Positions 1 through 54,249 of a stretch of DNA of 54,249 nt are shown here, piece after piece. The DNA comes from a virus, in the IMG/VR virus record IMGVR_UViG_3300049846_001989, positions 1 through 54,249 of that record; one strand, given 5' to 3'. A program made the translations under genes and the position numbers. The notes beneath the pieces are model-generated. The model was given only the letters and a program-made list of their open reading frames with translations, did no database searches and was not told the origin of the DNA. Within the stretch, counting starts at the first letter, position 1. Each line of letters starts with the position of its first letter.

Positions 1-2
1 AA

Positions 3-287
3 ACACAGATCGCCGAGTACTTGGAAGATTGCCCACGATTCATCCGCGGTATTTACAACAAGCGCGGTGATTCGAAGGTAGACGTTTATGACGTGACCAA
101 CCGGGTCATTCACCAGTGCGTGCCACAACGGGTACAGTACTCACTTCCTGAAGAAACTCGTACGCGACTTGACCAGTTGATCACGACCAATGTCCAGAAA
201 CGCACATATCAATACCAGCGCCAGACGATCGCTCCAGTATACGGCGGCGCCGGGTACAATAATTTCGATGACATCGGGAGATACTGA
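3..287 (+). CDS. C-terminal part of an unknown phage protein (cut by window edge)
   Basis: The reading frame is open to the left edge, so the real start is probably outside the window; an internal TTG at 21 is the first possible start. The visible 94 or so residues are hydrophilic, with many Arg, Gln and Tyr, and end in an Asp-Asp-Ile-Gly-Arg-Tyr tail. I do not recognise a family. Its TGA overlaps the ATG of the next gene (TGATG), so the two are probably translationally coupled. Since the next gene is E2-like, this protein could belong to the same pathway, but that is inference from position only. Confidence 0.6.
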   Translation, partial: TQIAEYLEDCPRFIRGIYNKRGDSKVDVYDVTNRVIHQCVPQRVQYSLPEETRTRLDQLITTNVQKRTYQYQRQTIAPVYGGAGYNNFDDIGRY

Positions 288-1711
288 TGACTACGACTTA
301 TGCCCTTCCCAATGATATAACTACCAAGATTGCCAGTCTGAAACGCGACATTTCACACTATGTCGAAGCTATTGCCAACGAGGAAAAAAGTAAAACACAA
401 TATATAGAAAGCCGTGACAAGGTGGTCCGACACTTCAGTGCATGGAAAGCTTTCTTCAAAGACAACCCACTTCCATCCGAACTACAAGAATATGCCTGGA
501 AAGATTCACGTTTTGAGTCAGCGATTCGTGAGTATTCCCAAGCTATACAAGGAAAAGAAGACGAGATCAAAGGTCTTCAAAGTCAGATCAAGAAATACGA
601 AGCTGCAATAGCCAAGTTCGAAGACGACCTGGCCAAGACCCCAATCAAATCCTACACCAAAGAACAGCTTAAAGCGGCTATGCCCGAGTTTGTCGCTGAT
701 GTAGGAATGGTTGACGGCAAGATCAAAATCACTACCAAGCCGATTCTGGCAACAATCAACCGCGTTAATCCACGCTTCCAGGTTTTCGAGAACAAGATCC
801 CGATCAAACCGATGAATGTTTACATTCATGGAAGCGCAGGTCTGGTTAAATTCCACGCAATCGGCGAAAACGGCTACGACAGCGGGTTCCTGACCAATTC
901 CCCACACCCCCACATCATGGGTGATAATAAGGCATGTCTCGGCGATTTCGCCGACCCGTTAATACAAGCCTGGAGAACTAATGACCTGGTCATGTATTTA
1001 GAAATTATCCATCTGTTCCTGAGCCAGGTTAACGCCGACGGTGACCGGGCAGGCGAGAGCTGGCCGCGCATGTTTTTTGATCGTGAGCAACTGGCTGATG
1101 AAGAAAACACTTTCGTTATCGACTACCGCACGAATACAGCGAAGGTCTGTGTCGAAGAAGTGGAAACCCCGGCCTCCTTCCAGATGGAACTTCAAGGCGT
1201 CGTCTGGAACTGCGCCGGTCCACGAAACATACCGACAGATAACGACCTTATCTCGGCGCCCTCTGGCAAGATCTTCGTACGCCGACTCGACGGCTCACTG
1301 TACGCAGCCAGTGACTACTTCACAGCCCCGATCAAGGAGCTCGTTCCGAAATTCACTGGTACGATCAAACCACGCCCGTGGAAACGCGAGTGGATGGCGT
1401 TCTGGAAGACTACGTACGACACTGTGTGGAAAATCCAGTATGAGAAGGCCTGCGCAGCGGCCACACCAGTGGCTGAAGCTGAACCGCTCGTAGCTGAAAC
1501 GCCCAAACCCAAGCGGGTACGTCGGAAGAAGCCAGTAGAAGCCCCGGCCGAGCCAGCCACAGCCGTAGTTACAGCCCCGACGGTTGTTATGGAAGCAGAC
1601 CACGTAGCCGAAGCCCCTAGACAACGTCCGCGCCCGGCAGTAGATCCCACTATGGCTGAACTGGACCGTATTATGGCCGAAGCCCCTGTAGGAGCAGAGA
1701 TAGATGGCTAA
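287..1711 (+). CDS. E2-like (ubiquitin-conjugating-fold) protein with coiled-coil N-terminus
   Basis: The protein has 474 aa. Residues about 10-120 are charged and heptad-like (coiled coil). The middle contains a strand-rich region leading to His-Pro-His at 207-209 and a Cys at 217 followed by Leu-Gly-Asp. In eukaryotic E2 enzymes the HPN motif precedes the catalytic Cys by exactly this spacing (H at 1, Cys at 11), so I read Cys217 as the candidate thioester cysteine. A basic and Pro/Ala/Glu-rich tail (about 400-474) looks disordered. Prokaryotic E2-like proteins are known to occur beside E1/ThiF, JAB peptidase and ubiquitin-like genes; here only a ubiquitin-like gene (6773-6982) is visible, and any E1 or JAB would have to lie left of the window. 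Conjugating activity is inference. Confidence 0.6.
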   Translation: MTTTYALPNDITTKIASLKRDISHYVEAIANEEKSKTQYIESRDKVVRHFSAWKAFFKDNPLPSELQEYAWKDSRFESAIREYSQAIQGKEDEIKGLQSQIKKYEAAIAKFEDDLAKTPIKSYTKEQLKAAMPEFVADVGMVDGKIKITTKPILATINRVNPRFQVFENKIPIKPMNVYIHGSAGLVKFHAIGENGYDSGFLTNSPHPHIMGDNKACLGDFADPLIQAWRTNDLVMYLEIIHLFLSQVNADGDRAGESWPRMFFDREQLADEENTFVIDYRTNTAKVCVEEVETPASFQMELQGVVWNCAGPRNIPTDNDLISAPSGKIFVRRLDGSLYAASDYFTAPIKELVPKFTGTIKPRPWKREWMAFWKTTYDTVWKIQYEKACAAATPVAEAEPLVAETPKPKRVRRKKPVEAPAEPATAVVTAPTVVMEADHVAEAPRQRPRPAVDPTMAELDRIMAEAPVGAEIDG

Positions 1712-2354
1712 CTACTACGCGCCATTCGCAGAGTATGCCCGTTGCCGGGAAATCAACAACTTGATTGTACAAGGAGCCGATTTAACTGACCTCGTTCAGA
1801 CTGGAGAAGTAATTTCAGACGAACATATAGACCTTATACGGTGTGAACATCCGCAACTGGACCGCATATCGCTCGTAAATCATTCAAATCTATATCTGAC
1901 CTTTAAGCAGGGTACTGTGTTTCATCACTATGGCGGATTTAGCCTTATAAATAGCGGCGGCCCGTTCAAGCTGAAACTCCAGGCTTTTACGATAAATTGC
2001 GATGTGAGAAACACGTGGCGCGCTGGATACCTGAATATAAAGTGCGAAGGGTGGCGACAGAAACACTGCCGACGAGTCGGACGACAATACCACCCTCTAC
2101 AAATGACACCGCGCTTGCAGTCGTATATTCAGAATGACCTCGGAACCCGCGAACTTCAGACAGAAAACAAACAGCGCCTGGACTTCGCAGGCGTAATAAA
2201 TACCATCATAAACCGGGTTACACGATACGAACCTGAAGACGCAATTAATCATGTGTATTGCCATATTCCACCGTTCATAAAAATGGACGGAACATACCCA
2301 GATCCTGAAAAGCAGTATACCGAAACTTCACTCGGGGAGTTCACAGAATGTTAA
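1704..2354 (+). CDS. Unknown protein, partner candidate of the E2-like protein
   Basis: The protein has 216 aa. Its ATG overlaps the end of the E2-like gene and follows an AGGAG-type ribosome site, so the two are co-translated. I see no family motif. The middle is rich in aromatic and basic residues, with a short Cys/His/Arg segment around residues 118-130 that is not a clear zinc site. The C-terminus contains a Tyr-Pro-Asp-Pro-Glu stretch. Function is unknown; its constant overlap with the E2-like gene suggests a shared role. Confidence 0.7.
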   Translation: MANYYAPFAEYARCREINNLIVQGADLTDLVQTGEVISDEHIDLIRCEHPQLDRISLVNHSNLYLTFKQGTVFHHYGGFSLINSGGPFKLKLQAFTINCDVRNTWRAGYLNIKCEGWRQKHCRRVGRQYHPLQMTPRLQSYIQNDLGTRELQTENKQRLDFAGVINTIINRVTRYEPEDAINHVYCHIPPFIKMDGTYPDPEKQYTETSLGEFTEC

Positions 2355-2584
2355 CCGTAATCCAGCTCATAGAAGCCTTGGTAACCCTGCCACCCGATAC
2401 CCCCGTCGCTATGGTCATGCACGACGATCCTGCCATGGAAATGTACGCCGTAGGCGAGGTCAAGCTTGGCGAAGAATTTGGCTTCGAAAGTGATAATCAC
2501 TGGATGACTGATGAATCGGCCGTAGTACTGATTTCTGAGGACATAGTACTGGTAGACCCCGAGGAGTTCGAGGAGGTCAAGTGA
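2348..2584 (+). CDS. Small acidic phage protein, unknown
   Basis: This 78-aa protein is strongly acidic, especially its Glu/Asp/Val C-terminus. The N-terminus, with an L-I-E-A-L-x-x-L-P-x-D pattern, resembles a class of small phage proteins of unknown role. It overlaps the previous gene by 7 bases, and its TGA overlaps the GTG start of the first member of the small paralogue family. Confidence 0.65.
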   Translation: MLTVIQLIEALVTLPPDTPVAMVMHDDPAMEMYAVGEVKLGEEFGFESDNHWMTDESAVVLISEDIVLVDPEEFEEVK

Positions 2585-2781
2585 TTACGTATGAAGATAT
2601 GCGTAGCGTATTAACTGATGAAGAATGGACAGCTTTACATAAAGCGTCCTCTAGAACTTACCTTCGAAACTTTACAGCCAAAAGTTATAAACAATGGCTG
2701 TATAAGTTCCATAACTGGGCCAGTACCCCACAAGGATATGATTACAGGTCCAGTGTCTATTCCCGTTTTGCGGTGCTTTAA
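2581..2781 (+). CDS. Small paralogue family, copy 1
   Basis: This 66-aa protein starts at a GTG preceded by GAGGAGG and overlapping the upstream TGA. It shows the family pattern: an N-terminal T-Y-x-D-M-x-x-V-L-T-x-E-E-W-x-A-L helix, a variable basic middle, and a C-terminal N-W-x-x-x-P-Q-G-x-x-Y block ending near an Arg/Phe pair. The family has eight members in this window (starts at 2581, 2783, 2992, 3201, 3418, inside 8950, 9359 and 9598). I know no named family; no catalytic residue or zinc site is visible. Small size and aromatic content suggest a binding role. Confidence 0.75.
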   Translation: MITYEDMRSVLTDEEWTALHKASSRTYLRNFTAKSYKQWLYKFHNWASTPQGYDYRSSVYSRFAVL

Positions 2782-2782
2782 T

Positions 2783-2995
2783 ATGCTCACATTCGACGAC
2801 ATGCGCGATGTACTGACTGACAAAGATTTTGCAAAACTTGTGTTTTTAACGCGCAATTCCCCAGCAGCCAGAAAAACCATGGCTCCAAACTATGCCGACC
2901 TTCTTCAAGCTGTTTGGATAGCACTGCCTTACGAGCAACGTACAAACTCGGCCTTTTGGGGCAAGGTTTACGACCGGTTAAAGATACTCCAATGA
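2783..2995 (+). CDS. Small paralogue family, copy 2
   Basis: This 70-aa member starts one base after the previous stop. The N-terminal F-D-D-M-R-D-V-L-T block is well kept, but the C-terminal P-Q-G turn is replaced by a longer segment rich in Glu, Arg and Asn before F-W-x-x-V-Y-D-R-L. This shows that the Trp and Arg-Leu end are more conserved than the turn. Its TGA overlaps the next ATG (ATGA). Function unknown. Confidence 0.72.
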   Translation: MLTFDDMRDVLTDKDFAKLVFLTRNSPAARKTMAPNYADLLQAVWIALPYEQRTNSAFWGKVYDRLKILQ

Positions 2996-3201
2996 GCACG
3001 TTTAACGACATGCGCGATGTTTTGACTGCCAAGAAGTGGGCGGCTCTGAACCGCTTAGCAAAAAACAGCATAATTTCCAGAACGCGTGTCTCTGAAAACT
3101 ATTGGCGTTATATCCTAGGCATGTGCACTTGGGAAGTCACTCCAGAAGGGTGGCATTATTGGAACAGAGTCCACGACCGTCTACGTAGAGAACTTGAATA
3201 A
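2992..3201 (+). CDS. Small paralogue family, copy 3
   Basis: This 69-aa member has an N-terminal F-N-D-M-R-D-V-L-T block almost identical to that of copy 2, then a basic middle, T-W-E-V-T-P-E-G-W-H-Y-W and V-H-D-R-L near the end. It overlaps both neighbours by 1-4 bases, so copies 1 to 4 form one coupled translational unit. Function unknown. Confidence 0.75.
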   Translation: MSTFNDMRDVLTAKKWAALNRLAKNSIISRTRVSENYWRYILGMCTWEVTPEGWHYWNRVHDRLRRELE

Positions 3202-3431
3202 TGATTACATTCAACGACATGCACGACGTTTTGACCGATGAAGAGTGGGAGGCCCTGAACCTCATCGCTTCTACCAAGCCCGCATTAAAAAGAGAAGAAA
3301 GCAACTCCTACGCAGAATGGTTGTTTGAAAACTTTACCTGGAGCCGCGCACCACAAGGCATAGAGTTTTGGCGAGCTATACATGGACGACTGGAAGTGCT
3401 GGATGACGGGCCAAACAATGCTGCGTTTTGA
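3201..3431 (+). CDS. Small paralogue family, copy 4
   Basis: This 76-aa member starts at an ATG sharing one base with the previous TAA. It has I-T-F-N-D-M-H-D-V-L-T-D-E-E-W, then F-T-W-S-R-A-P-Q-G-I-E-F-W and H-G-R-L, followed by a short extra tail. It is the copy closest to the family consensus. It overlaps copy 5 by 14 bases. Confidence 0.75.
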   Translation: MITFNDMHDVLTDEEWEALNLIASTKPALKREESNSYAEWLFENFTWSRAPQGIEFWRAIHGRLEVLDDGPNNAAF

Positions 3432-3621
3432 AGACCTCAAAGACATCCTGACCGAAGAAGAATACGCGGCAGCAGAAAAAGCCCGCATACCCTCTAAAAA
3501 CCAGTCGTTTCACAACTATGCCAATTTAATGCTCCACACGTTTGCCTGGAACAAAACGCCAGGTTTTTCACCAGACCACTGGAAAAACAAACACACCAAT
3601 CTTTTTTTACTTATACGATAG
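3418..3621 (+). CDS. Small paralogue family, copy 5 (divergent)
   Basis: This 67-aa member keeps R-F-E-D-L-K-D-I-L-T-E-E-E-Y and F-A-W-N-K-T-P-G, but the turn is altered (P-G-F-S-P) and the C-terminus is hydrophobic instead of ending in Arg-Leu. I chose ATG 3418 because translation from there aligns with the family start; an in-frame ATG at 3382 would add residues inside copy 4. It may be a decaying or re-specialised copy. Confidence 0.68.
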   Translation: MLRFEDLKDILTEEEYAAAEKARIPSKNQSFHNYANLMLHTFAWNKTPGFSPDHWKNKHTNLFLLIR

Positions 3622-3631
3622 GAGAAACAAC

Positions 3632-3967
3632 ATGAAATTCAATGACTTCGTAATGAAACTTGCCAAAAATTGTGGCCTCGAAGACTATCCTGAAGATTTG
3701 GCGTTCCTCGAAAGAGCACTTGATGCAATCCGACGTTCGACTGATCAGGATTTCTACGTAAATATCGTAGACCCCAATTCGGACCGCAACCTTCGAGACC
3801 ATGAAATCATCATACGCCCTGAATGGGACAGCTATAACGACACCGTCGAAATCGTAGTTCCTTTCGATAATGAAGCCACCAAGCCGAAGAAATCCCCAAC
3901 AATTCCTGACGAAGACCTTGACGACCGCGTCTTCAATGCCAGACTGGGGGAGCATATTGCCGGTTAG
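3632..3967 (+). CDS. Unknown acidic protein
   Basis: This 111-aa protein starts at ATG 3632, seven bases after a strong AGGAG, in preference to upstream in-frame codons that lie inside copy 5. It has a helical N-terminus and then a strand-rich part. The last 35 residues are rich in Asp, Glu, Pro and Lys. No family recognised. It ends about 45 bases before the primase-helicase, the largest gap in this part of the array. Confidence 0.75.
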   Translation: MKFNDFVMKLAKNCGLEDYPEDLAFLERALDAIRRSTDQDFYVNIVDPNSDRNLRDHEIIIRPEWDSYNDTVEIVVPFDNEATKPKKSPTIPDEDLDDRVFNARLGEHIAG

Positions 3968-4011
3968 CCCGTAACGGGATATCCTGACATACCCACACAG
4001 TCTGGTGCTTT

Positions 4012-6354
4012 ATGAAGATCAATTTCCTGAGTGCGCAGTTCCCAATAACAAAGACTTACAGCCAGACCAGGTCAGGTAACATAAACAAGACGCCCTATCC
4101 CTTTGTTTATGAAGTAAATTCTTTCGAATACCAGGTCCCTACGCTCGAGGCCCTATTCCCCCTGATACAACAGCACGCGGGGCAAGGGCACTGTCTCCTG
4201 AAAGGCGAGCTGGCCCGCCCCCTCGTCTCCGAGTCCCGGGCTGGCAGCACTGACCCCAAGCAGAAGACCGAGTGGGTGTGCCTGGACCTGGACGGGATTG
4301 GCGGGTACTCGACCGTGGACCAGTTCCTCCAGGACGTGGGTTGTGGTGAGACGGACTACATCCTTCAGTGGTCTGCCAGCCAGGGCGTGGGCGGCGCCCC
4401 CGAACTGCGCTGCCACATCTTCATGATGCTCGACGCGCCCAGGACCCCCGAGTTCCTGAAGCGCTGGCTGATGACCCTGAATCTGACCTGCTCACGGCTC
4501 AAGGAGCAGCTCCGACTCACACGTACCAACTGCAGCTTACGCTGGGGGCTCGACATCACGACCTGCCAGAACGACAAGCTGCTATACATCGCACCACCGC
4601 TGTTCGAGAACATGGAAGACCCCCTGGCCGGACAGGCCCGAATCTCATTCCACAAAGGCAAGCGCCGGCGCCTAGCTATTGGCACCCAGGTCCTCGAACG
4701 TGAGGCCCTGAGGAACCTGTCAGACCAACGGATCAACGAGCTGCGTCTCGGCAGCAGCATGCCCAAGCGCAAGACCACGAAGTACAAGGTACAGGGCTCT
4801 GTGGAATACATGCAGAACCCGGACACGGCCACCGTGACGGACATCAAGATCGAACGTGGCTTTGTCTACCTGAACCTCAACGGCGGGGACTCCTGGGCGT
4901 ATTACCACCCGGAGAACAACCCGTCGTTTATATACAACTTCAAGGGCGAGCCAGTCTATAAAACTGACGAGCTCTTGCCCGAATACTGGGCCGAGATTGC
5001 CCGACGTGCCCAGGACTACCAGCCAGACACCTCTGGAACGATCTACCTGGCCTTCAGGGAGTTTCGGACCGGTAACTACTATAACGGCACCTTCGATGGC
5101 GAGACAAGCCGCCTGAACCTGGCCATGGCCAAGAACGAGACACAACTCAAGCACTTCCTCAAGCAGCACGGGCAGCCGGTAGGCGACTATGTACCTGACT
5201 GGGACCTGGTGTTCGACCCCCACAGCGAGATCACTCTCGATGTGATGAACCGCACCGTGAACACGTACGTACCAAGCGTGTACATGGAGGACCGCTCGCC
5301 CCCCAAGGTGACGACTATCCCTCCCGTGTGCAACAAGATCATCAGGCACGTACTGGGCGACGACGAGGAGTGTGTACTGCGCTTCCTCAACTGGCTGGCC
5401 TGTGTGGTGCAGTTCAAGGACCGGACAGGCACCGCCTGGGTCCTGCACGGCACGCAGGGGACGGGCAAAGGCCTGCTGTTCCACCATATCATTGCCCCCA
5501 TCCTCGGAGAGCACAACACCTCGGCCAAGCGGATGGAGGAGCTGGAGAGTGAGTTCACAGGCTTCGTAGAGAACAAGTTCGTCACGGCTATTGACGAGAT
5601 CGAGGTGGGCAGCTCGCTGTACCACGCCAAGATCACTGCCAAGCTCAAGAACCTGATCGTGGAACCGAGTATCTCGATCCGCAAGATGTACACTCCGGCA
5701 TATATGTCCCGGAACTACAACAACATGCTCTTCATGAGTAACCAGTCCGAGCCGCTACAGGTGTCGCCGGACGACCGCCGCTTCAACGTGGCTCCATACC
5801 AGTTCAACAAGCTCCAGATCACGACCACCGAGGTGGACTCGATCGAGAAAGAACTCAAGCAGATGTATGCGTACCTGATGCACTACCCGGCGAACCGCGA
5901 CATGGCTCGCACGCCGCTGATCAACCAGGCACGTGAGACATTGATAGACATCAGCCGGTCAGCCGTGGACGTCGTAAGTGACGCCCTGCTGGCAGGCAAT
6001 TTCGGATTTTTCTGGGATCAGCTCCCGTCACAAAAACCGCCGGAGAGTGGGGCGATAACCAACCCGAACCACTTCAAGTATATGCGGTATCGAGAGCTGC
6101 TCCTGGGCATACTGGAACGTACAGAACCCTGTGCCCTGTCACGGGATGACCTGTACACCATGTATGACTGGTGCGATGGCAAGGTACCATCAAGCCCCAA
6201 CAAGTTCACGGCCCTGCTCAAGCATCACCGTATTCACTTGACCCCTGTCTGGGTGGGCAAGCGGACAACTCGAGGGATTGAAGTACAGTGGGACTTCTCA
6301 GATAAAGAGTGGGTAGCGGCCTTGAAAGAAGAAGTCAAAAACAACACAGTCTGA
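4012..6354 (+). CDS. Primase-polymerase / SF3 helicase
   Basis: The protein has 780 aa and two enzymatic halves. The N-terminal half fits an archaeo-eukaryotic primase-polymerase: D92-x-D94, His135 in a C-H-I-F strand and Asp182 in L-D-I match the three catalytic positions of that fold. The C-terminal half is a superfamily 3 helicase of the NrS-1 polymerase-like/DUF5906 type: Walker A G-T-Q-G-T-G-K-G near 481-488, Walker B A-I-D-E near 527-530, and a sensor Asn in F-M-S-N-Q near 577. It probably makes primers and unwinds DNA at the phage fork, with the family A polymerase (9822-11690) extending. It is GC-richer than the small genes to its left. Confidence 0.9.
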   Translation: MKINFLSAQFPITKTYSQTRSGNINKTPYPFVYEVNSFEYQVPTLEALFPLIQQHAGQGHCLLKGELARPLVSESRAGSTDPKQKTEWVCLDLDGIGGYSTVDQFLQDVGCGETDYILQWSASQGVGGAPELRCHIFMMLDAPRTPEFLKRWLMTLNLTCSRLKEQLRLTRTNCSLRWGLDITTCQNDKLLYIAPPLFENMEDPLAGQARISFHKGKRRRLAIGTQVLEREALRNLSDQRINELRLGSSMPKRKTTKYKVQGSVEYMQNPDTATVTDIKIERGFVYLNLNGGDSWAYYHPENNPSFIYNFKGEPVYKTDELLPEYWAEIARRAQDYQPDTSGTIYLAFREFRTGNYYNGTFDGETSRLNLAMAKNETQLKHFLKQHGQPVGDYVPDWDLVFDPHSEITLDVMNRTVNTYVPSVYMEDRSPPKVTTIPPVCNKIIRHVLGDDEECVLRFLNWLACVVQFKDRTGTAWVLHGTQGTGKGLLFHHIIAPILGEHNTSAKRMEELESEFTGFVENKFVTAIDEIEVGSSLYHAKITAKLKNLIVEPSISIRKMYTPAYMSRNYNNMLFMSNQSEPLQVSPDDRRFNVAPYQFNKLQITTTEVDSIEKELKQMYAYLMHYPANRDMARTPLINQARETLIDISRSAVDVVSDALLAGNFGFFWDQLPSQKPPESGAITNPNHFKYMRYRELLLGILERTEPCALSRDDLYTMYDWCDGKVPSSPNKFTALLKHHRIHLTPVWVGKRTTRGIEVQWDFSDKEWVAALKEEVKNNTV

Positions 6355-6364
6355 GGAGTAGTAC

Positions 6365-6541
6365 ATGAAGCGCTTGTTCCAGATAACGGATACCCAGAGC
6401 GGAAAACAGCACGGCACGACATTTTACGGTGACAAGATGGTAGCGAAGCGTGAGCGTAAGCGCCTGAACGACGAGTGTGGGCACGAAACCCGCTTCGTTG
6501 TGTCGCCAGGGCCAGACCATCATAAGAAACAAGATGTCTGA
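6365..6541 (+). CDS. Small basic protein, unknown
   Basis: This 58-aa protein starts at an ATG preceded by GAGGAG and lies 11 bases after the helicase stop. It is basic, with an A-K-R-E-R-K-R-L helix and a His-rich end (P-G-P-D-H-H). It overlaps the next small gene by 8 bases. The charge suggests nucleic-acid or protein binding; no family recognised. Confidence 0.65.
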   Translation: MKRLFQITDTQSGKQHGTTFYGDKMVAKRERKRLNDECGHETRFVVSPGPDHHKKQDV

Positions 6542-6734
6542 CGCCCGCACAGCAGCCATCGCGCGCCGCGAGCGCATTTACAAGCGCGAACGCCCGTGTA
6601 TCTGCGGTGAAGACAAGTTCTACAGTTTATCGAACCGGTGCACAACCTGTTCGAGAAAAAACGGCAGAGATTCGCCCACTACGAATTGCTGTCGTCTAAC
6701 CAATCCTGAAACGCCTGGACAACGTGAAGGGTAA
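6534..6734 (+). CDS. Small zinc-finger-type protein
   Basis: This 66-aa protein starts at ATG 6534. It has an Arg/Lys-rich N-terminus, then R-P-C-I-C-G and, after a 12-residue aromatic linker, C-T-T-C-S-R-K. The four cysteines fit a zinc ribbon or treble clef of the kind found at the front of small HNH-associated phage proteins. No HNH catalytic histidines are seen, so it is probably a DNA- or RNA-binding module rather than a nuclease. A similar layout occurs in the gene at 17032-17190. Confidence 0.6.
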   Translation: MSDARTAAIARRERIYKRERPCICGEDKFYSLSNRCTTCSRKNGRDSPTTNCCRLTNPETPGQREG

Positions 6735-6772
6735 TTCGAACGTCCACATCAACTCTCATGAGGAGAAATACC

Positions 6773-6982
6773 ATGATCAATGTACGTGTAGCTCGTGTAC
6801 CTGGCACTGTCCAGGAAGTAGCCCTGAACGATGGCGCCTCCGTAGGTGACGCACTCGGCCAACTGGGCATGCGCGTTGAGTCAGGCGAAGCCCTGAAAGT
6901 CAACGGCGCAGACGCCACTACCTCTACTACCCTGAGCGACGGTGACCGGGTTATCCTGGTTAAAGGCGCCAAGGGGAACTGA
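6773..6982 (+). CDS. Ubiquitin-like / MoaD-ThiS-like beta-grasp protein
   Basis: This 69-aa protein starts at ATG 6773, seven bases after AGGAG; an ATG at 6758 sits inside the ribosome site region and is rejected. The pattern is that of a beta-grasp fold: a first strand (I-N-V-R-V-A), a tight turn, a second strand (V-Q-E-V-A-L), a helix beginning A-S-V-G-D-A-L, a strand with V-N-G, then D-G-D-R-V-I-L-V and a C-terminal G-A-K-G-N. MoaD, ThiS and ubiquitin-like proteins share this order and are activated at a C-terminal Gly. Here one Asn follows the Gly, so trimming might be needed. With the E2-like gene at 287 it suggests a conjugation pathway (inference). Confidence 0.68.
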   Translation: MINVRVARVPGTVQEVALNDGASVGDALGQLGMRVESGEALKVNGADATTSTTLSDGDRVILVKGAKGN

Positions 6983-6983
6983 G

Positions 6984-7418
6984 ATGAACTACGCAGGAGT
7001 AATAATCTGCGTAGCTGGTTCGGAAACTTCCGTCTTGGTGCGCTCGCCAGGCACCTTGGCGGAAGCCCTCCCACCTAACCATCCGGCGTGGAAACACTTC
7101 CCACTGGAAACGCTCGTTGCCACTCGCCACTTTATTGAAGGGCAGCGCTTTTCCTGCATCAACTCAACAGAATCCAAACCAGCTCAAAAGGAGCAATTCG
7201 ATATGTCAGCACCAATCGTTCAAGACATCAAGCAATACCGCGGCCGCGACATCACGTCGCTGTCTCCCCAGGCAATCATGGACGCCATCAAGGCAGACAA
7301 GAGAGCCATCCGGGACCTGCAAGACACAGGCGTTGAATCTACCTACATCACTGCAGAAGTTGCCCGCATCCAGACCGGCATCGACGCACTGGTAGCGGAA
7401 CTCAACACCCGAGTGTAA
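6984..7418 (+). CDS. Unknown protein with a likely internal start
   Basis: The full frame gives 144 aa from ATG 6984, one base after the ubiquitin-like gene, with AGGGG upstream. In the same frame, ATG 7203 is preceded by AAAAGGAG at good spacing and would give a 72-aa protein beginning M-S-A-P-I-V-Q-D. The C-terminal part is helical with regular charged residues; the N-terminal part looks like a separate small domain. Either both products are made or two genes have fused by loss of a stop. No family recognised. Confidence 0.6.
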   Translation: MNYAGVIICVAGSETSVLVRSPGTLAEALPPNHPAWKHFPLETLVATRHFIEGQRFSCINSTESKPAQKEQFDMSAPIVQDIKQYRGRDITSLSPQAIMDAIKADKRAIRDLQDTGVESTYITAEVARIQTGIDALVAELNTRV

Positions 7419-7542
7419 GACCTTCCCCCGAAGGGAAACGAGGAAGCTGCGTTAAGGCTAGCCCCGGGCACTCCCACCCGGGCACCAATTCAAAGCGAAT
7501 CCCAGCGAATCTTTACCCATAACTAACCTATGCTGAGGTTCT

Positions 7543-8910
7543 ATGCGCACGCCACCGCCACTTTACGACCACCAGGTCAGGGACGTACAGTTCTGTCTTG
7601 ATAACCCACGAGTCTTCGATTCATCAGACCCCGGCTGCGGGAAAACCCGCGTGCAGATCGAGACATTCAGGATCAGGCGGCAACGTGGTGGCAAGTGCCT
7701 GCTAGTTATTTGCCCGAAATCCCTCCTGCGCTCAGCGTGGGAGAACGATTTCCACAAATTCGCACCAGAGATCACAGTCTCTGTTGCTCCGGCGGCCAAG
7801 CGTGAAGAGGCTTTCCAACGCGAGGCTGACGCTTACATTACCAATACCGACGCAGTCGTGTGGCTGGCCAAACAGCCGCCGCGCTTCTTCGCCAAGTTTG
7901 ACACGCTGGTTATCGACGAGATCACCGCGTTCAAGCATCACACCAGTCAGCGCTCGAAGGCTCTTGCCAAGATCCGCAAGCACTTCATCAACCGCGCTGG
8001 CCTGACAGGAACGCCAAACTCCAACACCATCGCAGACCTGTGGCACCCGATTTTCATCATCGACGACGGTAAGCGACTGGGGACAAGTTTTTACCAGTTC
8101 CGTGCTTCAGTGTGTTCGCCAAAACAAGTCGGCCCTGACCCTAACATGGTCAAGTGGGAAGATCGTGACGGCGCAGAGCTGGCTGTCGGCGGGCTGCTGA
8201 AAGACATCACGATCCGTAATATCTTCGAACAGTGTCACGATATTCCGGAGAATCTCCAGACTGTTATGCCATACCAGATGTCGCCCAAGCAGCGCAAGGC
8301 ATACGACCAAATGGAGAAGGCGGCCATCACACTCGTGAACAACAACGAGGTGGTGTCTGCCATCAATGCTGCAGTTGTGGCCAACAAACTCCTGCAGATT
8401 GCCTCAGGCGCTGTGTATGGTGACGAGGAAGAATACTCAGTCGTGGATCTCGACCGCTACGAGCTTGTAGCACAGCTCGTACAGGAGCGTACCAACCCGT
8501 GTGTCGTGTTCTTCAACTGGCGGCACCAGCGCGATGGACTAATAGAGGAGTTCGACCGGCGCGGGATTATTTACACGCTGGTTGATGGAACGACGACAGA
8601 CAAGAATCGTGAGGAGGCCGTACGCCTGTTCCAGGCCGGGTTCTACCACGTCTTCCTGGCACACCCTGCTTCTGCCGCACACGGCCTGACACTGACCAAG
8701 GCGACGACGACAATCTGGACAAGCCCGGTGTATAACCTTGAGCACTTTGTACAGGGTAACCGGCGTACGTACCGTGCAGGCCAGACCCAGCGGACCGAGA
8801 CGATCACACTCCTGGCTGAAGGCACCATCGAGACGAAGGTATATGAAAAAATGACCGCGAAAAATGTTCGTCAGCTCAACATGTTGTCAATTCTCAAGGA
8901 GCTCTCATGA
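7543..8910 (+). CDS. SNF2-type superfamily 2 helicase/translocase
   Basis: The 455-aa protein has the SNF2-like motifs in order: motif I D-P-G-C-G-K-T (29-35), motif II D-E-I-T near 124-127, motif III L-T-G-T-P near 154, motif IV V-V-F-F-N-W near 323, and motif VI Q-G-x-x-R-x-x-R-x-G-Q near 403-413. It lacks accessory domains and is short for the family, as is usual for phage versions. It probably translocates on duplex DNA during replication, recombination or fork restart. It follows a 124-base intergenic stretch, so it may begin a new translational unit. Confidence 0.88.
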   Translation: MRTPPPLYDHQVRDVQFCLDNPRVFDSSDPGCGKTRVQIETFRIRRQRGGKCLLVICPKSLLRSAWENDFHKFAPEITVSVAPAAKREEAFQREADAYITNTDAVVWLAKQPPRFFAKFDTLVIDEITAFKHHTSQRSKALAKIRKHFINRAGLTGTPNSNTIADLWHPIFIIDDGKRLGTSFYQFRASVCSPKQVGPDPNMVKWEDRDGAELAVGGLLKDITIRNIFEQCHDIPENLQTVMPYQMSPKQRKAYDQMEKAAITLVNNNEVVSAINAAVVANKLLQIASGAVYGDEEEYSVVDLDRYELVAQLVQERTNPCVVFFNWRHQRDGLIEEFDRRGIIYTLVDGTTTDKNREEAVRLFQAGFYHVFLAHPASAAHGLTLTKATTTIWTSPVYNLEHFVQGNRRTYRAGQTQRTETITLLAEGTIETKVYEKMTAKNVRQLNMLSILKELS

Positions 8911-8949
8911 CGAAACCCTGGTGGCAGGGCTGCCGCGCTAGTTAGAGAT

Positions 8950-9381
8950 GTGACTACTACCCGCCCAACCGTTGACTTCGGCGTACTGACTAATGAAGCG
9001 CGTGCTGCGTGGGCGGCTAATACTTTTCAAACGGCGCAAAACCGCGGGTTTGTGGAGCGGTTTTTAAGAGACAACATAAACGGTATACCAGACCAGGAGA
9101 ACGAGAACGTGGATTCAGAAAAACCAATAACTTACATCACCATGTTGCAGCTCATGACTCCTGAGGAACTGGAAGCGTTCGACATCGCATGGGAATCTGC
9201 CGGTGGGTATAGAAGGGGCTCAAGCTTACCCCCACTCCCAGAACTCAAAGCCAGAACACCACGCAGTTTTATAGATCGAACCCTGTATTGGAGAAAAACC
9301 CCACAAGGACACGATTATTGGGACGCTCTCAGCAATAAATTAAACAAAAGGTGGCAAGATGGCCTCCGTCACATACAATAA
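8950..9381 (+). CDS. Capsid N-arm mimic fused to small paralogue family (copy 6)
   Basis: This 143-aa protein starts at a GTG. Residues about 9-65 align without gaps to residues 5-61 of the major capsid protein encoded at 44993-46102: by hand I count about 18 identities in 57 positions, including F-x-x-L-T-x-E, A-W, F-V-x-x-F-L, N and S-E-K. The remaining part is a member of the small paralogue family: I-T-Y-I-T-M-x-x-L-M-T-P-E-E-L near residue 60 and T-P-Q-G-H-D-Y-W near 118-125. The fusion is direct in one frame, so it is not an assembly of two ORFs. Possible roles include binding to capsid partners, occupying the site of a host sensor of capsid protein, or regulating assembly. None is shown by the sequence alone. 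Confidence 0.75.
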   Translation: MTTTRPTVDFGVLTNEARAAWAANTFQTAQNRGFVERFLRDNINGIPDQENENVDSEKPITYITMLQLMTPEELEAFDIAWESAGGYRRGSSLPPLPELKARTPRSFIDRTLYWRKTPQGHDYWDALSNKLNKRWQDGLRHIQ

Positions 9382-9604
9382 TATCCACAAATTCTTGCGT
9401 AAAAGTGCCATGCAAGAGCTGGAGCTTGCGCTTATAGACTCCCGCACCGTGTTCACAGAATACACCGTCGCAGATCTCGTACGCCCGTGCGCCTCCGACT
9501 GGATCCACGATCTGTTCAACTGGGAGAGTTCACCCCAAGGGCCCTATTATTGGTTCGATACGTATCAATCCTTGCTCGAAAGAGAGGAGAAAGAATCGTG
9601 GTAA
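9359..9604 (+). CDS. Small paralogue family, copy 7
   Basis: This 81-aa member overlaps the previous gene by 23 bases. Its N-terminal block is diverged (V-T-Y-N-N-I-H-K-F-L), but the C-terminal block F-N-W-E-S-S-P-Q-G-P-Y-Y-W is intact and followed by a Glu/Arg tail. It shares the segment C-A-S-x-W with copy 8, so copies 7 and 8 are probably the most recent duplication of this cluster. Confidence 0.73.
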   Translation: MASVTYNNIHKFLRKSAMQELELALIDSRTVFTEYTVADLVRPCASDWIHDLFNWESSPQGPYYWFDTYQSLLEREEKESW

Positions 9605-9825
9605 CCTACGCCGATATGCACACATACCTGACTCATGAAGAAATGGAAGCGCTGGAAACGGCGCTGAGCAGTCCTGATACAAACGTTCTTGATAAACCTC
9701 TGCCAGAATTTAAAAGAAACTGTGCATCATCGTGGTTATTCTGGTTTTTTAACTGGGGGTCTTCTCCACAAGGACACAACTACTGGAGTAGCGTACACAA
9801 GCGCTTGGAACGGGAAAAGGTATGA
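9598..9825 (+). CDS. Small paralogue family, copy 8
   Basis: This 75-aa member starts at GTG 9598 after a GAGGAG site. It has V-T-Y-A-D-M-H-T-Y-L-T-H-E-E-M-E-A-L, then F-N-W-G-S-S-P-Q-G-H-N-Y-W-S-S-V-H and R-L-E-R. It overlaps the DNA polymerase start by 4 bases (ATGA), so it is translated together with the replication genes. Confidence 0.75.
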   Translation: MVTYADMHTYLTHEEMEALETALSSPDTNVLDKPLPEFKRNCASSWLFWFFNWGSSPQGHNYWSSVHKRLEREKV

Positions 9826-11690
9826 CAATCGAAATCCGTAACCGCGAATACCAGATCGTCACTCTCGATTTCGAGACGTACTACGACACTGCCAAGGTGT
9901 ATTCACTCAAGAGCCCGTTCCTGAACCTGTCAGAGTACGTCCGGCACGAGCTGTTCAAGGCGCATGGTGTGGGGATCAAGATCGAGCAGGGCAAGACGCG
10001 CTGGTATACTGGCGCGAAGGCTGAAAAGGAAATCCAGAAAATCGACTGGGACAACACAGCACTTCTGTGCCACAACACCTATTTCGACGGCTTCATCCTG
10101 CACGAACACTACGGCGTGCACCCGGGCTTCTACATGGATACCATGTGCATGGCCCTGGCCGCCCACGGAGCTAACTCCAAGGTAGGCCTGGACTTCCTGG
10201 CCCGGCTCCACGGACTGAGCGGCAAGACCAAGGCGCACGCGCTGGTCAACACACTCGGCAAGCGCGACCTGTCGAAGGAAGAACTCAAGGCGCTGGGCGA
10301 GTACTGCGCCGACGATTGTGACGACACGTACGCGCTGTTCCATAAACTGTACACTTACGTGCCAGACGACGAGCTGCGCCTGATCGACCTGACGCTGCGC
10401 ATGTTCTGCGATCCCGTTATCTACCTTGACGAAGCCAGATGCCGGGCAGAGTATGACCGCGAAGTGCGGGAGAAACAGGAGGCGATCGAGTTCGTCAAGG
10501 AACTGTGTACTGTCACCGAGCTGCAGAGCAATGAGAAATTCGCTGATCTGCTCCGGGCGCAAGGCGTGGAACCGCCGATGAAGATCAGCCTGACTACACA
10601 GAAACCGACGTACGCCTTCGCCAAGACAGATTTCGATTTCGTGGACCTCATGGAAAACGGCACTCCAGTGGTCCAAGCGCTGTGTAATGCCCGGGTCCGA
10701 AATAAAACAACAACGAACGAGACCCGGGCATTGCGCTTCCTCGAAGCAGGCAAATGTGGCGCGCCTATTCCTGTGTACCTGAAATACTGCGGCGCCCACA
10801 CGTTCAGGTGGAGTGGCGGCAACAAGCTCAACCTCCAGAACCTGATGCGCGGTGGCGAGTTGCGCCGTTCACTACTAGCCCCGCCCGGTTATCGCCTGGT
10901 TGTAGCAGACAGTGCCCAGATTGAAGCCCGTACACTCGCGTGGCTGTCCGGCGAGCACGCCATTATCGAAGCGTTCGCTAACAAGCGCGACGTTTACAAG
11001 ATGATGGCCTCGGCGATTTACAACGTCCCGGAAGACCAGGTTGACAAGGAGCAGCGCTTCGTAGGTAAGGTCTGCGTTCTCGGCCTCGGGTACGGGATGG
11101 GGGGCAGCAAGCTGAACGACACACTGGCCAAAGGTGCCATGGGGCCGAAAGTCGTACTACCTACCGAAGAAACCACACGTATCGTCGCTGCGTACCGGGC
11201 TGCCAATAAGGCGATCGTCGGTATGTGGCGCCGCGCTGAAGAAATTCTGATTGACATGATTCTCGGCAATACCGGCTCGTACGGCCCGCTTACATGGGGC
11301 AAGGGCTTCATCAAGATGCCCAACGGGCTCTTCATGCAGTACGCCAACCTGAGCGGAGAAATCCGTTACGACCGTAGCGGTCGTGCGCGGTTGAGTGACG
11401 CGTGGTACGAAGGTAAACGCGGTGTCAAGACCTACATTTACGGTGGGTCTGCCACAGAAAACTGGGTCCAGAGCCTAGCACGGTGTATCGTAGCTGGTCA
11501 GATGTTGACGATCAGTGAGCGCTACCGTGTAGTCACCATGTCACACGACGAAATCGTATGCCTGGCCAAAGAGGACGAAGCCGATGAGTGCTTGCGCTTC
11601 ATGATCGAGACCATGTCAACTGCGCCACCTTGGGCCGAAGGCCTACCACTCGCGGCAGAAGGAGGCCACGATGTCTGTTACTCGAAGTGA
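9822..11690 (+). CDS. Family A DNA polymerase with 3'-5' exonuclease
   Basis: The 622-aa protein has both catalytic modules. The proofreading exonuclease shows D16-F-E18, H-N-T-Y-F-D near 84-89 and Y-C-A-D-D-C-D-D near 159-166. The polymerase part has motif A (A-D-S-A-Q-I-E-A-R near 361-369), motif B (K-V-C-V-L-G-L-G-Y-G-M near 414-424) and motif C (S-H-D-E near 572-575). It is compact, like T7-type phage enzymes, and has no 5' nuclease. It is the replicative polymerase of this phage, presumably working with the primase-helicase at 4012-6354. Confidence 0.94.
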   Translation: MTIEIRNREYQIVTLDFETYYDTAKVYSLKSPFLNLSEYVRHELFKAHGVGIKIEQGKTRWYTGAKAEKEIQKIDWDNTALLCHNTYFDGFILHEHYGVHPGFYMDTMCMALAAHGANSKVGLDFLARLHGLSGKTKAHALVNTLGKRDLSKEELKALGEYCADDCDDTYALFHKLYTYVPDDELRLIDLTLRMFCDPVIYLDEARCRAEYDREVREKQEAIEFVKELCTVTELQSNEKFADLLRAQGVEPPMKISLTTQKPTYAFAKTDFDFVDLMENGTPVVQALCNARVRNKTTTNETRALRFLEAGKCGAPIPVYLKYCGAHTFRWSGGNKLNLQNLMRGGELRRSLLAPPGYRLVVADSAQIEARTLAWLSGEHAIIEAFANKRDVYKMMASAIYNVPEDQVDKEQRFVGKVCVLGLGYGMGGSKLNDTLAKGAMGPKVVLPTEETTRIVAAYRAANKAIVGMWRRAEEILIDMILGNTGSYGPLTWGKGFIKMPNGLFMQYANLSGEIRYDRSGRARLSDAWYEGKRGVKTYIYGGSATENWVQSLARCIVAGQMLTISERYRVVTMSHDEIVCLAKEDEADECLRFMIETMSTAPPWAEGLPLAAEGGHDVCYSK

Positions 11691-11895
11691 AATCCAACTC
11701 GACCTGTTCGAAGGCATGTACCGCACTCCTTGTGGCGAAGTTATTCGCGGCGAGGAGCAGGCGCACGTGCACCTGAAAGACTGCCCGAATAACGAGTGCT
11801 CCAAGCTGGCCTACTTGGCCAAGATCTGCCGTATAGGCGAGCACGGCTTTTCCTATATCCCCGTTTTGGAGAAGGTCAATGCTGATACGAAATAG
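11671..11895 (+). CDS. Small protein with Cys/His residues, unknown
   Basis: This 74-aa protein starts inside the polymerase 3' end (20-base overlap) after AAGGAGG. It contains Cys and His residues spaced as T-P-C-G, H-V-H-L-K-D-C and N-E-C, which could bind one zinc ion. It overlaps the J-domain gene by 17 bases. Function unknown. Confidence 0.68.
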   Translation: MSVTRSEIQLDLFEGMYRTPCGEVIRGEEQAHVHLKDCPNNECSKLAYLAKICRIGEHGFSYIPVLEKVNADTK

Positions 11896-12151
11896 GAGCC
11901 AGGCGCTAGTCGTCCTGAAGCTGCCCGAAGATGCCGAGGATGCGGTGATCAAGGCACACTGCAAGAAGCTGCTGATGGACAACCACCCCGATAAGGGCGG
12001 TGATGTAGAAGTGTTCATGCAGGTATGCCGTGCACGCGATTTCCTGCTGCGCAAGGTGTGCCCGCTGTGTGAAGGGTCCGGGATTATCCGTACCAAGATG
12101 GGGCGGATGACACAGGTCAATGAGTGTAGTTGTATGAAGAGGGGTGGGTGA
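11879..12151 (+). CDS. DnaJ-like J-domain protein with zinc motif
   Basis: This 90-aa protein carries a short J-domain: a basic helix II before H-P-D-K-G-G at 36-41, then a helix III. The HPD tripeptide is what stimulates the ATPase of DnaK/Hsp70. The last part has C-P-L-C-E-G-S-G at 61-68, the CxxCxGxG repeat of the DnaJ zinc domain, and a final C-S-C. Helix I is short, so it may be a minimal J-domain. It may recruit host DnaK to phage replication complexes, by analogy with other replicons; this is inference. Confidence 0.75.
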   Translation: MLIRNRSQALVVLKLPEDAEDAVIKAHCKKLLMDNHPDKGGDVEVFMQVCRARDFLLRKVCPLCEGSGIIRTKMGRMTQVNECSCMKRGG

Positions 12152-12513
12152 TGGCCGTAACCACGTTCGTAACAAACGGTATCGCTGTCGGCGATTGGGT
12201 CGGTTATAAAGGCGAGCGCTACATGTGTATGCGCATACACGAGACGGGGCTCGAGATAGACATTGAACACCCGAGAACTCGCGCGCGGTTTATAGTCGAC
12301 GCGAAGGACTGCAAACTTGTCCACACTCAAAGAACTATGTATCAGATCTTGTTCTTCACAGAGGACGGCGATGAAGATTATTACTGTTGGGCGGCGTCGC
12401 CAGCTGAAGCTGTAAAACTGTTTAAGGGAGATCATGAGAGTTTGCCGATTTACAAGGTTTTTGAAATGCGGGAAATAGACCGCGAATTGTGGGATAACCA
12501 ACCTGAGACGTGA
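12151..12513 (+). CDS. Unknown protein (strand-rich)
   Basis: This 120-aa protein starts at ATG 12151, overlapping the upstream TGA. It begins with a strand-rich segment (G-D-W-V-G-Y-K-G-E-R-Y) like a small barrel and ends in an acidic helical part. No family recognised. The GC content and coupling are those of the neighbouring genes. Confidence 0.65.
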   Translation: MAVTTFVTNGIAVGDWVGYKGERYMCMRIHETGLEIDIEHPRTRARFIVDAKDCKLVHTQRTMYQILFFTEDGDEDYYCWAASPAEAVKLFKGDHESLPIYKVFEMREIDRELWDNQPET

Positions 12514-12524
12514 AGGAGAAGAGC

Positions 12525-12905
12525 ATGCCAGAGCTTTTAACGATCAATGACAAGATCGACGCGATGTTCAAGATACGCGAAGCAGTGCGAAAAAAAGAAG
12601 GGGAAATCAAGGAGTTAAACGCGGAGCGTGAAGCGATTGAAGTCGAGCTGTTGAAGCAGATGGACGCAGAAGGAATGACCAGGGCGGCGGGTGCCAAAGC
12701 CTCCGTCACGGTTACCGAGAGTGTAAAGCCGTCCGTAGAGGACTGGGACAGCTTCTACAAATACATACATCGGATGAAATACTACCACCTACTCGAACGT
12801 AGACCCTCAGTGACAGGATGTCGTGAGTTATTTGAAAAACGTGGTAGAATACCCGGCGTTGTGCCGTTTTTACAACGTCAAATCCAGATGCGAACCAACA
12901 AATGA
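12525..12905 (+). CDS. Coiled-coil phage protein of the replication region
   Basis: The 126-aa protein starts at ATG 12525, preceded by AAGGAGAAG; a GTG at 12510 is a weaker alternative. Residues about 8-45 form a charged coiled coil. The rest carries a conserved-looking pattern: D-W-D-S-F-Y-K-Y-I, H-L-L-E-R-R-P-S-V, R-E-L and I-P-G-V-x-P-F. Similar proteins occur next to ssDNA-binding genes in other phages, but their role is not known to me. Confidence 0.7.
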   Translation: MPELLTINDKIDAMFKIREAVRKKEGEIKELNAEREAIEVELLKQMDAEGMTRAAGAKASVTVTESVKPSVEDWDSFYKYIHRMKYYHLLERRPSVTGCRELFEKRGRIPGVVPFLQRQIQMRTNK

Positions 12906-12916
12906 GGTAAGTCAAC

Positions 12917-13642
12917 ATGGCTAAAGCCGAACGTCCCACCGCCAGCATGCCGCTGGATATCCAAGCCCAACTCGCCGCCGAGGCAGCCCTGATCCACAAG
13001 CGTATCGCAGCCCCCACAGGCGACCGCATCCGCTATAAGAACAGTCAGGCCCTGATCGCCCCGGACGGCTCTGAAGGCGCGGAAATGGAAGTCGTCATCA
13101 TCGACTTCGTCAGTACCAACTTCTACTACGACCGCCCATACGACAAGGACGTGGTTCATCCACCTGCCTGCTTCGCCATTGGCCCTGAGCCCTCGCTGCT
13201 CGTTCCTGACGCTACCAGCCCGGTACGCCAGGCCGATACCTGCTCAGGCTGCCCGCATAACCAGTTCGGTTCTGCGATCAACGGCAAGGGCAAGGCCTGC
13301 AAGAACGGCCGTCTGGTGGCAGTAACGCCAGCCGATGCAACCGAGGGCGACGCGCCTGTGTGGATCCTGTCAGTACCGCCAGCCAGCATCAAGACTTTCG
13401 ATGCCTACGTCAGCAACCTGGCAGTGCGCAACAAGACCATCCCACTGGGCGTCAAGACCCGGGTATCCATGGACACCACCCAGCAGTACGCTACCCCGCT
13501 CTTCGACTTGATCGCACCGCTGACGGCCGAGGAACTGCCCCTCTTCATGGCTAACCGCGATGAAGCCAAGCAGCGCCTGACCACGCCTCCTGACGTGTCT
13601 GGCTACGAGCCTCCCAAAGCTGCACGCGGAGTCCGCAGATAA
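12917..13642 (+). CDS. Candidate ssDNA-binding protein with zinc motif
   Basis: The 241-aa protein has a central Cys cluster, C-S-G-C-P-H-N-Q-F-G-S near 110-120 and then K-A-C-K-N-G-R about ten residues later, which fits a structural zinc site. It is otherwise strand-rich with a disordered basic tail. Phage proteins with this Cys pattern lie in replication modules and are often labelled ssDNA-binding. Its place between the polymerase and the nuclease genes supports that, but DNA binding is inferred. Confidence 0.62.
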   Translation: MAKAERPTASMPLDIQAQLAAEAALIHKRIAAPTGDRIRYKNSQALIAPDGSEGAEMEVVIIDFVSTNFYYDRPYDKDVVHPPACFAIGPEPSLLVPDATSPVRQADTCSGCPHNQFGSAINGKGKACKNGRLVAVTPADATEGDAPVWILSVPPASIKTFDAYVSNLAVRNKTIPLGVKTRVSMDTTQQYATPLFDLIAPLTAEELPLFMANRDEAKQRLTTPPDVSGYEPPKAARGVRR

Positions 13643-13651
13643 GGGGGAGTT

Positions 13652-13846
13652 ATGGCGAGGAAGCCGAGTATGATCCTCGGGCTGAAGGGGGCTGCCAAGC
13701 CCCCCGAACCCCGCAAGACCAGCCTGCAGGAAGCACAACTGGAACTCAAGAGTATCAAGCGCAAGATCAAGGCCCTGGAGAAGTCGCAGGAGAACCTGAT
13801 CAAGCGCATCAGCGTGCTGGAGGAGAGTGACCATGGCACCCCCTGA
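13652..13846 (+). CDS. Small coiled-coil protein
   Basis: This 64-aa protein starts at an ATG after AAGGGGGAG. Residues 22-60 form a regular Lys/Glu/Leu heptad pattern, so it should dimerise or bind a partner helix. The N-terminus is basic and Pro-rich. It overlaps the start of the diphosphohydrolase by 14 bases. Confidence 0.65.
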   Translation: MARKPSMILGLKGAAKPPEPRKTSLQEAQLELKSIKRKIKALEKSQENLIKRISVLEESDHGTP

Positions 13847-14273
13847 TGAGAAAGACCCGTTCGGAACTGACCCACACGCCGCTGGTGCCAAGCTGGACCA
13901 CGGCAAGCTCCGTGCGGCCCTGGTGCTTGGGGATTTCTCCAACGCACTGACAGAAGTGTGTAAAGTCGGCACGTTCGGCGCTAGTAAGTACTCACCTTCA
14001 GGGTGGCTGGCTGTGCCTAACGCGGCCGAACGGTATGAAGACGCTATGATGCGCCACTGGCTGAAGAAATGTAGCGGTGAACATGACGACCCGGATTCCG
14101 GGCTGTCACACATGGCCCACTTTGCATGGAACGCGCTGGCTCTGATCGAGCTGGAGATACGGAACAGAAGTACCGGCCATGGAGCATGCGGGGCGATTAT
14201 TCCTATGTCAGAAGCCGAGTACGCCGCAGCAATACGTGGTTGCCCGCACCCCTCAAGTCTTGGCAAACCATGA
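13833..14273 (+). CDS. dATP/dGTP diphosphohydrolase-like protein (DUF5664)
   Basis: The 146-aa protein starts at ATG 13833, preceded by GGAGGAG. It shows the all-helical MazG-like pattern of DUF5664: K-L-D-H-G-K-L-R near the front, F-G-A-S-K-Y, R-Y-E-D-A-M-M-R-H, D-P-D-S-G-L-S-H-M-A-H and an A-W-N-A-L-A-L-I-E-L-E end. Members of this family remove pyrophosphate from dATP and dGTP, and in some phages this feeds 2-aminoadenine synthesis. I see no PurZ gene here, so nucleotide-pool control is the safer reading. Confidence 0.75.
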   Translation: MAPPDEKDPFGTDPHAAGAKLDHGKLRAALVLGDFSNALTEVCKVGTFGASKYSPSGWLAVPNAAERYEDAMMRHWLKKCSGEHDDPDSGLSHMAHFAWNALALIELEIRNRSTGHGACGAIIPMSEAEYAAAIRGCPHPSSLGKP

Positions 14274-14686
14274 GCGTAAAACCTGAAACCCGCTACATCG
14301 GGCTGATCCACAAGAAACTGCCCGGGCGCGTCTACTACGAGAAGATGCACAACCCCTACCGCTCCGGTACCGCTGACGTGTGGTACAGCGGAGTGGAAGG
14401 AGACCTGTGGGTTGAATATAAGAACATACAAGCGATACCAAAGCGAACCGTAGTCCTCCCCGATTTATCAGACCGCCAGAAGCGGTGGCTTGGAAACAGG
14501 TTGGATGAAGGGCGCAATGTAGCAGTTGTGCTTGGAACGCCAGAAGGCGGTGTTATCTATCGGGATCGTGCGTGGCTCGATCCACTTACCCCGGACGAGC
14601 TGCGAAGCCGTCTGGTCAGCAACCAACAGGTGGCTGACTGGATTTATTCACAGACCGGAGATTCCAGATGGGACACCATTCAGTAA
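14270..14686 (+). CDS. VRR-NUC-type endonuclease
   Basis: The 138-aa protein has the PD-(D/E)xK signature of VRR-NUC nucleases: D36 in G-T-A-D-V-W, then E49-Y-K51 in a strand, and L-S-D-R-Q-K-R-W-L plus a G-R-N-V-A-V-V-L strand afterwards. Stand-alone phage versions are thought to cut branched DNA. It overlaps the upstream gene by 4 bases (ATGA). It may resolve recombination intermediates before packaging. Confidence 0.8.
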   Translation: MSVKPETRYIGLIHKKLPGRVYYEKMHNPYRSGTADVWYSGVEGDLWVEYKNIQAIPKRTVVLPDLSDRQKRWLGNRLDEGRNVAVVLGTPEGGVIYRDRAWLDPLTPDELRSRLVSNQQVADWIYSQTGDSRWDTIQ

Positions 14687-14832
14687 TACATCGCACCGCG
14701 CATTTATCGGGTGCCTTGTACAGCATAGCCTTGGCCTTGGTCACAGGCTATTTTTTATTCCAGACAATGGCCGACGACATCCGTCATCGGCGTGAACGAC
14801 GTAAAAAGGAGAAACAGAATGCTTCCGATTGA
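14668..14832 (+). CDS. Small single-pass membrane protein
   Basis: This 54-aa frame starts at ATG 14668 inside the nuclease 3' end. Residues about 13-34 form one hydrophobic helix, followed by a strongly basic tail (H-R-R-E-R-R-K-K-E-K), so the C-terminus should be cytoplasmic. It overlaps both neighbours, as true genes here do. The ribosome site is weak. It could act on the host membrane; function unknown. Confidence 0.5.
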   Translation: MGHHSVIHRTAHLSGALYSIALALVTGYFLFQTMADDIRHRRERRKKEKQNASD

Positions 14833-15043
14833 TAAAGGCATCCCCATGCCAAATACGCCTGGTATCGGCGGAATCCGCAAGTACCCGTTCCACGACATGG
14901 AAATCGGTGACAGTTTCGGCTTGACCTGCAAGGAAGACGCCCGTCGTGCAGTAGCCTGCGCAGCGTCGAACACCAAGCGGACCGGTTTCAGGTTTTCTAT
15001 CCAGAAACACGGTACCGGGTGGCGCTGCTGGAGGATTGCGTGA
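14819..15043 (+). CDS. Conserved small phage protein
   Basis: This 74-aa protein starts at ATG 14819 after AAAAAGGAG. Its pattern, P-I-D-K-G-I-P near the front, Y-P-F-H-D-M-E-I-G-D-S-F and a final W-R-C-W-R-I, is shared by many small phage proteins of unknown function. The role may involve nucleic-acid or protein binding, judging from its basic, strand-rich sequence. Confidence 0.72.
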   Translation: MLPIDKGIPMPNTPGIGGIRKYPFHDMEIGDSFGLTCKEDARRAVACAASNTKRTGFRFSIQKHGTGWRCWRIA

Positions 15044-15234
15044 TCTACGAAACCCCCGAAGAAAAATGCCCGCACTGTGGTGTGGAGCTTCGGGGGGACC
15101 GTATACCTGAAGACCGCAGGGAGGCCTACGGCCAGACACACTTTGGCAGGAAGATCGCGATTTATAGTCTCGAACAGGACAGAACCACCCACTACATCTG
15201 CCCCGACTGTCGGGGCGTAATACCGAGGAGATGA
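15040..15234 (+). CDS. Small zinc-ribbon protein
   Basis: This 64-aa protein starts at a GTG overlapping the upstream TGA. It has C-P-H-C near 10-13 and C-P-D-C near 54-57, a typical four-Cys zinc ribbon with a long basic loop between. It may bind nucleic acid or a host protein. Function unknown. Confidence 0.65.
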   Translation: MIYETPEEKCPHCGVELRGDRIPEDRREAYGQTHFGRKIAIYSLEQDRTTHYICPDCRGVIPRR

Positions 15235-15236
15235 TT

Positions 15237-15527
15237 ATGGCAATTGCAATAGGCGGAGGACTTCAAAATGAAGCAACAAAACGCCCCGCAGTAGAAGAAT
15301 CGTTGTGTGAACTTGGCACAAACATCACCTATCTGGAAGAATGCGTATTATCTCTTTTGGAAAGGCTCCGTCCAATCCGGTCTAACGGCGACGCGACTTG
15401 TAAGGAGCAAACTTCACCAGTTCCGTGTGATGTTTGTATTTTATCTGGGGCTATATCAGACCAAGCGCGTCGTGTTGTGAACTTGGCGCATAGAGTTAGA
15501 GAGTGTACCGGTTCGTTGGAAATTTAA
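15237..15527 (+). CDS. Unknown helical protein with cysteines
   Basis: The 96-aa protein starts at ATG 15237, six bases after GAGGAG; the ATG at 15231 is too close to that site. It is mostly helical, with C-x-x-C near residues 65-68 and several other Cys residues. The helix pattern and length recall small phage proteins of unknown role. No function assigned. Confidence 0.62.
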   Translation: MAIAIGGGLQNEATKRPAVEESLCELGTNITYLEECVLSLLERLRPIRSNGDATCKEQTSPVPCDVCILSGAISDQARRVVNLAHRVRECTGSLEI

Positions 15528-15541
15528 CTTAGGAGAAAACC

Positions 15542-15784
15542 ATGAAACTGTTATTTCAAATGAAAGAAAGTTCGCCGATCTTCGCAAGCCTTGAACAGGG
15601 TTACGTCATACAGGTCGCTGGTGTGTTCGAAGGCGACAACGACAACGTGTGGGCAGACACCCCGTACGGACGTCTCGTTATTGGCCGCGAGTTCATCGGC
15701 CCGTTCATGCTGTTCCTTGACGACGCTTTCGACCTGTCGACGCTGGCTGATCGCCCCGAAATTCTGCTCGTGAATAACGGCTAA
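15542..15784 (+). CDS. Small acidic protein, unknown
   Basis: This 80-aa protein starts seven bases after AGGAG. It is strand-rich and acidic, with a G-V-F-E-G-D-N-D-N-V-W stretch in the middle. No family recognised. It stands between two genes that have no overlap with it, unusual for this array. Confidence 0.65.
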   Translation: MKLLFQMKESSPIFASLEQGYVIQVAGVFEGDNDNVWADTPYGRLVIGREFIGPFMLFLDDAFDLSTLADRPEILLVNNG

Positions 15785-15793
15785 GGGGGCAGT

Positions 15794-16054
15794 ATGTTTT
15801 ATGTCGTGGCTTATCTCGCCGTTAGTTTGGTTTTCTGTTTTATTCTGTCGATTTGTATGAGCCACTGGCGTAGGCAAGCCGCGTCTGATACTGCGCTGGC
15901 CCACCGGGATTTCGACGACTTGCATAGACTCTTGTTGTCGGGGGTAGCTGCCAGTGGGCAGATCCCCTGGCAATTAGAAATTATGGACGAGTTGATAGCC
16001 CGTGGGTACAGTCCGAATGCGGAGAAGCTCCTTATATGGATGGACGAACGATAA
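15794..16054 (+). CDS. Small N-terminally anchored membrane protein
   Basis: This 86-aa protein has one hydrophobic segment at about 2-22 and a soluble helical remainder rich in Arg, Asp and Leu. A GGGGGCAGT ribosome site precedes the ATG. It is probably an inner-membrane protein with its body in the cytoplasm, since Arg residues follow the helix. Function unknown. Confidence 0.62.
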   Translation: MFYVVAYLAVSLVFCFILSICMSHWRRQAASDTALAHRDFDDLHRLLLSGVAASGQIPWQLEIMDELIARGYSPNAEKLLIWMDER

Positions 16055-16317
16055 ACGATTTTCGAGAAGAGTACCGGCGAAGGGTGGTAAAAACAATGTC
16101 TAATAATTTTATAAAAACCGCCGAAGTGTTTATGGACCATTTTTTTGCGTCCGGTTGCCCAGAAGAACTCCACCAGGACTTCCTACACTGGTGCGGGCTT
16201 GCTCTAGGCTTTGGACTCGGGGAAGAACTGCTAGAAACTATAAACAAAAAACGAGAGGAGTACGCTGATGTCGAATGCAGTAATGCTGGACCTGGAAACA
16301 ATGAGCACGGCGCCTAA
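16036..16317 (+). CDS. Unknown helical protein
   Basis: The frame gives 93 aa from ATG 16036; ATG 16096 is an alternative that would remove the first 20 residues. It is helical and has one Gly/Leu-rich segment near residues 54-67. It overlaps the exonuclease start by 50 bases. No family recognised. Confidence 0.55.
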   Translation: MDGRTINDFREEYRRRVVKTMSNNFIKTAEVFMDHFFASGCPEELHQDFLHWCGLALGFGLGEELLETINKKREEYADVECSNAGPGNNEHGA

Positions 16318-16831
16318 TGCTGCAATCATCTCGATTGGAGCCGTGACGTTCGATACTATCGCCTGTACCGTAGGACCTGACAAGTTCTACCGGCGTATCG
16401 ACCTGCGCACGTGCAAAGGCGCGATGGACCCGGACACGATCCTGTGGTGGATGGGGCAGGAAGAAGCCGCACGCAAGGAGTTTACCGATAACATGGCAAG
16501 TCAGGTGCCCGAAGTACAGGCGCTGAGGGACTTCATCGCATGGTTAAACTGCTGCCCACTCGCGAAAGATTACACCCTGTGGGCTAATGGGGCGAACTTC
16601 GATCCTGTGATCGTGCGCAGTGCACTCAAGGCGCACCACATCGACTCGGGCTTCGTCCCTTACTACCGCGACCGGTGCTATCGTACGGCGATAAAACTGT
16701 TGCCCGAAGTACCTGAACCTGTTATGCCTGAGTTTGTGGCGCATAACGCGCTTCACGATGCGACGTATCAGGCGCTTCGGCTTGTAGAGGCGTTGAGAGT
16801 GCAGAGGGGTGCGTATGAAGACCGCCCTTGA
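16268..16831 (+). CDS. DEDD-family 3'-5' exonuclease
   Basis: The 187-aa protein is a DEDDh exonuclease of the Rv2179c/RNase T-like type: D8-L-E10-T in motif I, N-G-A-N-F-D near 106-111 in motif II, and H-N-A-L-H-D-A near 159-165 in motif III. The start is supported by GAGAGGAG. It would trim 3' ends of RNA or DNA. It is separate from the polymerase's own exonuclease and may act in recombination or in turnover of host nucleic acid. Confidence 0.87.
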   Translation: MSNAVMLDLETMSTAPNAAIISIGAVTFDTIACTVGPDKFYRRIDLRTCKGAMDPDTILWWMGQEEAARKEFTDNMASQVPEVQALRDFIAWLNCCPLAKDYTLWANGANFDPVIVRSALKAHHIDSGFVPYYRDRCYRTAIKLLPEVPEPVMPEFVAHNALHDATYQALRLVEALRVQRGAYEDRP

Positions 16832-17045
16832 TGATTTCATTGACGATGCGATCCAGGCTTTTACCGAGTCCAGCCCTGAACTGATGTTCTATGCGCGCAT
16901 GGACTATCCTACACCCCCATATGTGGCTATTAAAAACAGGAATAGTGTTCTGTTTTTGAACGCTGACACCGAAGAGCTATTCGCAAAGCGGCCGCTTCAC
17001 GAGCGCTGCAAAACTTGCGGGCAGGAAATCCATGCTTCGCGCTAG
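16815..17045 (+). CDS. Small protein with C-terminal CxxC
   Basis: This 76-aa protein starts at ATG 16815 with a GAGGGG site upstream; a GTG at 16809 is an alternative. The body is acidic and strand-rich; it ends in H-E-R-C-K-T-C-G-Q-E-I-H, which may bind zinc together with another protein. It overlaps both neighbours by 14-17 bases. Confidence 0.6.
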   Translation: MKTALDDFIDDAIQAFTESSPELMFYARMDYPTPPYVAIKNRNSVLFLNADTEELFAKRPLHERCKTCGQEIHASR

Positions 17046-17190
17046 GGAACAGGCCGTGGAACGCGGGCGCAAGCGCTATGTGAGCGTGCCGTGTTCCAAA
17101 GGTCACACTGAACGATACACTTCGAACCGGTCGTGCTGCGAGTGCCAGCGCGAGCGGTTGCAGAAGAACTGGAGGAAGTATGGAAAATAA
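17032..17190 (+). CDS. Small zinc-finger protein (HNH-associated type)
   Basis: This 52-aa protein is very basic and has P-C-S-K-G-H-T-E-R-Y-T-S-N-R near 20-33, then C-C-E-C-Q-R-E-R. The Cys/His arrangement is that found in small phage zinc-finger proteins and at the front of some HNH nucleases, but the nuclease half is missing. It is related in layout to the gene at 6534-6734. It probably binds nucleic acid. Confidence 0.65.
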   Translation: MLRAREQAVERGRKRYVSVPCSKGHTERYTSNRSCCECQRERLQKNWRKYGK

Positions 17191-17359
17191 ATATATTCAC
17201 GCCATCTCGTGGGAAGTCATCCGCCTTACCGAAAGGGTTATAGACGCCCCACATAAGAGGCATAAGGTAGACCGCTGGCGCAAGTTAAAGAAATATCAGG
17301 CGCGATCTGTTTTTGGCAATAAAGGGAGGAAACCCGATGTTCTGGGGAAAAAAGACTGA
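17180..17359 (+). CDS. Small basic protein, unknown
   Basis: This 59-aa frame starts at ATG 17180 after GGAGGAAG. It is basic, especially D-R-W-R-K-L-K-K, and its last 22 bases overlap the next gene in another frame. It is supported by its ribosome site and the filled space, not by homology. Confidence 0.5.
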   Translation: MENKYIHAISWEVIRLTERVIDAPHKRHKVDRWRKLKKYQARSVFGNKGRKPDVLGKKD

Positions 17360-17546
17360 CTATGTAACGCCCGCAGTTACTACGGTAACTACATACACCA
17401 GCAACAACACGCGTGATATACGCGTTGACACAGCCCGTCTATGTGTGGAAATGGCCTCCGCTGCGGCTGATGAGGGCGATGTCATGGCTACACGCCGGCA
17501 CTTAGCGCATGCGATGAAGACCCTGCAGGAGATGTGCAATGGCTAA
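17337..17546 (+). CDS. Unknown small protein
   Basis: This 69-aa protein starts at ATG 17337, six bases after GGGAGGA. It has a Thr/Val-rich front and then a helical repeat-like pattern (A-R-L-C-V-E-M-A-S-A-A) suggesting a helical hairpin. No family recognised. It overlaps the next gene by 8 bases. Confidence 0.58.
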   Translation: MFWGKKTDYVTPAVTTVTTYTSNNTRDIRVDTARLCVEMASAAADEGDVMATRRHLAHAMKTLQEMCNG

Positions 17547-17742
17547 TCCTCAGCTCACCGATCAGAACTTCCTGGAAGACTTCCGCCGAGCGCTAAACGA
17601 GAGTATGCAGAAAGCGGCGGAACCGGTTATAGCCGCTGCGCTTCAGGAAGTGGAGCGCACCATGCGCAGGCGGGTGAGTGAAATCTGCTGCGATATGGTC
17701 CAAGGCGAGATTGATATGCTCAGGCAGCGGGACCGGTCGTGA
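17539..17742 (+). CDS. Unknown small helical protein
   Basis: This 67-aa protein is amphipathic and helical with many Arg and Glu residues and a central Cys-Cys. No family recognised. It is joined to both neighbours by short overlaps. Confidence 0.58.
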   Translation: MANPQLTDQNFLEDFRRALNESMQKAAEPVIAAALQEVERTMRRRVSEICCDMVQGEIDMLRQRDRS

Positions 17743-17846
17743 CAAAGATGGTTGTGGCGAAAAACCGACACGCCCCAACAGGCACATGCTTTGTAGCGCA
17801 CCGTGGAGACATTAGCAGGTTTGATAACATGATGAGAGGCGCATGA
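17739..17846 (+). CDS. Possible very small protein
   Basis: This 35-aa frame from GTG 17739 overlaps the previous TGA by 4 bases, and its own TGA overlaps the next ATG (ATGATG). The ribosome site is poor and there is no recognisable feature apart from basic charge. It may only be a spacer. Confidence 0.35.
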   Translation: MTKMVVAKNRHAPTGTCFVAHRGDISRFDNMMRGA

Positions 17847-18070
17847 TGAGCGTCAATTCAGAGCTTGAGTCAGCAAAAAGAATGGCGGCATACTGGGAAG
17901 ACCGCTGGCGCAAGACCAACCAGGATCTTTATATCCAATGCCAAACAACCGGCAAGATGCGAGAACGCATCTTTGAACTGACCGGAGAGTGGCTCGGGCC
18001 TGACATGAAGCCAGTTGATGTTGAGGCTGTGAAAAGGATGTACGACAATATTGGCAGCAGGCTTGATTAA
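17843..18070 (+). CDS. Unknown helical protein
   Basis: This 75-aa protein starts at ATG 17843 or 17846 after GAGAGGCG. It is helical, with many Glu, Arg and Trp residues, and ends in V-E-A-V-K-R-M-Y-D-N-I. No family recognised. Confidence 0.6.
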   Translation: MMSVNSELESAKRMAAYWEDRWRKTNQDLYIQCQTTGKMRERIFELTGEWLGPDMKPVDVEAVKRMYDNIGSRLD

Positions 18071-18132
18071 CGCCAGCGATCAGCGGCTCGTCCGCTGCAT
18101 CGCGTGGTTCTCGCAAGCACAGGAGACAGGCA

Positions 18133-18321
18133 GTGAGCGAAGCAAAAACGATTCGGGTTCGCATAGCGGTGTGCGTGGCGGAGAATGGCGACTACTCCGC
18201 AAACGGCTGGCGCAACGCTGGTCGCGAAGCCGCTAACATGGCGTATGAGTGCATGGAAGGAAACGGTTATTCTTCCTCTTCAGGATCCAGCTGGTCACAC
18301 CAGCTAATAAGAACCATGTGA
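18133..18321 (+). CDS. Unknown small phage protein (last plus-strand gene)
   Basis: This 62-aa protein starts at GTG 18133 after AGGAGACAG. The front (T-I-R-V-R-I-A-V-C-V) and a W-R-N-A-G-R-E helix resemble small phage proteins of unknown role. Its last 55 bases overlap, on the opposite strand, the end of the minus-strand gene at 18267-18482. Confidence 0.6.
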   Translation: MSEAKTIRVRIAVCVAENGDYSANGWRNAGREAANMAYECMEGNGYSSSSGSSWSHQLIRTM

Positions 18322-18482
18322 AAATGGCCACACTCTTCATTCGCGCAGGCGAAGGACGCGGGGCTTAAATTGAGCCCGTCATTTTCCAGGGTCATTATTG
18401 TAAAGGCCTCCCCCGAACATTCGGGGCATATTAATTGATACGCTTTAGCGGTTGGGGCCGGAAATTTTATAATCTTTGCCAT
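18267..18482 (-). CDS. Small zinc-binding protein, last gene of the late array
   Basis: This 71-aa protein begins M-A-K-I-I-K-F-P-A-P, a start common among small phage proteins, followed by C-P-E-C and, 25 residues later, C-A-N-E-E-C-G-H-F-H, which together fit a zinc ribbon. It ends in an acidic tail. It is convergent with, and overlaps, the last plus-strand gene. A perfect stem (7 bp, 2-base loop) at 18411-18426 lies inside its coding region. It may have its own promoter at 18574-18582. Confidence 0.68.
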   Translation of the reverse strand: MAKIIKFPAPTAKAYQLICPECSGEAFTIMTLENDGLNLSPASFACANEECGHFHMVLISWCDQLDPEEEE

Positions 18483-18573
18483 ATCTCGCGCGGCCCCCTG
18501 TTTTTAAGAAAAGGCCCCCACCCGTCCCACCACGGGCGAGAGCCGCCAGTGCATGAGGACACACCGACGGCCT

Positions 18574-18582
18574 ATTATAGCA
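18574..18582 (-). promoter_or_regulatory. Possible extended -10 promoter for the 18267-18482 gene
   Basis: On the minus strand the sequence reads TGCTATAAT, a perfect extended -10 element, straddling the stop codon of the 2257-aa protein gene. No good -35 hexamer lies at 16-18 bp, as is allowed for extended -10 promoters. Transcription would start near 18567 and give an 85-base leader to the small zinc protein. Chance occurrence cannot be excluded. Confidence 0.4.
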
Positions 18583-21500
18583 CCTTGGCGGGCAGGAACG
18601 TGTGGGTAGCGAACTGTTCCCAGTTGCCCTGGCCGGCCCGCATCAGGTTCTCCAGGGTGGGGCCGAACTCCACATTCATAAGCCCGTCGCCCGGCTGCGG
18701 CCCGAAAAACGCCCCCTCCCGGCCAGTGATGCCGGCCCGGTTCAGACCGTGCTGCATATAGTCCGCCCAACCCCAGTTCGCAGTACTGGGCCCCCCGAAC
18801 AGTGACCACTTGACCATATCGGTAGCGATCATCAGTGGTACGCCAGCCATCAGGTACGCCATCGGCCTCCAGTTGCCCTTGCCCAGCTGGTTTACACCCC
18901 GCTGCAGCAGGACTTTGTCGAAGGCGTAGGCGAAGCGCTTCATGTGAGCCAGCAGGGCGAAGCGGGGGTCAGCCATCCACGTGGGCTGATGAGCCGCATT
19001 CGGGTGCAATACGGCGCTTTCCACGAAGCGGTACACGGCCCTGGACATGCTGTCCGAGTTCACAATCGGGTCGCCGTCCTCGTCAAACTGCATATTCTTC
19101 ACGTCCTGCGCGTTCAGGCCTAGCTCCTTGAGCGCCGGCGGGTTGGCCAGGTTCTCTTTTATGTACTTCAGGCCGGCCCGGGTGGCGGCTACGCGCATGC
19201 TGTTGTTGAAGGCCTGCATGCCGTTGACTTTGAAGAACACGCTATTGATCTTGCGGTTCACCTGACCCATGCTCATGGCCATGCCGGCCATGGTCTGGGC
19301 AGCCACGTCGTCCTGTATCGCGCCGACCATTTCAGCCAGCTCGCGGTATTTGTCGGGCGACTTGCTGAATACCCGGCGGATGTCTTTCAGGGCCTGCAGG
19401 TATGCCCTGCCAGCGTCGGACAGCTTGCCAGACCGGGCAGCTATGGCCAGCGGGTCGATGAACTGCGAGAACACGGCCAGCGGGAGCATGGCGGTATTCT
19501 GGAGTGTCATGGCAGCACCTGTAGCGGTGCGCATCAGCGGGGTCAGCGCGTGCTGCTGGAGTGTGCCCTCGACTGCCTGCACTGCCTTGCCTGCCTGCTC
19601 GATCTCGCGCTCTGTAGCGCCCTGCTCGCGTGCCTTGTCCATCAGGTCCTTGATCACAGCCCCGTCGTCGTTGAACATGCGGGCGTATTCCGTGCGGTGC
19701 ACGCCGGCTCGGATGTAGTTCTCCAGTATGTAGCTGATGTCGTCGTGCTGGAACTTGACGAACTTGTGCGCGTTCTTCGGGGTGATGAACTTCATCTGCC
19801 GCTCTTCGTGTGAGGCAGCGAACGGTGTGTACCCGAGGTGGTGCTCGTTCTCGGCCAGGTCGATCTGGCCAGACCCGTGCAGGATGTTCTGGACGATGTT
19901 GTCCGCCGCGAGCAGGTCCATGTTGCCTTCGTCGATCAGCAGCTGGCGGAACTCGTCCGGGCGGTCAGCGATGGCTGAAGCGTCCCAGCTACGCGGAAAG
20001 TAGTCCTTGACCTGACGGACTTCGATTCCGGAATCGCGCATATACCGGTAGAAGTTATCCAGCAGCTCGCGCACGGCTTTTTCAGCCGGCGAGGTGGCTG
20101 GCTGCATGGCCTGCAGGTTCTTCATCGCTTCGTGCAGCTCTTCCTTGGAGAACTCCTCCAGCGTCTTGCCCATCGCCACGTTCCAGCGGCCCATCATCCG
20201 GCCGCGTTGTTCGACGAAATCGGTACCCGCACCCTGGTCGTTCACTTCCTTGTAGAGCATATCGGCCAGCTCGGTCAGGGCCGGGACGTTAGCCCGGCGC
20301 ATGTTCTCCAGGCCAGTGTTGACTGCTTTGTAATACAGGTCTGCCACCGGGCCGGCGACGCTTTCGAACTTGTCGCGCATGCTCTGGCCCATGATCGTGC
20401 GCATGGCTGTCGGGGCAGTCCTCGGGTTGCTCAGCTTGCCGTTGTACAGGGCCATGAAGAACCGGTCGGCCTGCTGCGATTCAGACAGTACACCGACCAG
20501 GTCGCGCAGGAACTGCAGGACCTTGCGGAACACGGTGTCTGTCTCCGGGTTCACCAGCTTGCGGATCTCGGGGTCGGCTACCCACATCTGGAACAGGTAC
20601 GCCACGCGCTCCTCGGGATCAGCCATGACCTGCTCGATTTTCTGCACGTTGGCCCGGGCGATTTCAGCCTCGGACATACCCGCGCGCTGTTCGGCGCTTA
20701 GCATACCGCCCGCGTCGAATAGGCGGCGTTTGACAGCGCTGAGTACGGCTGGACGCGACGCTGCGGCTTCGATCCGGGCCTTGAGCTGCCGCACTTCACG
20801 GGTACTGCCCAAGGCGTGCCACACAGCGTGCAGGGCCTCGTGGTGCGCTACGCTCATCGGGTTCACCGCGTCGATTGCCACCTCGATGATGCGCTTCTTG
20901 TTCGCTTCGGAGCGGAACTCGCCCGAACCGCCCAGTTGTGAAGCCAGGCGGTTGAATTTGACATCAATCTCCTTGCCGGCGATCCGGTAAATCTCCTGGA
21001 ACATCTTCTCACGCAGCGCAGCGCGGTCTTCACTGATCGTCGTGAATTCCCCGTCTATGCCGTCAGGTGACTGCTCATTTTTCTTTACGGTCGAGGTATT
21101 GTTCCCACCCTTTTTTTCTGTGGATACGCCGGCCTCTGCTTTCGCCGCATTTCTAGCGGCCTGTTCAGCCAGGAGTGCGCGCATACGGGCGCGACGCCCT
21201 GCCGGGGAGTTCGGGCTAGGTTCCCGCTTTTGTTCTGTACGCACTTGTCTAGCGACGGGTTCGGCAGTTCTTACCGCCGTGTCGGGCGCAGGCTTGGCGT
21301 ATTTATTAACAAGCGCGTCGGACTTTTTCTTCAGTTCGTCGATGCGGGCGGTAGAATTCTCTACGCCCTCCAAGGACTTGATCTCAGCCTGATACCCCTT
21401 CCACAGGTTCCGGTCTCTCTGTGTCGCGCGCTCGGTAAAATACGCCACCGCGTTTTCAACCCCCTGCCTACCTTCGGCAGACTTCATCCGCGCACGTGCA

Positions 21501-24500
21501 CGCTCTGCTGGAGTGGTCGTACCTTTGCCGGGGGGGTTTTTAGGTTCGACGTAACGGGTCTGCGGCGTCGTTTCACGGTCTGAGCGCGTCAACAGCTCTA
21601 TTTCTGCCTCAGCAGCCTGCCTACGCGCCGTAATCGAGTTCCCCCTAAATTTTTTCCGCTCGGCTGGAGTACTAAATTTTTCCGAAACCTTATCAAGCGC
21701 CAACAGCTCGGCACGCAACTCTGCCAAGCGTTTTGAAACCCCGGTCTCCTTTGTGTCCTGCATATCAACGCGATTTTCTACTAGCGGATCAGGGTTAGCC
21801 CCAATGTCCGCAGCAACTTTGGCGCGATATGAACCGCCCTCGTTAAACTTGGCGTCGAACTCCTGCTGCTTGTTCGCCAGGTTCTTTTCCAATTCAAGGA
21901 GCAGGGGCTCGTCTACCATGGGGGCGCTTTTAACAGCGGCGATGCGCTCTTGCACGGCCTCGATGTTGGCAGCGGCGTCAGACTCGCGGGCTTGGTCCAG
22001 CTCGTTGAACATCTCCGTCTCTGTAGTACCAGTGATGACGTCACTACGGTCTTCCGCATATGGGAACGCCTCAGCCAGCTCGCGGCGGACAATGGCGCGC
22101 ATGGCCAGAACATTGGCGCGCGGATCGTAGTTTGTAGTACCACGAGTAGCGTCCCGTTCAGCAGCGCGATTGGCTTGTGAGAGCGCTAAGAGCGAAGCCT
22201 CTAGCCGGAATTGACCAGCGCGTTCTACTGGGCGCTCTCCAGGCGCAGTTGTGTAAGGCCGCATACCGTACCCAGCGAGATCTGCGGCCAACTTGTCAAC
22301 ATACTCCTCGCGCGCCTTGTCGTTTCGCAGTTTTGTAAAACTCTTCTCCGACACTTTCGCGAGCTGCTTGGCTAATACCATGCGGACTGCCTGCTGGCGA
22401 ACAGACGCTGGGGCGTTGCGCAACTTCTCTTGTGTTGGGTCTTGCATGGCGATGTCGATCGCTTCGGCAGTAGATTTGGCGCCACCGTTTTTCGCCCGCT
22501 TAAACGCGGCCTCGAAAGGCCCGGCCACGTCTGTGCCTATATTCTGGCGATATTGTCTGGCCAACTCGGTGTAAGCAGTGTTTTCGGGGCCGAAAGCATG
22601 CTCTACGTCAGCGGCGTAATTCTTCACGCGAGCCTGGACGTCACGACGCAGAAAGTTTGCTTCCTTCTCTACGAATTTGGCTTTTTCAAGCGTCGTTCCG
22701 CGTTTCGGACCGACATCCTCCACAGCTGGCTTCGGCGCGCGCTTCTTCGCATCAGACTTCAGCGCCAGGTCGCCCCAGCGCAGTACTTTTCCGTTCGAAG
22801 CGGTATGTAGTATTGTGTCGGGTGGGACATCTGCATTCATCGCACCGTCGCGAATGACGTCGATCTTGACCGGCTCACCAGCCTCGTTCTTGCCAGTCAG
22901 CTGCAGGCCAGTCAGGTCTTCGCGAGCAATGAGTCCGGTCAGCACCCGCATGAATTTCTCGGCCGGCTTATACTCCCGGTCGGTGGTGATATTGCCGACA
23001 CGCGTGCGGCTCATCATCAACTGGGTAGACAAGTTTACGGGGCGCGACTTACCTTCGCCATCAGTGAAGAAGGCTTTCAATACGGCGCCTTTTTCGTCCG
23101 CGCCGCTACCCGCCATGAAATCGCCCAGCTCGCGGTTTGACATCGTCGCTGTCTGTGAATCCCCACGACCCGCCCCGGTCTGCACCGGCTCTATGTTCTG
23201 AACATCGACGTTCAGCTTGTCCATGTAGCTGTTATCGCCGGTGCGCGCCTTGGCGATAGCGTCATCCAGCGTGTTGATCAGGTTCGTCGTGTGCTCGATT
23301 TCCGGCTTGGCCGCTTCCTGATCCTTGGCTCTCAGCAGGTTGTTCAGGTGGCGTTCTTCACCGCGACGCGCGCGGACGAGCTCCATAACCGGCGTGGTGT
23401 CGTCGGGCATGTACCGCTGGAAGTAGTCCTTACCAGACACGCGCATGCGGTTATCTTCCAGCTGCTGCGGGGTGGTGAGTGGTTGGTCGGCCAGTGTAAT
23501 AGCCCTGTGCGGGGCATTACGCGGCCCAGCAGCGTAGGCGCCGGGTTCTACGGCGTTGATTCCGTCGAGCGGAGAAACCGGTGTTTCTGACCCACCGCCT
23601 TCTTCGTCTACACTGAGACCGGCTTTTCTAAGCGCCGCCTGCATGGCGCTTTCGATCTCAGTGCCGGCCTGCAGGTTCATCTTGCTGACCGCACCTCCCG
23701 CCGACGTCACCCAGCTGTTTAACGCATCCCCGGCTGCGGTAACTCCACGCGCAGCTACGTCTTTTGCCGTGCCCAACCCTTGTTTTGCCATCTGTTTGGA
23801 CAGTTCGCCGATGCGGTTTGCACCGAGTTCGAGAACTGCGTTTCGTATGTCGCTCACTGCGTTTTCGTCGAGGGCGCTTTCACCTGTCAGAATTTGAAGC
23901 ATATACTGTTGCGTAGTTACGTCCCCAGCTTGTTCGGCCAGCTGGCGGGCGATGTCTGCCTGCATCAGCGTTTCGCTCAGTTTTTTCTTCTCGGTGAGTC
24001 CTAGCTTGGCATTCCATTCAGGTTTGTCTGCCAGATAGAAGTTGAGCAGCTCTGCCTTGGCCCTCTCGCGTTCGGCACCAAACTGTGGCACCAACGTCTG
24101 TTTACCCTCAGTAGCCTGGCGGATACCCTCCAGTGTTTCTACCAGAACATCCGGGTTATATAAAGCGTGTAGAGCCGGAAACTTATCCGCCACAAACAGC
24201 GCGTCGTTCTTGGCAGCCTGCGCCAAGTTTTTGATGATCCCCGCGGTCGCGGCCAGGCCGGGGTTGGCTTGCACCGTTTTGTTGATCGCTTCCATCGTCT
24301 TGGAAGCCAGACCCTGGGTTGCCTCGGGCGTAGTCTTGAGCGCATCCATACCTTGGGCGGCCAGTGCTTTGGCCTTGTTCACGCCGGGTTGGGCCATGTT
24401 CACGCCGGAAGCGATGGCCTGGCGGGCAGCGTCGGGCACTGTGGCCAGGGCTGCGTTGCCGCCGGCGCCGGCAGCAGCTACGCCGCCACCTTGCAGGGCC

Positions 24501-25348
24501 CCGCCGACGGCAGATTCGCCCAGCTGCCACATACCTTGCGTAGAGGTTGGGTCGAAGTCTGCGCCCCCCATCTGCTCGATGGTCATCGCTGTGTTGGCGT
24601 CCTGCGCAGCTTCCGGGATGGCCTCGGCGGCGGTACCGGCGACTGTGGTAGTGATAGGCGAACGGGGCCCGCCGAGAAGGGCTTTTTTTGCGCCCCGCAG
24701 TGCACCGGAGGCTATCAGACCGGGGCCGACGTCCACGGCAGTATTTTGCAGGGCGGCGGTGCCTGCAGACGACAATACTTCGCCGGGGGAGGACTCGAAC
24801 TGCTGACGGACCGTCGGATCGGCGTACATCTGGTTCAGTACGTCGCCCTTGTTCATTCCGTAACCAGAGGCAGCACCGGCGACCAAGGCGCCGGGCACAC
24901 CGGCCAACAACTTACCGGCGGCGCCAGCGGCGACTTGCGGCAACAGGTTTACTGGCGCGCCACCGATTGTCTCGGCGGCGTAATCTAGTAAGTTGTTGTT
25001 TTCGTAGGCATTTCGCAGACCGCCGACGCTGTTTTCGGCGCTGGCCTGCGCTTTGGTCTGCGTCTGTTGCAGGGCGTCGGTCAAAACCTTCTCTGCATAC
25101 GGGTCCTGAGCCACGCGCGCTTTCAGCAGGGCGCCTAACAGCTCACCTTGTTGCGCCTGTTGAACCGCGGTGTTGAAACCGCGCTCGAGGGAACCGGCGG
25201 AGCGCAGCGCGCCTAGCTGCTGGGCCTGGGCGGCGTCGGCTTGCTGCCGAATTGCGGCGTCGGCCGCGGCGGCGTCGACCGCGTTTTGTTGTTGCACCAG
25301 TGAGGTGGCTGCGAGCGGGTTGAACTGGCGCAGGATTTCGTTGGCCAT
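18575..25348 (-). CDS. Giant virion protein (polyvalent/ejection type) with HExxH motif
   Basis: The protein has 2257 aa and is the largest in the window. A Gln/Ala-rich N-terminus is followed by Gly/Ala-rich hydrophobic segments (about 120-330), long charged, coiled and disordered regions, and a H-E-A-L-H motif near residue 1500 (in A-H-H-E-A-L-H-A-V-W-H) that could bind zinc in a metallopeptidase-like domain. The last 450 residues resemble the LPD38-type domain found at the end of phage polyvalent proteins, with hydrophobic helices near 1950 and 2200. Such proteins are packed in the capsid and injected with the DNA, where they counter host functions. The ATG at 25348 follows CGGAG. The protease role is not proven. 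Confidence 0.72.
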   Translation of the reverse strand: MANEILRQFNPLAATSLVQQQNAVDAAAADAAIRQQADAAQAQQLGALRSAGSLERGFNTAVQQAQQGELLGALLKARVAQDPYAEKVLTDALQQTQTKAQASAENSVGGLRNAYENNNLLDYAAETIGGAPVNLLPQVAAGAAGKLLAGVPGALVAGAASGYGMNKGDVLNQMYADPTVRQQFESSPGEVLSSAGTAALQNTAVDVGPGLIASGALRGAKKALLGGPRSPITTTVAGTAAEAIPEAAQDANTAMTIEQMGGADFDPTSTQGMWQLGESAVGGALQGGGVAAAGAGGNAALATVPDAARQAIASGVNMAQPGVNKAKALAAQGMDALKTTPEATQGLASKTMEAINKTVQANPGLAATAGIIKNLAQAAKNDALFVADKFPALHALYNPDVLVETLEGIRQATEGKQTLVPQFGAERERAKAELLNFYLADKPEWNAKLGLTEKKKLSETLMQADIARQLAEQAGDVTTQQYMLQILTGESALDENAVSDIRNAVLELGANRIGELSKQMAKQGLGTAKDVAARGVTAAGDALNSWVTSAGGAVSKMNLQAGTEIESAMQAALRKAGLSVDEEGGGSETPVSPLDGINAVEPGAYAAGPRNAPHRAITLADQPLTTPQQLEDNRMRVSGKDYFQRYMPDDTTPVMELVRARRGEERHLNNLLRAKDQEAAKPEIEHTTNLINTLDDAIAKARTGDNSYMDKLNVDVQNIEPVQTGAGRGDSQTATMSNRELGDFMAGSGADEKGAVLKAFFTDGEGKSRPVNLSTQLMMSRTRVGNITTDREYKPAEKFMRVLTGLIAREDLTGLQLTGKNEAGEPVKIDVIRDGAMNADVPPDTILHTASNGKVLRWGDLALKSDAKKRAPKPAVEDVGPKRGTTLEKAKFVEKEANFLRRDVQARVKNYAADVEHAFGPENTAYTELARQYRQNIGTDVAGPFEAAFKRAKNGGAKSTAEAIDIAMQDPTQEKLRNAPASVRQQAVRMVLAKQLAKVSEKSFTKLRNDKAREEYVDKLAADLAGYGMRPYTTAPGERPVERAGQFRLEASLLALSQANRAAERDATRGTTNYDPRANVLAMRAIVRRELAEAFPYAEDRSDVITGTTETEMFNELDQARESDAAANIEAVQERIAAVKSAPMVDEPLLLELEKNLANKQQEFDAKFNEGGSYRAKVAADIGANPDPLVENRVDMQDTKETGVSKRLAELRAELLALDKVSEKFSTPAERKKFRGNSITARRQAAEAEIELLTRSDRETTPQTRYVEPKNPPGKGTTTPAERARARMKSAEGRQGVENAVAYFTERATQRDRNLWKGYQAEIKSLEGVENSTARIDELKKKSDALVNKYAKPAPDTAVRTAEPVARQVRTEQKREPSPNSPAGRRARMRALLAEQAARNAAKAEAGVSTEKKGGNNTSTVKKNEQSPDGIDGEFTTISEDRAALREKMFQEIYRIAGKEIDVKFNRLASQLGGSGEFRSEANKKRIIEVAIDAVNPMSVAHHEALHAVWHALGSTREVRQLKARIEAAASRPAVLSAVKRRLFDAGGMLSAEQRAGMSEAEIARANVQKIEQVMADPEERVAYLFQMWVADPEIRKLVNPETDTVFRKVLQFLRDLVGVLSESQQADRFFMALYNGKLSNPRTAPTAMRTIMGQSMRDKFESVAGPVADLYYKAVNTGLENMRRANVPALTELADMLYKEVNDQGAGTDFVEQRGRMMGRWNVAMGKTLEEFSKEELHEAMKNLQAMQPATSPAEKAVRELLDNFYRYMRDSGIEVRQVKDYFPRSWDASAIADRPDEFRQLLIDEGNMDLLAADNIVQNILHGSGQIDLAENEHHLGYTPFAASHEERQMKFITPKNAHKFVKFQHDDISYILENYIRAGVHRTEYARMFNDDGAVIKDLMDKAREQGATEREIEQAGKAVQAVEGTLQQHALTPLMRTATGAAMTLQNTAMLPLAVFSQFIDPLAIAARSGKLSDAGRAYLQALKDIRRVFSKSPDKYRELAEMVGAIQDDVAAQTMAGMAMSMGQVNRKINSVFFKVNGMQAFNNSMRVAATRAGLKYIKENLANPPALKELGLNAQDVKNMQFDEDGDPIVNSDSMSRAVYRFVESAVLHPNAAHQPTWMADPRFALLAHMKRFAYAFDKVLLQRGVNQLGKGNWRPMAYLMAGVPLMIATDMVKWSLFGGPSTANWGWADYMQHGLNRAGITGREGAFFGPQPGDGLMNVEFGPTLENLMRAGQGNWEQFATHTFLPAKVL

Positions 25349-25365
25349 TAGGTGGGCTCCGCTTG

Positions 25366-27864
25366 TTAGTTACCGTATTGGCGCAGTATAGCAGCTACGT
25401 GGGGGTCATAGGCGTTTGATTTCCTCACAATCGAGCCGCCGGGCCCCACGTTCAGGTCGTAGGTGGGGTCAAAAGCGTCCCGTAGTGCTGGTAGATACCC
25501 GATTGTTTCTCCAGTGTTAAAAAATGACGACGGAGCATCTACTGACTGCGCGGCTTGCGCCGCCGGGAGCTGCTCCCACGACAGTGCGGTTCCGCCTTTC
25601 GTCTTAACATTCTTCGTCGTAAACTCGGCGATCTTGCGTGCAGCCGCTACGTCTTTGTCCGGAGCGCCGGAATAAAGTTGGGGATACATCGCGAACACCT
25701 TATTGATCGCGTCCTTGTCCTTGTCATCCTTTATCAGGTTCTGGAAGTCCTGGTGGTACTTCATGTCGCGATCGCCAGCGCGTTCCTGAGCGGCGGCCTG
25801 GTCCTTCATCGCACCGTATTGGGCTTGGGCAGCCGCCGTTTCTCTAGCCATAGCGTCGGCGACAATCTGCTGGTTCTGCAGGTAGCGGTGCGGGTTGCGG
25901 CGGATCCACTCCTCAGACCGAAACTTGTTGTCGTTCCGAGCGTCATCCACGCGGCGGCGCTCTTCCTGCGAGGCGACTTCGTAAGGCGTGTCTTTTACCC
26001 CAGTACCTTCGAAACGGTTCTTACCTGTCTGGGTAATGCCTGCTGGCATCTGGTCAGCCTGTGGTGTCCCACGAAGTCCGGCGGGTTTCTGGCCAGCCTG
26101 CGGCGCGCCGCGGAGCCCGACGGGCTGGGACGGCGATACCGGCGACTCTTCTCCAACAGGGGTGTAATTCTTATCTGCAAACATACCAAAACGCTCTGGC
26201 ATACCGAGTGCAGCAGCGTTTATTACATCTGATGCGACGCCGACGCCGCGGACCCCCAGGTCTTTTAGCGTACTCAGCCCTTCGGTTGACGGGTCGAGTC
26301 CCAGACGCTCGTAATAGGCCGACGTTGGAGTGTTGTATCCTTCGTACGCGCCTTGAATTCCAGCGCCGGCGAGGTACGTTGATTTGATCGGGTTGCGTTT
26401 TACCGCGTCCCTCGCCGTATTCACTACTGCGCGCAGCCCTTTGGGTGGGGGTTTGGCCGCCGGTTCTTTATCCATAAAAATTGGTTTTGGATTCTTGGCA
26501 GAGTTAATAAGCGCGTCATTATATGCCGCGTTAGCCGCAGCTTCCTCGGCCGCGAGCGACGCGGTCTTGGCAGCCTGGGCGTTCGTATTCGGAAAAGGTG
26601 TCCACTCCTTCCCAGAAGCATAGTGCCGCAGCCCTTTGCCATCTGCGAAGGAGAAGAAACTATCATTTTTGGCGGCCTCCTCAGCGGCTTTTTTCGCAGC
26701 GAGTTCTGCCTGATATTTATCGTACGCCGCTTTTTGTGCAGCAGCCTGTTCTTGCGACGTACGAGCCATATCGGCTAAGGCGGCCTCTGACGCTTTCACC
26801 TGTTCTTGTGACGGCGCCACGCCTGTGTGCAGGCTGTCTACTGCCGTGGACGCCCCGCTCGGCGGGGCTGCCACTGTCACGGCCGGCGTCAATACCTGCG
26901 TGGTAGCGGCATCAGTAATAGCGTCGATCTGTTGGTCCCGATTGCGCAGGGCGTTGGCAGCATTCTGCGTGTCCCCGCTATCAAGCGGCTTCAGTACTTC
27001 GCCTGCGGTATCCGCCAAATCGTTCACGTCTTTGCCTTCCTGGTAAAACCGCAGTCCATCCGCGCAGCGCTTGGCGCTCTTGCCATCTTTGGCGGTCGTC
27101 GGGACCTCGGGGGATTCTTCGCCGTGCTGGGCAGCGAACTGGCGCAGGGCGTCCGGGCCGCCGACTTTCTTGATCCGGCGGTTCCAGTCTGTTTGGCTGC
27201 CTACAGGTTCGTGGTTTACCAACACGTATTTCTCCACTCCTTGTGGGTCCCCATCAAAAAAGTCCTCGTTCATCTCGTCGACGGTATCGGCCGGAATTAC
27301 AGCCTCACCTTTGGACAACATGGCGCGTTCGCCGCTTTCTGGCAGGCGGGCTGGGCCGACGCTGTCGCTGGTACCAGTACCGGGGCCTTCGACCATACCG
27401 GGCATGTGCATGCCGTTTTTCATGGACTTACCGTCGGCGTAGCCGTATCGCAATGAGCTCTTGCGGCCGGTGCCGAGCGGATTACCGAGGGCGTCTGTCT
27501 GGCCGGCTAGCGATTGTACGCCTGTCGGTGAGTAGCCTGCGTCGGTATAGGTCCGGCCTGGGGCCGAATAATCAGTAACTACCGGGCCCATAGATGGCTG
27601 CGCGGGGGCGGCGGGCGTGGATGCGGACATACCGCCTGCGCCGAACTCACTGAGGTTTCCTGCGCCGGCTACGGTCGGGCGCGCCATGTTACGCAGGCTC
27701 TCTTGCCGGGTAGACATCCACCGGGTATCGTCGCCAAAACCAAATCCGCCGTCAGCCGCGCGGCGTACGTTGCCGGGAGGGCGGACGCCAGGCTGGCTCA
27801 CCTTCGGGGGCAGACCGGGCTTGATCGGGCGCATGCCCTTGGCTTTACCTGATTTCTTTGCCAT
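25366..27864 (-). CDS. Large internal or structural virion protein
   Basis: The 832-aa protein has a basic, Pro/Gly-rich N-terminus, then P-G-T-G-T-S-D-S-V-G-P-A-R-L near 155-170 followed by G-E-A-V-I-P-A, a pattern seen in phage internal virion proteins. The middle (about 360-450) is a Lys/Ala/Glu coiled coil and the rest is low-complexity. It lies directly upstream (in transcription) of the 2257-aa protein, so the two are probably packaged or ejected together. The ATG follows GAGG. Confidence 0.6.
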   Translation of the reverse strand: MAKKSGKAKGMRPIKPGLPPKVSQPGVRPPGNVRRAADGGFGFGDDTRWMSTRQESLRNMARPTVAGAGNLSEFGAGGMSASTPAAPAQPSMGPVVTDYSAPGRTYTDAGYSPTGVQSLAGQTDALGNPLGTGRKSSLRYGYADGKSMKNGMHMPGMVEGPGTGTSDSVGPARLPESGERAMLSKGEAVIPADTVDEMNEDFFDGDPQGVEKYVLVNHEPVGSQTDWNRRIKKVGGPDALRQFAAQHGEESPEVPTTAKDGKSAKRCADGLRFYQEGKDVNDLADTAGEVLKPLDSGDTQNAANALRNRDQQIDAITDAATTQVLTPAVTVAAPPSGASTAVDSLHTGVAPSQEQVKASEAALADMARTSQEQAAAQKAAYDKYQAELAAKKAAEEAAKNDSFFSFADGKGLRHYASGKEWTPFPNTNAQAAKTASLAAEEAAANAAYNDALINSAKNPKPIFMDKEPAAKPPPKGLRAVVNTARDAVKRNPIKSTYLAGAGIQGAYEGYNTPTSAYYERLGLDPSTEGLSTLKDLGVRGVGVASDVINAAALGMPERFGMFADKNYTPVGEESPVSPSQPVGLRGAPQAGQKPAGLRGTPQADQMPAGITQTGKNRFEGTGVKDTPYEVASQEERRRVDDARNDNKFRSEEWIRRNPHRYLQNQQIVADAMARETAAAQAQYGAMKDQAAAQERAGDRDMKYHQDFQNLIKDDKDKDAINKVFAMYPQLYSGAPDKDVAAARKIAEFTTKNVKTKGGTALSWEQLPAAQAAQSVDAPSSFFNTGETIGYLPALRDAFDPTYDLNVGPGGSIVRKSNAYDPHVAAILRQYGN

Positions 27865-27877
27865 TACCGCGTCCTCG

Positions 27878-29119
27878 TTATGTCGGCGTATACGATGGAA
27901 CTGAGTTGATTTCTTCGGAACATCTTACCTCATTTTGCCAGAAACCGGCAGGGGTCGGGTAGTTAGCACCGTGTAGCGGGGCCGGTAGCGTCGTGCTTCC
28001 AGCGACGAAGTCTGTGCCGCCAGTGCCGCCGTTTATAGCCGCCCAGTCCATATCGGCGACCGCCGCGAAGCAGGTGTTGGCGAAGTCTACTGTCGGCGTG
28101 TAGGTAGAAGTTGTGGTAGTGGTGTACGCGGCTAAATAGTTGGCCTCCTGCAGATAGGCCACCACTGAAACTTCATACCCGCCATTATAGTCGGTGGCGT
28201 TGGCGCCAGCGCTCGGTGTGTTCCCTGTCGCCGTCATGTGAAACTTGATGTTGCGTTTGTGGCCGTCTGTAGCCGCGAAAGTGCCAGTCTGGAGCACCTG
28301 TCCGTTGGCTATCAGCTTCCAAGTTTCACCCTGCATCAAAACGCCGAGCTTGACATCTGCGTTGGCCAGAGACCCTGCGGTCACAGCCATTCCGGTGCTC
28401 TGATCCAGAAAGCCTATAAACATGTTTCTGGACGCTGCCCAACCGGAATACGCGGTCGTCGCGCCGGGGTTGTAGCTGATAGATACGGCGTCTGATACGG
28501 CCGGGGTGTGCGTAACCCCGTTGTGTATGAAACGCGGGGCAAGGTTTTTGACAACTGTACGGTCCGGGCTATCGCCAGCAGTGTCGTTGTCCATAAAACC
28601 GATATACGACATGACCGGGCCGTCTAGCGACGTACCTGAAAATTGAACCAGGCTGGCTCTGGCGACGTGTGAAAACTTGAAATAGGTCAGGTCCGTGTTG
28701 TTAGCGGCTATGTCAGCGTAATAATCCGCCTGGGCTACCGTCGCGATCTGCAGTTTGCCGACCGTTCCTGATGCGTTCACTGTTACGTTAGCGAAATTCT
28801 TACTGGTATTCCCGGCGTAATACGCTTTCGCTACCGAGGGGTAGGCCACCGCGCTTTCTACTGCTGTAGCACCCGAAACCGAGGCTGGAGGGATAACAGA
28901 CACGTCGCTGGAGCTCGTGATTACCCCCGGAGTCCCGGTATATTGGGTCAAGTCCTGTTGGACAATAACGGTGTGTACGTTCGACGATGCCGCGAACGCC
29001 TTGCGGTTCGTGGCGACAAAAAACGCTGACCCGGCTGCGTCGTTGTCATTCGACCGCCAGCGGTAGTCCTTCACCAACAAATCGGGATGCCACGCTGGAA
29101 AAACCTCTGTCGTATACAT
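27878..29119 (-). CDS. Structural or adhesin-like virion protein
   Basis: The 413-aa protein is strand-rich, with many Thr, Ser, Ala and Val, and ends in a short Pro/Thr tail. Its composition matches surface or tail-associated phage proteins of jelly-roll or lectin type. No enzymatic motif is seen. Its ATG overlaps the stop of the next upstream gene (TAATG). Specific role unknown. Confidence 0.6.
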   Translation of the reverse strand: MYTTEVFPAWHPDLLVKDYRWRSNDNDAAGSAFFVATNRKAFAASSNVHTVIVQQDLTQYTGTPGVITSSSDVSVIPPASVSGATAVESAVAYPSVAKAYYAGNTSKNFANVTVNASGTVGKLQIATVAQADYYADIAANNTDLTYFKFSHVARASLVQFSGTSLDGPVMSYIGFMDNDTAGDSPDRTVVKNLAPRFIHNGVTHTPAVSDAVSISYNPGATTAYSGWAASRNMFIGFLDQSTGMAVTAGSLANADVKLGVLMQGETWKLIANGQVLQTGTFAATDGHKRNIKFHMTATGNTPSAGANATDYNGGYEVSVVAYLQEANYLAAYTTTTTSTYTPTVDFANTCFAAVADMDWAAINGGTGGTDFVAGSTTLPAPLHGANYPTPAGFWQNEVRCSEEINSVPSYTPT

Positions 29120-30081
29120 TACAGGCTCTCGATCTGGGCAACCAGGGTGCTGGCTGCGCTGGCTGCGCCGGAGGCCACGTCGCCGTAGGCGGCAGCTGCC
29201 TGACCCAGCGGGGCGATGTTCGACCGATTGTTGACCTCGGCAGCAGCAATGTCGTTACGTACGTTGGCGATGTCGACGTCTGCGTCCATACCGGCGGCTT
29301 TCAGGCGCATCTCCTCGAATGCCAGCTCGACTTTGTGGTAGTCAGAAATAGCGTTGTAGTAAGAAGCCATGGCCATGGCCCGGGCTTTCTCGCGCTCGAC
29401 CTGGTTGTTGGGGATGAGCACCCACGTCTTGTACATATCGGCCATAGCCTGCAGCAGGCCGATTTTGTATCGGATGGCCTGTTCTTCGGCGAACTTCAGC
29501 AACTCGTGCTTGATCTCCGCGTCCTTGATCATGGCGTCGCGGTTAGCGTCGGCCACCATGTCTGAGATCTTCTGCTCCATGGCCATAGTAAGGTCGACGA
29601 GAGCGCCGTTGGGTAAAGAAAACCCGCGAGCGGACATGTTGGCGATCAGGGAGCGAGCTTCACTGGTGGCCTGGGCGCGGGCACGGTCGCGTACGCGCTG
29701 CCACACCATGTCGAAGATTGTGCTGTCAATCCCGAACGGTTTGACCCCGCTGATCACATTGCACAGCCATTCTTCGGGGATCGTCTTCAAACAGGCGGTC
29801 AAGTGCGGGAAATACTTGGCGATGTACTCGTCCATATCGTCGTTGATACGACGAATCTCGGGGTCAGTGTTGTCGATCCCGGTGAACATGTCACTGAACT
29901 TCGGGGGTTCCCCCATGTTCGGCTGATTCACCGTGAACTGGAAATTTACGTCCTTTGCACGGGCGCTGCCCTGTGAAGACAGGTTGACGATGTTCCCACG
30001 TACGTTATCCAGCCCTACGATCGCCCGGTTGGCCAGCGTCTGCAGGTATGATGTGGTTGCACTGTAATCTGCGCTGGACAT
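29119..30081 (-). CDS. Helical virion protein
   Basis: The 320-aa protein is almost entirely helical, with long charged amphipathic stretches between about 140 and 270 and an Ala-rich C-terminus. Helical proteins beside the giant internal proteins of short-tailed phages are often ejection proteins; that is the likely class here. No motif is seen. The ATG follows GAGG. Confidence 0.58.
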   Translation of the reverse strand: MSSADYSATTSYLQTLANRAIVGLDNVRGNIVNLSSQGSARAKDVNFQFTVNQPNMGEPPKFSDMFTGIDNTDPEIRRINDDMDEYIAKYFPHLTACLKTIPEEWLCNVISGVKPFGIDSTIFDMVWQRVRDRARAQATSEARSLIANMSARGFSLPNGALVDLTMAMEQKISDMVADANRDAMIKDAEIKHELLKFAEEQAIRYKIGLLQAMADMYKTWVLIPNNQVEREKARAMAMASYYNAISDYHKVELAFEEMRLKAAGMDADVDIANVRNDIAAAEVNNRSNIAPLGQAAAAYGDVASGAASAASTLVAQIESL

Positions 30082-30088
30082 GGCGGCC

Positions 30089-32398
30089 TCATAGAGAAAG
30101 TGTGCGTGGACGAAGCGCAGTGCCCAGGCAATACACCTCGGCGCCTACGTCCTCCATGACGCGGTCCCAGTTTCGACCTCCGTCACGGCTGATCATAACA
30201 TACCGGTGGAACTCGGGGTAGTCCGCACTTGAACAGTTGAAATCGTCGAATAGCTGGGCTTCAGAACGCGGGAAGTCGCCCCCCACCCCTCGGCCGTGCA
30301 GCCAGTCCTCGACCTTAGCCACGTTGTACGGGGGCACGTCGTTGATAGCCCCGGGGGAATTCACCGCTACGACCAGTACTGCCTCAGTCGTTACGTTGCC
30401 ATCCACGTCGGCGCGTTCCGGCTCGATCACGTTGACCGAGACCCAGTTGCTGGACTCCAGAGGGAGGTCGGCCACCACCTGACTGCGGATTTCGACTAGC
30501 GCGCCGGTGGACTCGGCCACGACGCCGAGTGACCACGACACTGTGGTCCCACTATTGATCAGCGCCCCATCTGTCAGCAGGCAGGCCACCCGGCCGTTCC
30601 CCATGTAGGCGGCAATGCGCTGCGCCCCGGTCTGGTACGCTGCCACTGTCCTGCGGTTCCACAAATCGGTGGTGCTGGGGAAGGGCTCGGAAGACGCCAG
30701 TTCTACCGTACGGCTCTCGGACCCTACGGTGTCTGGGTAATACTGGAACTGCGTGTACCGGCTGGGGTATGTGTTTATCCCGCGCATAACGGGAAACGGC
30801 GGCACCCAGCCGTCCAGCACATAGTCGATCTTCGTCCCACCGGGGTAGATCATGTGCAGGGTTACATCGGCGCTATCAATGTACCCGTTGAACTCTGTCG
30901 GCCAGCTCGGCATGGGGGTGGACATGTCAACAAACGGTTGGCGCACGACCGGTACACATCTTCCGGCGCTGGCGTACACACTGTAAAAATCGAAATCGTC
31001 GTAGCTAGTAATCGGGTCCGACACAGTAACAACTGTCTCTGTAGTGGCCCCGTCGGCCAGCTCTGTCGTCAAGGCCACCACCCCATAGCGCAGTTCGAAT
31101 GTGTCTGGGGTTGGCGACGTCTCTACCGTGCGCTGGCGTACGTTGCACGACAGGACTGTCAGTAGTTGTGCGGGGGCGTCGGTAACCGGGACCTCGGTAG
31201 CGGCCGGGACCTCATCCGTAACCGGCTCGCGCACGCTGCACGCGTAGCTCGTGATCTCTGACTCATCCCACTGCCATGCGAAGTGTGTACCGTCGAGGTT
31301 AAACTCGGACTCAGTGTCCCCGGTGTGCTCCTGTGGCACCAGGCCACCACTCGCGGAATCGGCCAGTGACCACGTCGTGGTCCACACGGTGGACAACACG
31401 TAGCTCGGTGTTATCTCGTATGGAGTGTGAAACCTGCCAATAGCCACGCCTGCTGGTGAGCCGTTCCAGCCGTCGCGGATATTTTCGCGGTCGCTCTGGG
31501 TCGGCGCGTCGTTATCTTCCCACAACTGGTGCAGTTCAGTGTATCTGGTGGGGGCTGCGCCGATACGCCCGGCGTACACCACAGCGAAATCCGCGTAACG
31601 TAGCGGCTGCTCCGCACCGTCGACAACCTCGGGCGTGGCTTCCTTGACGACGAACACGTTGGGTGTATTGGCGATGTTGTGCGCCCCGCCGCACAGGGTG
31701 TCCCAGTTGGATGTGAAGTCTGCGTCGAAATTCGCATCGTCCACCTGGATTACCATGGCGTTCGAACGCGATGCGCTGGGGCTGTCCACGTCCGCTGCCG
31801 GGTCCATGTCTGTCGTCGACGTGGCGCCCGCTGTCGCGTACGTAAGCACGGCGCCGGCCTGCCGCCATCCGTTGGCTGTCTCACCTTCGTCGTATGCGTT
31901 GGTAAAGAACGAGTTGCGGGTGATATACGGCCCAACCACGCCATTGGGGCCGTCGCTGCGCAGTTCGCCAGTCACTGTGTACCACGCCGGTGTCAAAGTG
32001 CCCGCGCCCGTCACTTGGTAGCGCTTCATCCGCGTAGTGTCCAGCGCTGCGGATTCTACAGACGGGCGGTCTGCCGTTGGGACGTCGGGCGAAACTGGTA
32101 TGCGCAGCCAGCCGGGTAGGCTGTATTCCCACCGGGGCAGTCGGTTTAACGGGGTATCTGTGTAGTTAAAGAAGTACCCACGATAGAAGCTGCTCGCCAC
32201 GAACCAGTTATCGGGCGGGGCGACTATGTAGACAACGACGAGTAATTTACTCACTACTGCTCGTAAAATGTAACCGTCGAAGAATGTGTTGTACACCCCG
32301 TCGTTCGAATCCAGCTTGCTGAACCCGAAGCGCTTGGCGCGGGCCCTTACAGTGCCGGGGATGCCCAGTGCAGCGTCGCGTACCGTTACGACTCTCAT
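30089..32398 (-). CDS. Large tail/structural protein
   Basis: The 769-aa protein is strand-rich and low in Lys, with many Thr, Val, Asp and Trp, and has no enzyme motif. The composition suggests a beta-propeller or repeated beta domains, as in tail tube or tail-knob proteins of short-tailed phages. It overlaps the upstream gene by 4 bases and precedes the ejection-type cluster. Confidence 0.62.
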   Translation of the reverse strand: MRVVTVRDAALGIPGTVRARAKRFGFSKLDSNDGVYNTFFDGYILRAVVSKLLVVVYIVAPPDNWFVASSFYRGYFFNYTDTPLNRLPRWEYSLPGWLRIPVSPDVPTADRPSVESAALDTTRMKRYQVTGAGTLTPAWYTVTGELRSDGPNGVVGPYITRNSFFTNAYDEGETANGWRQAGAVLTYATAGATSTTDMDPAADVDSPSASRSNAMVIQVDDANFDADFTSNWDTLCGGAHNIANTPNVFVVKEATPEVVDGAEQPLRYADFAVVYAGRIGAAPTRYTELHQLWEDNDAPTQSDRENIRDGWNGSPAGVAIGRFHTPYEITPSYVLSTVWTTTWSLADSASGGLVPQEHTGDTESEFNLDGTHFAWQWDESEITSYACSVREPVTDEVPAATEVPVTDAPAQLLTVLSCNVRQRTVETSPTPDTFELRYGVVALTTELADGATTETVVTVSDPITSYDDFDFYSVYASAGRCVPVVRQPFVDMSTPMPSWPTEFNGYIDSADVTLHMIYPGGTKIDYVLDGWVPPFPVMRGINTYPSRYTQFQYYPDTVGSESRTVELASSEPFPSTTDLWNRRTVAAYQTGAQRIAAYMGNGRVACLLTDGALINSGTTVSWSLGVVAESTGALVEIRSQVVADLPLESSNWVSVNVIEPERADVDGNVTTEAVLVVAVNSPGAINDVPPYNVAKVEDWLHGRGVGGDFPRSEAQLFDDFNCSSADYPEFHRYVMISRDGGRNWDRVMEDVGAEVYCLGTALRPRTLSL

Positions 32399-34152
32399 GG
32401 CATCCGCCTGTTCGTGGCAACCCCTACAGAAAACTCCACGTTGTCAAGTTCGAACGCCCCGGCGTCGATAATGTCGAGGCGCAGCCCCCAGCGGCGGGCG
32501 GAGACACCGCGACCGGCGATCACGCGTGCGGTTGGCGTGGTCTGCGTAACTGTGTAGTAGTTGTCGTCGCCGGCGTCGGTAGTCAGACGCGCGAACACTT
32601 CGCCGCTGTTATTCATGCCGAGGTACAGCGAGTCGATGTTCTTGCGTGCTGCGGTGCCGAAATCGGAGTCGCCGAAGTCGATGTGTGCGCTGAACGGAAT
32701 GCCGTCGTCGTCAGCCCCGTATTCCAGTTTGTAGAGCCCGCCGGGTTTGATCGCGTATGTGTCTGCACCGACCCGGTAAAACGCTGTGAAGCCGAAATCG
32801 CGGTACGTGGACAATGCACCAGTGGCGGCGTTTACCGCGTACTGGATCAGATCCATCTCCTGTTCCGGCATGCGGTTGGAGATGGTGAACCCGTCCTGGA
32901 TCAGGGCGTATAGGATCTGCCCGATTTCCCACGACTCTGTTGCTGTCAACGTCTCATCAAACTGGGTGTCATCAGTGATGAGCGTCGCCGTGATTTCGAA
33001 CGTATTCGTCAGGGTAGCCGGGAGCGTGGCGTGCAGGATGTTGTCGCCAGAAAACGCGACGCGAACTCCAAGCACTTCAAAAATCTCGTACGAGAACCAG
33101 TCGCCGAAGCCGTCGTCGAAATACGCCCGCATGACGGGGGATTGGAAAAGCATCGGCGCGCCGATGCGGCCGAAGTTGGCGATTTTGAAATCCGCCGGGG
33201 AATCCAGATCGCCGCTAAACATGCAGTCGATTGCTGGCAACGTCGTGTCTATAGAAATCGGGTAAGATGCCCAGCCGTGTAGATACCCAATTACTGGCGG
33301 GAGCTGCGGCAAAAACCACGCGATATTGGCGTAGTTTGTGGTCGTTCCATTCATCAGCACTGTCGGCGCAGGCAATTCCCCGTCAAACCCGGCGTAAATC
33401 TTGTTACTCCATTTTACGTCCAGCGCGGGGGTCGTTGCGCTGATGTGGAGGTAGTTAGTCAGAGTAAGCGTGGATGTGAACGCGGGCAGAGGCATGTCGA
33501 CCGACATGATCCGGTCGTTCGCGCTGGCCAGCGTGATTGTGCCAACCGTAGCGGGGAACGCGCCTATACCGGTCGTCGAACCCCAGAAATGCGCATCAGC
33601 GGCGGGTGCACTGATCTCGAAAAAGCCTGAAGCGAACACCGGTGTTCCGGCCCCTATGAACGGGTTCTCGACGTAGTCGGACGCCCGATAGAGTGACGCA
33701 TCCATATAAACTTCTTCGGTAGACATGCGCGTCGATGTATATACCAACACGTCGTTTACGTAATACTTCACAACGCCTGACGTGCGCTGGATGCGGTACA
33801 GCTTACCAACCTCGGGAACAGAGAGCGCGCCAAAAGCGGACAGGCTCGAATACCCCATCACAGGTTCGTAAATGAAGATTTCAGTAGCTGTAATATAAAA
33901 CGCGTGCGTGCAGTCCCACGGCGACGTGCTCGTTCCATCTACGCTACTCGGCGTTATCCCACATATTACCCCAACAGGGGTTCCGGTCGTAAACTCAATC
34001 AAACCGTCGGTGTTTGCTGCAATCGTGTCGATGCTGCGGGCGGTAGAGTTCCACCCGAGTTGGAGATCGACTGTCACAACGGGGTCTGTAGCGGGGCGGG
34101 CCTCTACCGCGTCGTAGCATGTCTCGCCGGTGGAATAGACATAGGTTCCCAT
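32395..34152 (-). CDS. Structural protein with lectin-like segment
   Basis: The 585-aa protein is strand-rich. Near residues 150-165 it has V-V-K-Y-Y-V-N-D-V-L-V-Y-T-S, a strand pattern typical of concanavalin/laminin-G-like jelly rolls that bind carbohydrate. This suggests a receptor-binding or tail-spike-associated role. It starts one base into the stop of the small upstream gene (TAATG). Confidence 0.6.
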   Translation of the reverse strand: MGTYVYSTGETCYDAVEARPATDPVVTVDLQLGWNSTARSIDTIAANTDGLIEFTTGTPVGVICGITPSSVDGTSTSPWDCTHAFYITATEIFIYEPVMGYSSLSAFGALSVPEVGKLYRIQRTSGVVKYYVNDVLVYTSTRMSTEEVYMDASLYRASDYVENPFIGAGTPVFASGFFEISAPAADAHFWGSTTGIGAFPATVGTITLASANDRIMSVDMPLPAFTSTLTLTNYLHISATTPALDVKWSNKIYAGFDGELPAPTVLMNGTTTNYANIAWFLPQLPPVIGYLHGWASYPISIDTTLPAIDCMFSGDLDSPADFKIANFGRIGAPMLFQSPVMRAYFDDGFGDWFSYEIFEVLGVRVAFSGDNILHATLPATLTNTFEITATLITDDTQFDETLTATESWEIGQILYALIQDGFTISNRMPEQEMDLIQYAVNAATGALSTYRDFGFTAFYRVGADTYAIKPGGLYKLEYGADDDGIPFSAHIDFGDSDFGTAARKNIDSLYLGMNNSGEVFARLTTDAGDDNYYTVTQTTPTARVIAGRGVSARRWGLRLDIIDAGAFELDNVEFSVGVATNRRMP

Positions 34153-34388
34153 TAGAACGCCGCCTGTACGCCGCCGATTTCAGGCGTTGGGTCCGTAAGG
34201 ACTAATGTGAAATATGTATCCCCCGCAGTTCGGGCGTAAGCGCCAAAACCGCTGCCGCTGCTAACCCGGTTAACACCCGCAGTGGGGACGCTCGCGTAAT
34301 TTGTTACGCAATACGCAGGCTGATACACAGTTGCGGGGGTGCCGGGGGTGTACGTGGTCAACGCCTCTTTAGAAAGACGGTTTGGCAT
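34152..34388 (-). CDS. Small structural protein
   Basis: This 78-aa protein is rich in Thr, Ala, Pro, Tyr and Gly and follows a GAGGGG ribosome site. It could be a small virion subunit or a connector in the tail. No family recognised; its place among structural genes is the only clue. Confidence 0.58.
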   Translation of the reverse strand: MPNRLSKEALTTYTPGTPATVYQPAYCVTNYASVPTAGVNRVSSGSGFGAYARTAGDTYFTLVLTDPTPEIGGVQAAF

Positions 34389-34412
34389 GACACACCCCTC
34401 ATTTCGGCGCTA

Positions 34413-34886
34413 TCAAGAAGTTGGAATACCGATGCTGAAATAGTCGATATACTGCGTACCGCCAGACGTCAGCGAAGTGCTGGACAGGTTGCCGTCCGCG
34501 CCTGCGGTGCCGATTGTGCCCTGGATACGAATTTTGGTAGCGTCAGCCGCTTTTCCGCCGTCAGTCTGGATGTTAGTAGCGTAGTCATCTTTGTCGATCA
34601 TGCGCCAGAATGTAGCCGTACCAGTAGCCAAAATCGTACCCGACCAGGTGTTGCCGCTCTTCTGCATCGCGCCGCTGGCTGCAGTGCCGAACGTCAACGT
34701 GGTCATCGAGCCGTATGAAGCGCTGGTTTCGCCTATGATGCACAGGATCGTCCCAGTTACGGCCGCGTCCGCGTCTGCAGGCACAGTGCCTGAATAGATG
34801 ATAATCCGCGAATCATTGAACGCGGTCTCCAGGTTTGCGGTGTCCAGCAGGGTGTTGCGGAGACCGGTGCTCAGTGAAATTGCCAT
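34413..34886 (-). CDS. Virion surface/fibre-type protein
   Basis: The 157-aa protein is strand-rich. The front (L-S-T-G-L-R-N-T-L-L-D) and S-R-I-I-I-Y-S-G-T-V-P resemble a widespread class of small phage structural proteins, of which the protein at 42299-42739 also appears to be a member. The C-terminus contains G-G-T-Q-Y-I-D-Y-F. The ATG follows GAGG. Confidence 0.65.
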   Translation of the reverse strand: MAISLSTGLRNTLLDTANLETAFNDSRIIIYSGTVPADADAAVTGTILCIIGETSASYGSMTTLTFGTAASGAMQKSGNTWSGTILATGTATFWRMIDKDDYATNIQTDGGKAADATKIRIQGTIGTAGADGNLSSTSLTSGGTQYIDYFSIGIPTS

Positions 34887-34898
34887 GGAGTTATCCTC

Positions 34899-35396
34899 TT
34901 ACGCAGAAGCCAGGGTTAATGATGCAGTGATGCGCAGGATACCGTCGTCGGTGAGCGTGCGCGCGGTACTGAATTTTACGGCGGAGAGCAGGTAGCCGGT
35001 GTCTGAACCCTTCGCAGAGCTCGACGCCAGAAACGCTCCGTACACAGTGTCGCCAGTAGAGAACGTGAACTCTGCCTTGGCGGCGGAGTTGGTAATCAGG
35101 TACTCGTCGTCATACACCCACGTCCAGGCTTCGCGAGTCGCTTCATCATACCCGGTGATCTCCTGGGCCGCCATGTTCGTCATGGTGGAGGCTGCCACCG
35201 GGGTGTAATTCTCTAACAGGCCGATGTACCAACTGCCCGTCGGGGTAGTGCCGCCATCGTCCGTTATCGCGCCGACGATGTAGTTCATACCCACGATCGG
35301 GATGATGTTTTCTTCGACAGAGGCTTCGACCACGTTGCCGTTCTTGTCGAGCACCTCAACGAGGTATTTGAATCCTGGAATCAGGCCGTTCTTCAT
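34899..35396 (-). CDS. Virion structural protein of a beta-sandwich type
   Basis: The 165-aa protein has the pattern N-I-I-P-I-V-G-M-N-Y near residues 30-40 and W-Y-I-G-L-L-E-N-Y, which recur in phage structural proteins located near tail genes. It is strand-rich throughout. Its ATG shares bases with the end of the gene transcribed just before it. Confidence 0.65.
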   Translation of the reverse strand: MKNGLIPGFKYLVEVLDKNGNVVEASVEENIIPIVGMNYIVGAITDDGGTTPTGSWYIGLLENYTPVAASTMTNMAAQEITGYDEATREAWTWVYDDEYLITNSAAKAEFTFSTGDTVYGAFLASSSAKGSDTGYLLSAVKFSTARTLTDDGILRITASLTLASA

Positions 35397-37063
35397 GGTG
35401 GCGCCCCTACAATCTCTGCAACAAATTCGAAATCAAGCGAAAGGGTTGGTTCGTCTTTCGCCACCTGGATCACATCTACGTCGTAATAATCCGTTGCGGC
35501 CAGAGAAGAGGTCTCGGGTGATCCGCGCAACGTCGTAACTATTGTTTCCAGACCATTGCCCCGTACTATACCAGCTGCGGCGGACGTAGCCAATAGGGGC
35601 GAGTATAATCCTCTGTTCGGCAGCTCGACCTGGCCACCCGGGGCTGCGATGGCCTGGCCCCACTCAGTCATCCACGCGGCGCGATTCCCGAAGGTCACGC
35701 CGGTGTTGGGGTAGCCGCCAAACTCGAAGATCTGCCGCTGCGACGGGGTCTGGGTCTCCACGTCGGTCAGGAAATATGTCCGGTCCGCTGTGACGTATAC
35801 GCCGTCGTCTACCGGCACTACGTTGGTGATGTCGGCCGGGTACTGGAAGAACCCCCGGATCATGTCGCAGGCGTGCGGCCGCATCGGCGTCGTCATCCAC
35901 AAAGTTGGACCGTCAGCGATTAGAATTATCCCGCCATAGTCGGCCAGTATCGAGCCGGCCGGCGGTTCGCGCAGAAACGGGTTGTCCAACGTCATACCCT
36001 CAGTTGTTACGCTGTAGAGTGTGGTCGACGCCCCGGTGCCCTCAGCCTGCAGGTATAGAGTGGAGCCGTTGGCGGTTGTCGCGTATAGCCTCCAGGTGTG
36101 GTCTGTCGGCGGGGTGGGGATGTTCTGTATTACCAGGGTACCCGTAGCGGTTAGTTCTGCTGACGGCAGGTCCCACGTACCGGACTCTTCGCCGTACGCG
36201 TTCACGAACGTAGTAGCGGTCTTGTAGACCCCGGGGGGACATGCGCCAACTGCACCGGCTGTGTACGGCACGACCCGTACGATGTCGTTGTTCGAAAAAC
36301 TGCCCGCATGCGACACGTACGTCAGCGGGATGTCGTCGTAAGTGCCGCTGTCCACGAAGCCGACATCCAGCTCATAGACGGCCATGACCGCCGGGTTGCT
36401 CACCTTGTAGACGGCAATCCTGGGGCGCGGGGTCTGGCCGGGGCTTGCGAAGGCGGCTACCAGCCAGGCCATATCGTTGCCGTTGCGGTCCAGCTCGCTG
36501 ATCAGCAGCTTGGTGGCAGTAGCGAAAGATGCGGCGTTTATCCCGATGCGGCCATCGCCCGGGGCGCCTGTGATAGATGTAGTCCACGCGTATTCGAGCT
36601 GGACAGCGAAATCTGTGTCCGGCGCAGACTGGGTGGTGGCCGTGACTGTCTGGCGGGTTACTGGTGCCTGCACACCCCAGCGGCGGAGTGTGGTGCCGTC
36701 GTACCGGTACTGCAGGCCTGCTACAGAGAAAAAAGCCTCCCCGTTGTGTTCACAACCTGCCAGTTCGCCGTAGCCGGGGATCGTAGCCAGCGTGGTCAGG
36801 ACGTTCTGGGTTACGTCGTACTGGTGCAGGCTTGTGCCGTCTGCTACCACCAGCTTGTCGCCACAACCCACCATACCTCGTGGGGCGGTCAGGCTTGCGA
36901 CGTTGGTGTACCCGATGCGGCCGCGGAATTCCCCGCCAGCCATGATGTCGACGTTGACTGCCTGACGGACGGACCGGACCCCCCGGTCAACCGGGAGCTG
37001 GGCGCGACCCGCCACGTTGTTGGAGCCGAGGCTCCAATTTTCCTGGCGGACGAGTTTTGACAC
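35393..37063 (-). CDS. Tail/stabilisation-type structural protein
   Basis: The 556-aa protein starts at a GTG after GAGGTAAC. Near the front it has G-V-R-S-V-R-Q-A-V-N-V-D and G-E-F-R-G-R-I-G-Y, the pattern of beta-propeller-like head or tail proteins common in short-tailed phages. The body consists of repeated strand segments. It probably forms part of the tail or the head-tail neck. Confidence 0.68.
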   Translation of the reverse strand: MSKLVRQENWSLGSNNVAGRAQLPVDRGVRSVRQAVNVDIMAGGEFRGRIGYTNVASLTAPRGMVGCGDKLVVADGTSLHQYDVTQNVLTTLATIPGYGELAGCEHNGEAFFSVAGLQYRYDGTTLRRWGVQAPVTRQTVTATTQSAPDTDFAVQLEYAWTTSITGAPGDGRIGINAASFATATKLLISELDRNGNDMAWLVAAFASPGQTPRPRIAVYKVSNPAVMAVYELDVGFVDSGTYDDIPLTYVSHAGSFSNNDIVRVVPYTAGAVGACPPGVYKTATTFVNAYGEESGTWDLPSAELTATGTLVIQNIPTPPTDHTWRLYATTANGSTLYLQAEGTGASTTLYSVTTEGMTLDNPFLREPPAGSILADYGGIILIADGPTLWMTTPMRPHACDMIRGFFQYPADITNVVPVDDGVYVTADRTYFLTDVETQTPSQRQIFEFGGYPNTGVTFGNRAAWMTEWGQAIAAPGGQVELPNRGLYSPLLATSAAAGIVRGNGLETIVTTLRGSPETSSLAATDYYDVDVIQVAKDEPTLSLDFEFVAEIVGAPP

Positions 37064-37066
37064 GAG

Positions 37067-37417
37067 TTACCTCGAAGCGTCTACGATCAGCGTGATGGTC
37101 AGGGGGCCGCCGGTTTCGGAGGCGTCAGATACAAAGCGAATGTGCTTCATCGAGTACAGCTGATATGGGCGGGTTTCGTGCCACAGCGCGGTGGCGCCAG
37201 TCCCGATCTCGAACGGCGTCGTACCGTAATCTGTGATCCCATACCAGGTGGACCCGTCCAGGGAAGCTTGGGCGGTTAGCTTGGTACCGACCGTCGCCGG
37301 AGTGATAACACCGACGATCGTCGGGCTTCTGCGGATGGCCGGGTCGGCGTTCTGAGAGAAATCGTATGAAGTGCTCTCCGTCCCGTTGTCTGCGATAGTC
37401 AGGTTGATGTGCTGCAT
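37067..37417 (-). CDS. Small structural protein
   Basis: This 116-aa protein is strand-rich with a single jelly-roll-like pattern and starts after TGAGG. It lies 3 bases before the 556-aa protein and may be its partner or a head-tail adaptor. No motif recognised. Confidence 0.6.
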   Translation of the reverse strand: MQHINLTIADNGTESTSYDFSQNADPAIRRSPTIVGVITPATVGTKLTAQASLDGSTWYGITDYGTTPFEIGTGATALWHETRPYQLYSMKHIRFVSDASETGGPLTITLIVDASR

Positions 37418-37426
37418 GGCCGTTCC

Positions 37427-38011
37427 TCAAATAGTTGCGGGGATCTTGTTCAAGGTCCCCATCCACCCGGCCAGTGTACATTTTCTGTCGAGCATTGGGA
37501 AGGCGCTGCAGTGTACTTTGATCGGGGCGCCGTCGGCGTCCCGCAGCGAAAACTCGGCTGTAAACTCCCGCTCCTGGCTTATGGCATCCAGCCAGTCGCT
37601 GTATACGCTGACGCGGTCTGCGGGCGACAGGGTGTTCACCCAACCATTGCCCGTCAACTCGCTCTGCGAGCGCCCAGTCCAGCGGGCGAAGGTGCGGTTT
37701 ACGTGGATAAACTCGCCTGCGGCGTCCGCCTCGAATACGGCCATCGGGCTGTCCATGCACAGCAGTTTTGCGCGCTGTTCGGTCAGGATCATGCGGGTTT
37801 CAATGCGGTCGACGGCGTCGCGCAGGCTGGATCCGCCGTTGGGTGTGAGCTGGTGCTTGATCTCCTCGATATTAGCGAGGACCGACGTCAGGTTGCGCAT
37901 GTATCGCGCTGTCGGGGACAGGACAGTTTTCCAGAGGGTGATCGCTGCGGTTACAGCCGCTGCGGCGGTTATTAACCCGGCAGCCCAGTGATTCAGGTCC
38001 AACGGGCTCAT
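37427..38011 (-). CDS. Membrane-anchored PAS-domain protein
   Basis: I chose ATG 38011 (194 aa), which follows GGGAGTAGGA; the ATG at 38038 has no ribosome site. Residues about 8-26 form a membrane segment, and residues about 30-80 form a helical linker. Residues about 83-190 form a classical PAS domain: P-M-A-V-F-E-A-D, F-I-H-V-N-R-T-F, the W-T-G helix, L-T-G-N-G-W and a final G-W-M-G-T strand. PAS domains bind small ligands or cofactors and mediate dimerisation. No kinase or cyclase is attached. It sits between the spanins and structural genes, so it could control lysis timing or superinfection; this is inference. Confidence 0.78.
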   Translation of the reverse strand: MSPLDLNHWAAGLITAAAAVTAAITLWKTVLSPTARYMRNLTSVLANIEEIKHQLTPNGGSSLRDAVDRIETRMILTEQRAKLLCMDSPMAVFEADAAGEFIHVNRTFARWTGRSQSELTGNGWVNTLSPADRVSVYSDWLDAISQEREFTAEFSLRDADGAPIKVHCSAFPMLDRKCTLAGWMGTLNKIPATI

Positions 38012-38034
38012 CTGTCCTACTCCCGAGTTAGTCG

Positions 38035-38388
38035 TCATTTGGAGGCTGGCTCCACAGTATGTAAGTCACCAACGCTGCTGCTGTCACCAGCATCAACGCC
38101 GCTACCGGATACCAGAACTGTGCTTCGCTCGGAGTCAGGTGCATGCTTACATACCTCTACCAGGGCCTCGTGCCGTATCCGGCACCTCTCGTACATGGTA
38201 CCCCAAATAATCATGGTATCCAAGACTGCCTGGCCGTCAACGCCCTGTAGATCCGGTAAGCGTGGGCACGCTGCCGTAGTGTTGGCCGGCGGCCGCTCCA
38301 CCTTTGGCGGCGTTGATAAGCTGCACGCCATCAGGGTCAAGACACTGGTTGCGATACACAGGTTTTTCGATAATCTTGTTGCGGTCAC
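38035..38388 (-). CDS. o-spanin (outer-membrane lipoprotein, Rz1-like)
   Basis: The frame is nested in another frame of, and extends beyond, the i-spanin gene. From GTG 38388 it gives 117 aa: a basic front, a hydrophobic signal and the lipobox L-M-A-C, with the acylated Cys at 22. The mature part is Pro-rich at first, then helical. With the i-spanin it would fuse inner and outer membranes at the end of lysis. The exact start is uncertain because other in-frame starts exist upstream. The C-terminal extension is longer than in most Rz1 proteins. Confidence 0.75.
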   Translation of the reverse strand: MTATRLSKNLCIATSVLTLMACSLSTPPKVERPPANTTAACPRLPDLQGVDGQAVLDTMIIWGTMYERCRIRHEALVEVCKHAPDSERSTVLVSGSGVDAGDSSSVGDLHTVEPASK

Positions 38389-38608
38389 GGAACACCACCC
38401 ACGTTTTGTTATCAAGGACAGACAGCTTGTCTTCAAGGGTTTTGGAAATTGCGTGTTCGCGCTCGCGCTCGGCCTGGGCGACCAGCTCAGCACCACGAAC
38501 TTCGGCGAGTAGTAGTGAATCCGTGCGGTACTGGTTTACTTTCCACCCGGCGGCGAAACAAAGCGCTGCGGCCAGCAAGCCGACGACGATTTTAAGGTTG
38601 GCGCCCAT
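38237..38608 (-). CDS. i-spanin (Rz-like)
   Basis: This 123-aa protein has one N-terminal membrane helix (about 5-23) and a periplasmic charged coiled coil (about 30-75), followed by a Cys-containing Gly/Ala-rich end. That is the i-spanin layout. It lies just after the endolysin gene and is overlapped in another frame by the o-spanin gene, as in classical Rz/Rz1 pairs. Confidence 0.85.
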   Translation of the reverse strand: MGANLKIVVGLLAAALCFAAGWKVNQYRTDSLLLAEVRGAELVAQAEREREHAISKTLEDKLSVLDNKTWVVFRDRNKIIEKPVYRNQCLDPDGVQLINAAKGGAAAGQHYGSVPTLTGSTGR

Positions 38609-38609
38609 A

Positions 38610-39152
38610 TCAAGCCTCGTTCTCCGAAACCGCGCCAGATGGCGCCAAGTGGATGGCGCGAACTGACTCGGGTTTGGCGCGATACGCGCAACGCGAGGCC
38701 AGGATGCGGGACTTGGGGATGCGTGTGATGCACACACAATCGCGCTGGTTGCCGCCCAGGACGTGGAAACACTCGTTATCTTCCCCGACATACAGGCCGA
38801 CGTGGCCGCTAACGTCCCCGCGCGCAAAAACGAGGATGCAGCCGAGTTCTGGCTGCGTGCTTGTACCCCATTTGGCCCAGTCGCGGGCCCACAACGGGTT
38901 CTTCGGCAGGGGTTTGCCGGCGCGTTTGGCAATGATGGCCGCGAACAGCCCGCACCACGGGGTTTCTGTACGCTTGTACACGTTGTCGAGACCAAGTTCC
39001 TTGGCCCAGGACAGCACTTCGGGGTTGTCCTTATATGCTTTATCTCTCGCCGGGAGCCGTTCTACAACGCCGTACAATTTCAGCGCTTCGATCAACATCC
39101 TCGGCGCCGTTTCATTAGCCAGCCAGGCGTATTGTGCGGGGAGCTCAGTCAT
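38610..39152 (-). CDS. Endolysin (TIGR02594-type cysteine peptidase/amidase)
   Basis: The 180-aa protein has T-P-W-C-G-L-F-A-A near 65-73, giving the catalytic Cys, and G-H-V-G-L-Y-V-G near 115-122, giving the His, the arrangement of NlpC/P60-like TIGR02594 peptidoglycan hydrolases. A conserved F-H-V-L-G-G-N-Q follows. No signal peptide is seen, so a holin should release it. It is directly followed by the spanin pair. It degrades the cell wall at lysis. Confidence 0.87.
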   Translation of the reverse strand: MTELPAQYAWLANETAPRMLIEALKLYGVVERLPARDKAYKDNPEVLSWAKELGLDNVYKRTETPWCGLFAAIIAKRAGKPLPKNPLWARDWAKWGTSTQPELGCILVFARGDVSGHVGLYVGEDNECFHVLGGNQRDCVCITRIPKSRILASRCAYRAKPESVRAIHLAPSGAVSENEA

Positions 39153-39155
39153 GCG

Positions 39156-40253
39156 TCATGGGTCCAGCGTTATTTGCGTACGTTCGCTCCCCACCATATC
39201 CGCGGTCACGCGGGCGGTGGCTCCATCCTGCGACTTAAACACTACGGTCGCTGTATTGTTGCCATTATCCGTTATTGTTGTTTCGCCGGCAACTGCGGCG
39301 AGGATAATACGCATTACATCCCCAGCAGACAGAGCGCCTTCGATGTTTCCGACCCACGGGTCCCCCGCCGCGCCCGCGGCGTTTAGTTTTTCGCCCATAG
39401 ACCCGGTATCGTCGAAGGTGGCGCTAACCGCATTCCACACGGCTGCTGCCAGGTTCTGAGGGGACAGTTCTGTGTACGGAGTTATATCCCCGGACAAGGC
39501 GCCGGTCGCCCGTATCGTGGTGTTGGTCGAGACAGTGGCGGCGGCCGAGGCGACAAGATCTACGACCCCGCCCAACAACACTGCGGGAGCGGTAATAGTT
39601 ATGTCGGCCGAGCCGACTGCGTTTTTTCCCGCCGCCGCGGCGGCGTCGACCGAAAACGCTGAGGCGGCCGCCCCATCCAGCACTGCTACCCCCATTAACA
39701 GGGACGTTGGGGAAAACGAAACCGTGGCCTCCCCAAGTGCATAGAGCGCGGCGGCTAAGTTAGCTGACGAAGAAAACGAGAAAGTGTCTGAGGCCGTTAT
39801 TGGTGCGACGGCTGTCAGATCTGCGGCCGGCGTATGTGAGGTTGCAGCCGCGCCGCCCATAAAGCCAAGAGCCAAGAGCTCCGCAGCTTGTGTTACGGTC
39901 AGAGTCGCTGTGCCGGCCCCGAAAGTTAGTGCTGAAATGTCCGCCGCTTGTGACACAGTTATTGTTGTGTCAGCGAGTGCGTTCCGCCCCCCGGCTAGCA
40001 CAAGCGTACCGGTCATACCGTGGTCTGCAGTGCGGGCTGCGGACAGGCCGCCTGCTACACGGGGTTGGGCCCACGCGTACTGCTCACTATATCCGTTCTG
40101 AAAACCGCTCTTGTTAGTTTCGGACGACGCCGCGTCCCCAACATAAAAATTCTGTATTATCTGGGGGCGAAGGTATGCGTGTGGATTAGAAAACGCCGCG
40201 CCGAAATCGGCGGCAGTGTTTCTGTTAACTTGCGCGTAGTTAGCCAGCAGCAT
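39156..40253 (-). CDS. Virion fibre-like protein with internal repeats
   Basis: I chose ATG 40253 (365 aa), two bases after the upstream stop; a TTG at 40268 lies inside that gene. Residues about 90-250 are Ala/Thr/Ser-rich repeats of about 20 residues (alternating strand and A-x-L-x-A turns). The C-terminal part (N-L-A-A-A-V-W-N-A, D-P-W-V-G-N and G-D-V-M-R-I-I-L) resembles the end of many phage tail-associated proteins. A repetitive fibre or surface shaft is likely. Confidence 0.68.
   Translation of the reverse strand: MLLANYAQVNRNTAADFGAAFSNPHAYLRPQIIQNFYVGDAASSETNKSGFQNGYSEQYAWAQPRVAGGLSAARTADHGMTGTLVLAGGRNALADTTITVSQAADISALTFGAGTATLTVTQAAELLALGFMGGAAATSHTPAADLTAVAPITASDTFSFSSSANLAAALYALGEATVSFSPTSLLMGVAVLDGAAASAFSVDAAAAAGKNAVGSADITITAPAVLLGGVVDLVASAAATVSTNTTIRATGALSGDITPYTELSPQNLAAAVWNAVSATFDDTGSMGEKLNAAGAAGDPWVGNIEGALSAGDVMRIILAAVAGETTITDNGNNTATVVFKSQDGATARVTADMVGSERTQITLDP
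39488..39968 (-). repeat. Diverged tandem 20-residue repeats in the fibre-like protein
   Basis: About eight units with the alternating pattern T-x-T-x-x-x-A-A-x-L-x-A-L followed by a Gly/Ala turn can be followed by eye. They are diverged in DNA sequence, so they are old. Such arrays usually fold into a beta-helix or a repeated beta-roll shaft. Confidence 0.5.
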
Positions 40254-40254
40254 G

Positions 40255-41427
40255 TTAGTTCCAGACAAAATTCAAGTACCCCGAAAACGCACTGTTCGCG
40301 GGTGTGGCAACTCCCGAACCCCACACCCAGTAAAGGGCCGCCCCATCATAAACTCTGGGTAGAGACGGTAGCCCGAAAGCAAAGTTCTGCTCCGCCGCTA
40401 AGCCTAGTGTAGAAAGCGGAATTTGCGCCAATTCGCGGATGAGGGCGACGGTATATTCGCCGGACACATAAGAGACAGAATTTTGTATTGTGTTGATTTC
40501 GGCGATGCCCGCATCTCCAGCCTGTAGGGGCATCTGATAGTTGTATTTGCCCGTTCCAGTCGCGCCTGTATAAATAATGTGGCTATTAGAAGCGGCGGAT
40601 TTGCCTATCGGCAGTGTTGTTGGCGTGGCGCGCGAAGTCGCTTGCGCCGAGTTTGTATACCCCAGCGACATGTTCGGTGTGGCGGCTCCAAGCGCTGTGG
40701 AGTTGCTGTTAAATATAATGGCCTGGACCCCAGCGCCGTTTGTATATCTAGGAAGGAGCCAGGACATTGTGTGCGTACCAGTACCGGCGTCGGTTATGTT
40801 GATCGCAGTGCCTGCGATGGCGTTGGCGTAGGACGTAGCCAGCTTACAAGTGGCGTCAGAAACTCGGATCACATAATAATCTGTGGCAAGCGCCAGGCCC
40901 GCAGGTAGTGTTGTTGTGGTGGTTAAACGGACGCGCGTCCCCGTCAGCAAGTTGCTCGGGATGTTCGCAGTGCTCGTGTACGTTATGACGTCCGTAGACG
41001 CATCTGCTGTGAACGTATCAGACTGCCCCAAAGTATTTGTCGTCGCCTGTGCGGTAGCAGTGGTGACCGATGTGACCCGATAAAACCCGATCACATCTAC
41101 TAAAGCCAATACCCCCGGAACTACGGTTGCTGCAGCAGAGACCGCTGACGCGCTGGCCAGATACTTGTAGTACGTCGGCTGCACGTTTCCGCCGTGCTGC
41201 ATGGCCCCGGCGGACGCAGTATTTTCTTTCACTGCTTGGAACGTAAGGTTCGTACCCGCATTAAAGATTGCATCCGCGCCGGGATTTCCGCCGCCACGAA
41301 AGAGGGTGTGCCACTCGTTGGCTACTGCCGCAGCTGTCGGATTGAATGCTTTTCCCCAATTGCTGCGGAACGTCTGCCCAGCACTGAAGGCCGAGATCAA
41401 TTGGTCTGTGCTTGCTATGCCGGGCAT
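40255..41427 (-). CDS. Virion surface protein, family A (copy 1)
   Basis: The 390-aa protein starts at ATG 41427 after GAGGTGG; an upstream TTG at 41445 is weaker. It is strand-rich and contains L-P-R-Y-T-N-G-A-G-V-Q in the middle, which is also present (as L-P-R-Y-T-T-G-A-G-V-Q) in the next gene, and it ends in F-V-W-N. The two are therefore paralogues. The role could be head decoration or fibre. Confidence 0.65.
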   Translation of the reverse strand: MPGIASTDQLISAFSAGQTFRSNWGKAFNPTAAAVANEWHTLFRGGGNPGADAIFNAGTNLTFQAVKENTASAGAMQHGGNVQPTYYKYLASASAVSAAATVVPGVLALVDVIGFYRVTSVTTATAQATTNTLGQSDTFTADASTDVITYTSTANIPSNLLTGTRVRLTTTTTLPAGLALATDYYVIRVSDATCKLATSYANAIAGTAINITDAGTGTHTMSWLLPRYTNGAGVQAIIFNSNSTALGAATPNMSLGYTNSAQATSRATPTTLPIGKSAASNSHIIYTGATGTGKYNYQMPLQAGDAGIAEINTIQNSVSYVSGEYTVALIRELAQIPLSTLGLAAEQNFAFGLPSLPRVYDGAALYWVWGSGVATPANSAFSGYLNFVWN

Positions 41428-41435
41428 GATCCACC

Positions 41436-42299
41436 TCAATTCCAAATAGTTGTTAGTCCGCCGCGAATAGAAACTCCGGACAGGGACCCTTGGGGCAATA
41501 CGACAGCTGATAAAAACGCGTCGTCCTGTATCTCCGGGAGTTCATTCGCCATGATCAACAGGTCTTTCTCGTAAACAGCGTCGGTTGACCTGACTACAGA
41601 ATACGCTATCGGGCGGACCAGGACTATGGAAAAAAACCCCGTGTCCGCGCCCAACATAGTAACAGACTGTACTGACCTTACACCAGTATCCCCGTCTTGC
41701 AGTCCTATAAATGGCCCGGCTGCGCCGGCCGTTGCGGTTGCTGATGTCACCACTGTCCCGGGGGCGGCGGCCGAATTCTGTGTCACTGTCTGGCTTGTCC
41801 TACCAGCCACGCCGTCTTGGTTCGTGTAACTCACTGTAAATTGTTGCCCACCCGTCCGGGATGAGATTGTAACCGCCATCATCTGAACCCCGGCTCCGGT
41901 CGTGTACCTGGGGAGCGATAACGTGTTGGTCATTACTTGGGGCTCAAGAACTCCGTCCTCTACAGACGGGTAATAGAGCAGATAATCCATAAGTATTAAC
42001 GGTAGTGGGAGTGGGGTTGCACTAACACACTGCAAACGAAGTTTTCTGGCATATTTCGTCGCCGTGCCTGAGAGCGCAGCACCGTGGTATATCCCACCGT
42101 CCCCAGACTGCGTAACCTGCTGGGCCACCAACGGTGTGGCGTCAAACCATTGTTTTGACTTCGGGTTACCAGAAGCCCCAGTCACGTCGTACCACAGCCC
42201 GGCCGTCGTAACCTGGTTCACTATCTTCACCCACTCTGTGAACCTGCTACGGCCTTCAAGCTCCGCTTGGCAGGCCGTCAGGGCGTTGGTAACCGGCAT
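41436..42299 (-). CDS. Virion surface protein, family A (copy 2)
   Basis: This 287-aa protein starts at ATG 42299, which overlaps the upstream stop. It shares L-P-R-Y-T-T-G-A-G-V-Q with its neighbour and likewise ends in a Trp-Asn. It lacks much of the longer N-terminal part of copy 1. The duplication suggests a host-facing surface protein under diversifying selection (inference). Confidence 0.65.
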   Translation of the reverse strand: MPVTNALTACQAELEGRSRFTEWVKIVNQVTTAGLWYDVTGASGNPKSKQWFDATPLVAQQVTQSGDGGIYHGAALSGTATKYARKLRLQCVSATPLPLPLILMDYLLYYPSVEDGVLEPQVMTNTLSLPRYTTGAGVQMMAVTISSRTGGQQFTVSYTNQDGVAGRTSQTVTQNSAAAPGTVVTSATATAGAAGPFIGLQDGDTGVRSVQSVTMLGADTGFFSIVLVRPIAYSVVRSTDAVYEKDLLIMANELPEIQDDAFLSAVVLPQGSLSGVSIRGGLTTIWN

Positions 42300-42739
42300 T
42301 AGTCAACGGTGGCTGTCAAGGCCGCCGCGGCAAACTGTGGCTGAATACCGTTTGAAACGGACAGCGACGACGACAGCGCGCCGGACAAGATGATTTGCCC
42401 CGCCCCTGAAGATAGGGTGCCGATCGAAAAGTGTGTAATCGTGTTGGTCCCGCCCGTGGCTTGGGGAAACTGAACCAACGCCGTGTTACTGATGGTAGAC
42501 GACGAACGCGTCCACCCGCCAGCCGACCGGGCAACCGCGACGCGAGCGTACGAGGTGTAAGTCGCCTCGTTCGTGGTCTGGTCGCCAGCTTCGCCAGGGT
42601 CAGAAGTGTGCAACGCTATGTAGAAGCTGCCGGCCGCCGCGCTGTTTTGCAGCCCGCCGGCGTCGCCCACATTCGCCCAATCCGTGTTGAGGAACAGTAG
42701 ATCCAGAAGGGCTGCTTCGGCCGCGTTACTCATACTCAT
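42299..42739 (-). CDS. Structural protein of a widespread phage class
   Basis: The 146-aa protein carries F-Y-I-A-L-H-T-S-D-P-G-E-A-G-D-Q and F-P-Q-A-T-G-G, the pattern of small beta-rich phage structural proteins sometimes labelled fibre or tail proteins. The ATG at 42739 follows GAGGGT. Its role may be a tail or head accessory subunit. Confidence 0.7.
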   Translation of the reverse strand: MSMSNAAEAALLDLLFLNTDWANVGDAGGLQNSAAAGSFYIALHTSDPGEAGDQTTNEATYTSYARVAVARSAGGWTRSSSTISNTALVQFPQATGGTNTITHFSIGTLSSGAGQIILSGALSSSLSVSNGIQPQFAAAALTATVD

Positions 42740-42754
42740 GTCTGTACCCTCAAC

Positions 42755-42991
42755 TCACCACCCCGAAGGGAAATATGCGTTTCCGCCGGCCGCCCCTGGG
42801 GGGCCCTGCGGTCCTGGGGGGCCTTGAGGCCCCTGTTCTAACCCGAATATTACCACGGTCTCGGGCTCTGTGGTAGTGACGGTGTCTTCGTCATAAGACT
42901 CTATAACGACAGTCTCGCTATCCTCGTATACGACCGTTGTCTGCGTATCCGTTTCTATGATGACTATAGAGTCTTCAGGGCCGTTAGACAC
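42755..42991 (-). CDS. Small protein with collagen-like tail
   Basis: This 78-aa protein starts at a GTG with an upstream GAGG. The first 50 residues are an alternating Val/Ile and Thr/Glu/Asp acidic beta pattern. Residues 54-69 are Gly-X-Y collagen triplets (G-P-Q-G-P-P-G). The end has N-A-Y-F-P-S-G-W. A short collagen triplet segment could trimerise the protein, as in some phage tail fibres. The gene is overlapped by the stop of the upstream gene. Confidence 0.65.
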   Translation of the reverse strand: MSNGPEDSIVIIETDTQTTVVYEDSETVVIESYDEDTVTTTEPETVVIFGLEQGPQGPPGPQGPPGAAGGNAYFPSGW

Positions 42992-43337
42992 CGCGTGTTA
43001 CCTCTTTCTCCAAATGAACCGCGCCACGACACAGTCTTATGACCTCGCCGTCCCCATCTACCAACTCGAGATCATAAACCGCGTCGGTAAAGGTTAAGGC
43101 CGCCGTGTCCGCCGACGCGACAAATAACGTTAGCTTGCCTTCATCCGCCGTTATGGTTATCCGCCCATTCTCCGTAGTTAATTCCAAGAGCACTGCGTTG
43201 CTGGCCACAGTCTGACGTACCTGCATTCGAGCTGTGTACCCCGTAAGATCCGCTGCCACGTTGTTTGGCTTGTAATATAGGACCTTGTCGAAGCGGGCGC
43301 CCTGCTCTATGGTCAAGTCTATTTGTGCCGGCTTCAT
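42984..43337 (-). CDS. Small beta-sandwich virion protein
   Basis: I chose ATG 43337 (117 aa), which follows GGGGGTTGTG; other in-frame starts up to 43409 lie in the upstream gene. It has I-E-Q-G-A-R-F and D-L-T-G-Y-T-A-R-M-Q-V-R, a pattern of phage baseplate- or fibre-associated beta proteins. It overlaps the end of the connector gene. Confidence 0.68.
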   Translation of the reverse strand: MKPAQIDLTIEQGARFDKVLYYKPNNVAADLTGYTARMQVRQTVASNAVLLELTTENGRITITADEGKLTLFVASADTAALTFTDAVYDLELVDGDGEVIRLCRGAVHLEKEVTRGV

Positions 43338-43990
43338 CACAACCCCCTGTAAACAACTTCGCGCGGACGATGCTCCCGACGCTCCCGCTCGGCCTTGGCT
43401 TGATCGCAATACCGGCGAAACACGGCTTCGAATTCTGAGGATTTCGTCGGGTCGAACGTCTCAGCATCCCGTTTACGGTACGCATACATCGCGATCCCAT
43501 CCACCAAATGAATGTGGTGCTGCTCCTGAATCTCCAGCTCCCCGCTGCCGGTCGATGTTATATCCGTTAGCGGGAGACGGTACACTACCAGTTTTACCTG
43601 TTCAGCGGCGTTTGGGATAGGCACCGCGCGTACGTAGTTTTGGTCCAGCCCCGTGACGAGGATTTCTATCGCCCCGGTCGCTGTGGAGAACGCAATCCCG
43701 GCGTCTTCCATATTTTCAATGTTAAAGACGTCGACGGCGGTGCCGTCAGACACCCGGTACGCACTGCGTATCTTTAAAACGCGGGGGGACAGCGTGTAGT
43801 ACTCCACACCGTCCACCAGATTCAAACTTGTTACCCCGGATCTGGAATCTCCGATACCGCCGGTCAGAGCACAGAAATCTTTCTGCGCGCTATCCATATA
43901 CCGATAAATGTCCGCGTCGGACCACAGGTACGGCTCAACCTCGTCCCGCATCTCCGAACGAAAAACCGCCAAAAGTTGAGCGGGCGTCAT
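43337..43990 (-). CDS. Head-tail connector/adaptor-type protein
   Basis: The 217-aa protein has a front resembling phage adaptor proteins (F-R-S-E-M-R-D-E-V, L-W-S-D-A-D-I-Y-R-Y-M-D-S-A-Q) and a strand-rich middle, ending in a Lys/Arg/Glu helix. These are the features of connector proteins such as P22 gp4-like or DUF6682-type adaptors that bind below the portal. It follows a gene of unknown role downstream of the capsid terminator. Confidence 0.7.
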   Translation of the reverse strand: MTPAQLLAVFRSEMRDEVEPYLWSDADIYRYMDSAQKDFCALTGGIGDSRSGVTSLNLVDGVEYYTLSPRVLKIRSAYRVSDGTAVDVFNIENMEDAGIAFSTATGAIEILVTGLDQNYVRAVPIPNAAEQVKLVVYRLPLTDITSTGSGELEIQEQHHIHLVDGIAMYAYRKRDAETFDPTKSSEFEAVFRRYCDQAKAERERREHRPREVVYRGL

Positions 43991-43992
43991 TA

Positions 43993-44469
43993 TTATTCGT
44001 CCTTATCAACGGCTGCGGAGTCCGCGGCCGGCATGAACTTCACACCGAGTACTTTGTCCAGACGCGCTTGGTTCGCCTTCTCTTCAGCGATGCGCTTGCG
44101 CACATCCCACAGCCCGTTGATCTCGCGTTGTGAAACCGAGAAGCGCGCGATGGTGGATACTGTTTTGTACGCGGGTACACCGGCTGCGGTGAAGTCCTTC
44201 GGGTCGTTGCGGTCGGCGATTTCTTCCAGGATGCTGTTCAGGAGTTGTTCGCGCTCCGCAGCGTTTGACGGTTCCGGGTTGATGTGCTTCGGAGCCAGGA
44301 CTTCTTCGGTCTTGTCTTCGGCAACGAACGTCATGCCGGCGGCGATGGCATCTTGAATCATGGCGCGAGGGATCCGGATAGGTTGCCCGGCGCGCACGTT
44401 GAAACTGAGCGGGTGAGTAGTCACCAGCTGGAAATTGCGGCTTGAAACCATTAATTCTGAAGCGGCCAT
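43993..44469 (-). CDS. Unknown protein of the head region
   Basis: The 158-aa protein starts after the terminator and ends two bases before the connector gene. It has a beta front and then long charged helical stretches. It resembles no named class that I know. Being the first gene after the capsid terminator, it depends on read-through from the capsid promoter or on transcription from further upstream. Confidence 0.58.
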   Translation of the reverse strand: MAASELMVSSRNFQLVTTHPLSFNVRAGQPIRIPRAMIQDAIAAGMTFVAEDKTEEVLAPKHINPEPSNAAEREQLLNSILEEIADRNDPKDFTAAGVPAYKTVSTIARFSVSQREINGLWDVRKRIAEEKANQARLDKVLGVKFMPAADSAAVDKDE

Positions 44470-44493
44470 AAAAATCTCTCGTGGGGGAGGGGT

Positions 44494-44519
44494 TTAAAAA
44501 AGGCCCCCGAAGGGGCCTT
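44494..44519 (-). terminator. Rho-independent terminator after the decoration gene
   Basis: On the minus strand a GGCCCC stem, a TTCG loop and GGGGCC are followed by six Ts, a textbook intrinsic terminator with a stable UUCG tetraloop. It ends the capsid/decoration transcript while allowing some read-through to the downstream structural genes, so it can raise capsid expression above theirs. Confidence 0.88.
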
Positions 44520-44533
44520 CCGTAGGGCTCTTG

Positions 44534-44977
44534 TTACGCAGTGACTTCGCTTGCCTTGCCGCGAACGATATACTCCACACGAATGCGGATTTTACCGGCA
44601 GAGGCGGCCGCGACAGTAAGTGACGCGATAGTGAGGCGAATTGGCAACCCGTTGGTGTTGACATACCCAGTAGGAACCAGGGCGGTGCGCCCGGAAGTGC
44701 CCATGATGTCTGTCGTACCAAGGTACCTATTTGCCGTATCGCTATCCCCAATAGTCACGGTGAAAGCGGTCGGGCCGGCGTAGGCGGTCTCTTCGACCAT
44801 CTCGCCGCCGACAACAACAGAGTTCGCCGGCAGTTCGATGATGTCATATGCCCGTGCGCCGGTATCGTTGAAGTCGATAACCGTGCCGGAAGTAGACGCC
44901 ATATCGTCGTTCCAGTTGAAAACAAACTCCGCGCTCATTACCTGCTGAGCTGCGTCCGTAGAAAGTAAAGTTGCCAT
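44534..44977 (-). CDS. Head decoration-type protein
   Basis: The 147-aa protein is strand-rich and sits between the capsid gene and the terminator, the usual place of a decoration or cementing protein. The front has A-E-F-V-F-N-W-N-D-D and I-I-E-L-P-A-N-S-V-V-V-G-G; no enzyme motif is seen. Being in the same transcription unit as the capsid suggests equal amounts of both. Confidence 0.7.
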   Translation of the reverse strand: MATLLSTDAAQQVMSAEFVFNWNDDMASTSGTVIDFNDTGARAYDIIELPANSVVVGGEMVEETAYAGPTAFTVTIGDSDTANRYLGTTDIMGTSGRTALVPTGYVNTNGLPIRLTIASLTVAAASAGKIRIRVEYIVRGKASEVTA

Positions 44978-44992
44978 GTCTGTTCTCCTAAA

Positions 44993-46102
44993 TTAAGCGT
45001 GAGCGACGAAGCAGTTGAGGACGCCAAAATCCTGGGCAGTAGCGGAACCGGAGTACTGGTTCACATACTGTGGCTTCAGGAAGCCGAGGATCTTGCCAGT
45101 AGAAATACCCAACTGGTTGCCGTAATCGAACTCTTTCTCGTTCCACTCAGGAGCGCCCAGATCTGCCATGCCCAGCGCCTGGGCGCCGCAGAACAGAACG
45201 TGAGAACCTTCAGCGATGTCAGAAGAGTCGCCGAAGTCGTTGGTGGTAGAGGTCCACTGTGGTACGTGGCGGAATTCGTGAAGCATAACTCCGTCGATCA
45301 GTACGCTGTCGCCAGTGAACAGTTCGTTGCCGCCGCCGCGAGTCTGAGCGTAGCGCAGGTTCTGTTTGTAGTCGTCGCTCTGCTTCAACAGCATCATAGC
45401 CTGCGGGCACAGGAACGCGTGGTAGATCTCCTGGCTGCCGTTCTTCACGCCGCGGATATACTGCTCTTTGGCGTACTTCTTCAGCTCCATGATCATGTTC
45501 CACGTCGGCGTGTCGCCAGCGTCTACGTCGCCAATGGCGGCGGTCGTTTCCAGGCCAGTAGAAGCGTCCCAACGGCAGCGGCGCAGATCGGATGCAGCAG
45601 CTACGTCAGCGGCGAATTCCAGGTTCTGGAGGTCAGAGCCTACGCGGGCTACACCTTTAGGGGTGTATGCGTAGCTACGACCGGCCAGGGTCAAGAACGC
45701 CAGCTGGTCGATACGGTCTGCCAGCCAGTACGCGAGAACGTCGCGGCTGTTAGAGCGGAACTCAACAATAGACTTCTGGTCGCTGATGCGGCCCTTGCTA
45801 CGGTTGGCGTGGCGCAACTGATCGACGCGGATGACCTGTTCGTAGGTCTTCATCGCCTCTTCATTGCCTTCCAGCGTGCGGTCGCCCGCTACACCGTCGC
45901 CTTCGAGGTCAGCCAACAGAGTCATAACGGCGCGGGCGCCCTTCTCTGATTTTTTAACTTCAGTGACGTGCTGGATCAGGCTGTTCGGGCCTTTGCCGAG
46001 AAATTGTGAAACGAAGGACTGGTTCCGGGCGTGTTTCCACAGATCCATACTCCAAGCTGTTTTTTGCTCGCTGGTCAAAGCGGCGAAATTGGTAAGTGCC
46101 AT
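44993..46102 (-). CDS. Major capsid protein (N4 gp56-type)
   Basis: The 369-aa protein matches the N4 gp56-like capsid family: an N-terminal arm L-T-x-E-x-x-x-A-W ... A-R-N-x-x-F-V-x-x-F-L, S-E-K-G-A-R, then G-D-R-T-L-E-G-N-E-E, and R-x-G-R-I-S-D-Q near 123-130. It should adopt the HK97 fold. It has its own promoter (46179-46207), a hairpin leader, a GAGGAGG ribosome site and a downstream terminator, all of which would favour high expression. Residues about 5-61 also occur in diverged form in the early-region gene at 8950-9381. Confidence 0.93.
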   Translation of the reverse strand: MALTNFAALTSEQKTAWSMDLWKHARNQSFVSQFLGKGPNSLIQHVTEVKKSEKGARAVMTLLADLEGDGVAGDRTLEGNEEAMKTYEQVIRVDQLRHANRSKGRISDQKSIVEFRSNSRDVLAYWLADRIDQLAFLTLAGRSYAYTPKGVARVGSDLQNLEFAADVAAASDLRRCRWDASTGLETTAAIGDVDAGDTPTWNMIMELKKYAKEQYIRGVKNGSQEIYHAFLCPQAMMLLKQSDDYKQNLRYAQTRGGGNELFTGDSVLIDGVMLHEFRHVPQWTSTTNDFGDSSDIAEGSHVLFCGAQALGMADLGAPEWNEKEFDYGNQLGISTGKILGFLKPQYVNQYSGSATAQDFGVLNCFVAHA

Positions 46103-46117
46103 GACGGCCTCCTCAAA

Positions 46118-46153
46118 AAATTCGGGTTTGGGTGTCTTTTACTTGCCGAATTT
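46118..46153 (-). promoter_or_regulatory. Inverted repeat in the capsid mRNA leader
   Basis: Two 8-base arms (AAATTCGG and CCGAATTT) separated by 20 bases lie between the capsid promoter and its ribosome site, with extra Ts following the second arm. The hairpin could stabilise the mRNA or act as a weak attenuator. It ends only a few bases before the GAGGAGG. Confidence 0.5.
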
Positions 46154-46178
46154 CGCCTCGGGCATGCGATATGTGTTC

Positions 46179-46207
46179 TTTGTACCAATAAAAACAAACA
46201 GTGTCAA
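46179..46207 (-). promoter_or_regulatory. Sigma70-type promoter for the capsid gene
   Basis: On the minus strand TTGACA (46202-46207), a 17-base spacer, and TACAAA (46179-46184) form a near-consensus promoter. Transcription would begin near 46172, giving a leader of about 70 bases before the capsid ATG at 46102. The -35 overlaps the stop of the small upstream gene. Confidence 0.75.
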
Positions 46208-46356
46208 GCGTTGTCCCGCGCCAAGTACGCCGCCAGTGTGTCGCCGGTGAGCACTGAAATATGCGCGCCATTGTGTACCAGCGCGTGTTCCGGGTTCGCT
46301 TCGAGGTATTCTTCGAGCTGCGCTGCCTGGGCTGGATATTCAAAAGTCTGGATCAT
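46204..46356 (-). CDS. Small unknown protein before the capsid gene
   Basis: This 50-aa frame starts at ATG 46356 after GAGGTTCC; the longer frame up to 46392 has weaker starts. It is helical with an Ala/Gln/Glu pattern and ends in an acidic helix. Its stop codon forms part of the capsid promoter. It may be a small capsid assembly factor, by position only. Confidence 0.6.
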   Translation of the reverse strand: MIQTFEYPAQAAQLEEYLEANPEHALVHNGAHISVLTGDTLAAYLARDNA

Positions 46357-47240
46357 ACGGGAACCTCGGCAGTGATTAGCATGGCGGAGCACCCAATAAC
46401 GTCAGTAGCCGCGCCGCTGTGCTTGAGTGAGTAGAAGAGGTAGAAATCGCTCTCTGTATCCACGGACGCTGTGTATGGGGTGCCCGAACCAGTGGTGGTG
46501 TTCTGGTAGTTCGGAGCGGAGCGCTGCGCGTCTGTAGCGCGGTTACGAATCACGTGCCGGCCGCTACAGGTGCTAGCTGACGCCAACGACTGTAGCCCAA
46601 CCATCGTGTTGTTTCCAAGGGTCGCAGTGTCGGTGCCGATATAAACGTAGGTGTTTTTGGCCCCGGCGGTACTTGCAGCCTCGAACAGCGCTTCGGAATA
46701 CATCGCTCCGTATGCGCCCAATATAGTACCGGGTACCTGCTGCACAAAGAATGTGACCTCAGATGTGGAGCCCGTCAAACTACCGCCTGATAGATCTGCG
46801 AACGCCGTCGGCGACGCAGGTGCTATCGGCAGGGTACCGGCCGCCGGCGTGTAAGTGTTGTTATACACGACGCCTGCAGTGGTCGAACTCATAGTCGCGT
46901 AGTAGAAGCCTGCAGCGCTGGCGGTGTACAGGGCGCCTGCGGCAAAATACATGTAGCACTTCGTGTATTTCGTTGTCACGGCTGTGCCAAGTACGAATGC
47001 GCCCACTGCGCTGATAGACGATAGTGTGGGTGCGATGACACAGGGGAGCGGCATGTAACCGAGCAACACCCGGGCGTGGGACGGGACCCAACGGGTGCCA
47101 TTGCTACGGAACTCTGTCCCGGACGGGCCGATGTCTGTAACGAAGATCGTCTGGTTGGGGTACGAACCGGCTTCGATCCGGTTCGCCCACGTGCTTACAT
47201 CAATCGCGTCGTTGGAACGCGGCTGGAGGTATCTGGACAT
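46353..47240 (-). CDS. Virion surface or fibre-like protein
   Basis: The 295-aa protein has a front (Y-L-Q-P-R-S-N-D-A-I-D) and a mid-region of Ala/Thr/Tyr-rich strands like those of head-fibre or surface proteins. It lies between the membrane proteins and the capsid gene and overlaps the small gene by 4 bases. It may be a head fibre, since it is far from the tail genes. Confidence 0.6.
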   Translation of the reverse strand: MSRYLQPRSNDAIDVSTWANRIEAGSYPNQTIFVTDIGPSGTEFRSNGTRWVPSHARVLLGYMPLPCVIAPTLSSISAVGAFVLGTAVTTKYTKCYMYFAAGALYTASAAGFYYATMSSTTAGVVYNNTYTPAAGTLPIAPASPTAFADLSGGSLTGSTSEVTFFVQQVPGTILGAYGAMYSEALFEAASTAGAKNTYVYIGTDTATLGNNTMVGLQSLASASTCSGRHVIRNRATDAQRSAPNYQNTTTGSGTPYTASVDTESDFYLFYSLKHSGAATDVIGCSAMLITAEVPV

Positions 47241-47241
47241 G

Positions 47242-47469
47242 TCACTCCCCTTTCTTTTCAGACAACAGGCCGCCGAACGCTGCGGCGACGACCGAAGCGA
47301 CCAGCGACAGATTCTGAACGAGGCTCGGAATAGCCAGGTCCAACTGGGCCTGCTGCTCCGGGGTAATCACACCGAACAGGGCCAGCATGGCTGCCAGGGC
47401 CGCGTATGAGGACGGCTCCCGCAGGCGGGCTACGAAATACGTAACGATTTTTTGAGCTTTCGTAGACAT
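47242..47469 (-). CDS. Holin candidate
   Basis: The 75-aa protein starts at ATG 47469 after GGAGGACG. It has two hydrophobic segments (about 20-34 and 52-68) separated by an I-T-P-E-Q-Q-A-Q loop and a charged tail, the usual layout of class II holins. It is separated from the endolysin by 8 kb, which is unusual. It might make the membrane hole for the endolysin, or have a different role. Confidence 0.6.
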   Translation of the reverse strand: MSTKAQKIVTYFVARLREPSSYAALAAMLALFGVITPEQQAQLDLAIPSLVQNLSLVASVVAAAFGGLLSEKKGE

Positions 47470-47654
47470 GACGTCCTCCACGTGTGTAATTTTCGGCAAA
47501 AACTGCGCATGTTCGCAAAATCATCTGTCCAGACCCCCGCCACGAAGGCGGGCAGCAGGGTCAGGCAGATACATAATAGCGTAAAAACCCCGAGCACGTA
47601 CAGTAGTGCCTGCACGGCCCGGGTTATCACCATGTCGACCTGATCAGAGTTCAT
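47430..47654 (-). CDS. Second small membrane protein
   Basis: The 74-aa frame starts at ATG 47654, overlapping the scaffold stop by 11 bases. It has one strong membrane segment (about 14-38) with Cys residues and a very basic tail. It overlaps the holin candidate by 40 bases in another frame. It might be an antiholin or a membrane partner; evidence is compositional only. Confidence 0.55.
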   Translation of the reverse strand: MNSDQVDMVITRAVQALLYVLGVFTLLCICLTLLPAFVAGVWTDDFANMRSFCRKLHTWRTSCLRKLKKSLRIS

Positions 47655-48621
47655 CACCGCGCATCTTGGCCAGATCGGCTTCCGGGATCTTGGCAAACTG
47701 CTCCAGCGTCATCCGCTTGATCGTCGGCGCTGCCGGCGGGGCTGCAGTCTTGCCACGAAGGTCCGTAGGCTGGGGCTGGGCTGCGGCGGCTGCGGCTGCC
47801 TTGCGGCGGGCCTGCTCCTCGCGGCTGGCGGGTGCGTTGGCCGCTTGTTTGGCCGGTTCCTGCGGCGCACCAGCGACATATTTAACTGCCCGCTGCAGCG
47901 CCTGCACCTGCTCCATGCCCGAGAGCATGAGCGAGCGCATCAGGCCTGCAACCTCGTCAGCCATGACCTGGTCATACTCATCCGCCCGGTCCGGGTTCAG
48001 CGCCGGGTACTGCTGCTCGATACTGGCCAGCGTGGACTCATACTTCAGGGTGCCGAGCGTGCGGGCGCGTGCGGTCTCTGCCAACTGGTTGGCCCGCTCC
48101 GTCTGGATATACTCCTGGAGCTGGTTAATCTGCTTGCGGACTTCACGAGCCTGCTCGCGCTCACCGTCTACCAGCAGCTCCTCGTATTTGTCCTGCAGGG
48201 TATCCAGCTGCTGGGCAGCTGCGGCCACCACATCGGGCTTGGCCGGGGCGGCCTGCTGGCGCTGGGCGGCCTCGAAGGCGGCCAGGCGGGCTTCGGCCGC
48301 CTCTGCACGGGCGCGTTCGCGGCCTACAGCCTCGTCGAAGCGGGTTTTAGGGATACGGATGCGGGCTTCGCGCGCTATCCGGGCCTCCTCCGCCTCGCGC
48401 TCAATGCGCTCTTCGTCCGTTTCCTCGCCTTCAGCATCAAGATCCGGACTCGCGCCCGCGTCATCGTCTGTTTCGACCGGTTTGGCGTCATCGTCGACCT
48501 CCAGATCGGTGTCTGTGGGGGTAAAGTCGTTACCAAACGGGTCGTCAACTACCGGAACGGCCGAACCGCCCAGGTCTGTGCCGTCGCCGGCGGGAGAAAG
48601 CAAGAAATGGCGGGTTTTCAT
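47644..48621 (-). CDS. Scaffold protein
   Basis: The 325-aa protein has an acidic front (many Asp between 25 and 75), a long Ala/Glu/Arg coiled coil (about 80-200), a second helical part and a small basic end. This composition and its place between portal and capsid are those of scaffold proteins, which guide capsid assembly and then leave. It overlaps the portal stop by 4 bases (ATGA). Confidence 0.82.
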   Translation of the reverse strand: MKTRHFLLSPAGDGTDLGGSAVPVVDDPFGNDFTPTDTDLEVDDDAKPVETDDDAGASPDLDAEGEETDEERIEREAEEARIAREARIRIPKTRFDEAVGRERARAEAAEARLAAFEAAQRQQAAPAKPDVVAAAAQQLDTLQDKYEELLVDGEREQAREVRKQINQLQEYIQTERANQLAETARARTLGTLKYESTLASIEQQYPALNPDRADEYDQVMADEVAGLMRSLMLSGMEQVQALQRAVKYVAGAPQEPAKQAANAPASREEQARRKAAAAAAAQPQPTDLRGKTAAPPAAPTIKRMTLEQFAKIPEADLAKMRGDEL

Positions 48622-50786
48622 GTTTTATTTTCCTCTGGTGGGGGAGAAAGTGCCTGTCTCACAGCGTCCAGGCGGGCTGTTTTTACTTCATTTTCACGGT
48701 CCAGCTGGGCTTGGCGCGCCTCGGCGGCGTGTTTGTCCCGCTCCAACTGGATTTTTGCGTCAAGTTCGCGCTGTTTCTGCGCCAAAGTGACGTCGATCTC
48801 ATATTTCTTCATCGCCAGCTCTTTTTCTGCCTGCTGGATCTCCGCCTGCAGCTTCTGTGCCTCCAGCGACAGCTCCTGCGGGAGAGAAGCGTCCGTGCCA
48901 GCCGGTTGACCGGCCTCCTGAGCCTGGGCGAGTGCCTTCTGGGCCTGGGCCTGTTTCAACCCGACATCTGCTTCGAGACCGGCAACTTCCGCCTCAGCCT
49001 TCCGGGCAGCCAGTTCTTTCTGCTTCTGGGCTTCAGGAGAGTTCTGGTCACCTTCCATGGCCTGAACAATCTCGGCCTTGTCTTTCAGGCGCGACGATTG
49101 TATCAGATATTTGTCCGGCAGCTGTACACCGGCTTCAGTGCGCAGGCGCAGGGCCTGGTCAAACTGTGTTTCCTCGAACGTGTCACGATCCGGCTGGTTC
49201 GTAATCACGACGGCGTATTCGCCCAGCGTCAGGTCGTTGAGGATCTGGCCTTCCGGCGTTGGCTGGTTCACCTGCACGGTGTCCGTGCGGTTCGTCATCT
49301 TGTCGGTGGTGATGCGCACCAGGCGAGGCTCTGTGTAGTACTCCTGCACGATGTCCAGGATGTTCCTGGCCAGCAGGTAGTCTGTGCGGTTCAGGTTGTC
49401 CTGGACCTTGGCCAGGTTCGACGAACCACCAGCCTGGTTGGCCTTGACCGACTTGGCCGACACGTCTTCGCGTGCAAACCCGGTCATGTAATCGCTCACA
49501 CCCGAAATGCTCTTGACGTGCTCTTCCGCCTTGTAGCTGATGCGGTCGAGCCCCGTAGGCGTCGGGTTCGGCGTGATCTTCTCGAGGTTGTTCAGGTCGT
49601 CGAGCTCGATCACGATGCCGCTCTGGGCGCCGCGCTGCTCGAGCTCGCCAGCAGACATGTTCTGCAGGGCGTTGCGCTTGACCTTGTAGCCGCTGTTGGC
49701 CGTGGTGTTCACCACGTGCAGCTCCTGGCTCGACACCTTGTTCAGCAATTCCTGCGGGCCCAGCAGGTTCTCGACGATGCCCACAGTCTTGCCACGGCGG
49801 AAGTGCGGGAAATAAGGCACGATCGTGAAGTGTTTGTAGGGGGACCAGTCGTCGTGCAGGACCTCGTCGCCGGCCACCACGGTCCAGCGGATGCGCTTGA
49901 CCAGCTTCGTGGTGATGGCCTGGTCAGGGTTGCCCGCCAGGTACTGGTCTACCCGTGCGCGGTCCCAGCTATCCGGTACCGGGCGCATGTCGCCCGTCTG
50001 CACATCGACGAAGTGCATGAGTTTGTCCAGCCGCTTCCACTGGTAATCCAGTACGCGGATGCGGCGGTTGTGCCGGGCGGCTACCTCGGAGCTGTCCGCC
50101 TGGCCATAAGGCACAGACAGGCCGAAGCGGTCGCGGTTCATGTACAGGTCGTCTGACGCCCCGTCCACAATCGTATCCGACGCAGACTCCAGTTTATCGG
50201 CTACGGCCTTGCCGTACATCATCTCGATGTCGTCAAGTGACTGCCATTCGGTATAAATAACATCGGCCCAACCGTCGGGGTCGTAGGAATCCGCGTCGTT
50301 GTCGATCAGTACGTTCTTGCAATTCCGCTGGGTGACCCGCACCTCGCCGCGCAGGTTATCGGTGAAGTCCAGGCGGACGTCGTAGAAACCCCGGCTCGTG
50401 ATGATCCCATCTGCGAACACGTCGCTGCGGACCCACGTCAGCTGGTTGTTGTCCCCGATCTGCATGTAGACCTTGGTCAGGGCGTCGGCGACTTCAGCGG
50501 TGGCCCCCTCGTTACGAGGCTTGAATGCGGTGTCTGTGCGGTTGAAGATCTGGGCGCCCATCACGTTGCTGATGGTACTGATGATCTTGTTGATCGTCAG
50601 GGCGGGGCGCTTGACTGACTTAAGGTACGCGAGGTCCTCCTTCTCCCACTGCTGGCCGGCGAAGAAATTCTCACACTTCTCGGCCTTCAGCACATAGTCC
50701 ATGTGCCCGTTGTCACGTAGGAACGTGTACCTGGCCCAGATCTGGCGCGCCAGGTCAGTTCCGGTTATTGTGCGCTTCTGGGCCAT
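48618..50786 (-). CDS. Portal protein (P22-like)
   Basis: The 722-aa protein is a portal of the P22 gp1-like class: an N-terminal helical part with C-E-N-F-F-A-G-Q-Q-W, then L-T-I-N-K-I, a large beta/alpha core including N-V-L-I-D-N-D-A and D-P-D-G-W-A-D, and a C-terminal long coiled coil (about 590-700) forming the barrel. The portal forms the ring through which DNA is packaged and ejected. It follows TerL by 13 bases. Confidence 0.88.
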   Translation of the reverse strand: MAQKRTITGTDLARQIWARYTFLRDNGHMDYVLKAEKCENFFAGQQWEKEDLAYLKSVKRPALTINKIISTISNVMGAQIFNRTDTAFKPRNEGATAEVADALTKVYMQIGDNNQLTWVRSDVFADGIITSRGFYDVRLDFTDNLRGEVRVTQRNCKNVLIDNDADSYDPDGWADVIYTEWQSLDDIEMMYGKAVADKLESASDTIVDGASDDLYMNRDRFGLSVPYGQADSSEVAARHNRRIRVLDYQWKRLDKLMHFVDVQTGDMRPVPDSWDRARVDQYLAGNPDQAITTKLVKRIRWTVVAGDEVLHDDWSPYKHFTIVPYFPHFRRGKTVGIVENLLGPQELLNKVSSQELHVVNTTANSGYKVKRNALQNMSAGELEQRGAQSGIVIELDDLNNLEKITPNPTPTGLDRISYKAEEHVKSISGVSDYMTGFAREDVSAKSVKANQAGGSSNLAKVQDNLNRTDYLLARNILDIVQEYYTEPRLVRITTDKMTNRTDTVQVNQPTPEGQILNDLTLGEYAVVITNQPDRDTFEETQFDQALRLRTEAGVQLPDKYLIQSSRLKDKAEIVQAMEGDQNSPEAQKQKELAARKAEAEVAGLEADVGLKQAQAQKALAQAQEAGQPAGTDASLPQELSLEAQKLQAEIQQAEKELAMKKYEIDVTLAQKQRELDAKIQLERDKHAAEARQAQLDRENEVKTARLDAVRQALSPPPEENKT

Positions 50787-50799
50787 CTGGGTCTCCGGG

Positions 50800-53433
50800 T
50801 CACGAGGTCATGTGGGTCAGGTTGCCACCCGACACCGTGTTGAGTATCTTATCACGCCACGATGGTACCTTGGGCGGGTCCGGAAGTCTAGGAGGCGCCG
50901 CATTTGTTATCAGCCTGATCGCCCAGGCCAGGGCATCCACGATGTCGTCGTGCCCGCCACCAGGGAACTGCAGCATCTCCTGTAGGAGTTCAGTCTTCCA
51001 CGGCGGGTCCATCGGGAACGATACTTTCCCCTGCTGCATCCGGCCCTGCAGGGGCCTGGCCCGGGCCACTTTATCCGTCAGCGGTTTCATCACTTCGATG
51101 GTAGGAAACACCTTCCGCTCATCCATGCGCTTGCGCAATAGCGGCTCAATTGACCGCCAGATCTGGCCGTCTTCGACCCCGACTACGTAGCGTCCACCGG
51201 ATATCCGCATGTAGCGCTCGGCTACCGTCACGATGGAATCCACGATCTCGAAACTGTCGCCCCTGAAGCGTACGAGATCCGCCACGTATGCGTGGTCATA
51301 GTCGTCGTGCGCGATCGTCGCCCCTACCGTGAAGTCGTTCTGCTGCTTCAAGCCAATCGCGAAGTCCCAGGCGGTGTAGTAATTCACGTGCTCGCCGAGA
51401 GGCGGCAAGTGCTCGAACCTGAAGTGCTCCTTCCTGAAGTACAGGCCTTCGTCGGGGACAGGCGCCTGCTGGTAGAGGGCAGACCATATCCGCGGCTGCA
51501 GGTTGGCCCGTATCTTGTGCAGGGCGTTTGTGGAGTAGCGCTCCTCGTGCAGCGCCTGGTCTGGACCGCGCAACAGGGTGTAGTGTTCCGGGGCGTCCTT
51601 GATCGGCTCTGCCGTCCGGATGATCTCATGCCTGGGCGACTCCTCGTCGCGGTACTCATACGTAGCACTGAGGGCCGGGTACAGCACCACCTCGAACTGG
51701 TCAGCCATCGGATCCAGGCGCATGCGCTGCTGCAGCCTGCCGGCGAGGTCGTCGTAGTTCCACCACGTCTCGATGAGCAGTATCCCGCCGCCAGGGGCGA
51801 CACGCGTCGAGGCTGTGGACTGGTACCACTCGTCGATCAGCTGGCGGCGGTCTGCGCTGTCCGCCTCCTCCATATTCTTAATTGGGTCGTCTATAATTAA
51901 GATATGGCAGCCCTTGCCAGTTAATCCGCCCCCCACGCCGGCAGCTACGAATCCGCCGCCCGCGGTCGTGGCCCAGGTCTCTGTGGCCTGTGACTCGGGG
52001 TCCAGCTGGGTGTCCGGAAAAATCGAGTGGTAGTAGGGATCGCGCAGCAAGCCCCGAACCTTGCGCGAGAAAATCATGGGAAGGTCCAGGTTGTACCCCG
52101 CATTGATTATCCCGTGCGTCGGATTGTGCCCCAGGTGCCAGGCGGGTAACCGGATCGAGGCCAGCTCGCTGTTATGCGTCGGGATCAGTGCCTCGCCAAC
52201 CAGGTACAGGCCGTCGGAGGAGACAACCTCGACGCACCGGGCGGAAAATGGCTCGACCCTGCGCACTGCGCGGACGGTCCGGTACTTGGGCCGGCCAGAC
52301 CGCGTCGGTATCTTGCGCTCCAGTGCGAGGCCCCCACCACTGCGGTCATAGGGGACCCAGCCGACCACCCAGTACCCGCCACCTCGGACCGTCGCACCAG
52401 ACCAGCGGATCTTTCTCTCGCGGCGGTCAGCCGGGCGGTACTGGATCGTCACCCGGTAGCCGAGGCTTCGGGCCAGGCGCCGGATATCGTAGGCCAGGCC
52501 GAGGACGTTCGTGCACACCCGGACCCTCCCGTCGCGCCTGCACAGTGACCCGTCTGTATCAACGATGCCGCCGAGCAGCTCGCGCCTGTGCTGTTCAGGC
52601 AGTGAGAAGTAGACTTCTGGTATGTGCTTACAGCCGAGTACGCCGAGTGCCCGCAGCTTGGCACGTATGTGCAAGAGGCACACATACTTGCAGCCCGTAT
52701 TCGCGTGTATTCGCACGGCACCGAATTCCTGGTAGGAAGGAAGACGTGCCAGGATCTTGTCCAGATCCTCGGGTGCGCCGCAAATCACCCCGGAGTCAGT
52801 CATCCCGTCACCGAGCCACACGCCCAGGGTGTAGGGGTCGACCGGGACCTTGGTATGCCGGCCGTGTAACGGGAAAGTCGGGGGGAGCAGCAGCTCGCCC
52901 CGGGTGCTCTTGGCCAGGATGTCGGGGAGCTCGCGGGTTTCGTAGGTGGCCCACTGCGCCCGGCGGCGATCGTAGACAGTCCACTCGTGGTTCTCGTGAC
53001 ACCTGATCTTCTCCCCGTCGGAGAACTCCACCTCACAGTCGCCCATGACCGGGTCGGCCACTTCCTTGATCACTACCGGTCGGCCACTCGGGTGGAAGAC
53101 CATGTCCCCGGGGAGCAGCTCGCCGTGGGTGATCCACCCTCGGGTCTGGGTGAAGACCGGGGTTTCGTCGTAGATGGCTTTTCCGTGGCGGGGAGGGACC
53201 AACAACATCAGCCGGGGGGACTTCTTCTCGGTCACCTCTCTGGAGAAGCGCTCGAGTCGAGCAGCCATGTCGTTGTGTACCCAACCCGCCTCGTACTCAG
53301 GGAGCGTGGACTTGGTAAAGTGGATTAGCCTGCGGCGGGACAGGATCCTCTTGGCCAGCTCTTGTTTTGCCAGGTCCCCCGGTGGGAGGGGTTGTTCCTG
53401 GTTCTCGTTATTGTCCGTTGGTGGTTGAGTCAT
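50800..53433 (-). CDS. Terminase large subunit with intein
   Basis: The 877-aa precursor contains the TerL packaging ATPase and nuclease, interrupted by a 336-aa intein. TerL features: P-P-R-H-G-K (80-85) joined after splicing to S-E (422-423) gives the Walker A; D-D near 515 is Walker B; the nuclease has D690 in A-W-D-F, and H-D-D near 828-830. Without splicing, the ATPase P-loop would be broken. TerL motors pump DNA into the procapsid and cut it. The first residue of the intein is Ala, not Cys or Ser. Confidence 0.94.
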   Translation of the reverse strand: MTQPPTDNNENQEQPLPPGDLAKQELAKRILSRRRLIHFTKSTLPEYEAGWVHNDMAARLERFSREVTEKKSPRLMLLVPPRHGKAIYDETPVFTQTRGWITHGELLPGDMVFHPSGRPVVIKEVADPVMGDCEVEFSDGEKIRCHENHEWTVYDRRRAQWATYETRELPDILAKSTRGELLLPPTFPLHGRHTKVPVDPYTLGVWLGDGMTDSGVICGAPEDLDKILARLPSYQEFGAVRIHANTGCKYVCLLHIRAKLRALGVLGCKHIPEVYFSLPEQHRRELLGGIVDTDGSLCRRDGRVRVCTNVLGLAYDIRRLARSLGYRVTIQYRPADRRERKIRWSGATVRGGGYWVVGWVPYDRSGGGLALERKIPTRSGRPKYRTVRAVRRVEPFSARCVEVVSSDGLYLVGEALIPTHNSELASIRLPAWHLGHNPTHGIINAGYNLDLPMIFSRKVRGLLRDPYYHSIFPDTQLDPESQATETWATTAGGGFVAAGVGGGLTGKGCHILIIDDPIKNMEEADSADRRQLIDEWYQSTASTRVAPGGGILLIETWWNYDDLAGRLQQRMRLDPMADQFEVVLYPALSATYEYRDEESPRHEIIRTAEPIKDAPEHYTLLRGPDQALHEERYSTNALHKIRANLQPRIWSALYQQAPVPDEGLYFRKEHFRFEHLPPLGEHVNYYTAWDFAIGLKQQNDFTVGATIAHDDYDHAYVADLVRFRGDSFEIVDSIVTVAERYMRISGGRYVVGVEDGQIWRSIEPLLRKRMDERKVFPTIEVMKPLTDKVARARPLQGRMQQGKVSFPMDPPWKTELLQEMLQFPGGGHDDIVDALAWAIRLITNAAPPRLPDPPKVPSWRDKILNTVSGGNLTHMTS
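52171..53178 (-). mobile_element. Class 3-type intein with LAGLIDADG homing endonuclease
   Basis: The 336-aa insertion (precursor residues 86-421) interrupts the TerL P-loop. It shows W151 (in block B, N-H-E-W), C400 (in block F, A-R-C-V-E-V) and T419 (in block G, P-T-H-N), the Trp-Cys-Thr set of class 3 inteins. It has no N-terminal nucleophile: its first residue is Ala. It ends in His-Asn, followed by Ser. L-G-V-W-L-G-D-G (203-210) and L-G-G-I-V-D-T-D-G (287-295) are the two DOD endonuclease motifs. Class 3 inteins are thought to have a phage origin. Splicing is predicted from these residues, not observed. Confidence 0.88.
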
Positions 53434-54043
53434 CGTCTACCCTTTCGAAAGATCCATCCACAATTTCACCCCGTTCGTTGATCTGGCCACCCGATACCAG
53501 GCGGAGCAGTTCGTCGTCGGAAAGCTGGTTCAAACGGGCCGACAAAGAGGCTCCAGAAGCCCCAACTTCGACCTTTACCTTGACCGCTTCGTAAAATCCG
53601 CACACGCGCCCTATCTCTCGCCAGCCTGCAATCATGGTCATGGGCTCGGCCAAAGTCTTCGCCATCTCGATTGCTTCGAGCATTCCGTTAACTACATTGT
53701 CACGGCGGATGTTGTGTTCCAGCGCGGTCTGGGCCCGATACTCAGTAACCATCTTCTTGACGTATGGGCGCTCAAAAATGTCTTTTGCATTAACCTCCGC
53801 TCTCAGCCTGTCTTCCGCCGCGCGGTTTGGGTGTGAAGGGTCGACGGGCATGCCGACGGACATCGCAGCGTCTGCATACGTTGCACCGCAAGCGACAGCA
53901 CTGACTATTGAACGGATTCGTTTGGTGGGGTTGCCCTTCATAGCGTTCTTCGCTTTGATCTCCCGGAGGCCAGGAGGCGGGCCCTTACCTTTCTTAGGTT
54001 TCTGGGAAATGAGATCGTCGGAAGGGTCTTTGTGGTCGGTCAT
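53408..54043 (-). CDS. Terminase small subunit
   Basis: The 211-aa protein has a basic, Pro-rich front, a helix-turn-helix-like region (about 45-75), and then D-I-F-E-R-P-Y-V-K-K and N-V-V-N-G-M-L-E-A-I with A-E-P-M-T-M-I-A-G-W-R-E-I-G, a pattern of phage small terminases. It recognises the packaging site and loads TerL, whose gene it overlaps by 26 bases. It is the first gene of the late array, 34 bases after the strong promoter. Confidence 0.85.
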   Translation of the reverse strand: MTDHKDPSDDLISQKPKKGKGPPPGLREIKAKNAMKGNPTKRIRSIVSAVACGATYADAAMSVGMPVDPSHPNRAAEDRLRAEVNAKDIFERPYVKKMVTEYRAQTALEHNIRRDNVVNGMLEAIEMAKTLAEPMTMIAGWREIGRVCGFYEAVKVKVEVGASGASLSARLNQLSDDELLRLVSGGQINERGEIVDGSFERVDDDSTTNGQ

Positions 54044-54076
54044 ATCGAAGCCGAAGTCGGGGTAGAGGTATGCAAG

Positions 54077-54105
54077 ATAGTACCCAAAACGGTGGAGGGT
54101 GTCAA
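54077..54105 (-). promoter_or_regulatory. Strong sigma70-type late promoter before terS
   Basis: On the minus strand TTGACA (54100-54105), exactly 17 bases, and TACTAT (54077-54082) form a near-perfect sigma70 promoter. Initiation near 54070 would give a leader of about 27 bases. It is the only strong promoter upstream of the packaging genes in the window and is flanked by the repeat array described below. Confidence 0.82.
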
Positions 54106-54123
54106 CACATTAAAAAAAGTCCT

Positions 54124-54231
54124 TTAAAATCAAACACCTTACACTTTGAAGAAATTCCTTACACTTTTTGTAAGGGCCTAACCCTTTGATTTTAATCAGG
54201 AAAACACGATTCCTTACGATCCTTACACTTT
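54124..54231 (-). promoter_or_regulatory. Repeat array upstream of the late promoter (operator or origin-like)
   Basis: This AT-rich, gene-free region has three exact copies of AAAGTGTAAGG (minus strand) at 54137-54147, 54157-54167 and 54221-54231, plus a half-copy (GTAAGG on the minus strand) at 54212-54217. The first two are spaced 20 bases, near two helix turns. One copy forms a hairpin with GTAAGG (54157-54175). An outer perfect 11-base inverted repeat (54124-54134 and 54185-54195) encloses it. This arrangement suggests protein binding for late-gene control, replication or packaging. Nothing else is seen up to the window end. Confidence 0.7.
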
Positions 54232-54249
54232 TTTTGGAAACTTTTATTT

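Follow-up and report, generated by a model that had tools for sequence, protein, structure and literature searches.

A phage-encoded E2-like protein from a replication gene region and its probable role in reversible ubiquitin-like protein conjugation

The open reading frame at positions 287 to 1,711 of an IMG/VR virus record very likely encodes the E2 enzyme of a phage-encoded, reversible ubiquitin-like protein (UBL) conjugation pathway situated in the replication region; its activity is inferred, and there are no biochemical data. The stretch analyzed here, which we call the window, is the whole 54,249-base record, which is linear, and there are no data left of base 1. A first-pass annotation, made without database searches, had proposed that this phage E2 tags proteins, possibly virion or host proteins. 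The general proposal is supported, with all the checks that could be computed coming out in its favor, and the substrate and the thioester intermediate remain inferences. Virion proteins as targets found no support: the neighbors are replication genes, which serve as context only. The features of the window are collected in Table 1.

Table 1. Features of the window that bear on the putative conjugation module
Feature	Position	Strand	Basis
C-terminal half of JAB protease, 5'-open ORF cut by left end of record	3..287	+	HMM (window excluded) 2.8e-21; pairwise identity
E2-like (UBC) enzyme, 474 aa, putative	287..1711	+	ORF with ATG; family HMM excluding window 1.7e-24; model
Long N-terminal helix, residues about 82-117, probable coiled coil	530..634	+	model residues 2-36; weak coiled-coil matches
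UBC-like core, residues 118-266	638..1084	+	model residues 37-185 align to E2 enzymes
His-Pro-His motif, residues 207-209	905..913	+	translation; alignment of relatives
Candidate catalytic Cys217	935..937	+	translation; alignment of relatives
Pro/Ala-rich tail, residues 401-474, one basic patch KPKRVRRKKP	1487..1708	+	composition
Primase-helicase (DUF5906), neighboring replication gene, context only	4012..6354	+	profile matches; relative
Ubiquitin-like protein, 69 aa, tail GAKGN, alternative ATG 6758	6773..6982	+	Pfam ThiS; family HMM
Family A DNA polymerase, neighboring replication gene, context only	9822..11690	+	relative follows module in 23 loci

The HPH-x7-C of the window protein has the spacing of the HPN-x7-C of eukaryotic E2 enzymes, and the ORF and active-site residues reported by the first-pass annotation were as stated there. 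The Asn of the HPN motif is absent. It is not needed for membership of the E2/UBC superfamily, as the UBE2W family carries HPH (PMC4630614); human UBE2W reads HPH-VYSNGHI-C, with the same seven-residue gap to Cys (PMC9527308, PMC4630614). There is nevertheless no significant overall sequence similarity between UBE2W, which acts on N-termini with ubiquitin, and the window protein (E 0.63). By itself the motif lacks significance: the six-frame ORFs contain one bare HP[HN]-x7-C, where shuffles would give 0.19, or 0.06 if a hydrophobic residue must follow the Cys. Its significance rests instead on homology: an HMM built only from loci retrieved through their E1 genes, with the window left out, detects the ORF with E=1.7e-24.

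That homology is hidden from standard comparisons. Sequence queries, whether full-length or limited to the core, retrieved no relatives from phages, plasmids or viral contigs, and the database matches of the full-length protein are mostly to coiled coils. None of the curated E2 profiles of Pfam, PHROG, NCBIfam or PADLOC matches the window protein, and only one of 33 relatives matches the curated UQ_con profile (E 0.0077). The best PDB profile matches are to UBE2W, on HPHVYSNGHICL, with E only 0.6-0.7. Profile comparison with single bacterial E2s, which has little power, gave no match. An HMM search found no E1 domain in the E2 ORF.

Relatives were reached by two routes. A degenerate DNA version of the motif, scanned over viral contigs, yielded ten distinct real homologs among many chance matches; they adjoin JAB and UBL genes and, in several cases, an E1 gene within the fetched stretch. 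Pfam recognized ThiF in the E1s of these loci and Prok-JAB in the JABs, mostly below the cut-off. Judging conservation on this set was rejected as circular, and a Gly at +5 that had seemed conserved was an artifact of the search pattern. The E1-based set was used instead. Here an E1 profile was scanned over the viral contigs, with the E1 alignment used, entry only via its glycine-rich loop and no use made of the E2 motif. The scan gave matches at 79 loci, and UBL, E2, JAB and E1 occur together in 59 of them, mostly in the order UBL-E2-JAB-E1 or UBL-E1-JAB-E2, with E1 and E2 as separate genes.

The catalytic residues are conserved in most of this set. Among the 61 distinct E2s of the E1-retrieved loci, HP[H/N/Y]...C is kept in 52, of which 33 have HP[HN]-x7-C and 19 have HP...C at another spacing; most of the remaining nine keep C-[hydrophobic]-G. 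Relatives with a changed His motif are few. A residual bias is that the E2s in these loci were recognized by an HMM that includes the motif, but it did not force the result, because nine exceptions surfaced. The outcome that would have refuted the first-pass reading, homologs without conserved Cys and His, did not arise: HPH and Cys persist in the relatives retrieved via E1, whose neighboring genes encode E1, JAB and UBL. All 67 E1s share the glycine loop and, numbered by alignment column, Lys73, Asp112 and Cys175, of which Cys175 is inferred to be the candidate thioester Cys. Arg never occurs at column 61, the apparent equivalent of MoeB Arg73, where the residue is Asn (50/67), Cys, Thr, Ser or Ala. 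The JAMM residues of the JABs, a Glu and the H-x-H-x7-S-x2-D metal site, are intact in all but one of 66.

An AlphaFold2 model of residues 82-292, made with a 33-sequence alignment, has a mean pLDDT of 80.5; an earlier model from 11 sequences was too weak (pLDDT 53.7). The predicted order of elements is a long helix, a short helix, a beta meander, the loop with HPH and Cys, and three more helices. Foldseek alone gave no significant match, its top hit being the E2 Pex4p (E 0.16). When Foldseek's first 1000 chains were realigned with VIA-align, E2 enzymes occupied all 50 of the best rows shown (Z 7.4-8.1, rmsd 3.1-3.9 Å, about 115 residues, model residues 37-185), a Z near 8 being modest by that tool's own warning. 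From the E2-only structural rows and the active-site match, a UBC fold is the clear reading of the prediction, and the fold check suggested by the first-pass annotation came out in its favor. Of the flanking regions which it described, a coiled coil ahead of the domain is probable, the long N-terminal helix being predicted with high pLDDT. A disordered basic tail behind the domain fared less well: the C-terminal 74 residues contain 11 K+R vs 12 D+E, so the tail is not basic overall and has only the single basic patch. In a separate observation, the E2 proteins of four other loci (L068:2730-4061, L060, L015 and L112:3238-5916) bear C-terminal Cys-rich (CxxC) clusters, of which the window E2 has none; these clusters might be zinc-binding, ligase-like domains.

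Two putative partners are encoded in the window. The first-pass annotation had advised looking leftward for JAB and E1 genes; a JAB is present, cut by the left edge. The fragment starts just after the metal site, so that the metal and active site lie off the record, and besides its profile match it gave one pairwise match at 34% identity (2e-11) and another, to the L039 JAB, at 49% identity across 70 residues (2e-18). The claim of a ubiquitin-like protein at position 6,773 held, with matches to Pfam ThiS (2.4e-6) and to a family HMM that excluded the window (1e-26), and with 53% identity to the UBL of locus L053. It is a single ubiquitin-like domain without a C-terminal Gly-Gly, and its tail is common to the nearest group of relatives. 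In most family members the tail is K-G followed by zero to three residues; most UBLs outside the nearest group have KGN or KGG and then up to three further residues at the end, and some end GG.

The HMM from the E1-retrieved loci found no E1 in the whole record, including its right-hand end, which is non-coding with short repeats. Because the gene order in the nearest relatives is E1-JAB-E2, an E1 is expected just beyond the left end of the contig, and we infer that it probably lies there. The right end (positions 54,100-54,249) contains a repeated CCTTACACTTT and an inverted GTAAGG; possibly the contig broke at the CCTTACACTTT repeat, which would explain the missing E1.

The module is surrounded by replication genes. 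A family A DNA polymerase gene is near the module in 23 loci, and other loci have genes for DnaB-like proteins, AAA_24 ATPases, PriCT primases, SNF2 helicases or DUF5906 primases nearby. The contig carrying loci L008 and L053 shares with the window the DNA polymerase (37%) and the primase (32%). This proximity suggests early expression and no more, and even that is an inference. Among cultured phages, E1 homologs labeled "thiamine biosynthesis protein" occur in Xanthomonas phages PhiXhv-12/15/16 and in Flavobacterium phages, and Erwinia phage Ep032 has an E1 homolog without annotation. In PhiXhv-12, DNA ligase and topoisomerase genes flank an E1, a candidate UBL ending GG and an 892-aa protein that contains an E2 domain (2.3e-9); the stretch read showed no JAB. 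In Flavobacterium phage Fpv3 a JAB precedes the E1, and the UBL and E2 candidates were picked by eye only. Phages KPP25 and phiA008, with a related primase, have no E1, which argues that the module is accessory.

Outside phages, an E2 of the type found at locus L010 was detected in one cultured bacterium, Allochromatium humboldtianum, where it presumably resides in a prophage. The family was not found in the other genomes sampled from that bacterial class, giving 1/274 overall. On this single occurrence in a sample of one class, and with none of the curated profiles tried covering it, the E2 family looks largely confined to phages. The Allochromatium genome (L027 / G001) also encodes two Prok-E2_A domain proteins, with reading frames 769 and 857 aa long, and a single cell therefore contains conjugation systems of both the phage type and the host type.

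The phage module, judged from the relatives that carry the full set, has the four components and the predicted chemistry of the prokaryotic UBL/E1/E2/JAB operons grouped as classes 6a-6e (Iyer, Burroughs and Aravind 2006; PMC1779556). Its genes stand alone as in class 6d, whose E2 lacks the upstream His and has a conserved downstream His, whereas the phage E2s conserve the upstream His. Classes 6a-6c have an E1-E2 fusion, and the phage module has none. The phage set further differs from the Iyer operons in its location in the replication region of phages and in the failure of curated Prok-E2 profiles to match its E2s. BilABCD (PMC11354881) likewise comprises a UBL, an E2, a JAB protease and an E1 as four genes, but BilA has two UBL domains where the window UBL has one, and Bil protects bacteria whereas the set described here belongs to phages. 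CBASS Cap2/Cap3 (PMC10097602, PMC11153139) are alike in E1, E2 and JAB activities and in reversible conjugation, and the phage E1s match PADLOC E1-E2 models weakly (5e-11). Cap2, however, is an E1-E2 fusion that conjugates a nucleotidyltransferase without a UBL, in contrast to the separate E1 and E2 and the UBL of the phage module. The Lambda TAPI/TAPK tail-assembly proteins (PMC1779556) are also a phage-encoded UBL and JAB peptidase; no E1 or E2 accompanies them, and their neighbors are tail genes rather than replication genes. On inference from sequence alone, the phage module would work like the Iyer operons and Bil, yet it fits none of their defined classes on the features tested, because it has no E1-E2 fusion, its E2 has the upstream His, and its UBL is single. 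We found no description of a full phage-coded UBL conjugation system in the literature searched, coverage of which was incomplete (all bioRxiv preprints and most subscription papers were outside it), and priority is not claimed.

We present a hypothetical mechanism in which the order of reactions, the thioester, the trimming site and the product bond are all inferred. The JAB protease would trim the UBL precursor past the conserved Lys-Gly, removing the Asn of ...GAKGN. The E1, which is of the ThiF type and should lie immediately to the left of the record, would adenylate the UBL C-terminus and hand the UBL to E2 C217 as a thioester, and the E2 would move it onto an amine of a phage or host protein. 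The coiled coil and C-terminal region of the E2 may serve in assembly or substrate choice, and the JAB would reverse the modification. Among eukaryotic E2s, HPH is characteristic of the UBE2W family, whose members modify N-terminal amino groups (PMC9527308, PMC4630614). Since His also occupies the position of the HPN Asn in a bacterial Prok-E2_B protein, HPH alone is no proof of N-terminal tagging; by analogy, N-terminal or other non-lysine conjugation by the window E2 is an attractive guess that remains possible.

Several points stand against the E2 pathway reading. The E1 is absent from the record and the JAB active site lies off it; Foldseek alone is not significant, a Z of about 8 is modest, and no curated E2 profile matches; and the E2 has HPH and not HPN, the E1s lack the MoeB Arg, and the UBL does not end in GG.

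The alternative that survives best, and is possible, is counter-defense, in which the module would disturb host UBL antiphage systems such as BilABCD or CBASS Cap2, for example by JAB cleavage of host conjugates or by mis-tagging of defense proteins by E1 and E2. Its biochemistry overlaps with that of the preferred explanation, and its purpose differs. In its favor, such systems serve hosts as defenses against phages (PMC10097602, PMC11153139, PMC11354881); KPP25 and phiA008 show the module to be accessory; and two Prok-E2_A proteins are encoded in the Allochromatium genome alongside the L010-type E2. Against it, cleavage needs less than the full E1-E2-UBL set, and the module lies among replication genes in several phage lineages and not among known anti-defense genes.

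A sulfur-carrier pathway is very unlikely. Here the UBL would be a carrier whose thiocarboxylate serves to modify bases or cofactors, the E1 a ThiF, the JAB a carrier-maturing protease and the E2-like protein an accessory. The ThiS and ThiF matches and the thiamine biosynthesis labels of phage E1s speak for it, but ThiS and MoaD need no E2, whereas an E2 with HPH and Cys is present in most loci, there are no thiamine or molybdopterin genes among the recurrent neighbors, and the window UBL lacks a C-terminal GG. Equally improbable is a non-catalytic RWD-like scaffold that retains the UBC fold for partner binding only. Class 6e of Iyer et al. includes inactive E2-like domains (PMC1779556) and the His motif is altered in a few relatives, but an inactive domain would lose the His-Pro-His and Cys that the window protein and nearly all its relatives keep. 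A chance motif in an unrelated coiled-coil protein, to which the non-significance of the bare motif (0.19 expected) and the mostly coiled-coil matches of the full protein would point, is all but excluded by the homology, the conserved catalytic residues, the E1, JAB and UBL neighbors and the predicted fold.

Bacterial UBL conjugation is known mainly as an antiphage weapon, and a complete phage-coded set turns that picture round. With the conjugation reading preferred, the recurrence of the module in many phages beside DNA replication genes suggests a reversible form of protein tagging that phages operate for themselves. Related modules in cultured lytic phages (Xanthomonas PhiXhv-12 and, with a less clear E2 candidate, Flavobacterium FpV), hidden under the label "thiamine biosynthesis protein", allow direct experiments on the identity of the proteins tagged during infection and on the bond that is formed. 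Being small and divergent, the E1 and E2 enzymes also bear on the origin of the eukaryotic ubiquitin system.

A bolder joint reading, which we consider unlikely, is that several phage lineages reversibly tag their own or host replication proteins, that the HPH E2, as in UBE2W, favors N-termini or another non-lysine nucleophile, and that in at least one phage (L007) the tag feeds a protein-unfolding machine. Any link to replication proteins is inferred. The L007 locus (2572-5393 of a 178 kb viral contig) has the order UBL-E2-JAB-E1, followed by a 101-aa coiled-coil ORF and then a Clp-type AAA unfoldase (Pfam AAA_2 1.5e-64, Clp_N), which could conceivably be a reader of tagged proteins. A simple pattern check saw no Clp-type unfoldase beside the module in other loci.

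Two further features of the window concern other genes. About seven small neighboring ORFs on the plus strand (2,581-3,621 and 8,950-9,825), five of them in tandem, resemble paralogs, with a MITFNDMHDVLTDEEWEAL... pattern and a C-terminal ...PQGHNYWSSVHKRLE. On the minus strand (50,800-53,433), a large terminase ORF of 877 aa apparently contains an intein: AIYDETPVF... comes after the Walker A region PPRHGK, and ...LIPTHN closes the insert ahead of SELASIRL.

What the first reader, a model, noticed from the sequence alone, without database searches (positions are those of the whole stretch)
2581..9825. Eight-member family of small paralogues in two clusters
Genes starting at 2581, 2783, 2992, 3201, 3418, 9359 and 9598, and the second half of the 8950 gene, share the pattern T-Y-x-D-M-x-x-L-T-x-E-E-x-x-A-L near the start and W-x-x-x-P-Q-G-x-x-Y-W near the end. 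They are tightly coupled and diverged from one another. Repeated duplication with divergence is typical of genes in conflict with host factors or of subunits that must interact with several partners. No named family came to mind.
Basis: partly seen in the sequence, partly recalled or inferred. Interest (0 to 1): 0.78.

Follow-up and report, generated by a model that had tools for sequence, protein, structure and literature searches.

The report
Multiplied small phage helical-domain proteins
This phage carries eight diverged copies of a tiny, well-folding protein that turns up unnamed in very many unrelated phages but almost never in bacterial genomes, is repeatedly multiplied in rows or fused to enzymes, and in related phages shows a conserved half and a fast-changing half, as expected of a module that binds different partners.

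Summary
Eight small proteins (five genes at 2581-3621, two at 9359-9825, and the C-terminal half of the 8950 gene) are paralogues: profiles built from any seven retrieve the eighth (E 1e-7 to 1e-25; next best 0.03). They form two translationally coupled runs beside primase and DNA polymerase. They are not orphans: the motif F-x-W-x-x-[ST]-P-[EQ]-G-x-x-[FY]-W marks a phage domain without Pfam or NCBIfam name; 106 of 132 collected relatives match phrog_16354 (unknown function). It occurs in tailed phages up to 400-kb jumbo phages and in two Microviridae, but in only 2 of 955 sampled bacterial genomes. AlphaFold gives a confident five-helix fold (pLDDT 92) without match among solved structures. 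Expansion recurs: 12 tandem genes in a 266-kb phage, five copies in one polypeptide elsewhere; the domain is also fused to DUF3310, DUF6378, dGTP-diphosphohydrolase, ART and HTH modules. In Vibrio phages one half is conserved (dN/dS 0.09) while non-motif positions of the other vary (0.53; 1.07 among tandem copies). Best reading, not proven: a protein-binding module whose arrays diversify partner specificity.

The parts
2581..2781 (+). copy p1, 66 aa (GTG start, GAGGAGG ribosome-binding site just upstream)
2783..2995 (+). copy p2, 70 aa, most diverged motif (TPQG replaced)
   Evidence: not hit by phrog_16354
2992..3201 (+). copy p3, 69 aa, basic (pI 9.7)
3201..3431 (+). copy p4, 76 aa, acidic (pI 4.4); structure predicted at pLDDT 92
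3418..3621 (+). copy p5, 67 aa, motif partly lost
8950..9381 (+). p6 gene, 143 aa: low-confidence N-terminal extension plus one domain copy at 9124-9378
   Evidence: model with domain at pLDDT mostly above 90
9359..9604 (+). copy p7, 81 aa, acidic
9598..9825 (+). copy p8, 75 aa (GTG start, GAGAGGAG ribosome-binding site); stop overlaps the DNA polymerase start
4012..6354 (+). context: primase/helicase-like protein next to run 1
   Evidence: phrog_24712 E 5e-213; DUF5906 and VapE-like
7543..8910 (+). context: SNF2-type helicase upstream of run 2
9822..11690 (+). context: family A DNA polymerase downstream of run 2; about 40% identical to Kochitakasuvirus (KPP25-like) polymerases

Best explanation
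Each gene encodes one copy of a compact five-helix phage domain. The conserved F-x-W...[ST]-P-[EQ]-G-x-x-[FY]-W stretch forms the loop and start of the last helix and probably makes the hydrophobic core. The domain is a protein-protein binding module expressed with the early replication genes: one half is kept constant, and residues around the motif (loop before W, outer side of the last helix) vary and set partner specificity. Duplication into coupled arrays, or fusion in tandem or to an enzyme, gives a phage several binders at once. The most likely targets are host proteins (host take-over or defence factors); docking onto the phage's own early enzymes is the alternative. Shown: family, fold prediction, phage restriction, recurrent arrays and fusions, and uneven variation in relatives. 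Inferred: that it binds proteins, that the variable patch is the interface, and that targets are of the host.
For: Family real and eight-membered. Confident fold (pLDDT 92) for p4 and the same helix order for p6. Phage restriction: 2 of 955 bacterial genomes in three classes against all six phage records searched with the same profile. Recurrent expansion: 12 tandem genes in G007, 4-gene array plus one in Vibrio phage HNL01, five copies in one ORF in L168. Fusions to DUF3310 (4), DUF6378 (2), dGTP_diPhyd_N, ART-PolyVal, HTH and weakly to Amidoligase_2 and RimK, as expected of a recruitment module. Uneven evolution: Vibrio orthologues N-half dN/dS 0.09 versus mid non-motif 0.53; the difference in pN was reached in 0 of 1000 permutations while pS does not differ (p 0.59); HNL01 tandem copies 0.13 versus 1.07. 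Window copies range from charge -8 to +4, against one shared nucleic-acid or metabolite ligand. Presence in 5.8-kb Microviridae, which encode no DNA polymerase (general knowledge), argues for a host-directed role.
Against: No partner, phenotype or solved structure. Whole-gene dN/dS is below 1, and 0.5-1.07 in the variable part also fits relaxed constraint. The half-conserved pattern is not visible in the older arrays of the window and of G007. Neighbours are mostly replication and recombination genes, which also fits a role with phage enzymes. No close relative of this phage was found, so selection in the window itself was not measured. The Microviridae records are marked UNVERIFIED in GenBank.
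Confidence: 0.45

Rival explanations
1. The copies are subunits of a phage replication or recombination complex, each diverged paralogue filling a different place in a hetero-oligomer (acidic and basic copies pairing).
For: Both runs adjoin the primase/helicase and SNF2 helicase/DNA polymerase and p8 overlaps the polymerase start; across loci the annotated neighbours are mainly helicases, polymerases, Erf annealing proteins, DnaB and primases; pI runs from 4.4 to 9.7.
Against: KPP25, Rhizobium phage RHph_TM3_14A and L012, with related polymerase or primase, lack the family, so it is not needed by this replisome type; copy number varies from 1 to 12; Microviridae have it; copies also lie in jumbo phages and in accessory regions between NinB and terminase genes in Vibrio phages.
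Confidence: 0.2
2. The copies are specific inhibitors of bacterial defence systems (an anti-defence array), each monospecific.
For: Small, phage-restricted, multi-copy, diverged, variable patch; array-like reuse in unrelated phages.
Against: No match to any protein with a solved structure, known anti-defence proteins among them; fusions to nucleotide and peptide-modification enzymes are not typical of such inhibitors; no test done.
Confidence: 0.2
3. The domain is a substrate-recognition or carrier part of phage peptide-modification systems (amidoligase, ATP-grasp, ubiquitin-like proteins).
For: Found in a large Vp_R1 protein annotated S6 glutaminyl transferase, in a cluster with COOH-NH2 ligase, glutamine amidotransferase and gamma-glutamyl cyclotransferase, with a second small copy there; joined to an Amidoligase_2-like region in L073; the window has a ThiS/MoaD-like protein at 6758-6982.
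Against: Most arrays and single copies have no such enzyme identified nearby; the Amidoligase_2 and RimK matches are below Pfam cut-offs; no E1-like or ligase gene was identified in the window.
Confidence: 0.1
4. The duplicates are neutral leftovers of gene amplification without distinct functions.
For: p2 and p5 have lost core motif residues.
Against: All eight frames stay open and coupled although synonymous sites are saturated; 280 of 439 identical degenerate residues are kept through synonymous change; relatives show purifying selection.
Confidence: 0.05

Closest known systems
PHROG phrog_16354 (and phrog_25460, phrog_10949, phrog_20568), function unknown
   Same: phrog_16354 matches p1, p3, p4, p6 and p8 at E below 1e-3 and 106 of 132 collected relatives; phrog_25460 matches 64 and phrog_10949 46
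   Different: No function, name or structure is attached; p2 and p5 are not hit; the PHROGs split what profiles show to be one family and say nothing of arrays or fusions
Tandem array of 12 copies in the 266-kb phage IMGVR_UViG_3300002092_001784 (G007, 135.7-139.4 kb)
   Same: Head-to-tail small genes of 72-88 aa with the same domain
   Different: Separate N-terminal signature (MTxEQR...FL); jumbo phage; independent expansion
Vibrio phage HNL01 KUA24_81-84 and KUA24_87
   Same: Tandem small copies with the motif
   Different: Recent copies with constant N-half and variable mid part, unlike the old, evenly diverged window copies
Lineage-specific expansion of about 35 zinc ribbons in Bacillus phage G (PMC7824862)
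   Same: A small phage domain multiplied in one lineage
   Different: Unrelated metal-binding domain with a proposed DNA-binding role; the present domain has no such signature

Membership tests
phrog_16354 (phage protein family of unknown function) | significant match to the PHROG profile over the domain | tested here: met
   p1 2e-4, p3 2.5e-5, p4 5e-6, p6 7e-7, p8 2e-4; p7 0.31; p2 and p5 no hit; six places in the record E 1.8e-8 to 0.017. p2, p5 and p7 belong by the window profile
phrog_16354 (phage protein family of unknown function) | F-x-W-x-x-[ST]-x-[EQ]-G-x-x-[FY]-W core | tested here: met
   p7, p8 complete; p3, p4, p6 with one or two changes; p1 lacks the last W; p2 and p5 lack the G core
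any Pfam-A or NCBIfam family | score above curated cut-off | tested here: not met
   none for the eight copies nor for 132 members beyond isolated weak hits
class D beta-lactamase (only weak sequence resemblance in the PDB) | homology beyond the FxWdkTpxGxexW stretch | tested here: not met
   OXA-1 E 0.13 over 18 residues; no Foldseek match
known anti-defence or host-take-over protein of solved structure | sequence or fold match to a solved example | tested here: not met
   no significant PDB match by profile or Foldseek (best E 7.7); function itself not testable with these tools
protein-binding module with variable interface | excess amino-acid variation at exposed non-core positions | tested here: inconclusive
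   clear conserved-half/variable-half split in Vibrio orthologues and HNL01 copies, but ratios near or below 1 and surface exposure not measured

The most novel reading that the evidence does not exclude
A pervasive phage-only domain, overlooked because each copy is tiny and diverged, serves as a general-purpose protein-recognition scaffold: a constant half and a variable patch, multiplied in arrays of up to a dozen and bolted onto phage enzymes to aim them, so that phages carry small repertoires of binders against host proteins.
Probability: 0.25. Interest if true: 0.88.

Novelty: new variant of a known kind. Interest (0 to 1): 0.62.

Why it matters
A single recognisable domain links many 'hypothetical proteins' across tailed phages, jumbo phages and Microviridae. 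The arrays offer natural sets of diverged binders that can be cloned and screened directly; if the variable patch sets specificity, they are a route to finding which host proteins phages engage, and the fusions tell which enzymes they aim.

Tried and rejected
My first three motif scans were one base out of frame by mistake. The N-terminal pattern T-[FY]-x-D-M-...-L-T-x-E-E found only two chance hits, so that signature is specific to this lineage. The search for related loci with the DNA polymerase and with p8 found nothing, and the primase found one 36%-identical fragment, so dN/dS among close relatives of this phage was impossible; Vibrio-phage relatives were used instead. Nearest annotated phages (KPP25, RHph_TM3_14A) lack the family; phage Rollin has only a marginal hit, E 0.007. 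A tree of the eight copies resolves nothing except that p6-p8 group together (93/88). Fold searches gave no solved-structure match. A constant-half pattern was sought in the window and G007 arrays and not found. More Vibrio orthologues were sought, but nearly all further records are near-identical. Literature searches found nothing on the family.

Full report
OBSERVATION. The window is a whole IMG/VR virus record of 54,249 bases. The eight ORFs exist at the stated places on the + strand. They are one family: an HMM built from any seven recovers the eighth among all 763 window ORFs of 40 aa or more with E 1e-7 to 1e-25, while the best non-member has 0.03. A profile search of the record finds exactly these eight. 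The independent public profile phrog_16354 hits six of the eight places. Pairwise identity is 14-44%, every pair is saturated at synonymous sites, and most identical residues are kept through synonymous change (280 of 439): these are old duplicates held by selection on protein. Genes overlap or abut, so the copies of a run are probably made together. p6, p7 and p8 group together in the tree (93/88), so each run probably grew locally.

WHAT THE PHAGE IS. The DNA polymerase is 40% identical to those of Pseudomonas phages KPP25 and phiR18 and 33% to Rhizobium phages; the primase belongs to phrog_24712. KPP25, RHph_TM3_14A and the metagenomic fragment L012 lack the family. It is therefore accessory in this group, set next to primase and polymerase.

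THE WIDER FAMILY. The best single-domain match outside the window, L222, aligns over the whole length (E 2e-15). Of 132 members (the eight of the window included), 106 match phrog_16354, 64 phrog_25460 and 46 phrog_10949, all of unknown function, and none matches a Pfam or NCBIfam family credibly. Annotated phages with it include KPP10, S-CBS2, Vp_R1, over 200 Vibrio records, Cellulophaga phages, a crAss-like phage and two Microviridae. The Microviridae records are flagged UNVERIFIED, but two independent ones carry it; their frames read AFRWASTPEGADYW and AFVFSDTPEGQDFW. Cellular genomes: 0 of 369, 2 of 295 and 0 of 291 in three classes. One of the two hits (L306) sits between a YqaJ-type exonuclease and a helicase (identified by eye) and looks like a prophage; the other (L305) lies among small phage-like ORFs. 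The same profile finds all six phage records used as positive control.

FOLD. AlphaFold2 on an alignment of 132 natural sequences gives p4 a mean pLDDT of 92 with helices at 5-9, 13-25, 27-31, 37-44 and 54-69; the W-x-x-[ST]-P-Q-G part is the loop and N-cap of the last helix. The p6 domain shows the same helix order at high confidence, while its N-terminal extension is uncertain. Foldseek finds nothing in the PDB (best E 7.7) and only unnamed phage proteins in BFVD (best E 0.075, probability 0.99).

RECURRENT EXPANSION AND FUSION. Of 231 loci with the domain, 38 hold two or more copies in the short stretch fetched (these loci were selected by the motif, so the fraction is not a frequency in phages). 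A 266-kb phage has 12 copies at 135.7-139.4 kb; HNL01 has four in a row and a fifth nearby; L168 has five in one ORF. Longer ORFs with the domain also hold DUF3310 (4), DUF6378 (2), dGTP_diPhyd_N, ART-PolyVal, DUF5824 and HTH regions, with weaker Amidoligase_2 and RimK regions. The nearest large genes with a named PHROG are mostly helicases, polymerases, Erf proteins, DnaB, primases and exonucleases.

SELECTION IN RELATIVES. In seven distinct Vibrio-phage orthologues, whole-gene dN/dS is 0.2-0.4 for the closest informative pairs. It is very uneven: 0.09 in residues 1-31, 0.49 in 32-66, with no difference in synonymous change (permutation 0/1000 for pN, 0.59 for pS). Leaving out the eight motif positions, which are those conserved in the wide family, the mid part is at 0.53, and the stretch 59-67 (start of the last helix) at 1.19, from few sites. 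In three recent tandem copies of HNL01 the values are 0.13 and 1.07. This is the pattern of a scaffold with a changing face, though relaxed constraint is not excluded. The window's own copies are too old for the test; they differ instead in net charge from -8 to +4.

MECHANISM. Shown: a small, phage-restricted domain, confidently predicted to fold, that is duplicated and fused again and again and varies unevenly. Inferred: it binds proteins; the variable part chooses the partner; arrays widen the choice; partners are mostly of the host. That Microviridae use it, that related replisomes do without it, and that copy number ranges from one to twelve speak against a fixed structural part of the phage replisome. 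The fusions speak for a recruiting module rather than a pure inhibitor. I put 0.45 on this reading, with replication-complex subunits and dedicated anti-defence proteins at 0.2 each.

VERDICT. The finding is real and broader than its reader could see. It is a new, lineage-specific expansion of an existing but unnamed and, in the literature held here, unstudied phage domain family.

Noticed in passing
window 50800-53433 (-): The large terminase (Terminase_6C at residues 688-839) appears by eye to be interrupted by an intein-like stretch that ends ...GEALIPTHNS.
   Followed up: no
window 6758-6982 (+): A ThiS/MoaD-type ubiquitin-like protein (Pfam ThiS 28.4 bits, cut-off 22.5) sits in the replication region, between primase and SNF2 helicase.
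   Followed up: partly
window 287-1711 (+): A 474-aa protein with a coiled-coil start and a HPHI...ACLG stretch that recalls E2/RWD-type domains (memory only); no Pfam domain above cut-off and no phage match by tblastn.
   Followed up: partly
window 18575-25348 (-): A 2257-aa ORF in the virion gene block, perhaps an ejected internal virion protein.
   Followed up: no
L286 (Vibrio phage Vp_R1) 1-7142: Peptide-modification cluster (COOH-NH2 ligase, glutamine amidotransferase, ATP-grasp-type protein carrying this domain, gamma-glutamyl cyclotransferase) with a second, stand-alone copy of the domain.
   Followed up: partly
L289 (G007), 140085-142998 of the record: Next to the 12-copy array lies a second run of unrelated genes that all begin MIKLK(S/E/G)LL, suggesting a shared N-terminal signal.
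   Followed up: no
L012 2828-3655: Two tandem 123-aa paralogues (MNTF[IV]PTNG[AT]GALF...) near the primase of a related phage fragment: another local duplication.
   Followed up: no

Follow-up and report, generated by a model that had tools for sequence, protein, structure and literature searches.

Fusion of a capsid-protein N-arm to a small paralogue domain in a gene among the DNA-replication genes of a phage

We analyzed the IMG/VR virus record IMGVR_UViG_3300049846_001989 over its positions 1 to 54,249, and we refer to this whole stretch of 54,249 nucleotides as the window. On the plus strand, positions 8950-9381 form an open reading frame (ORF) of 143 aa that starts with a GTG codon. This ORF lies among the DNA-replication genes of the phage. 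Its upstream neighbor is a helicase gene (PHROG 62; 7543-8910, plus strand) in the same reading frame, and the genes that follow the helicase in its relatives differ from those in the window. The ORF consists of a module related to the N-terminal arm (N-arm) of the major capsid protein (MCP; residues 1-58, positions 8950-9123) and a small-paralogue domain (residues 59-143, positions 9124-9381). The MCP gene of the phage is found at 44993-46102 on the minus strand. It codes for a 369-aa protein of the N4-gp56 family, the source family of the arm, with matches to PF13252 (2.3e-39), phrog_334 (6.4e-73) and, above the cut-off, the NCBIfam model TIGR04387 ("N4-gp56 family"). Rfam and tRNA scans of the window were empty, no intron signal was present in it, and a promoter and terminator scan gave nothing clearly above shuffled sequence. 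Elsewhere in the window, positions 18575-25348 on the minus strand encode a 2257-aa virion protein. Within it, phrog_30152 matches only residues 1483-2241, and strong PHROG matches are absent from most of the first 1,480 residues.

The second half of the ORF belongs to an eight-copy, weakly conserved family of small proteins with the motif W..[ST]PQG..YW, which reads W..TPQGHDYW in the ORF. Five paralogues (a-e) form a first array at 2581-3621 on the plus strand. Paralogue g (9359-9604, plus strand) overlaps the end of the ORF, and paralogue h (9598-9825, plus strand) is 34% identical to the ORF domain. The genes of the family overlap within both arrays in the window, 2581-3621 and 9109-9825. 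When the ORF is read from an internal GTG at 9109, the resulting 90-aa form matches phrog_16354 (3.9e-7) and retains the C-terminal motif. A search for further relatives with a single paralogue returned no matches. Single relatives of the family occur in Acinetobacter, Vibrio and crAss-like phages, and a related IMG/VR record (L001) has an array of its own at 4709-5357. No function is assigned to the small domain in PHROGs, Pfam, NCBIfam or PADLOC; the one PADLOC match, to paralogue h (0.0076), is not convincing.

We compared the first half of the ORF to the MCP using several independent scores. BLASTP aligned ORF residues 9-66 with residues 5-62 of the phage's own MCP without gaps (18/58 identities, E 4e-7 for this single comparison). 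The Smith-Waterman score of the arm against its own MCP was 81, and the maximum was 50 in 5,000 shuffles of ORF residues 1-66 and 48 in 20,000 double shuffles. Among all reading frames of the window, the MCP was the top non-self match to the ORF (81, with the next at 41). We built a hidden Markov model from 66 MCPs, leaving the ORF out, and used its N-terminal part. This model recovered the ORF from the six-frame translation of the window at 1.2e-7, with the next match at 0.13, and scored it at 27.8 bits, compared to at most 11.5 bits in 20,000 shuffles. An ungapped 50-column position-specific scoring matrix (PSSM) gave the arm 20.7 bits and the next non-capsid segment -36.1 bits (n=37,112). 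Run blind against all PDB chains, phmmer returned an MCP as its top match, covering ORF residues 9-60, at an E-value of only 0.036. Residues that the arm shares with MCPs include F10, L13, T14, E16, W21, A29, N31, F34, F38, L39, N44, E52 and S56-E57-K58. From these comparisons, ORF residues 9-58 are almost certainly homologous to MCP residues 5-54, a stretch with 17/50 identities. The preliminary description had extended the ungapped match to MCP residue 61. Its homology is confirmed, but the supported end lies at ORF residue 58 and MCP residue 54. It had also named a profile search and shuffled-sequence alignments in advance as possible refutations, and the arm match passed both. Homology stops at residue 58, a full-length HK97-type capsid domain is absent, and the ORF has no Pfam or NCBIfam match. 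The ORF is a fragment homologue of an MCP and not an MCP.

The joint between the two modules could be placed within a few residues. The tail of the match (residues 41-58) is significant by itself (p 0.0024), and residues 59-88 score at chance level (0.21). The alignment of the small family begins at residues 60-62 (I60-T61-Y62), which are equivalent to M-x-T-Y/F in the sibling proteins. With the MCP match ending at K58 and the small-family alignment starting at 60-62, the joint is narrow. In HK97-fold proteins, the N-arm gives way to the E-loop, and the arm in the ORF would end about where the E-loop of the MCP begins. We infer this boundary, since our model of the phage's own MCP is poor there (pLDDT about 30). 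We conclude that gene 8950-9381 is a chimaera in which the N-arm of an N4-gp56-type MCP (residues 1-54) has been placed in frame before a small-paralogue gene. The preliminary description had proposed an early-region protein in which a capsid arm is fused to a domain of an eight-member small family. This architecture is supported, with the two parts in one frame and the gene in the replication-gene region. Searches of phages, IMG/VR and GTDB genome contigs returned no orthologue of the fusion. The earlier remark that no described protein has this architecture likewise agrees with the collections we searched, although our literature search was small and such an absence is weak evidence.

We examined where the arm came from. 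Its scores against individual MCPs range from 70 to 99; the best is with the MCP of record L114 (99), and the phage's own MCP scores 81. Third codon positions of the arm and its own MCP are identical at 13/58 sites, which is chance level. Because the arm is nearer to the MCPs of other phages and its third positions are at chance, we rejected a recent internal duplication of the phage's own MCP. The arm had earlier been called a mimic of the phage's own capsid protein. Shared descent describes it better, with MCPs of other phages as the nearer relatives. We surveyed fifty records, many of them fragments, that are related to the window through the MCP, the helicase or the small family. These contained no second copy of the arm beyond the MCP itself, and the MCP- or helicase-related records among them, again often fragmentary, had no recognizable small-family gene. 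A tblastn match in phiA008 is the arm of its MCP. The tblastn matches in FLC6 and VA-RY-4 are antisense to annotated genes and were hence taken as chance.

An arm-only reading frame also exists in Podoviridae sp. ctwe8250 (MW202615), where group I intron sequence breaks up the MCP gene and leaves the arm as a separate 65-aa ORF. In the corresponding record (L113; MW202615.1, 12155-17018), the MCP gene at 646-2888 is seemingly split by two group I introns, with Rfam matches at 1472-1601 and 1649-1971. An endonuclease-like ORF lies within the first intron, a mini-exon reading LLADLVDDGVVGYR lies between the two, and the annotation lists the arm exon as a hypothetical protein of its own. The ctwe8250 arm ORF leaves MCP homology near residue 55-57, close to the end of the arm in the window. 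Its exon is followed by a group I intron and is presumably spliced to the remaining MCP, whereas the window has no intron signal. This arrangement suggests that a split MCP gene could supply an arm-only piece, but a shared structural boundary accounts equally well for the similar end points. We also observed that the match between phrog_13784 (177 aa, function unassigned) and the MCP is confined to MCP residues 43-146 (6e-8). Part of a capsid protein may hence be present in a second described family of phage proteins as well.

The arm carries signs of constraint. Codon use is coding-like in the arm frame and not in the other five frames, and the arm contains no stop or frameshift. When we simulated neutral decay starting from the present MCP, none of 2,000 runs matched the arm in similarity, codon-position pattern and freedom from stops at once. 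Where near MCPs show no variation, the changes in the arm are conservative (p 0.003 over columns 9-40 and 0.035 over columns 9-58). Both results speak against neutral decay from the present MCP, although some of the substitutions also occur in distant MCPs. The MCP of phiA008 has D at 9 and R at 18, as in the arm, and that of record L189 has "EA" at 16-17. Since distant MCPs have these residues in common with it, the arm may have separated from a divergent MCP fairly recently. The sequence data are compatible both with selection after capture and with descent from a divergent MCP. Structure models reached mean pLDDT values of only 56 and 61, which is insufficient to support a fold search. Low-confidence helices at ORF residues 15-28 and 32-42 correspond to helices at 11-25 and 28-34 in the MCP model after the offset of 4. 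This agreement is weak evidence because the input alignment contained MCP arms.

We inspected the translation starts that could produce each part of the protein. GTG 8950 has no Shine-Dalgarno (SD) pairing, and its energy of +0.4 kcal/mol is the weakest among 28 plus-strand starts tested. An internal SD sequence, AGGAG (9095-9099), precedes the in-frame GTG at 9109-9111 with a spacing of 9 nt and an energy of -7.4 kcal/mol (9095-9111, plus strand). Its strength is comparable to that of typical starts in the window. A value of -7.4 kcal/mol falls in the 5% tail of random positions, so it makes the internal start suggestive rather than proven. The 90-aa product from 9109 resembles its seven paralogues, all of which lack the arm addition. 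We consider it probable that GTG 9109 is used. For production of the long 143-aa form, the balance is nearly even and tilts slightly against. Upstream of the ORF, a second SD sequence (AAGGAG, 8896-8901, -7.7 kcal/mol) leads a 12-codon mini-ORF (8907-8945), and together they form a possible re-initiation leader (8896-8945, plus strand). The ATG at 8907 overlaps the helicase stop and is in a different frame than the arm, and the mini-ORF ends 4 nt before GTG 8950. It looks as if a gene start had been left without its body. Ribosomes could re-initiate at GTG 8950 after translating the mini-ORF. Because the ORF is in the helicase frame, read-through of the helicase stop might also reach the arm. 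Predicted RNA structures at 8950 and 9109 were unremarkable.

We tentatively favor, at a little below even confidence, a nested gene whose main product is the 90-aa protein and whose minor, arm-bearing form docks on capsid protein. Illegitimate recombination would have brought the arm from the MCP of another or older lineage. The SD-led GTG 9109 would yield the ordinary 90-aa family protein, and re-initiation at GTG 8950 after the mini-ORF would yield the 143-aa form in smaller amounts. In HK97-fold shells, the N-arm generally reaches over neighboring subunits. With its arm, the long form may dock on the MCP or procapsid and deliver the small domain there, acting as a capsid ligand or assembly modulator. 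Binding of the arm to capsid is, taken by itself, a rather doubtful step. We favor the nested gene because of the arm homology, the clean joint, the coding-like codons, the poor fit to neutral decay from the present MCP, the SD sequence at 9109 but not at 8950, and the mini-ORF. Paralogues and relatives elsewhere, at 64-81 aa and without any addition, support it as well. The proposal is weakened by the weakest start of the 28, the lack of an orthologue that keeps the fusion, the occurrence of some arm substitutions in distant MCPs, by which the constraint may predate the capture, and the low confidence of the structure models.

The alternative close behind is that the arm is a relic, a captured MCP fragment that is untranslated or translated without function. 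The gene would then be a 90-aa family member beginning at 9109, and the first half of the ORF would be an annotation extension. We regard this as quite possible, if somewhat less so than the nested gene. The contrast between GTG 8950, which lacks an SD, and GTG 9109 with its good SD fits a relic, as does the restriction of the fusion to this one genome among those found. The arm also departs most from the MCP consensus around residues 45-53, the site of the internal SD and GTG. A relic would less readily explain an arm that is free of stops and frameshifts, is coding-like in its codon use, and has changed conservatively at MCP-invariant sites.

The remaining explanations fared worse. According to the preliminary description, the ORF might be an early decoy, whose arm would occupy a host sensor of capsid protein and delay an abortive defense. 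MCPs are known triggers of CapRel-SJ46 (PMC9712102) and of staphylococcal Thoeris (PMC11312562), and the gene does lie among replication genes. However, CapRel-SJ46 escape substitutions map to MCP residues 114-115 (PMC9712102), outside the N-arm, Thoeris is reported to sense the hexameric form (PMC11312562), and a trigger fragment might equally activate the sensor. The arm start lacks an SD and the internal SD-led start would make the small domain alone, so the decoy proposal is not supported and we judge it very unlikely. Still less credence goes to a poison for competitors, in which the free arm would compete for arm packing with the MCPs of related phages in the same cell and block their assembly. 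Several other MCPs give the arm higher scores than its own MCP does (99 vs 81), but its own MCP lies inside the family range and indicates no clear preference. An assembly or sequencing artefact at the 5' boundary of the arm, either a false join or an indel separating the 8907 start from the arm frame, is similarly improbable. The strong SD and ATG at 8907 open only 12 codons in another frame, and the region is known from one record only; against this, the arm is not close to known MCP DNA and continues in frame through an unbroken joint into the small domain. A coincidental similarity, arising from a widespread helix-start motif (LT.E) together with aromatic residues, is scarcely credible given the Smith-Waterman, PSSM and HMM margins over shuffled or non-capsid sequence, even though the small family's own N-terminus also reads LT.EE, MAFFT misaligns that LT.EE with the arm, and the PDB match is weak taken alone.

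Capsid arms are normally regarded only as parts of the shell. A more speculative extension of the nested-gene model, which we consider improbable at present, is that a detached N-arm has turned into a regulatory or counter-defense module, with the long product of an early nested gene engaging capsid subunits or host sensors before or during assembly. If true, a free arm on an early protein would offer a direct means of probing the arm's binding partners, and through it a phage could adjust shell assembly or weaken immunity that senses capsids. Were it only a relic, the ORF would still show that part of a shell protein can relocate into an unrelated gene, cut near a likely structural boundary and possibly at an intron-prone site.

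We compared the ORF to known systems. Its residues 9-58 are homologous to N-arm residues 5-54 of the N4-gp56/PF13252 (Phage_capsid_3) MCPs, which include that of Pseudomonas phage KPP25 and a solved relative (26de). Unlike these proteins, the ORF lacks all of the capsid fold beyond the arm, and it is encoded amid replication genes on the strand opposite to the MCP gene. The arm also alters several residues that are invariant in near MCPs (W26F, R30Q and G40R). Residues 59-143 share the motif of phrog_16354 and its kin, and the ORF forms an overlapping three-gene array with two paralogues. The paralogues and the members checked elsewhere start at the family domain, and the N-terminal extension is found only in ORF 8950-9381. 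CapRel-SJ46 and Sau-Thoeris show that an MCP can be the molecule sensed by the host.

Follow-up and report, generated by a model that had tools for sequence, protein, structure and literature searches.

The large terminase subunit (TerL) gene of the virus analysed here is interrupted in its P-loop, almost certainly, by a complete class 3 intein whose endonuclease domain is intact, and which is expected to splice by the class 3 route and to spread by homing. This reading draws on the anatomy of the insert, the conservation of its residues, its predicted fold and signatures of mobility in its relatives. The virus record is a single contig of 54,249 bases, the whole of which is called the window below.

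The PPRHGK|S motif of TerL is interrupted between Lys85 and Ser422 by a 336-amino-acid insert, read in a single open frame with the terminase on either side. Ser422 serves both as the P-loop Ser and as the predicted +1 nucleophile of the C-extein. Profile searches matched the flanking protein to Terminase_6C (E 9e-9) and, above the model cut-off, to TIGR01630. The extein has the Walker A (PPRHGK|S), Walker B (ILIIDD) and RNaseH-like nuclease of a TerL, and a P22-type portal gene adjoins it. When the insert was removed in silico, the resulting TerL could be aligned through the insertion point with relatives that lack the intein (61-66% identity). The initial annotation had placed the insert at 52171-53178, between the Lys and Ser of PPRHGKS, and this proved exact to the base (Table 1).

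Table 1. Features of the interrupted TerL gene in the window, and P-loop inteins of related loci with Ser at F:4
Feature	Position	Strand	Evidence or remark
TerL precursor ORF, 877 aa (541 aa once spliced)	50800-53433	-	Terminase_6C, TIGR01630
N-extein, residues 1-85, up to Walker A half LLVPPRHGK	53179-53433	-	Aligned with empty alleles including L036
Class 3 intein, 336 aa, A1-N336 (precursor A86-N421)	52171-53178	-	
Block B, His149-Glu150-Trp151 (His B:10, Trp B:12)	52981-52989	-	His and Trp invariant in 30 aligned inteins
LAGLIDADG motif 1, LGVWLGDGMTD	52795-52827	-	Alignment; LAGLIDADG fold in model
Endonuclease block D, KHIPE	52615-52629	-	Alignment
LAGLIDADG motif 2, ELLGGIVDTDGSL	52543-52581	-	Alignment; LAGLIDADG_3 match
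Cys400, block F:4, predicted branch-point nucleophile	52234-52236	-	28/30 Cys, 2 Ser
Block G, Thr419-His420-Asn421 (Thr G:5, penultimate His, terminal Asn)	52171-52179	-	Invariant
C-extein, Ser422 to end: Walker B and nuclease domain	50803-52170	-	
Empty second intein site before Walker B, GKG-C-HILIIDD (context TGKG)	51886-51918	-	Alignment with relatives
Ser at F:4, P-loop intein	L006:224-1231		Position 1 Leu
Ser at F:4, P-loop intein	L010:1157-2164		Position 1 Ser
Ser at F:4, P-loop intein	L131:2501-3490		Position 1 Leu
Ser at F:4, P-loop intein	L132:2498-3502		Position 1 Gln; identical to L133, L134

Class 3 inteins are defined, in three papers (PMC5050341, PMC7891396, PMC5222942), by the absence of an N-terminal nucleophile together with Trp at B:12, Cys at F:4 and Thr at G:5. 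The insert has Ala (A86) instead of Cys, Ser or Thr at position 1, and alignment over 30 inteins and with 6rix and 6bs8 showed the triplet to be complete (W66, C315 and T334 of the intein). These are Trp151, Cys400 and Thr419 of the precursor, so that the first residue and the triplet both lie as the initial annotation had them. H64 (B:10), H335, N336 and the Ser at +1 are also in place. Conservation of the triplet, on which that annotation had staked its claim, held among the aligned inteins: Trp and Thr were invariant, as were the His and the terminal His-Asn, and Cys occurred in 28 of 30. Position 1 varied (Ala, Gln, Leu, Asp, Ser and others), as expected of a position without a catalytic role. 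The catalytic triad of MchDnaB1 consists of His65, Cys124 and Thr143, with Trp67 in addition (PMC7664689), and the spacings of H65/W67 and C124/T143 are identical to the His-Trp and Cys-Thr spacings here. The top phmmer matches in the PDB were class 3 DnaB inteins, 6rix (3e-11) and 6bs8 (4.5e-11), aligned at both termini, so the resemblance is not due to chance. None of the curated Pfam and NCBIfam models for inteins and homing endonucleases reached its cut-off on the insert, so the case rests on the alignment, the PDB search and the structural model. The class 3 type passed every test that can be made on sequence, and at that level the insert is confirmed as a real, well-formed class 3 intein.

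An AlphaFold2 model, built from the alignment of 30 natural sequences, had a mean pLDDT of 92.3 and a pTM of 0.90. Using Foldseek and VIA-align, the model matched PI-SceI over its whole length (324 residues aligned, Z 27.5), and its splicing domain superposed on MchDnaB1 (6rix; 128 residues, Z 20, rmsd 2.0 A) and on MsmDnaB. Among structures consisting of a splicing domain only, 6rix, 6riy and 6bs8 ranked top with Z about 20, as fits a class 3 fold. Both DOD endonuclease motifs that had been claimed (LGVWLGDG and LLGGIVDTDG) were found with their acidic residues, along with block D and a fold like that of PI-SceI and I-Tsp061I; LAGLIDADG_3 matched motif 2 with E 3e-4, slightly short of the curated cut-off. 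The endonuclease domain is intact, and the enzyme would be expected to cut.

The splicing chemistry at the window's intein we infer from the class 3 pathway of the cited papers, on which the following steps are modelled. After translation, His149 and Thr419 would activate Cys400, which would attack the Lys85-Ala86 bond to give the block F branched thioester. The acyl group of the N-extein would then pass on to Ser422, cyclisation of Asn421 would release the intein, and an O-N acyl shift would restore PPRHGKS. During co-infection, TerL genes without the intein would be cleaved by the endonuclease at the codons of the P-loop, and repair would copy the intein in. Unspliced TerL should not hydrolyse ATP, since its Walker A Lys and Ser lie 336 residues apart, and DNA packaging would depend on splicing because the unspliced P-loop has no contiguous GKS.

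A C-extein query is blind to the presence of an intein in the P-loop; it retrieved 58 TerL loci. The comparison with empty P-loop alleles proposed in the initial annotation could thus be made: 38 of the 42 readable P-loops were empty and four were occupied, three of them by mini-inteins of 183-187 amino acids. The sister of the window's TerL (L036; support 100/99) has an empty P-loop. On the TerL tree, occupied, empty and mini-intein alleles were interspersed and required at least eight changes of state, a figure valid only for that hand-picked set, which includes loci found through their inteins. One occupied locus (L045) and two empty ones (L079 and L081) form a near-identical pair of states, with DNA identity of 93% upstream, 97.5% downstream and 96-97% further on. 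Judged from these sequences, this shows that the state changed within a narrow lineage, whether by gain or by loss. The intein does not occur a second time in the record of the window, and a DNA search of the phage collection returned no match. A genome scan with the single sequence gave six loci, including a P-loop intein of the same kind in Aggregatibacter (L123). The latter lies on a bacterial contig of Aggregatibacter kilianii (NZ_NRCN01000002.1), probably in a prophage, and its intein junctions read like those of L005.

A class 3 insert of this sort might be kept as a regulator, with redox- or metal-timed splicing limiting packaging to certain conditions, as reports on redox- and zinc-responsive splicing of mycobacterial DnaB inteins would suggest (PMC6195587, PMC7360933). 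We consider this improbable, since 38 of 42 P-loops of close TerL relatives do without the insert and its scattered occupancy on the TerL tree is that expected of a selfish element.

The inteins closest to that of the window (L002, L003 and L004) are about 42-44% identical to it, and no closer relative of this exact intein was found. When these three were compared in pairs at four-fold sites, the inteins differed at 6-12% and the exteins at 38-46%. Intein dS was 0.07-0.17 against an extein dS of 0.73-1.16, a ratio of 4-12 fold, with the second intein of L003 left out of the comparison (Fisher p 2e-9, 2e-12 and 3e-16 for the difference in divergence). The excess divergence of the exteins was seen on both sides of the insertion. 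With so low a dS, the inteins appear much younger than their exteins, as homing predicts, and by this measure the intein type of the sister group moved recently. Their dN/dS of 0.12-0.21 points to purifying selection. The window's intein joined L002 and L004 in the intein tree (support 97/95), although the TerLs of these two belong to another part of the TerL tree; their grouping with the window was rejected by the TerL data (p 1e-45). The terminal branch leading to the window's intein is long (1.95-2.08 changes per column), and an intein tree constrained to unite the inteins found in the window's TerL family was not rejected at 5% (p-AU 0.068). The incongruence between the trees is therefore suggestive only, and the intein likely, though not provenly, entered the window's TerL lineage from outside. 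That the P-loop is a homing target, as initially proposed, is supported for the lineage by scattered occupancy, by the L045 and L079/L081 loci and by the dS of the sister group; this support comes from relatives and does not extend to the individual intein of the window, the nearest relative of which is only 43-44% identical to it.

The long branch and the lack of a near relative for gauging selection would also suit a decayed intein that no longer splices, or one with a dead endonuclease that is only vertically inherited; an Arthrobacter class 3 intein is reported as a pseudogene in PMC3196547. We regard decay as very unlikely: every catalytic position is intact, as are block D and the two LAGLIDADG motifs, the frame is unbroken and the model of the fold is of high confidence. 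Moreover, the insert occupies an essential TerL motif and the spliced form matches intein-free relatives, so loss of splicing should kill the phage. We can practically dismiss a class 2-like intein with only the outward look of class 3, in which splicing would start directly from the +1 Ser, since, although it too would lack an N-terminal nucleophile, the entire triplet is present here, correctly spaced and conserved, the best PDB relatives are class 3, and published class 3 inteins do not initiate from Ser+1 (PMC5222942).

Four of the P-loop inteins in Table 1 have Ser in place of Cys at F:4. All keep the Trp and Thr and have Thr at +1, and L010, L131 and L132 are 61-81% identical to L006. 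Their dN/dS was about 0.15-0.22, which is rough for the deeper pairs, where dS is high. As read from their sequences, they are a conserved sub-clade under purifying selection, possibly a Ser-branched variant of class 3. A further locus (L152, match 1366-2367) has GNSITV and Thr at +1 in another intein background; its relative L156 has Cys at that position (GNCITV). A census of 1701 class 3 inteins demanded Cys at F:4 (PMC7891396), so inteins with Ser there would be missed by it. The same paper reports that C124S abolished splicing of AceL NrdHF (PMC7891396). The Ser-for-Cys inteins would test whether class 3 splicing is able to proceed by way of an oxygen ester.

The window's TerL also has an empty second intein site, just before Walker B. 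The residue at this site is Cys in the window and Ala (rarely Gly) in nearly all empty relatives. In the phage L111/L035, which shares 87% DNA identity with the window across 9.3 kb, that Cys directly follows the last residue of an intein. There are two readings of the Cys at GKG|C: a relic of a lost intein, or a residue that arose first. Its standing as a unique scar was weakened by an empty allele (L099) that has Cys too, and no clear conversion tract was found in the codons 3' of the site. It is conceivable, if rather doubtful, that in this terminase family one TerL gene offers rotating intein sites (in the P-loop, immediately ahead of Walker B, behind GGGVLIIQ and at the nuclease HDD) and that the window's phage, with its class 3 intein at one of them, precisely lost another intein elsewhere, the +1 Cys of which is left as a fossil. 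Five loci (L003, L010, L023, L030 and L074) have two inteins per TerL; L023 apparently has three, judged from its reading frame. Cys-first inteins were also observed in the TerL nuclease domain of L089 and L092 (HDD|C...HN|C). They lie outside the ATPase domain, in contrast to the mycobacteriophage terminase inteins, all of which PMC5050341 places in that domain.

Inteins in the P-loop and class 3 inteins in TerL are already known, and the kind of arrangement is not new for phage terminases. According to PMC5050341, mycobacteriophage TerL inteins splice and cut empty alleles. Like the window's intein, TerL1-a of that study interrupts the P-loop of a phage TerL after the invariant Lys and before a hydroxyl residue, which is Thr in TerL1-a and Ser here; the terminase families also differ (TerL1 against TIGR01630/Terminase_6C). 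The same paper describes TerL1-c, -d and -e as class 3 inteins in phage TerL, of which a TerL1-c intein was shown to cut an empty allele; their sites are a helix of unknown function or Walker B, whereas the window's is the P-loop K|S. The TerL inteins of Bacteroides phage B124-14, Porphyromonas phage005b and Gordonia phage Sampson share the GK|S P-loop site, the missing N-terminal nucleophile, the triplet, the LAGLIDADG motifs and the THN|S end. Their terminases belong to families other than the window's, and the inserts are not annotated as inteins in their feature tables; the Sampson intein is about 36% identical to that of the window. The Msm DnaB-1 intein (6bs8), which splices (PMC5222942), also has a P-loop site (GVGK|S), and both it and MchDnaB1 (6rix) share the catalytic spacing and fold. 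These two are mini-inteins (chains of 139-146 amino acids) that lack an endonuclease and reside in a replicative helicase, in contrast to the full-length intein in TerL. PI-SceI (1ef0) similarly combines an intein with a two-motif LAGLIDADG endonuclease; it is larger than the window's intein and its host protein is a yeast ATPase. PI-SceI is a class 1 intein with an N-terminal Cys. We found no published work on inteins in the window's terminase lineage in the open-access literature. A phage lineage whose terminases have relatives in Pseudomonas phage KPP25 and Aeromonas phage phiA008 joins the known carriers of P-loop inteins, and the alleles of a single terminase that it offers in nature (occupied, empty and with a mini-intein) provide material for tests of homing and of splicing-dependent packaging.
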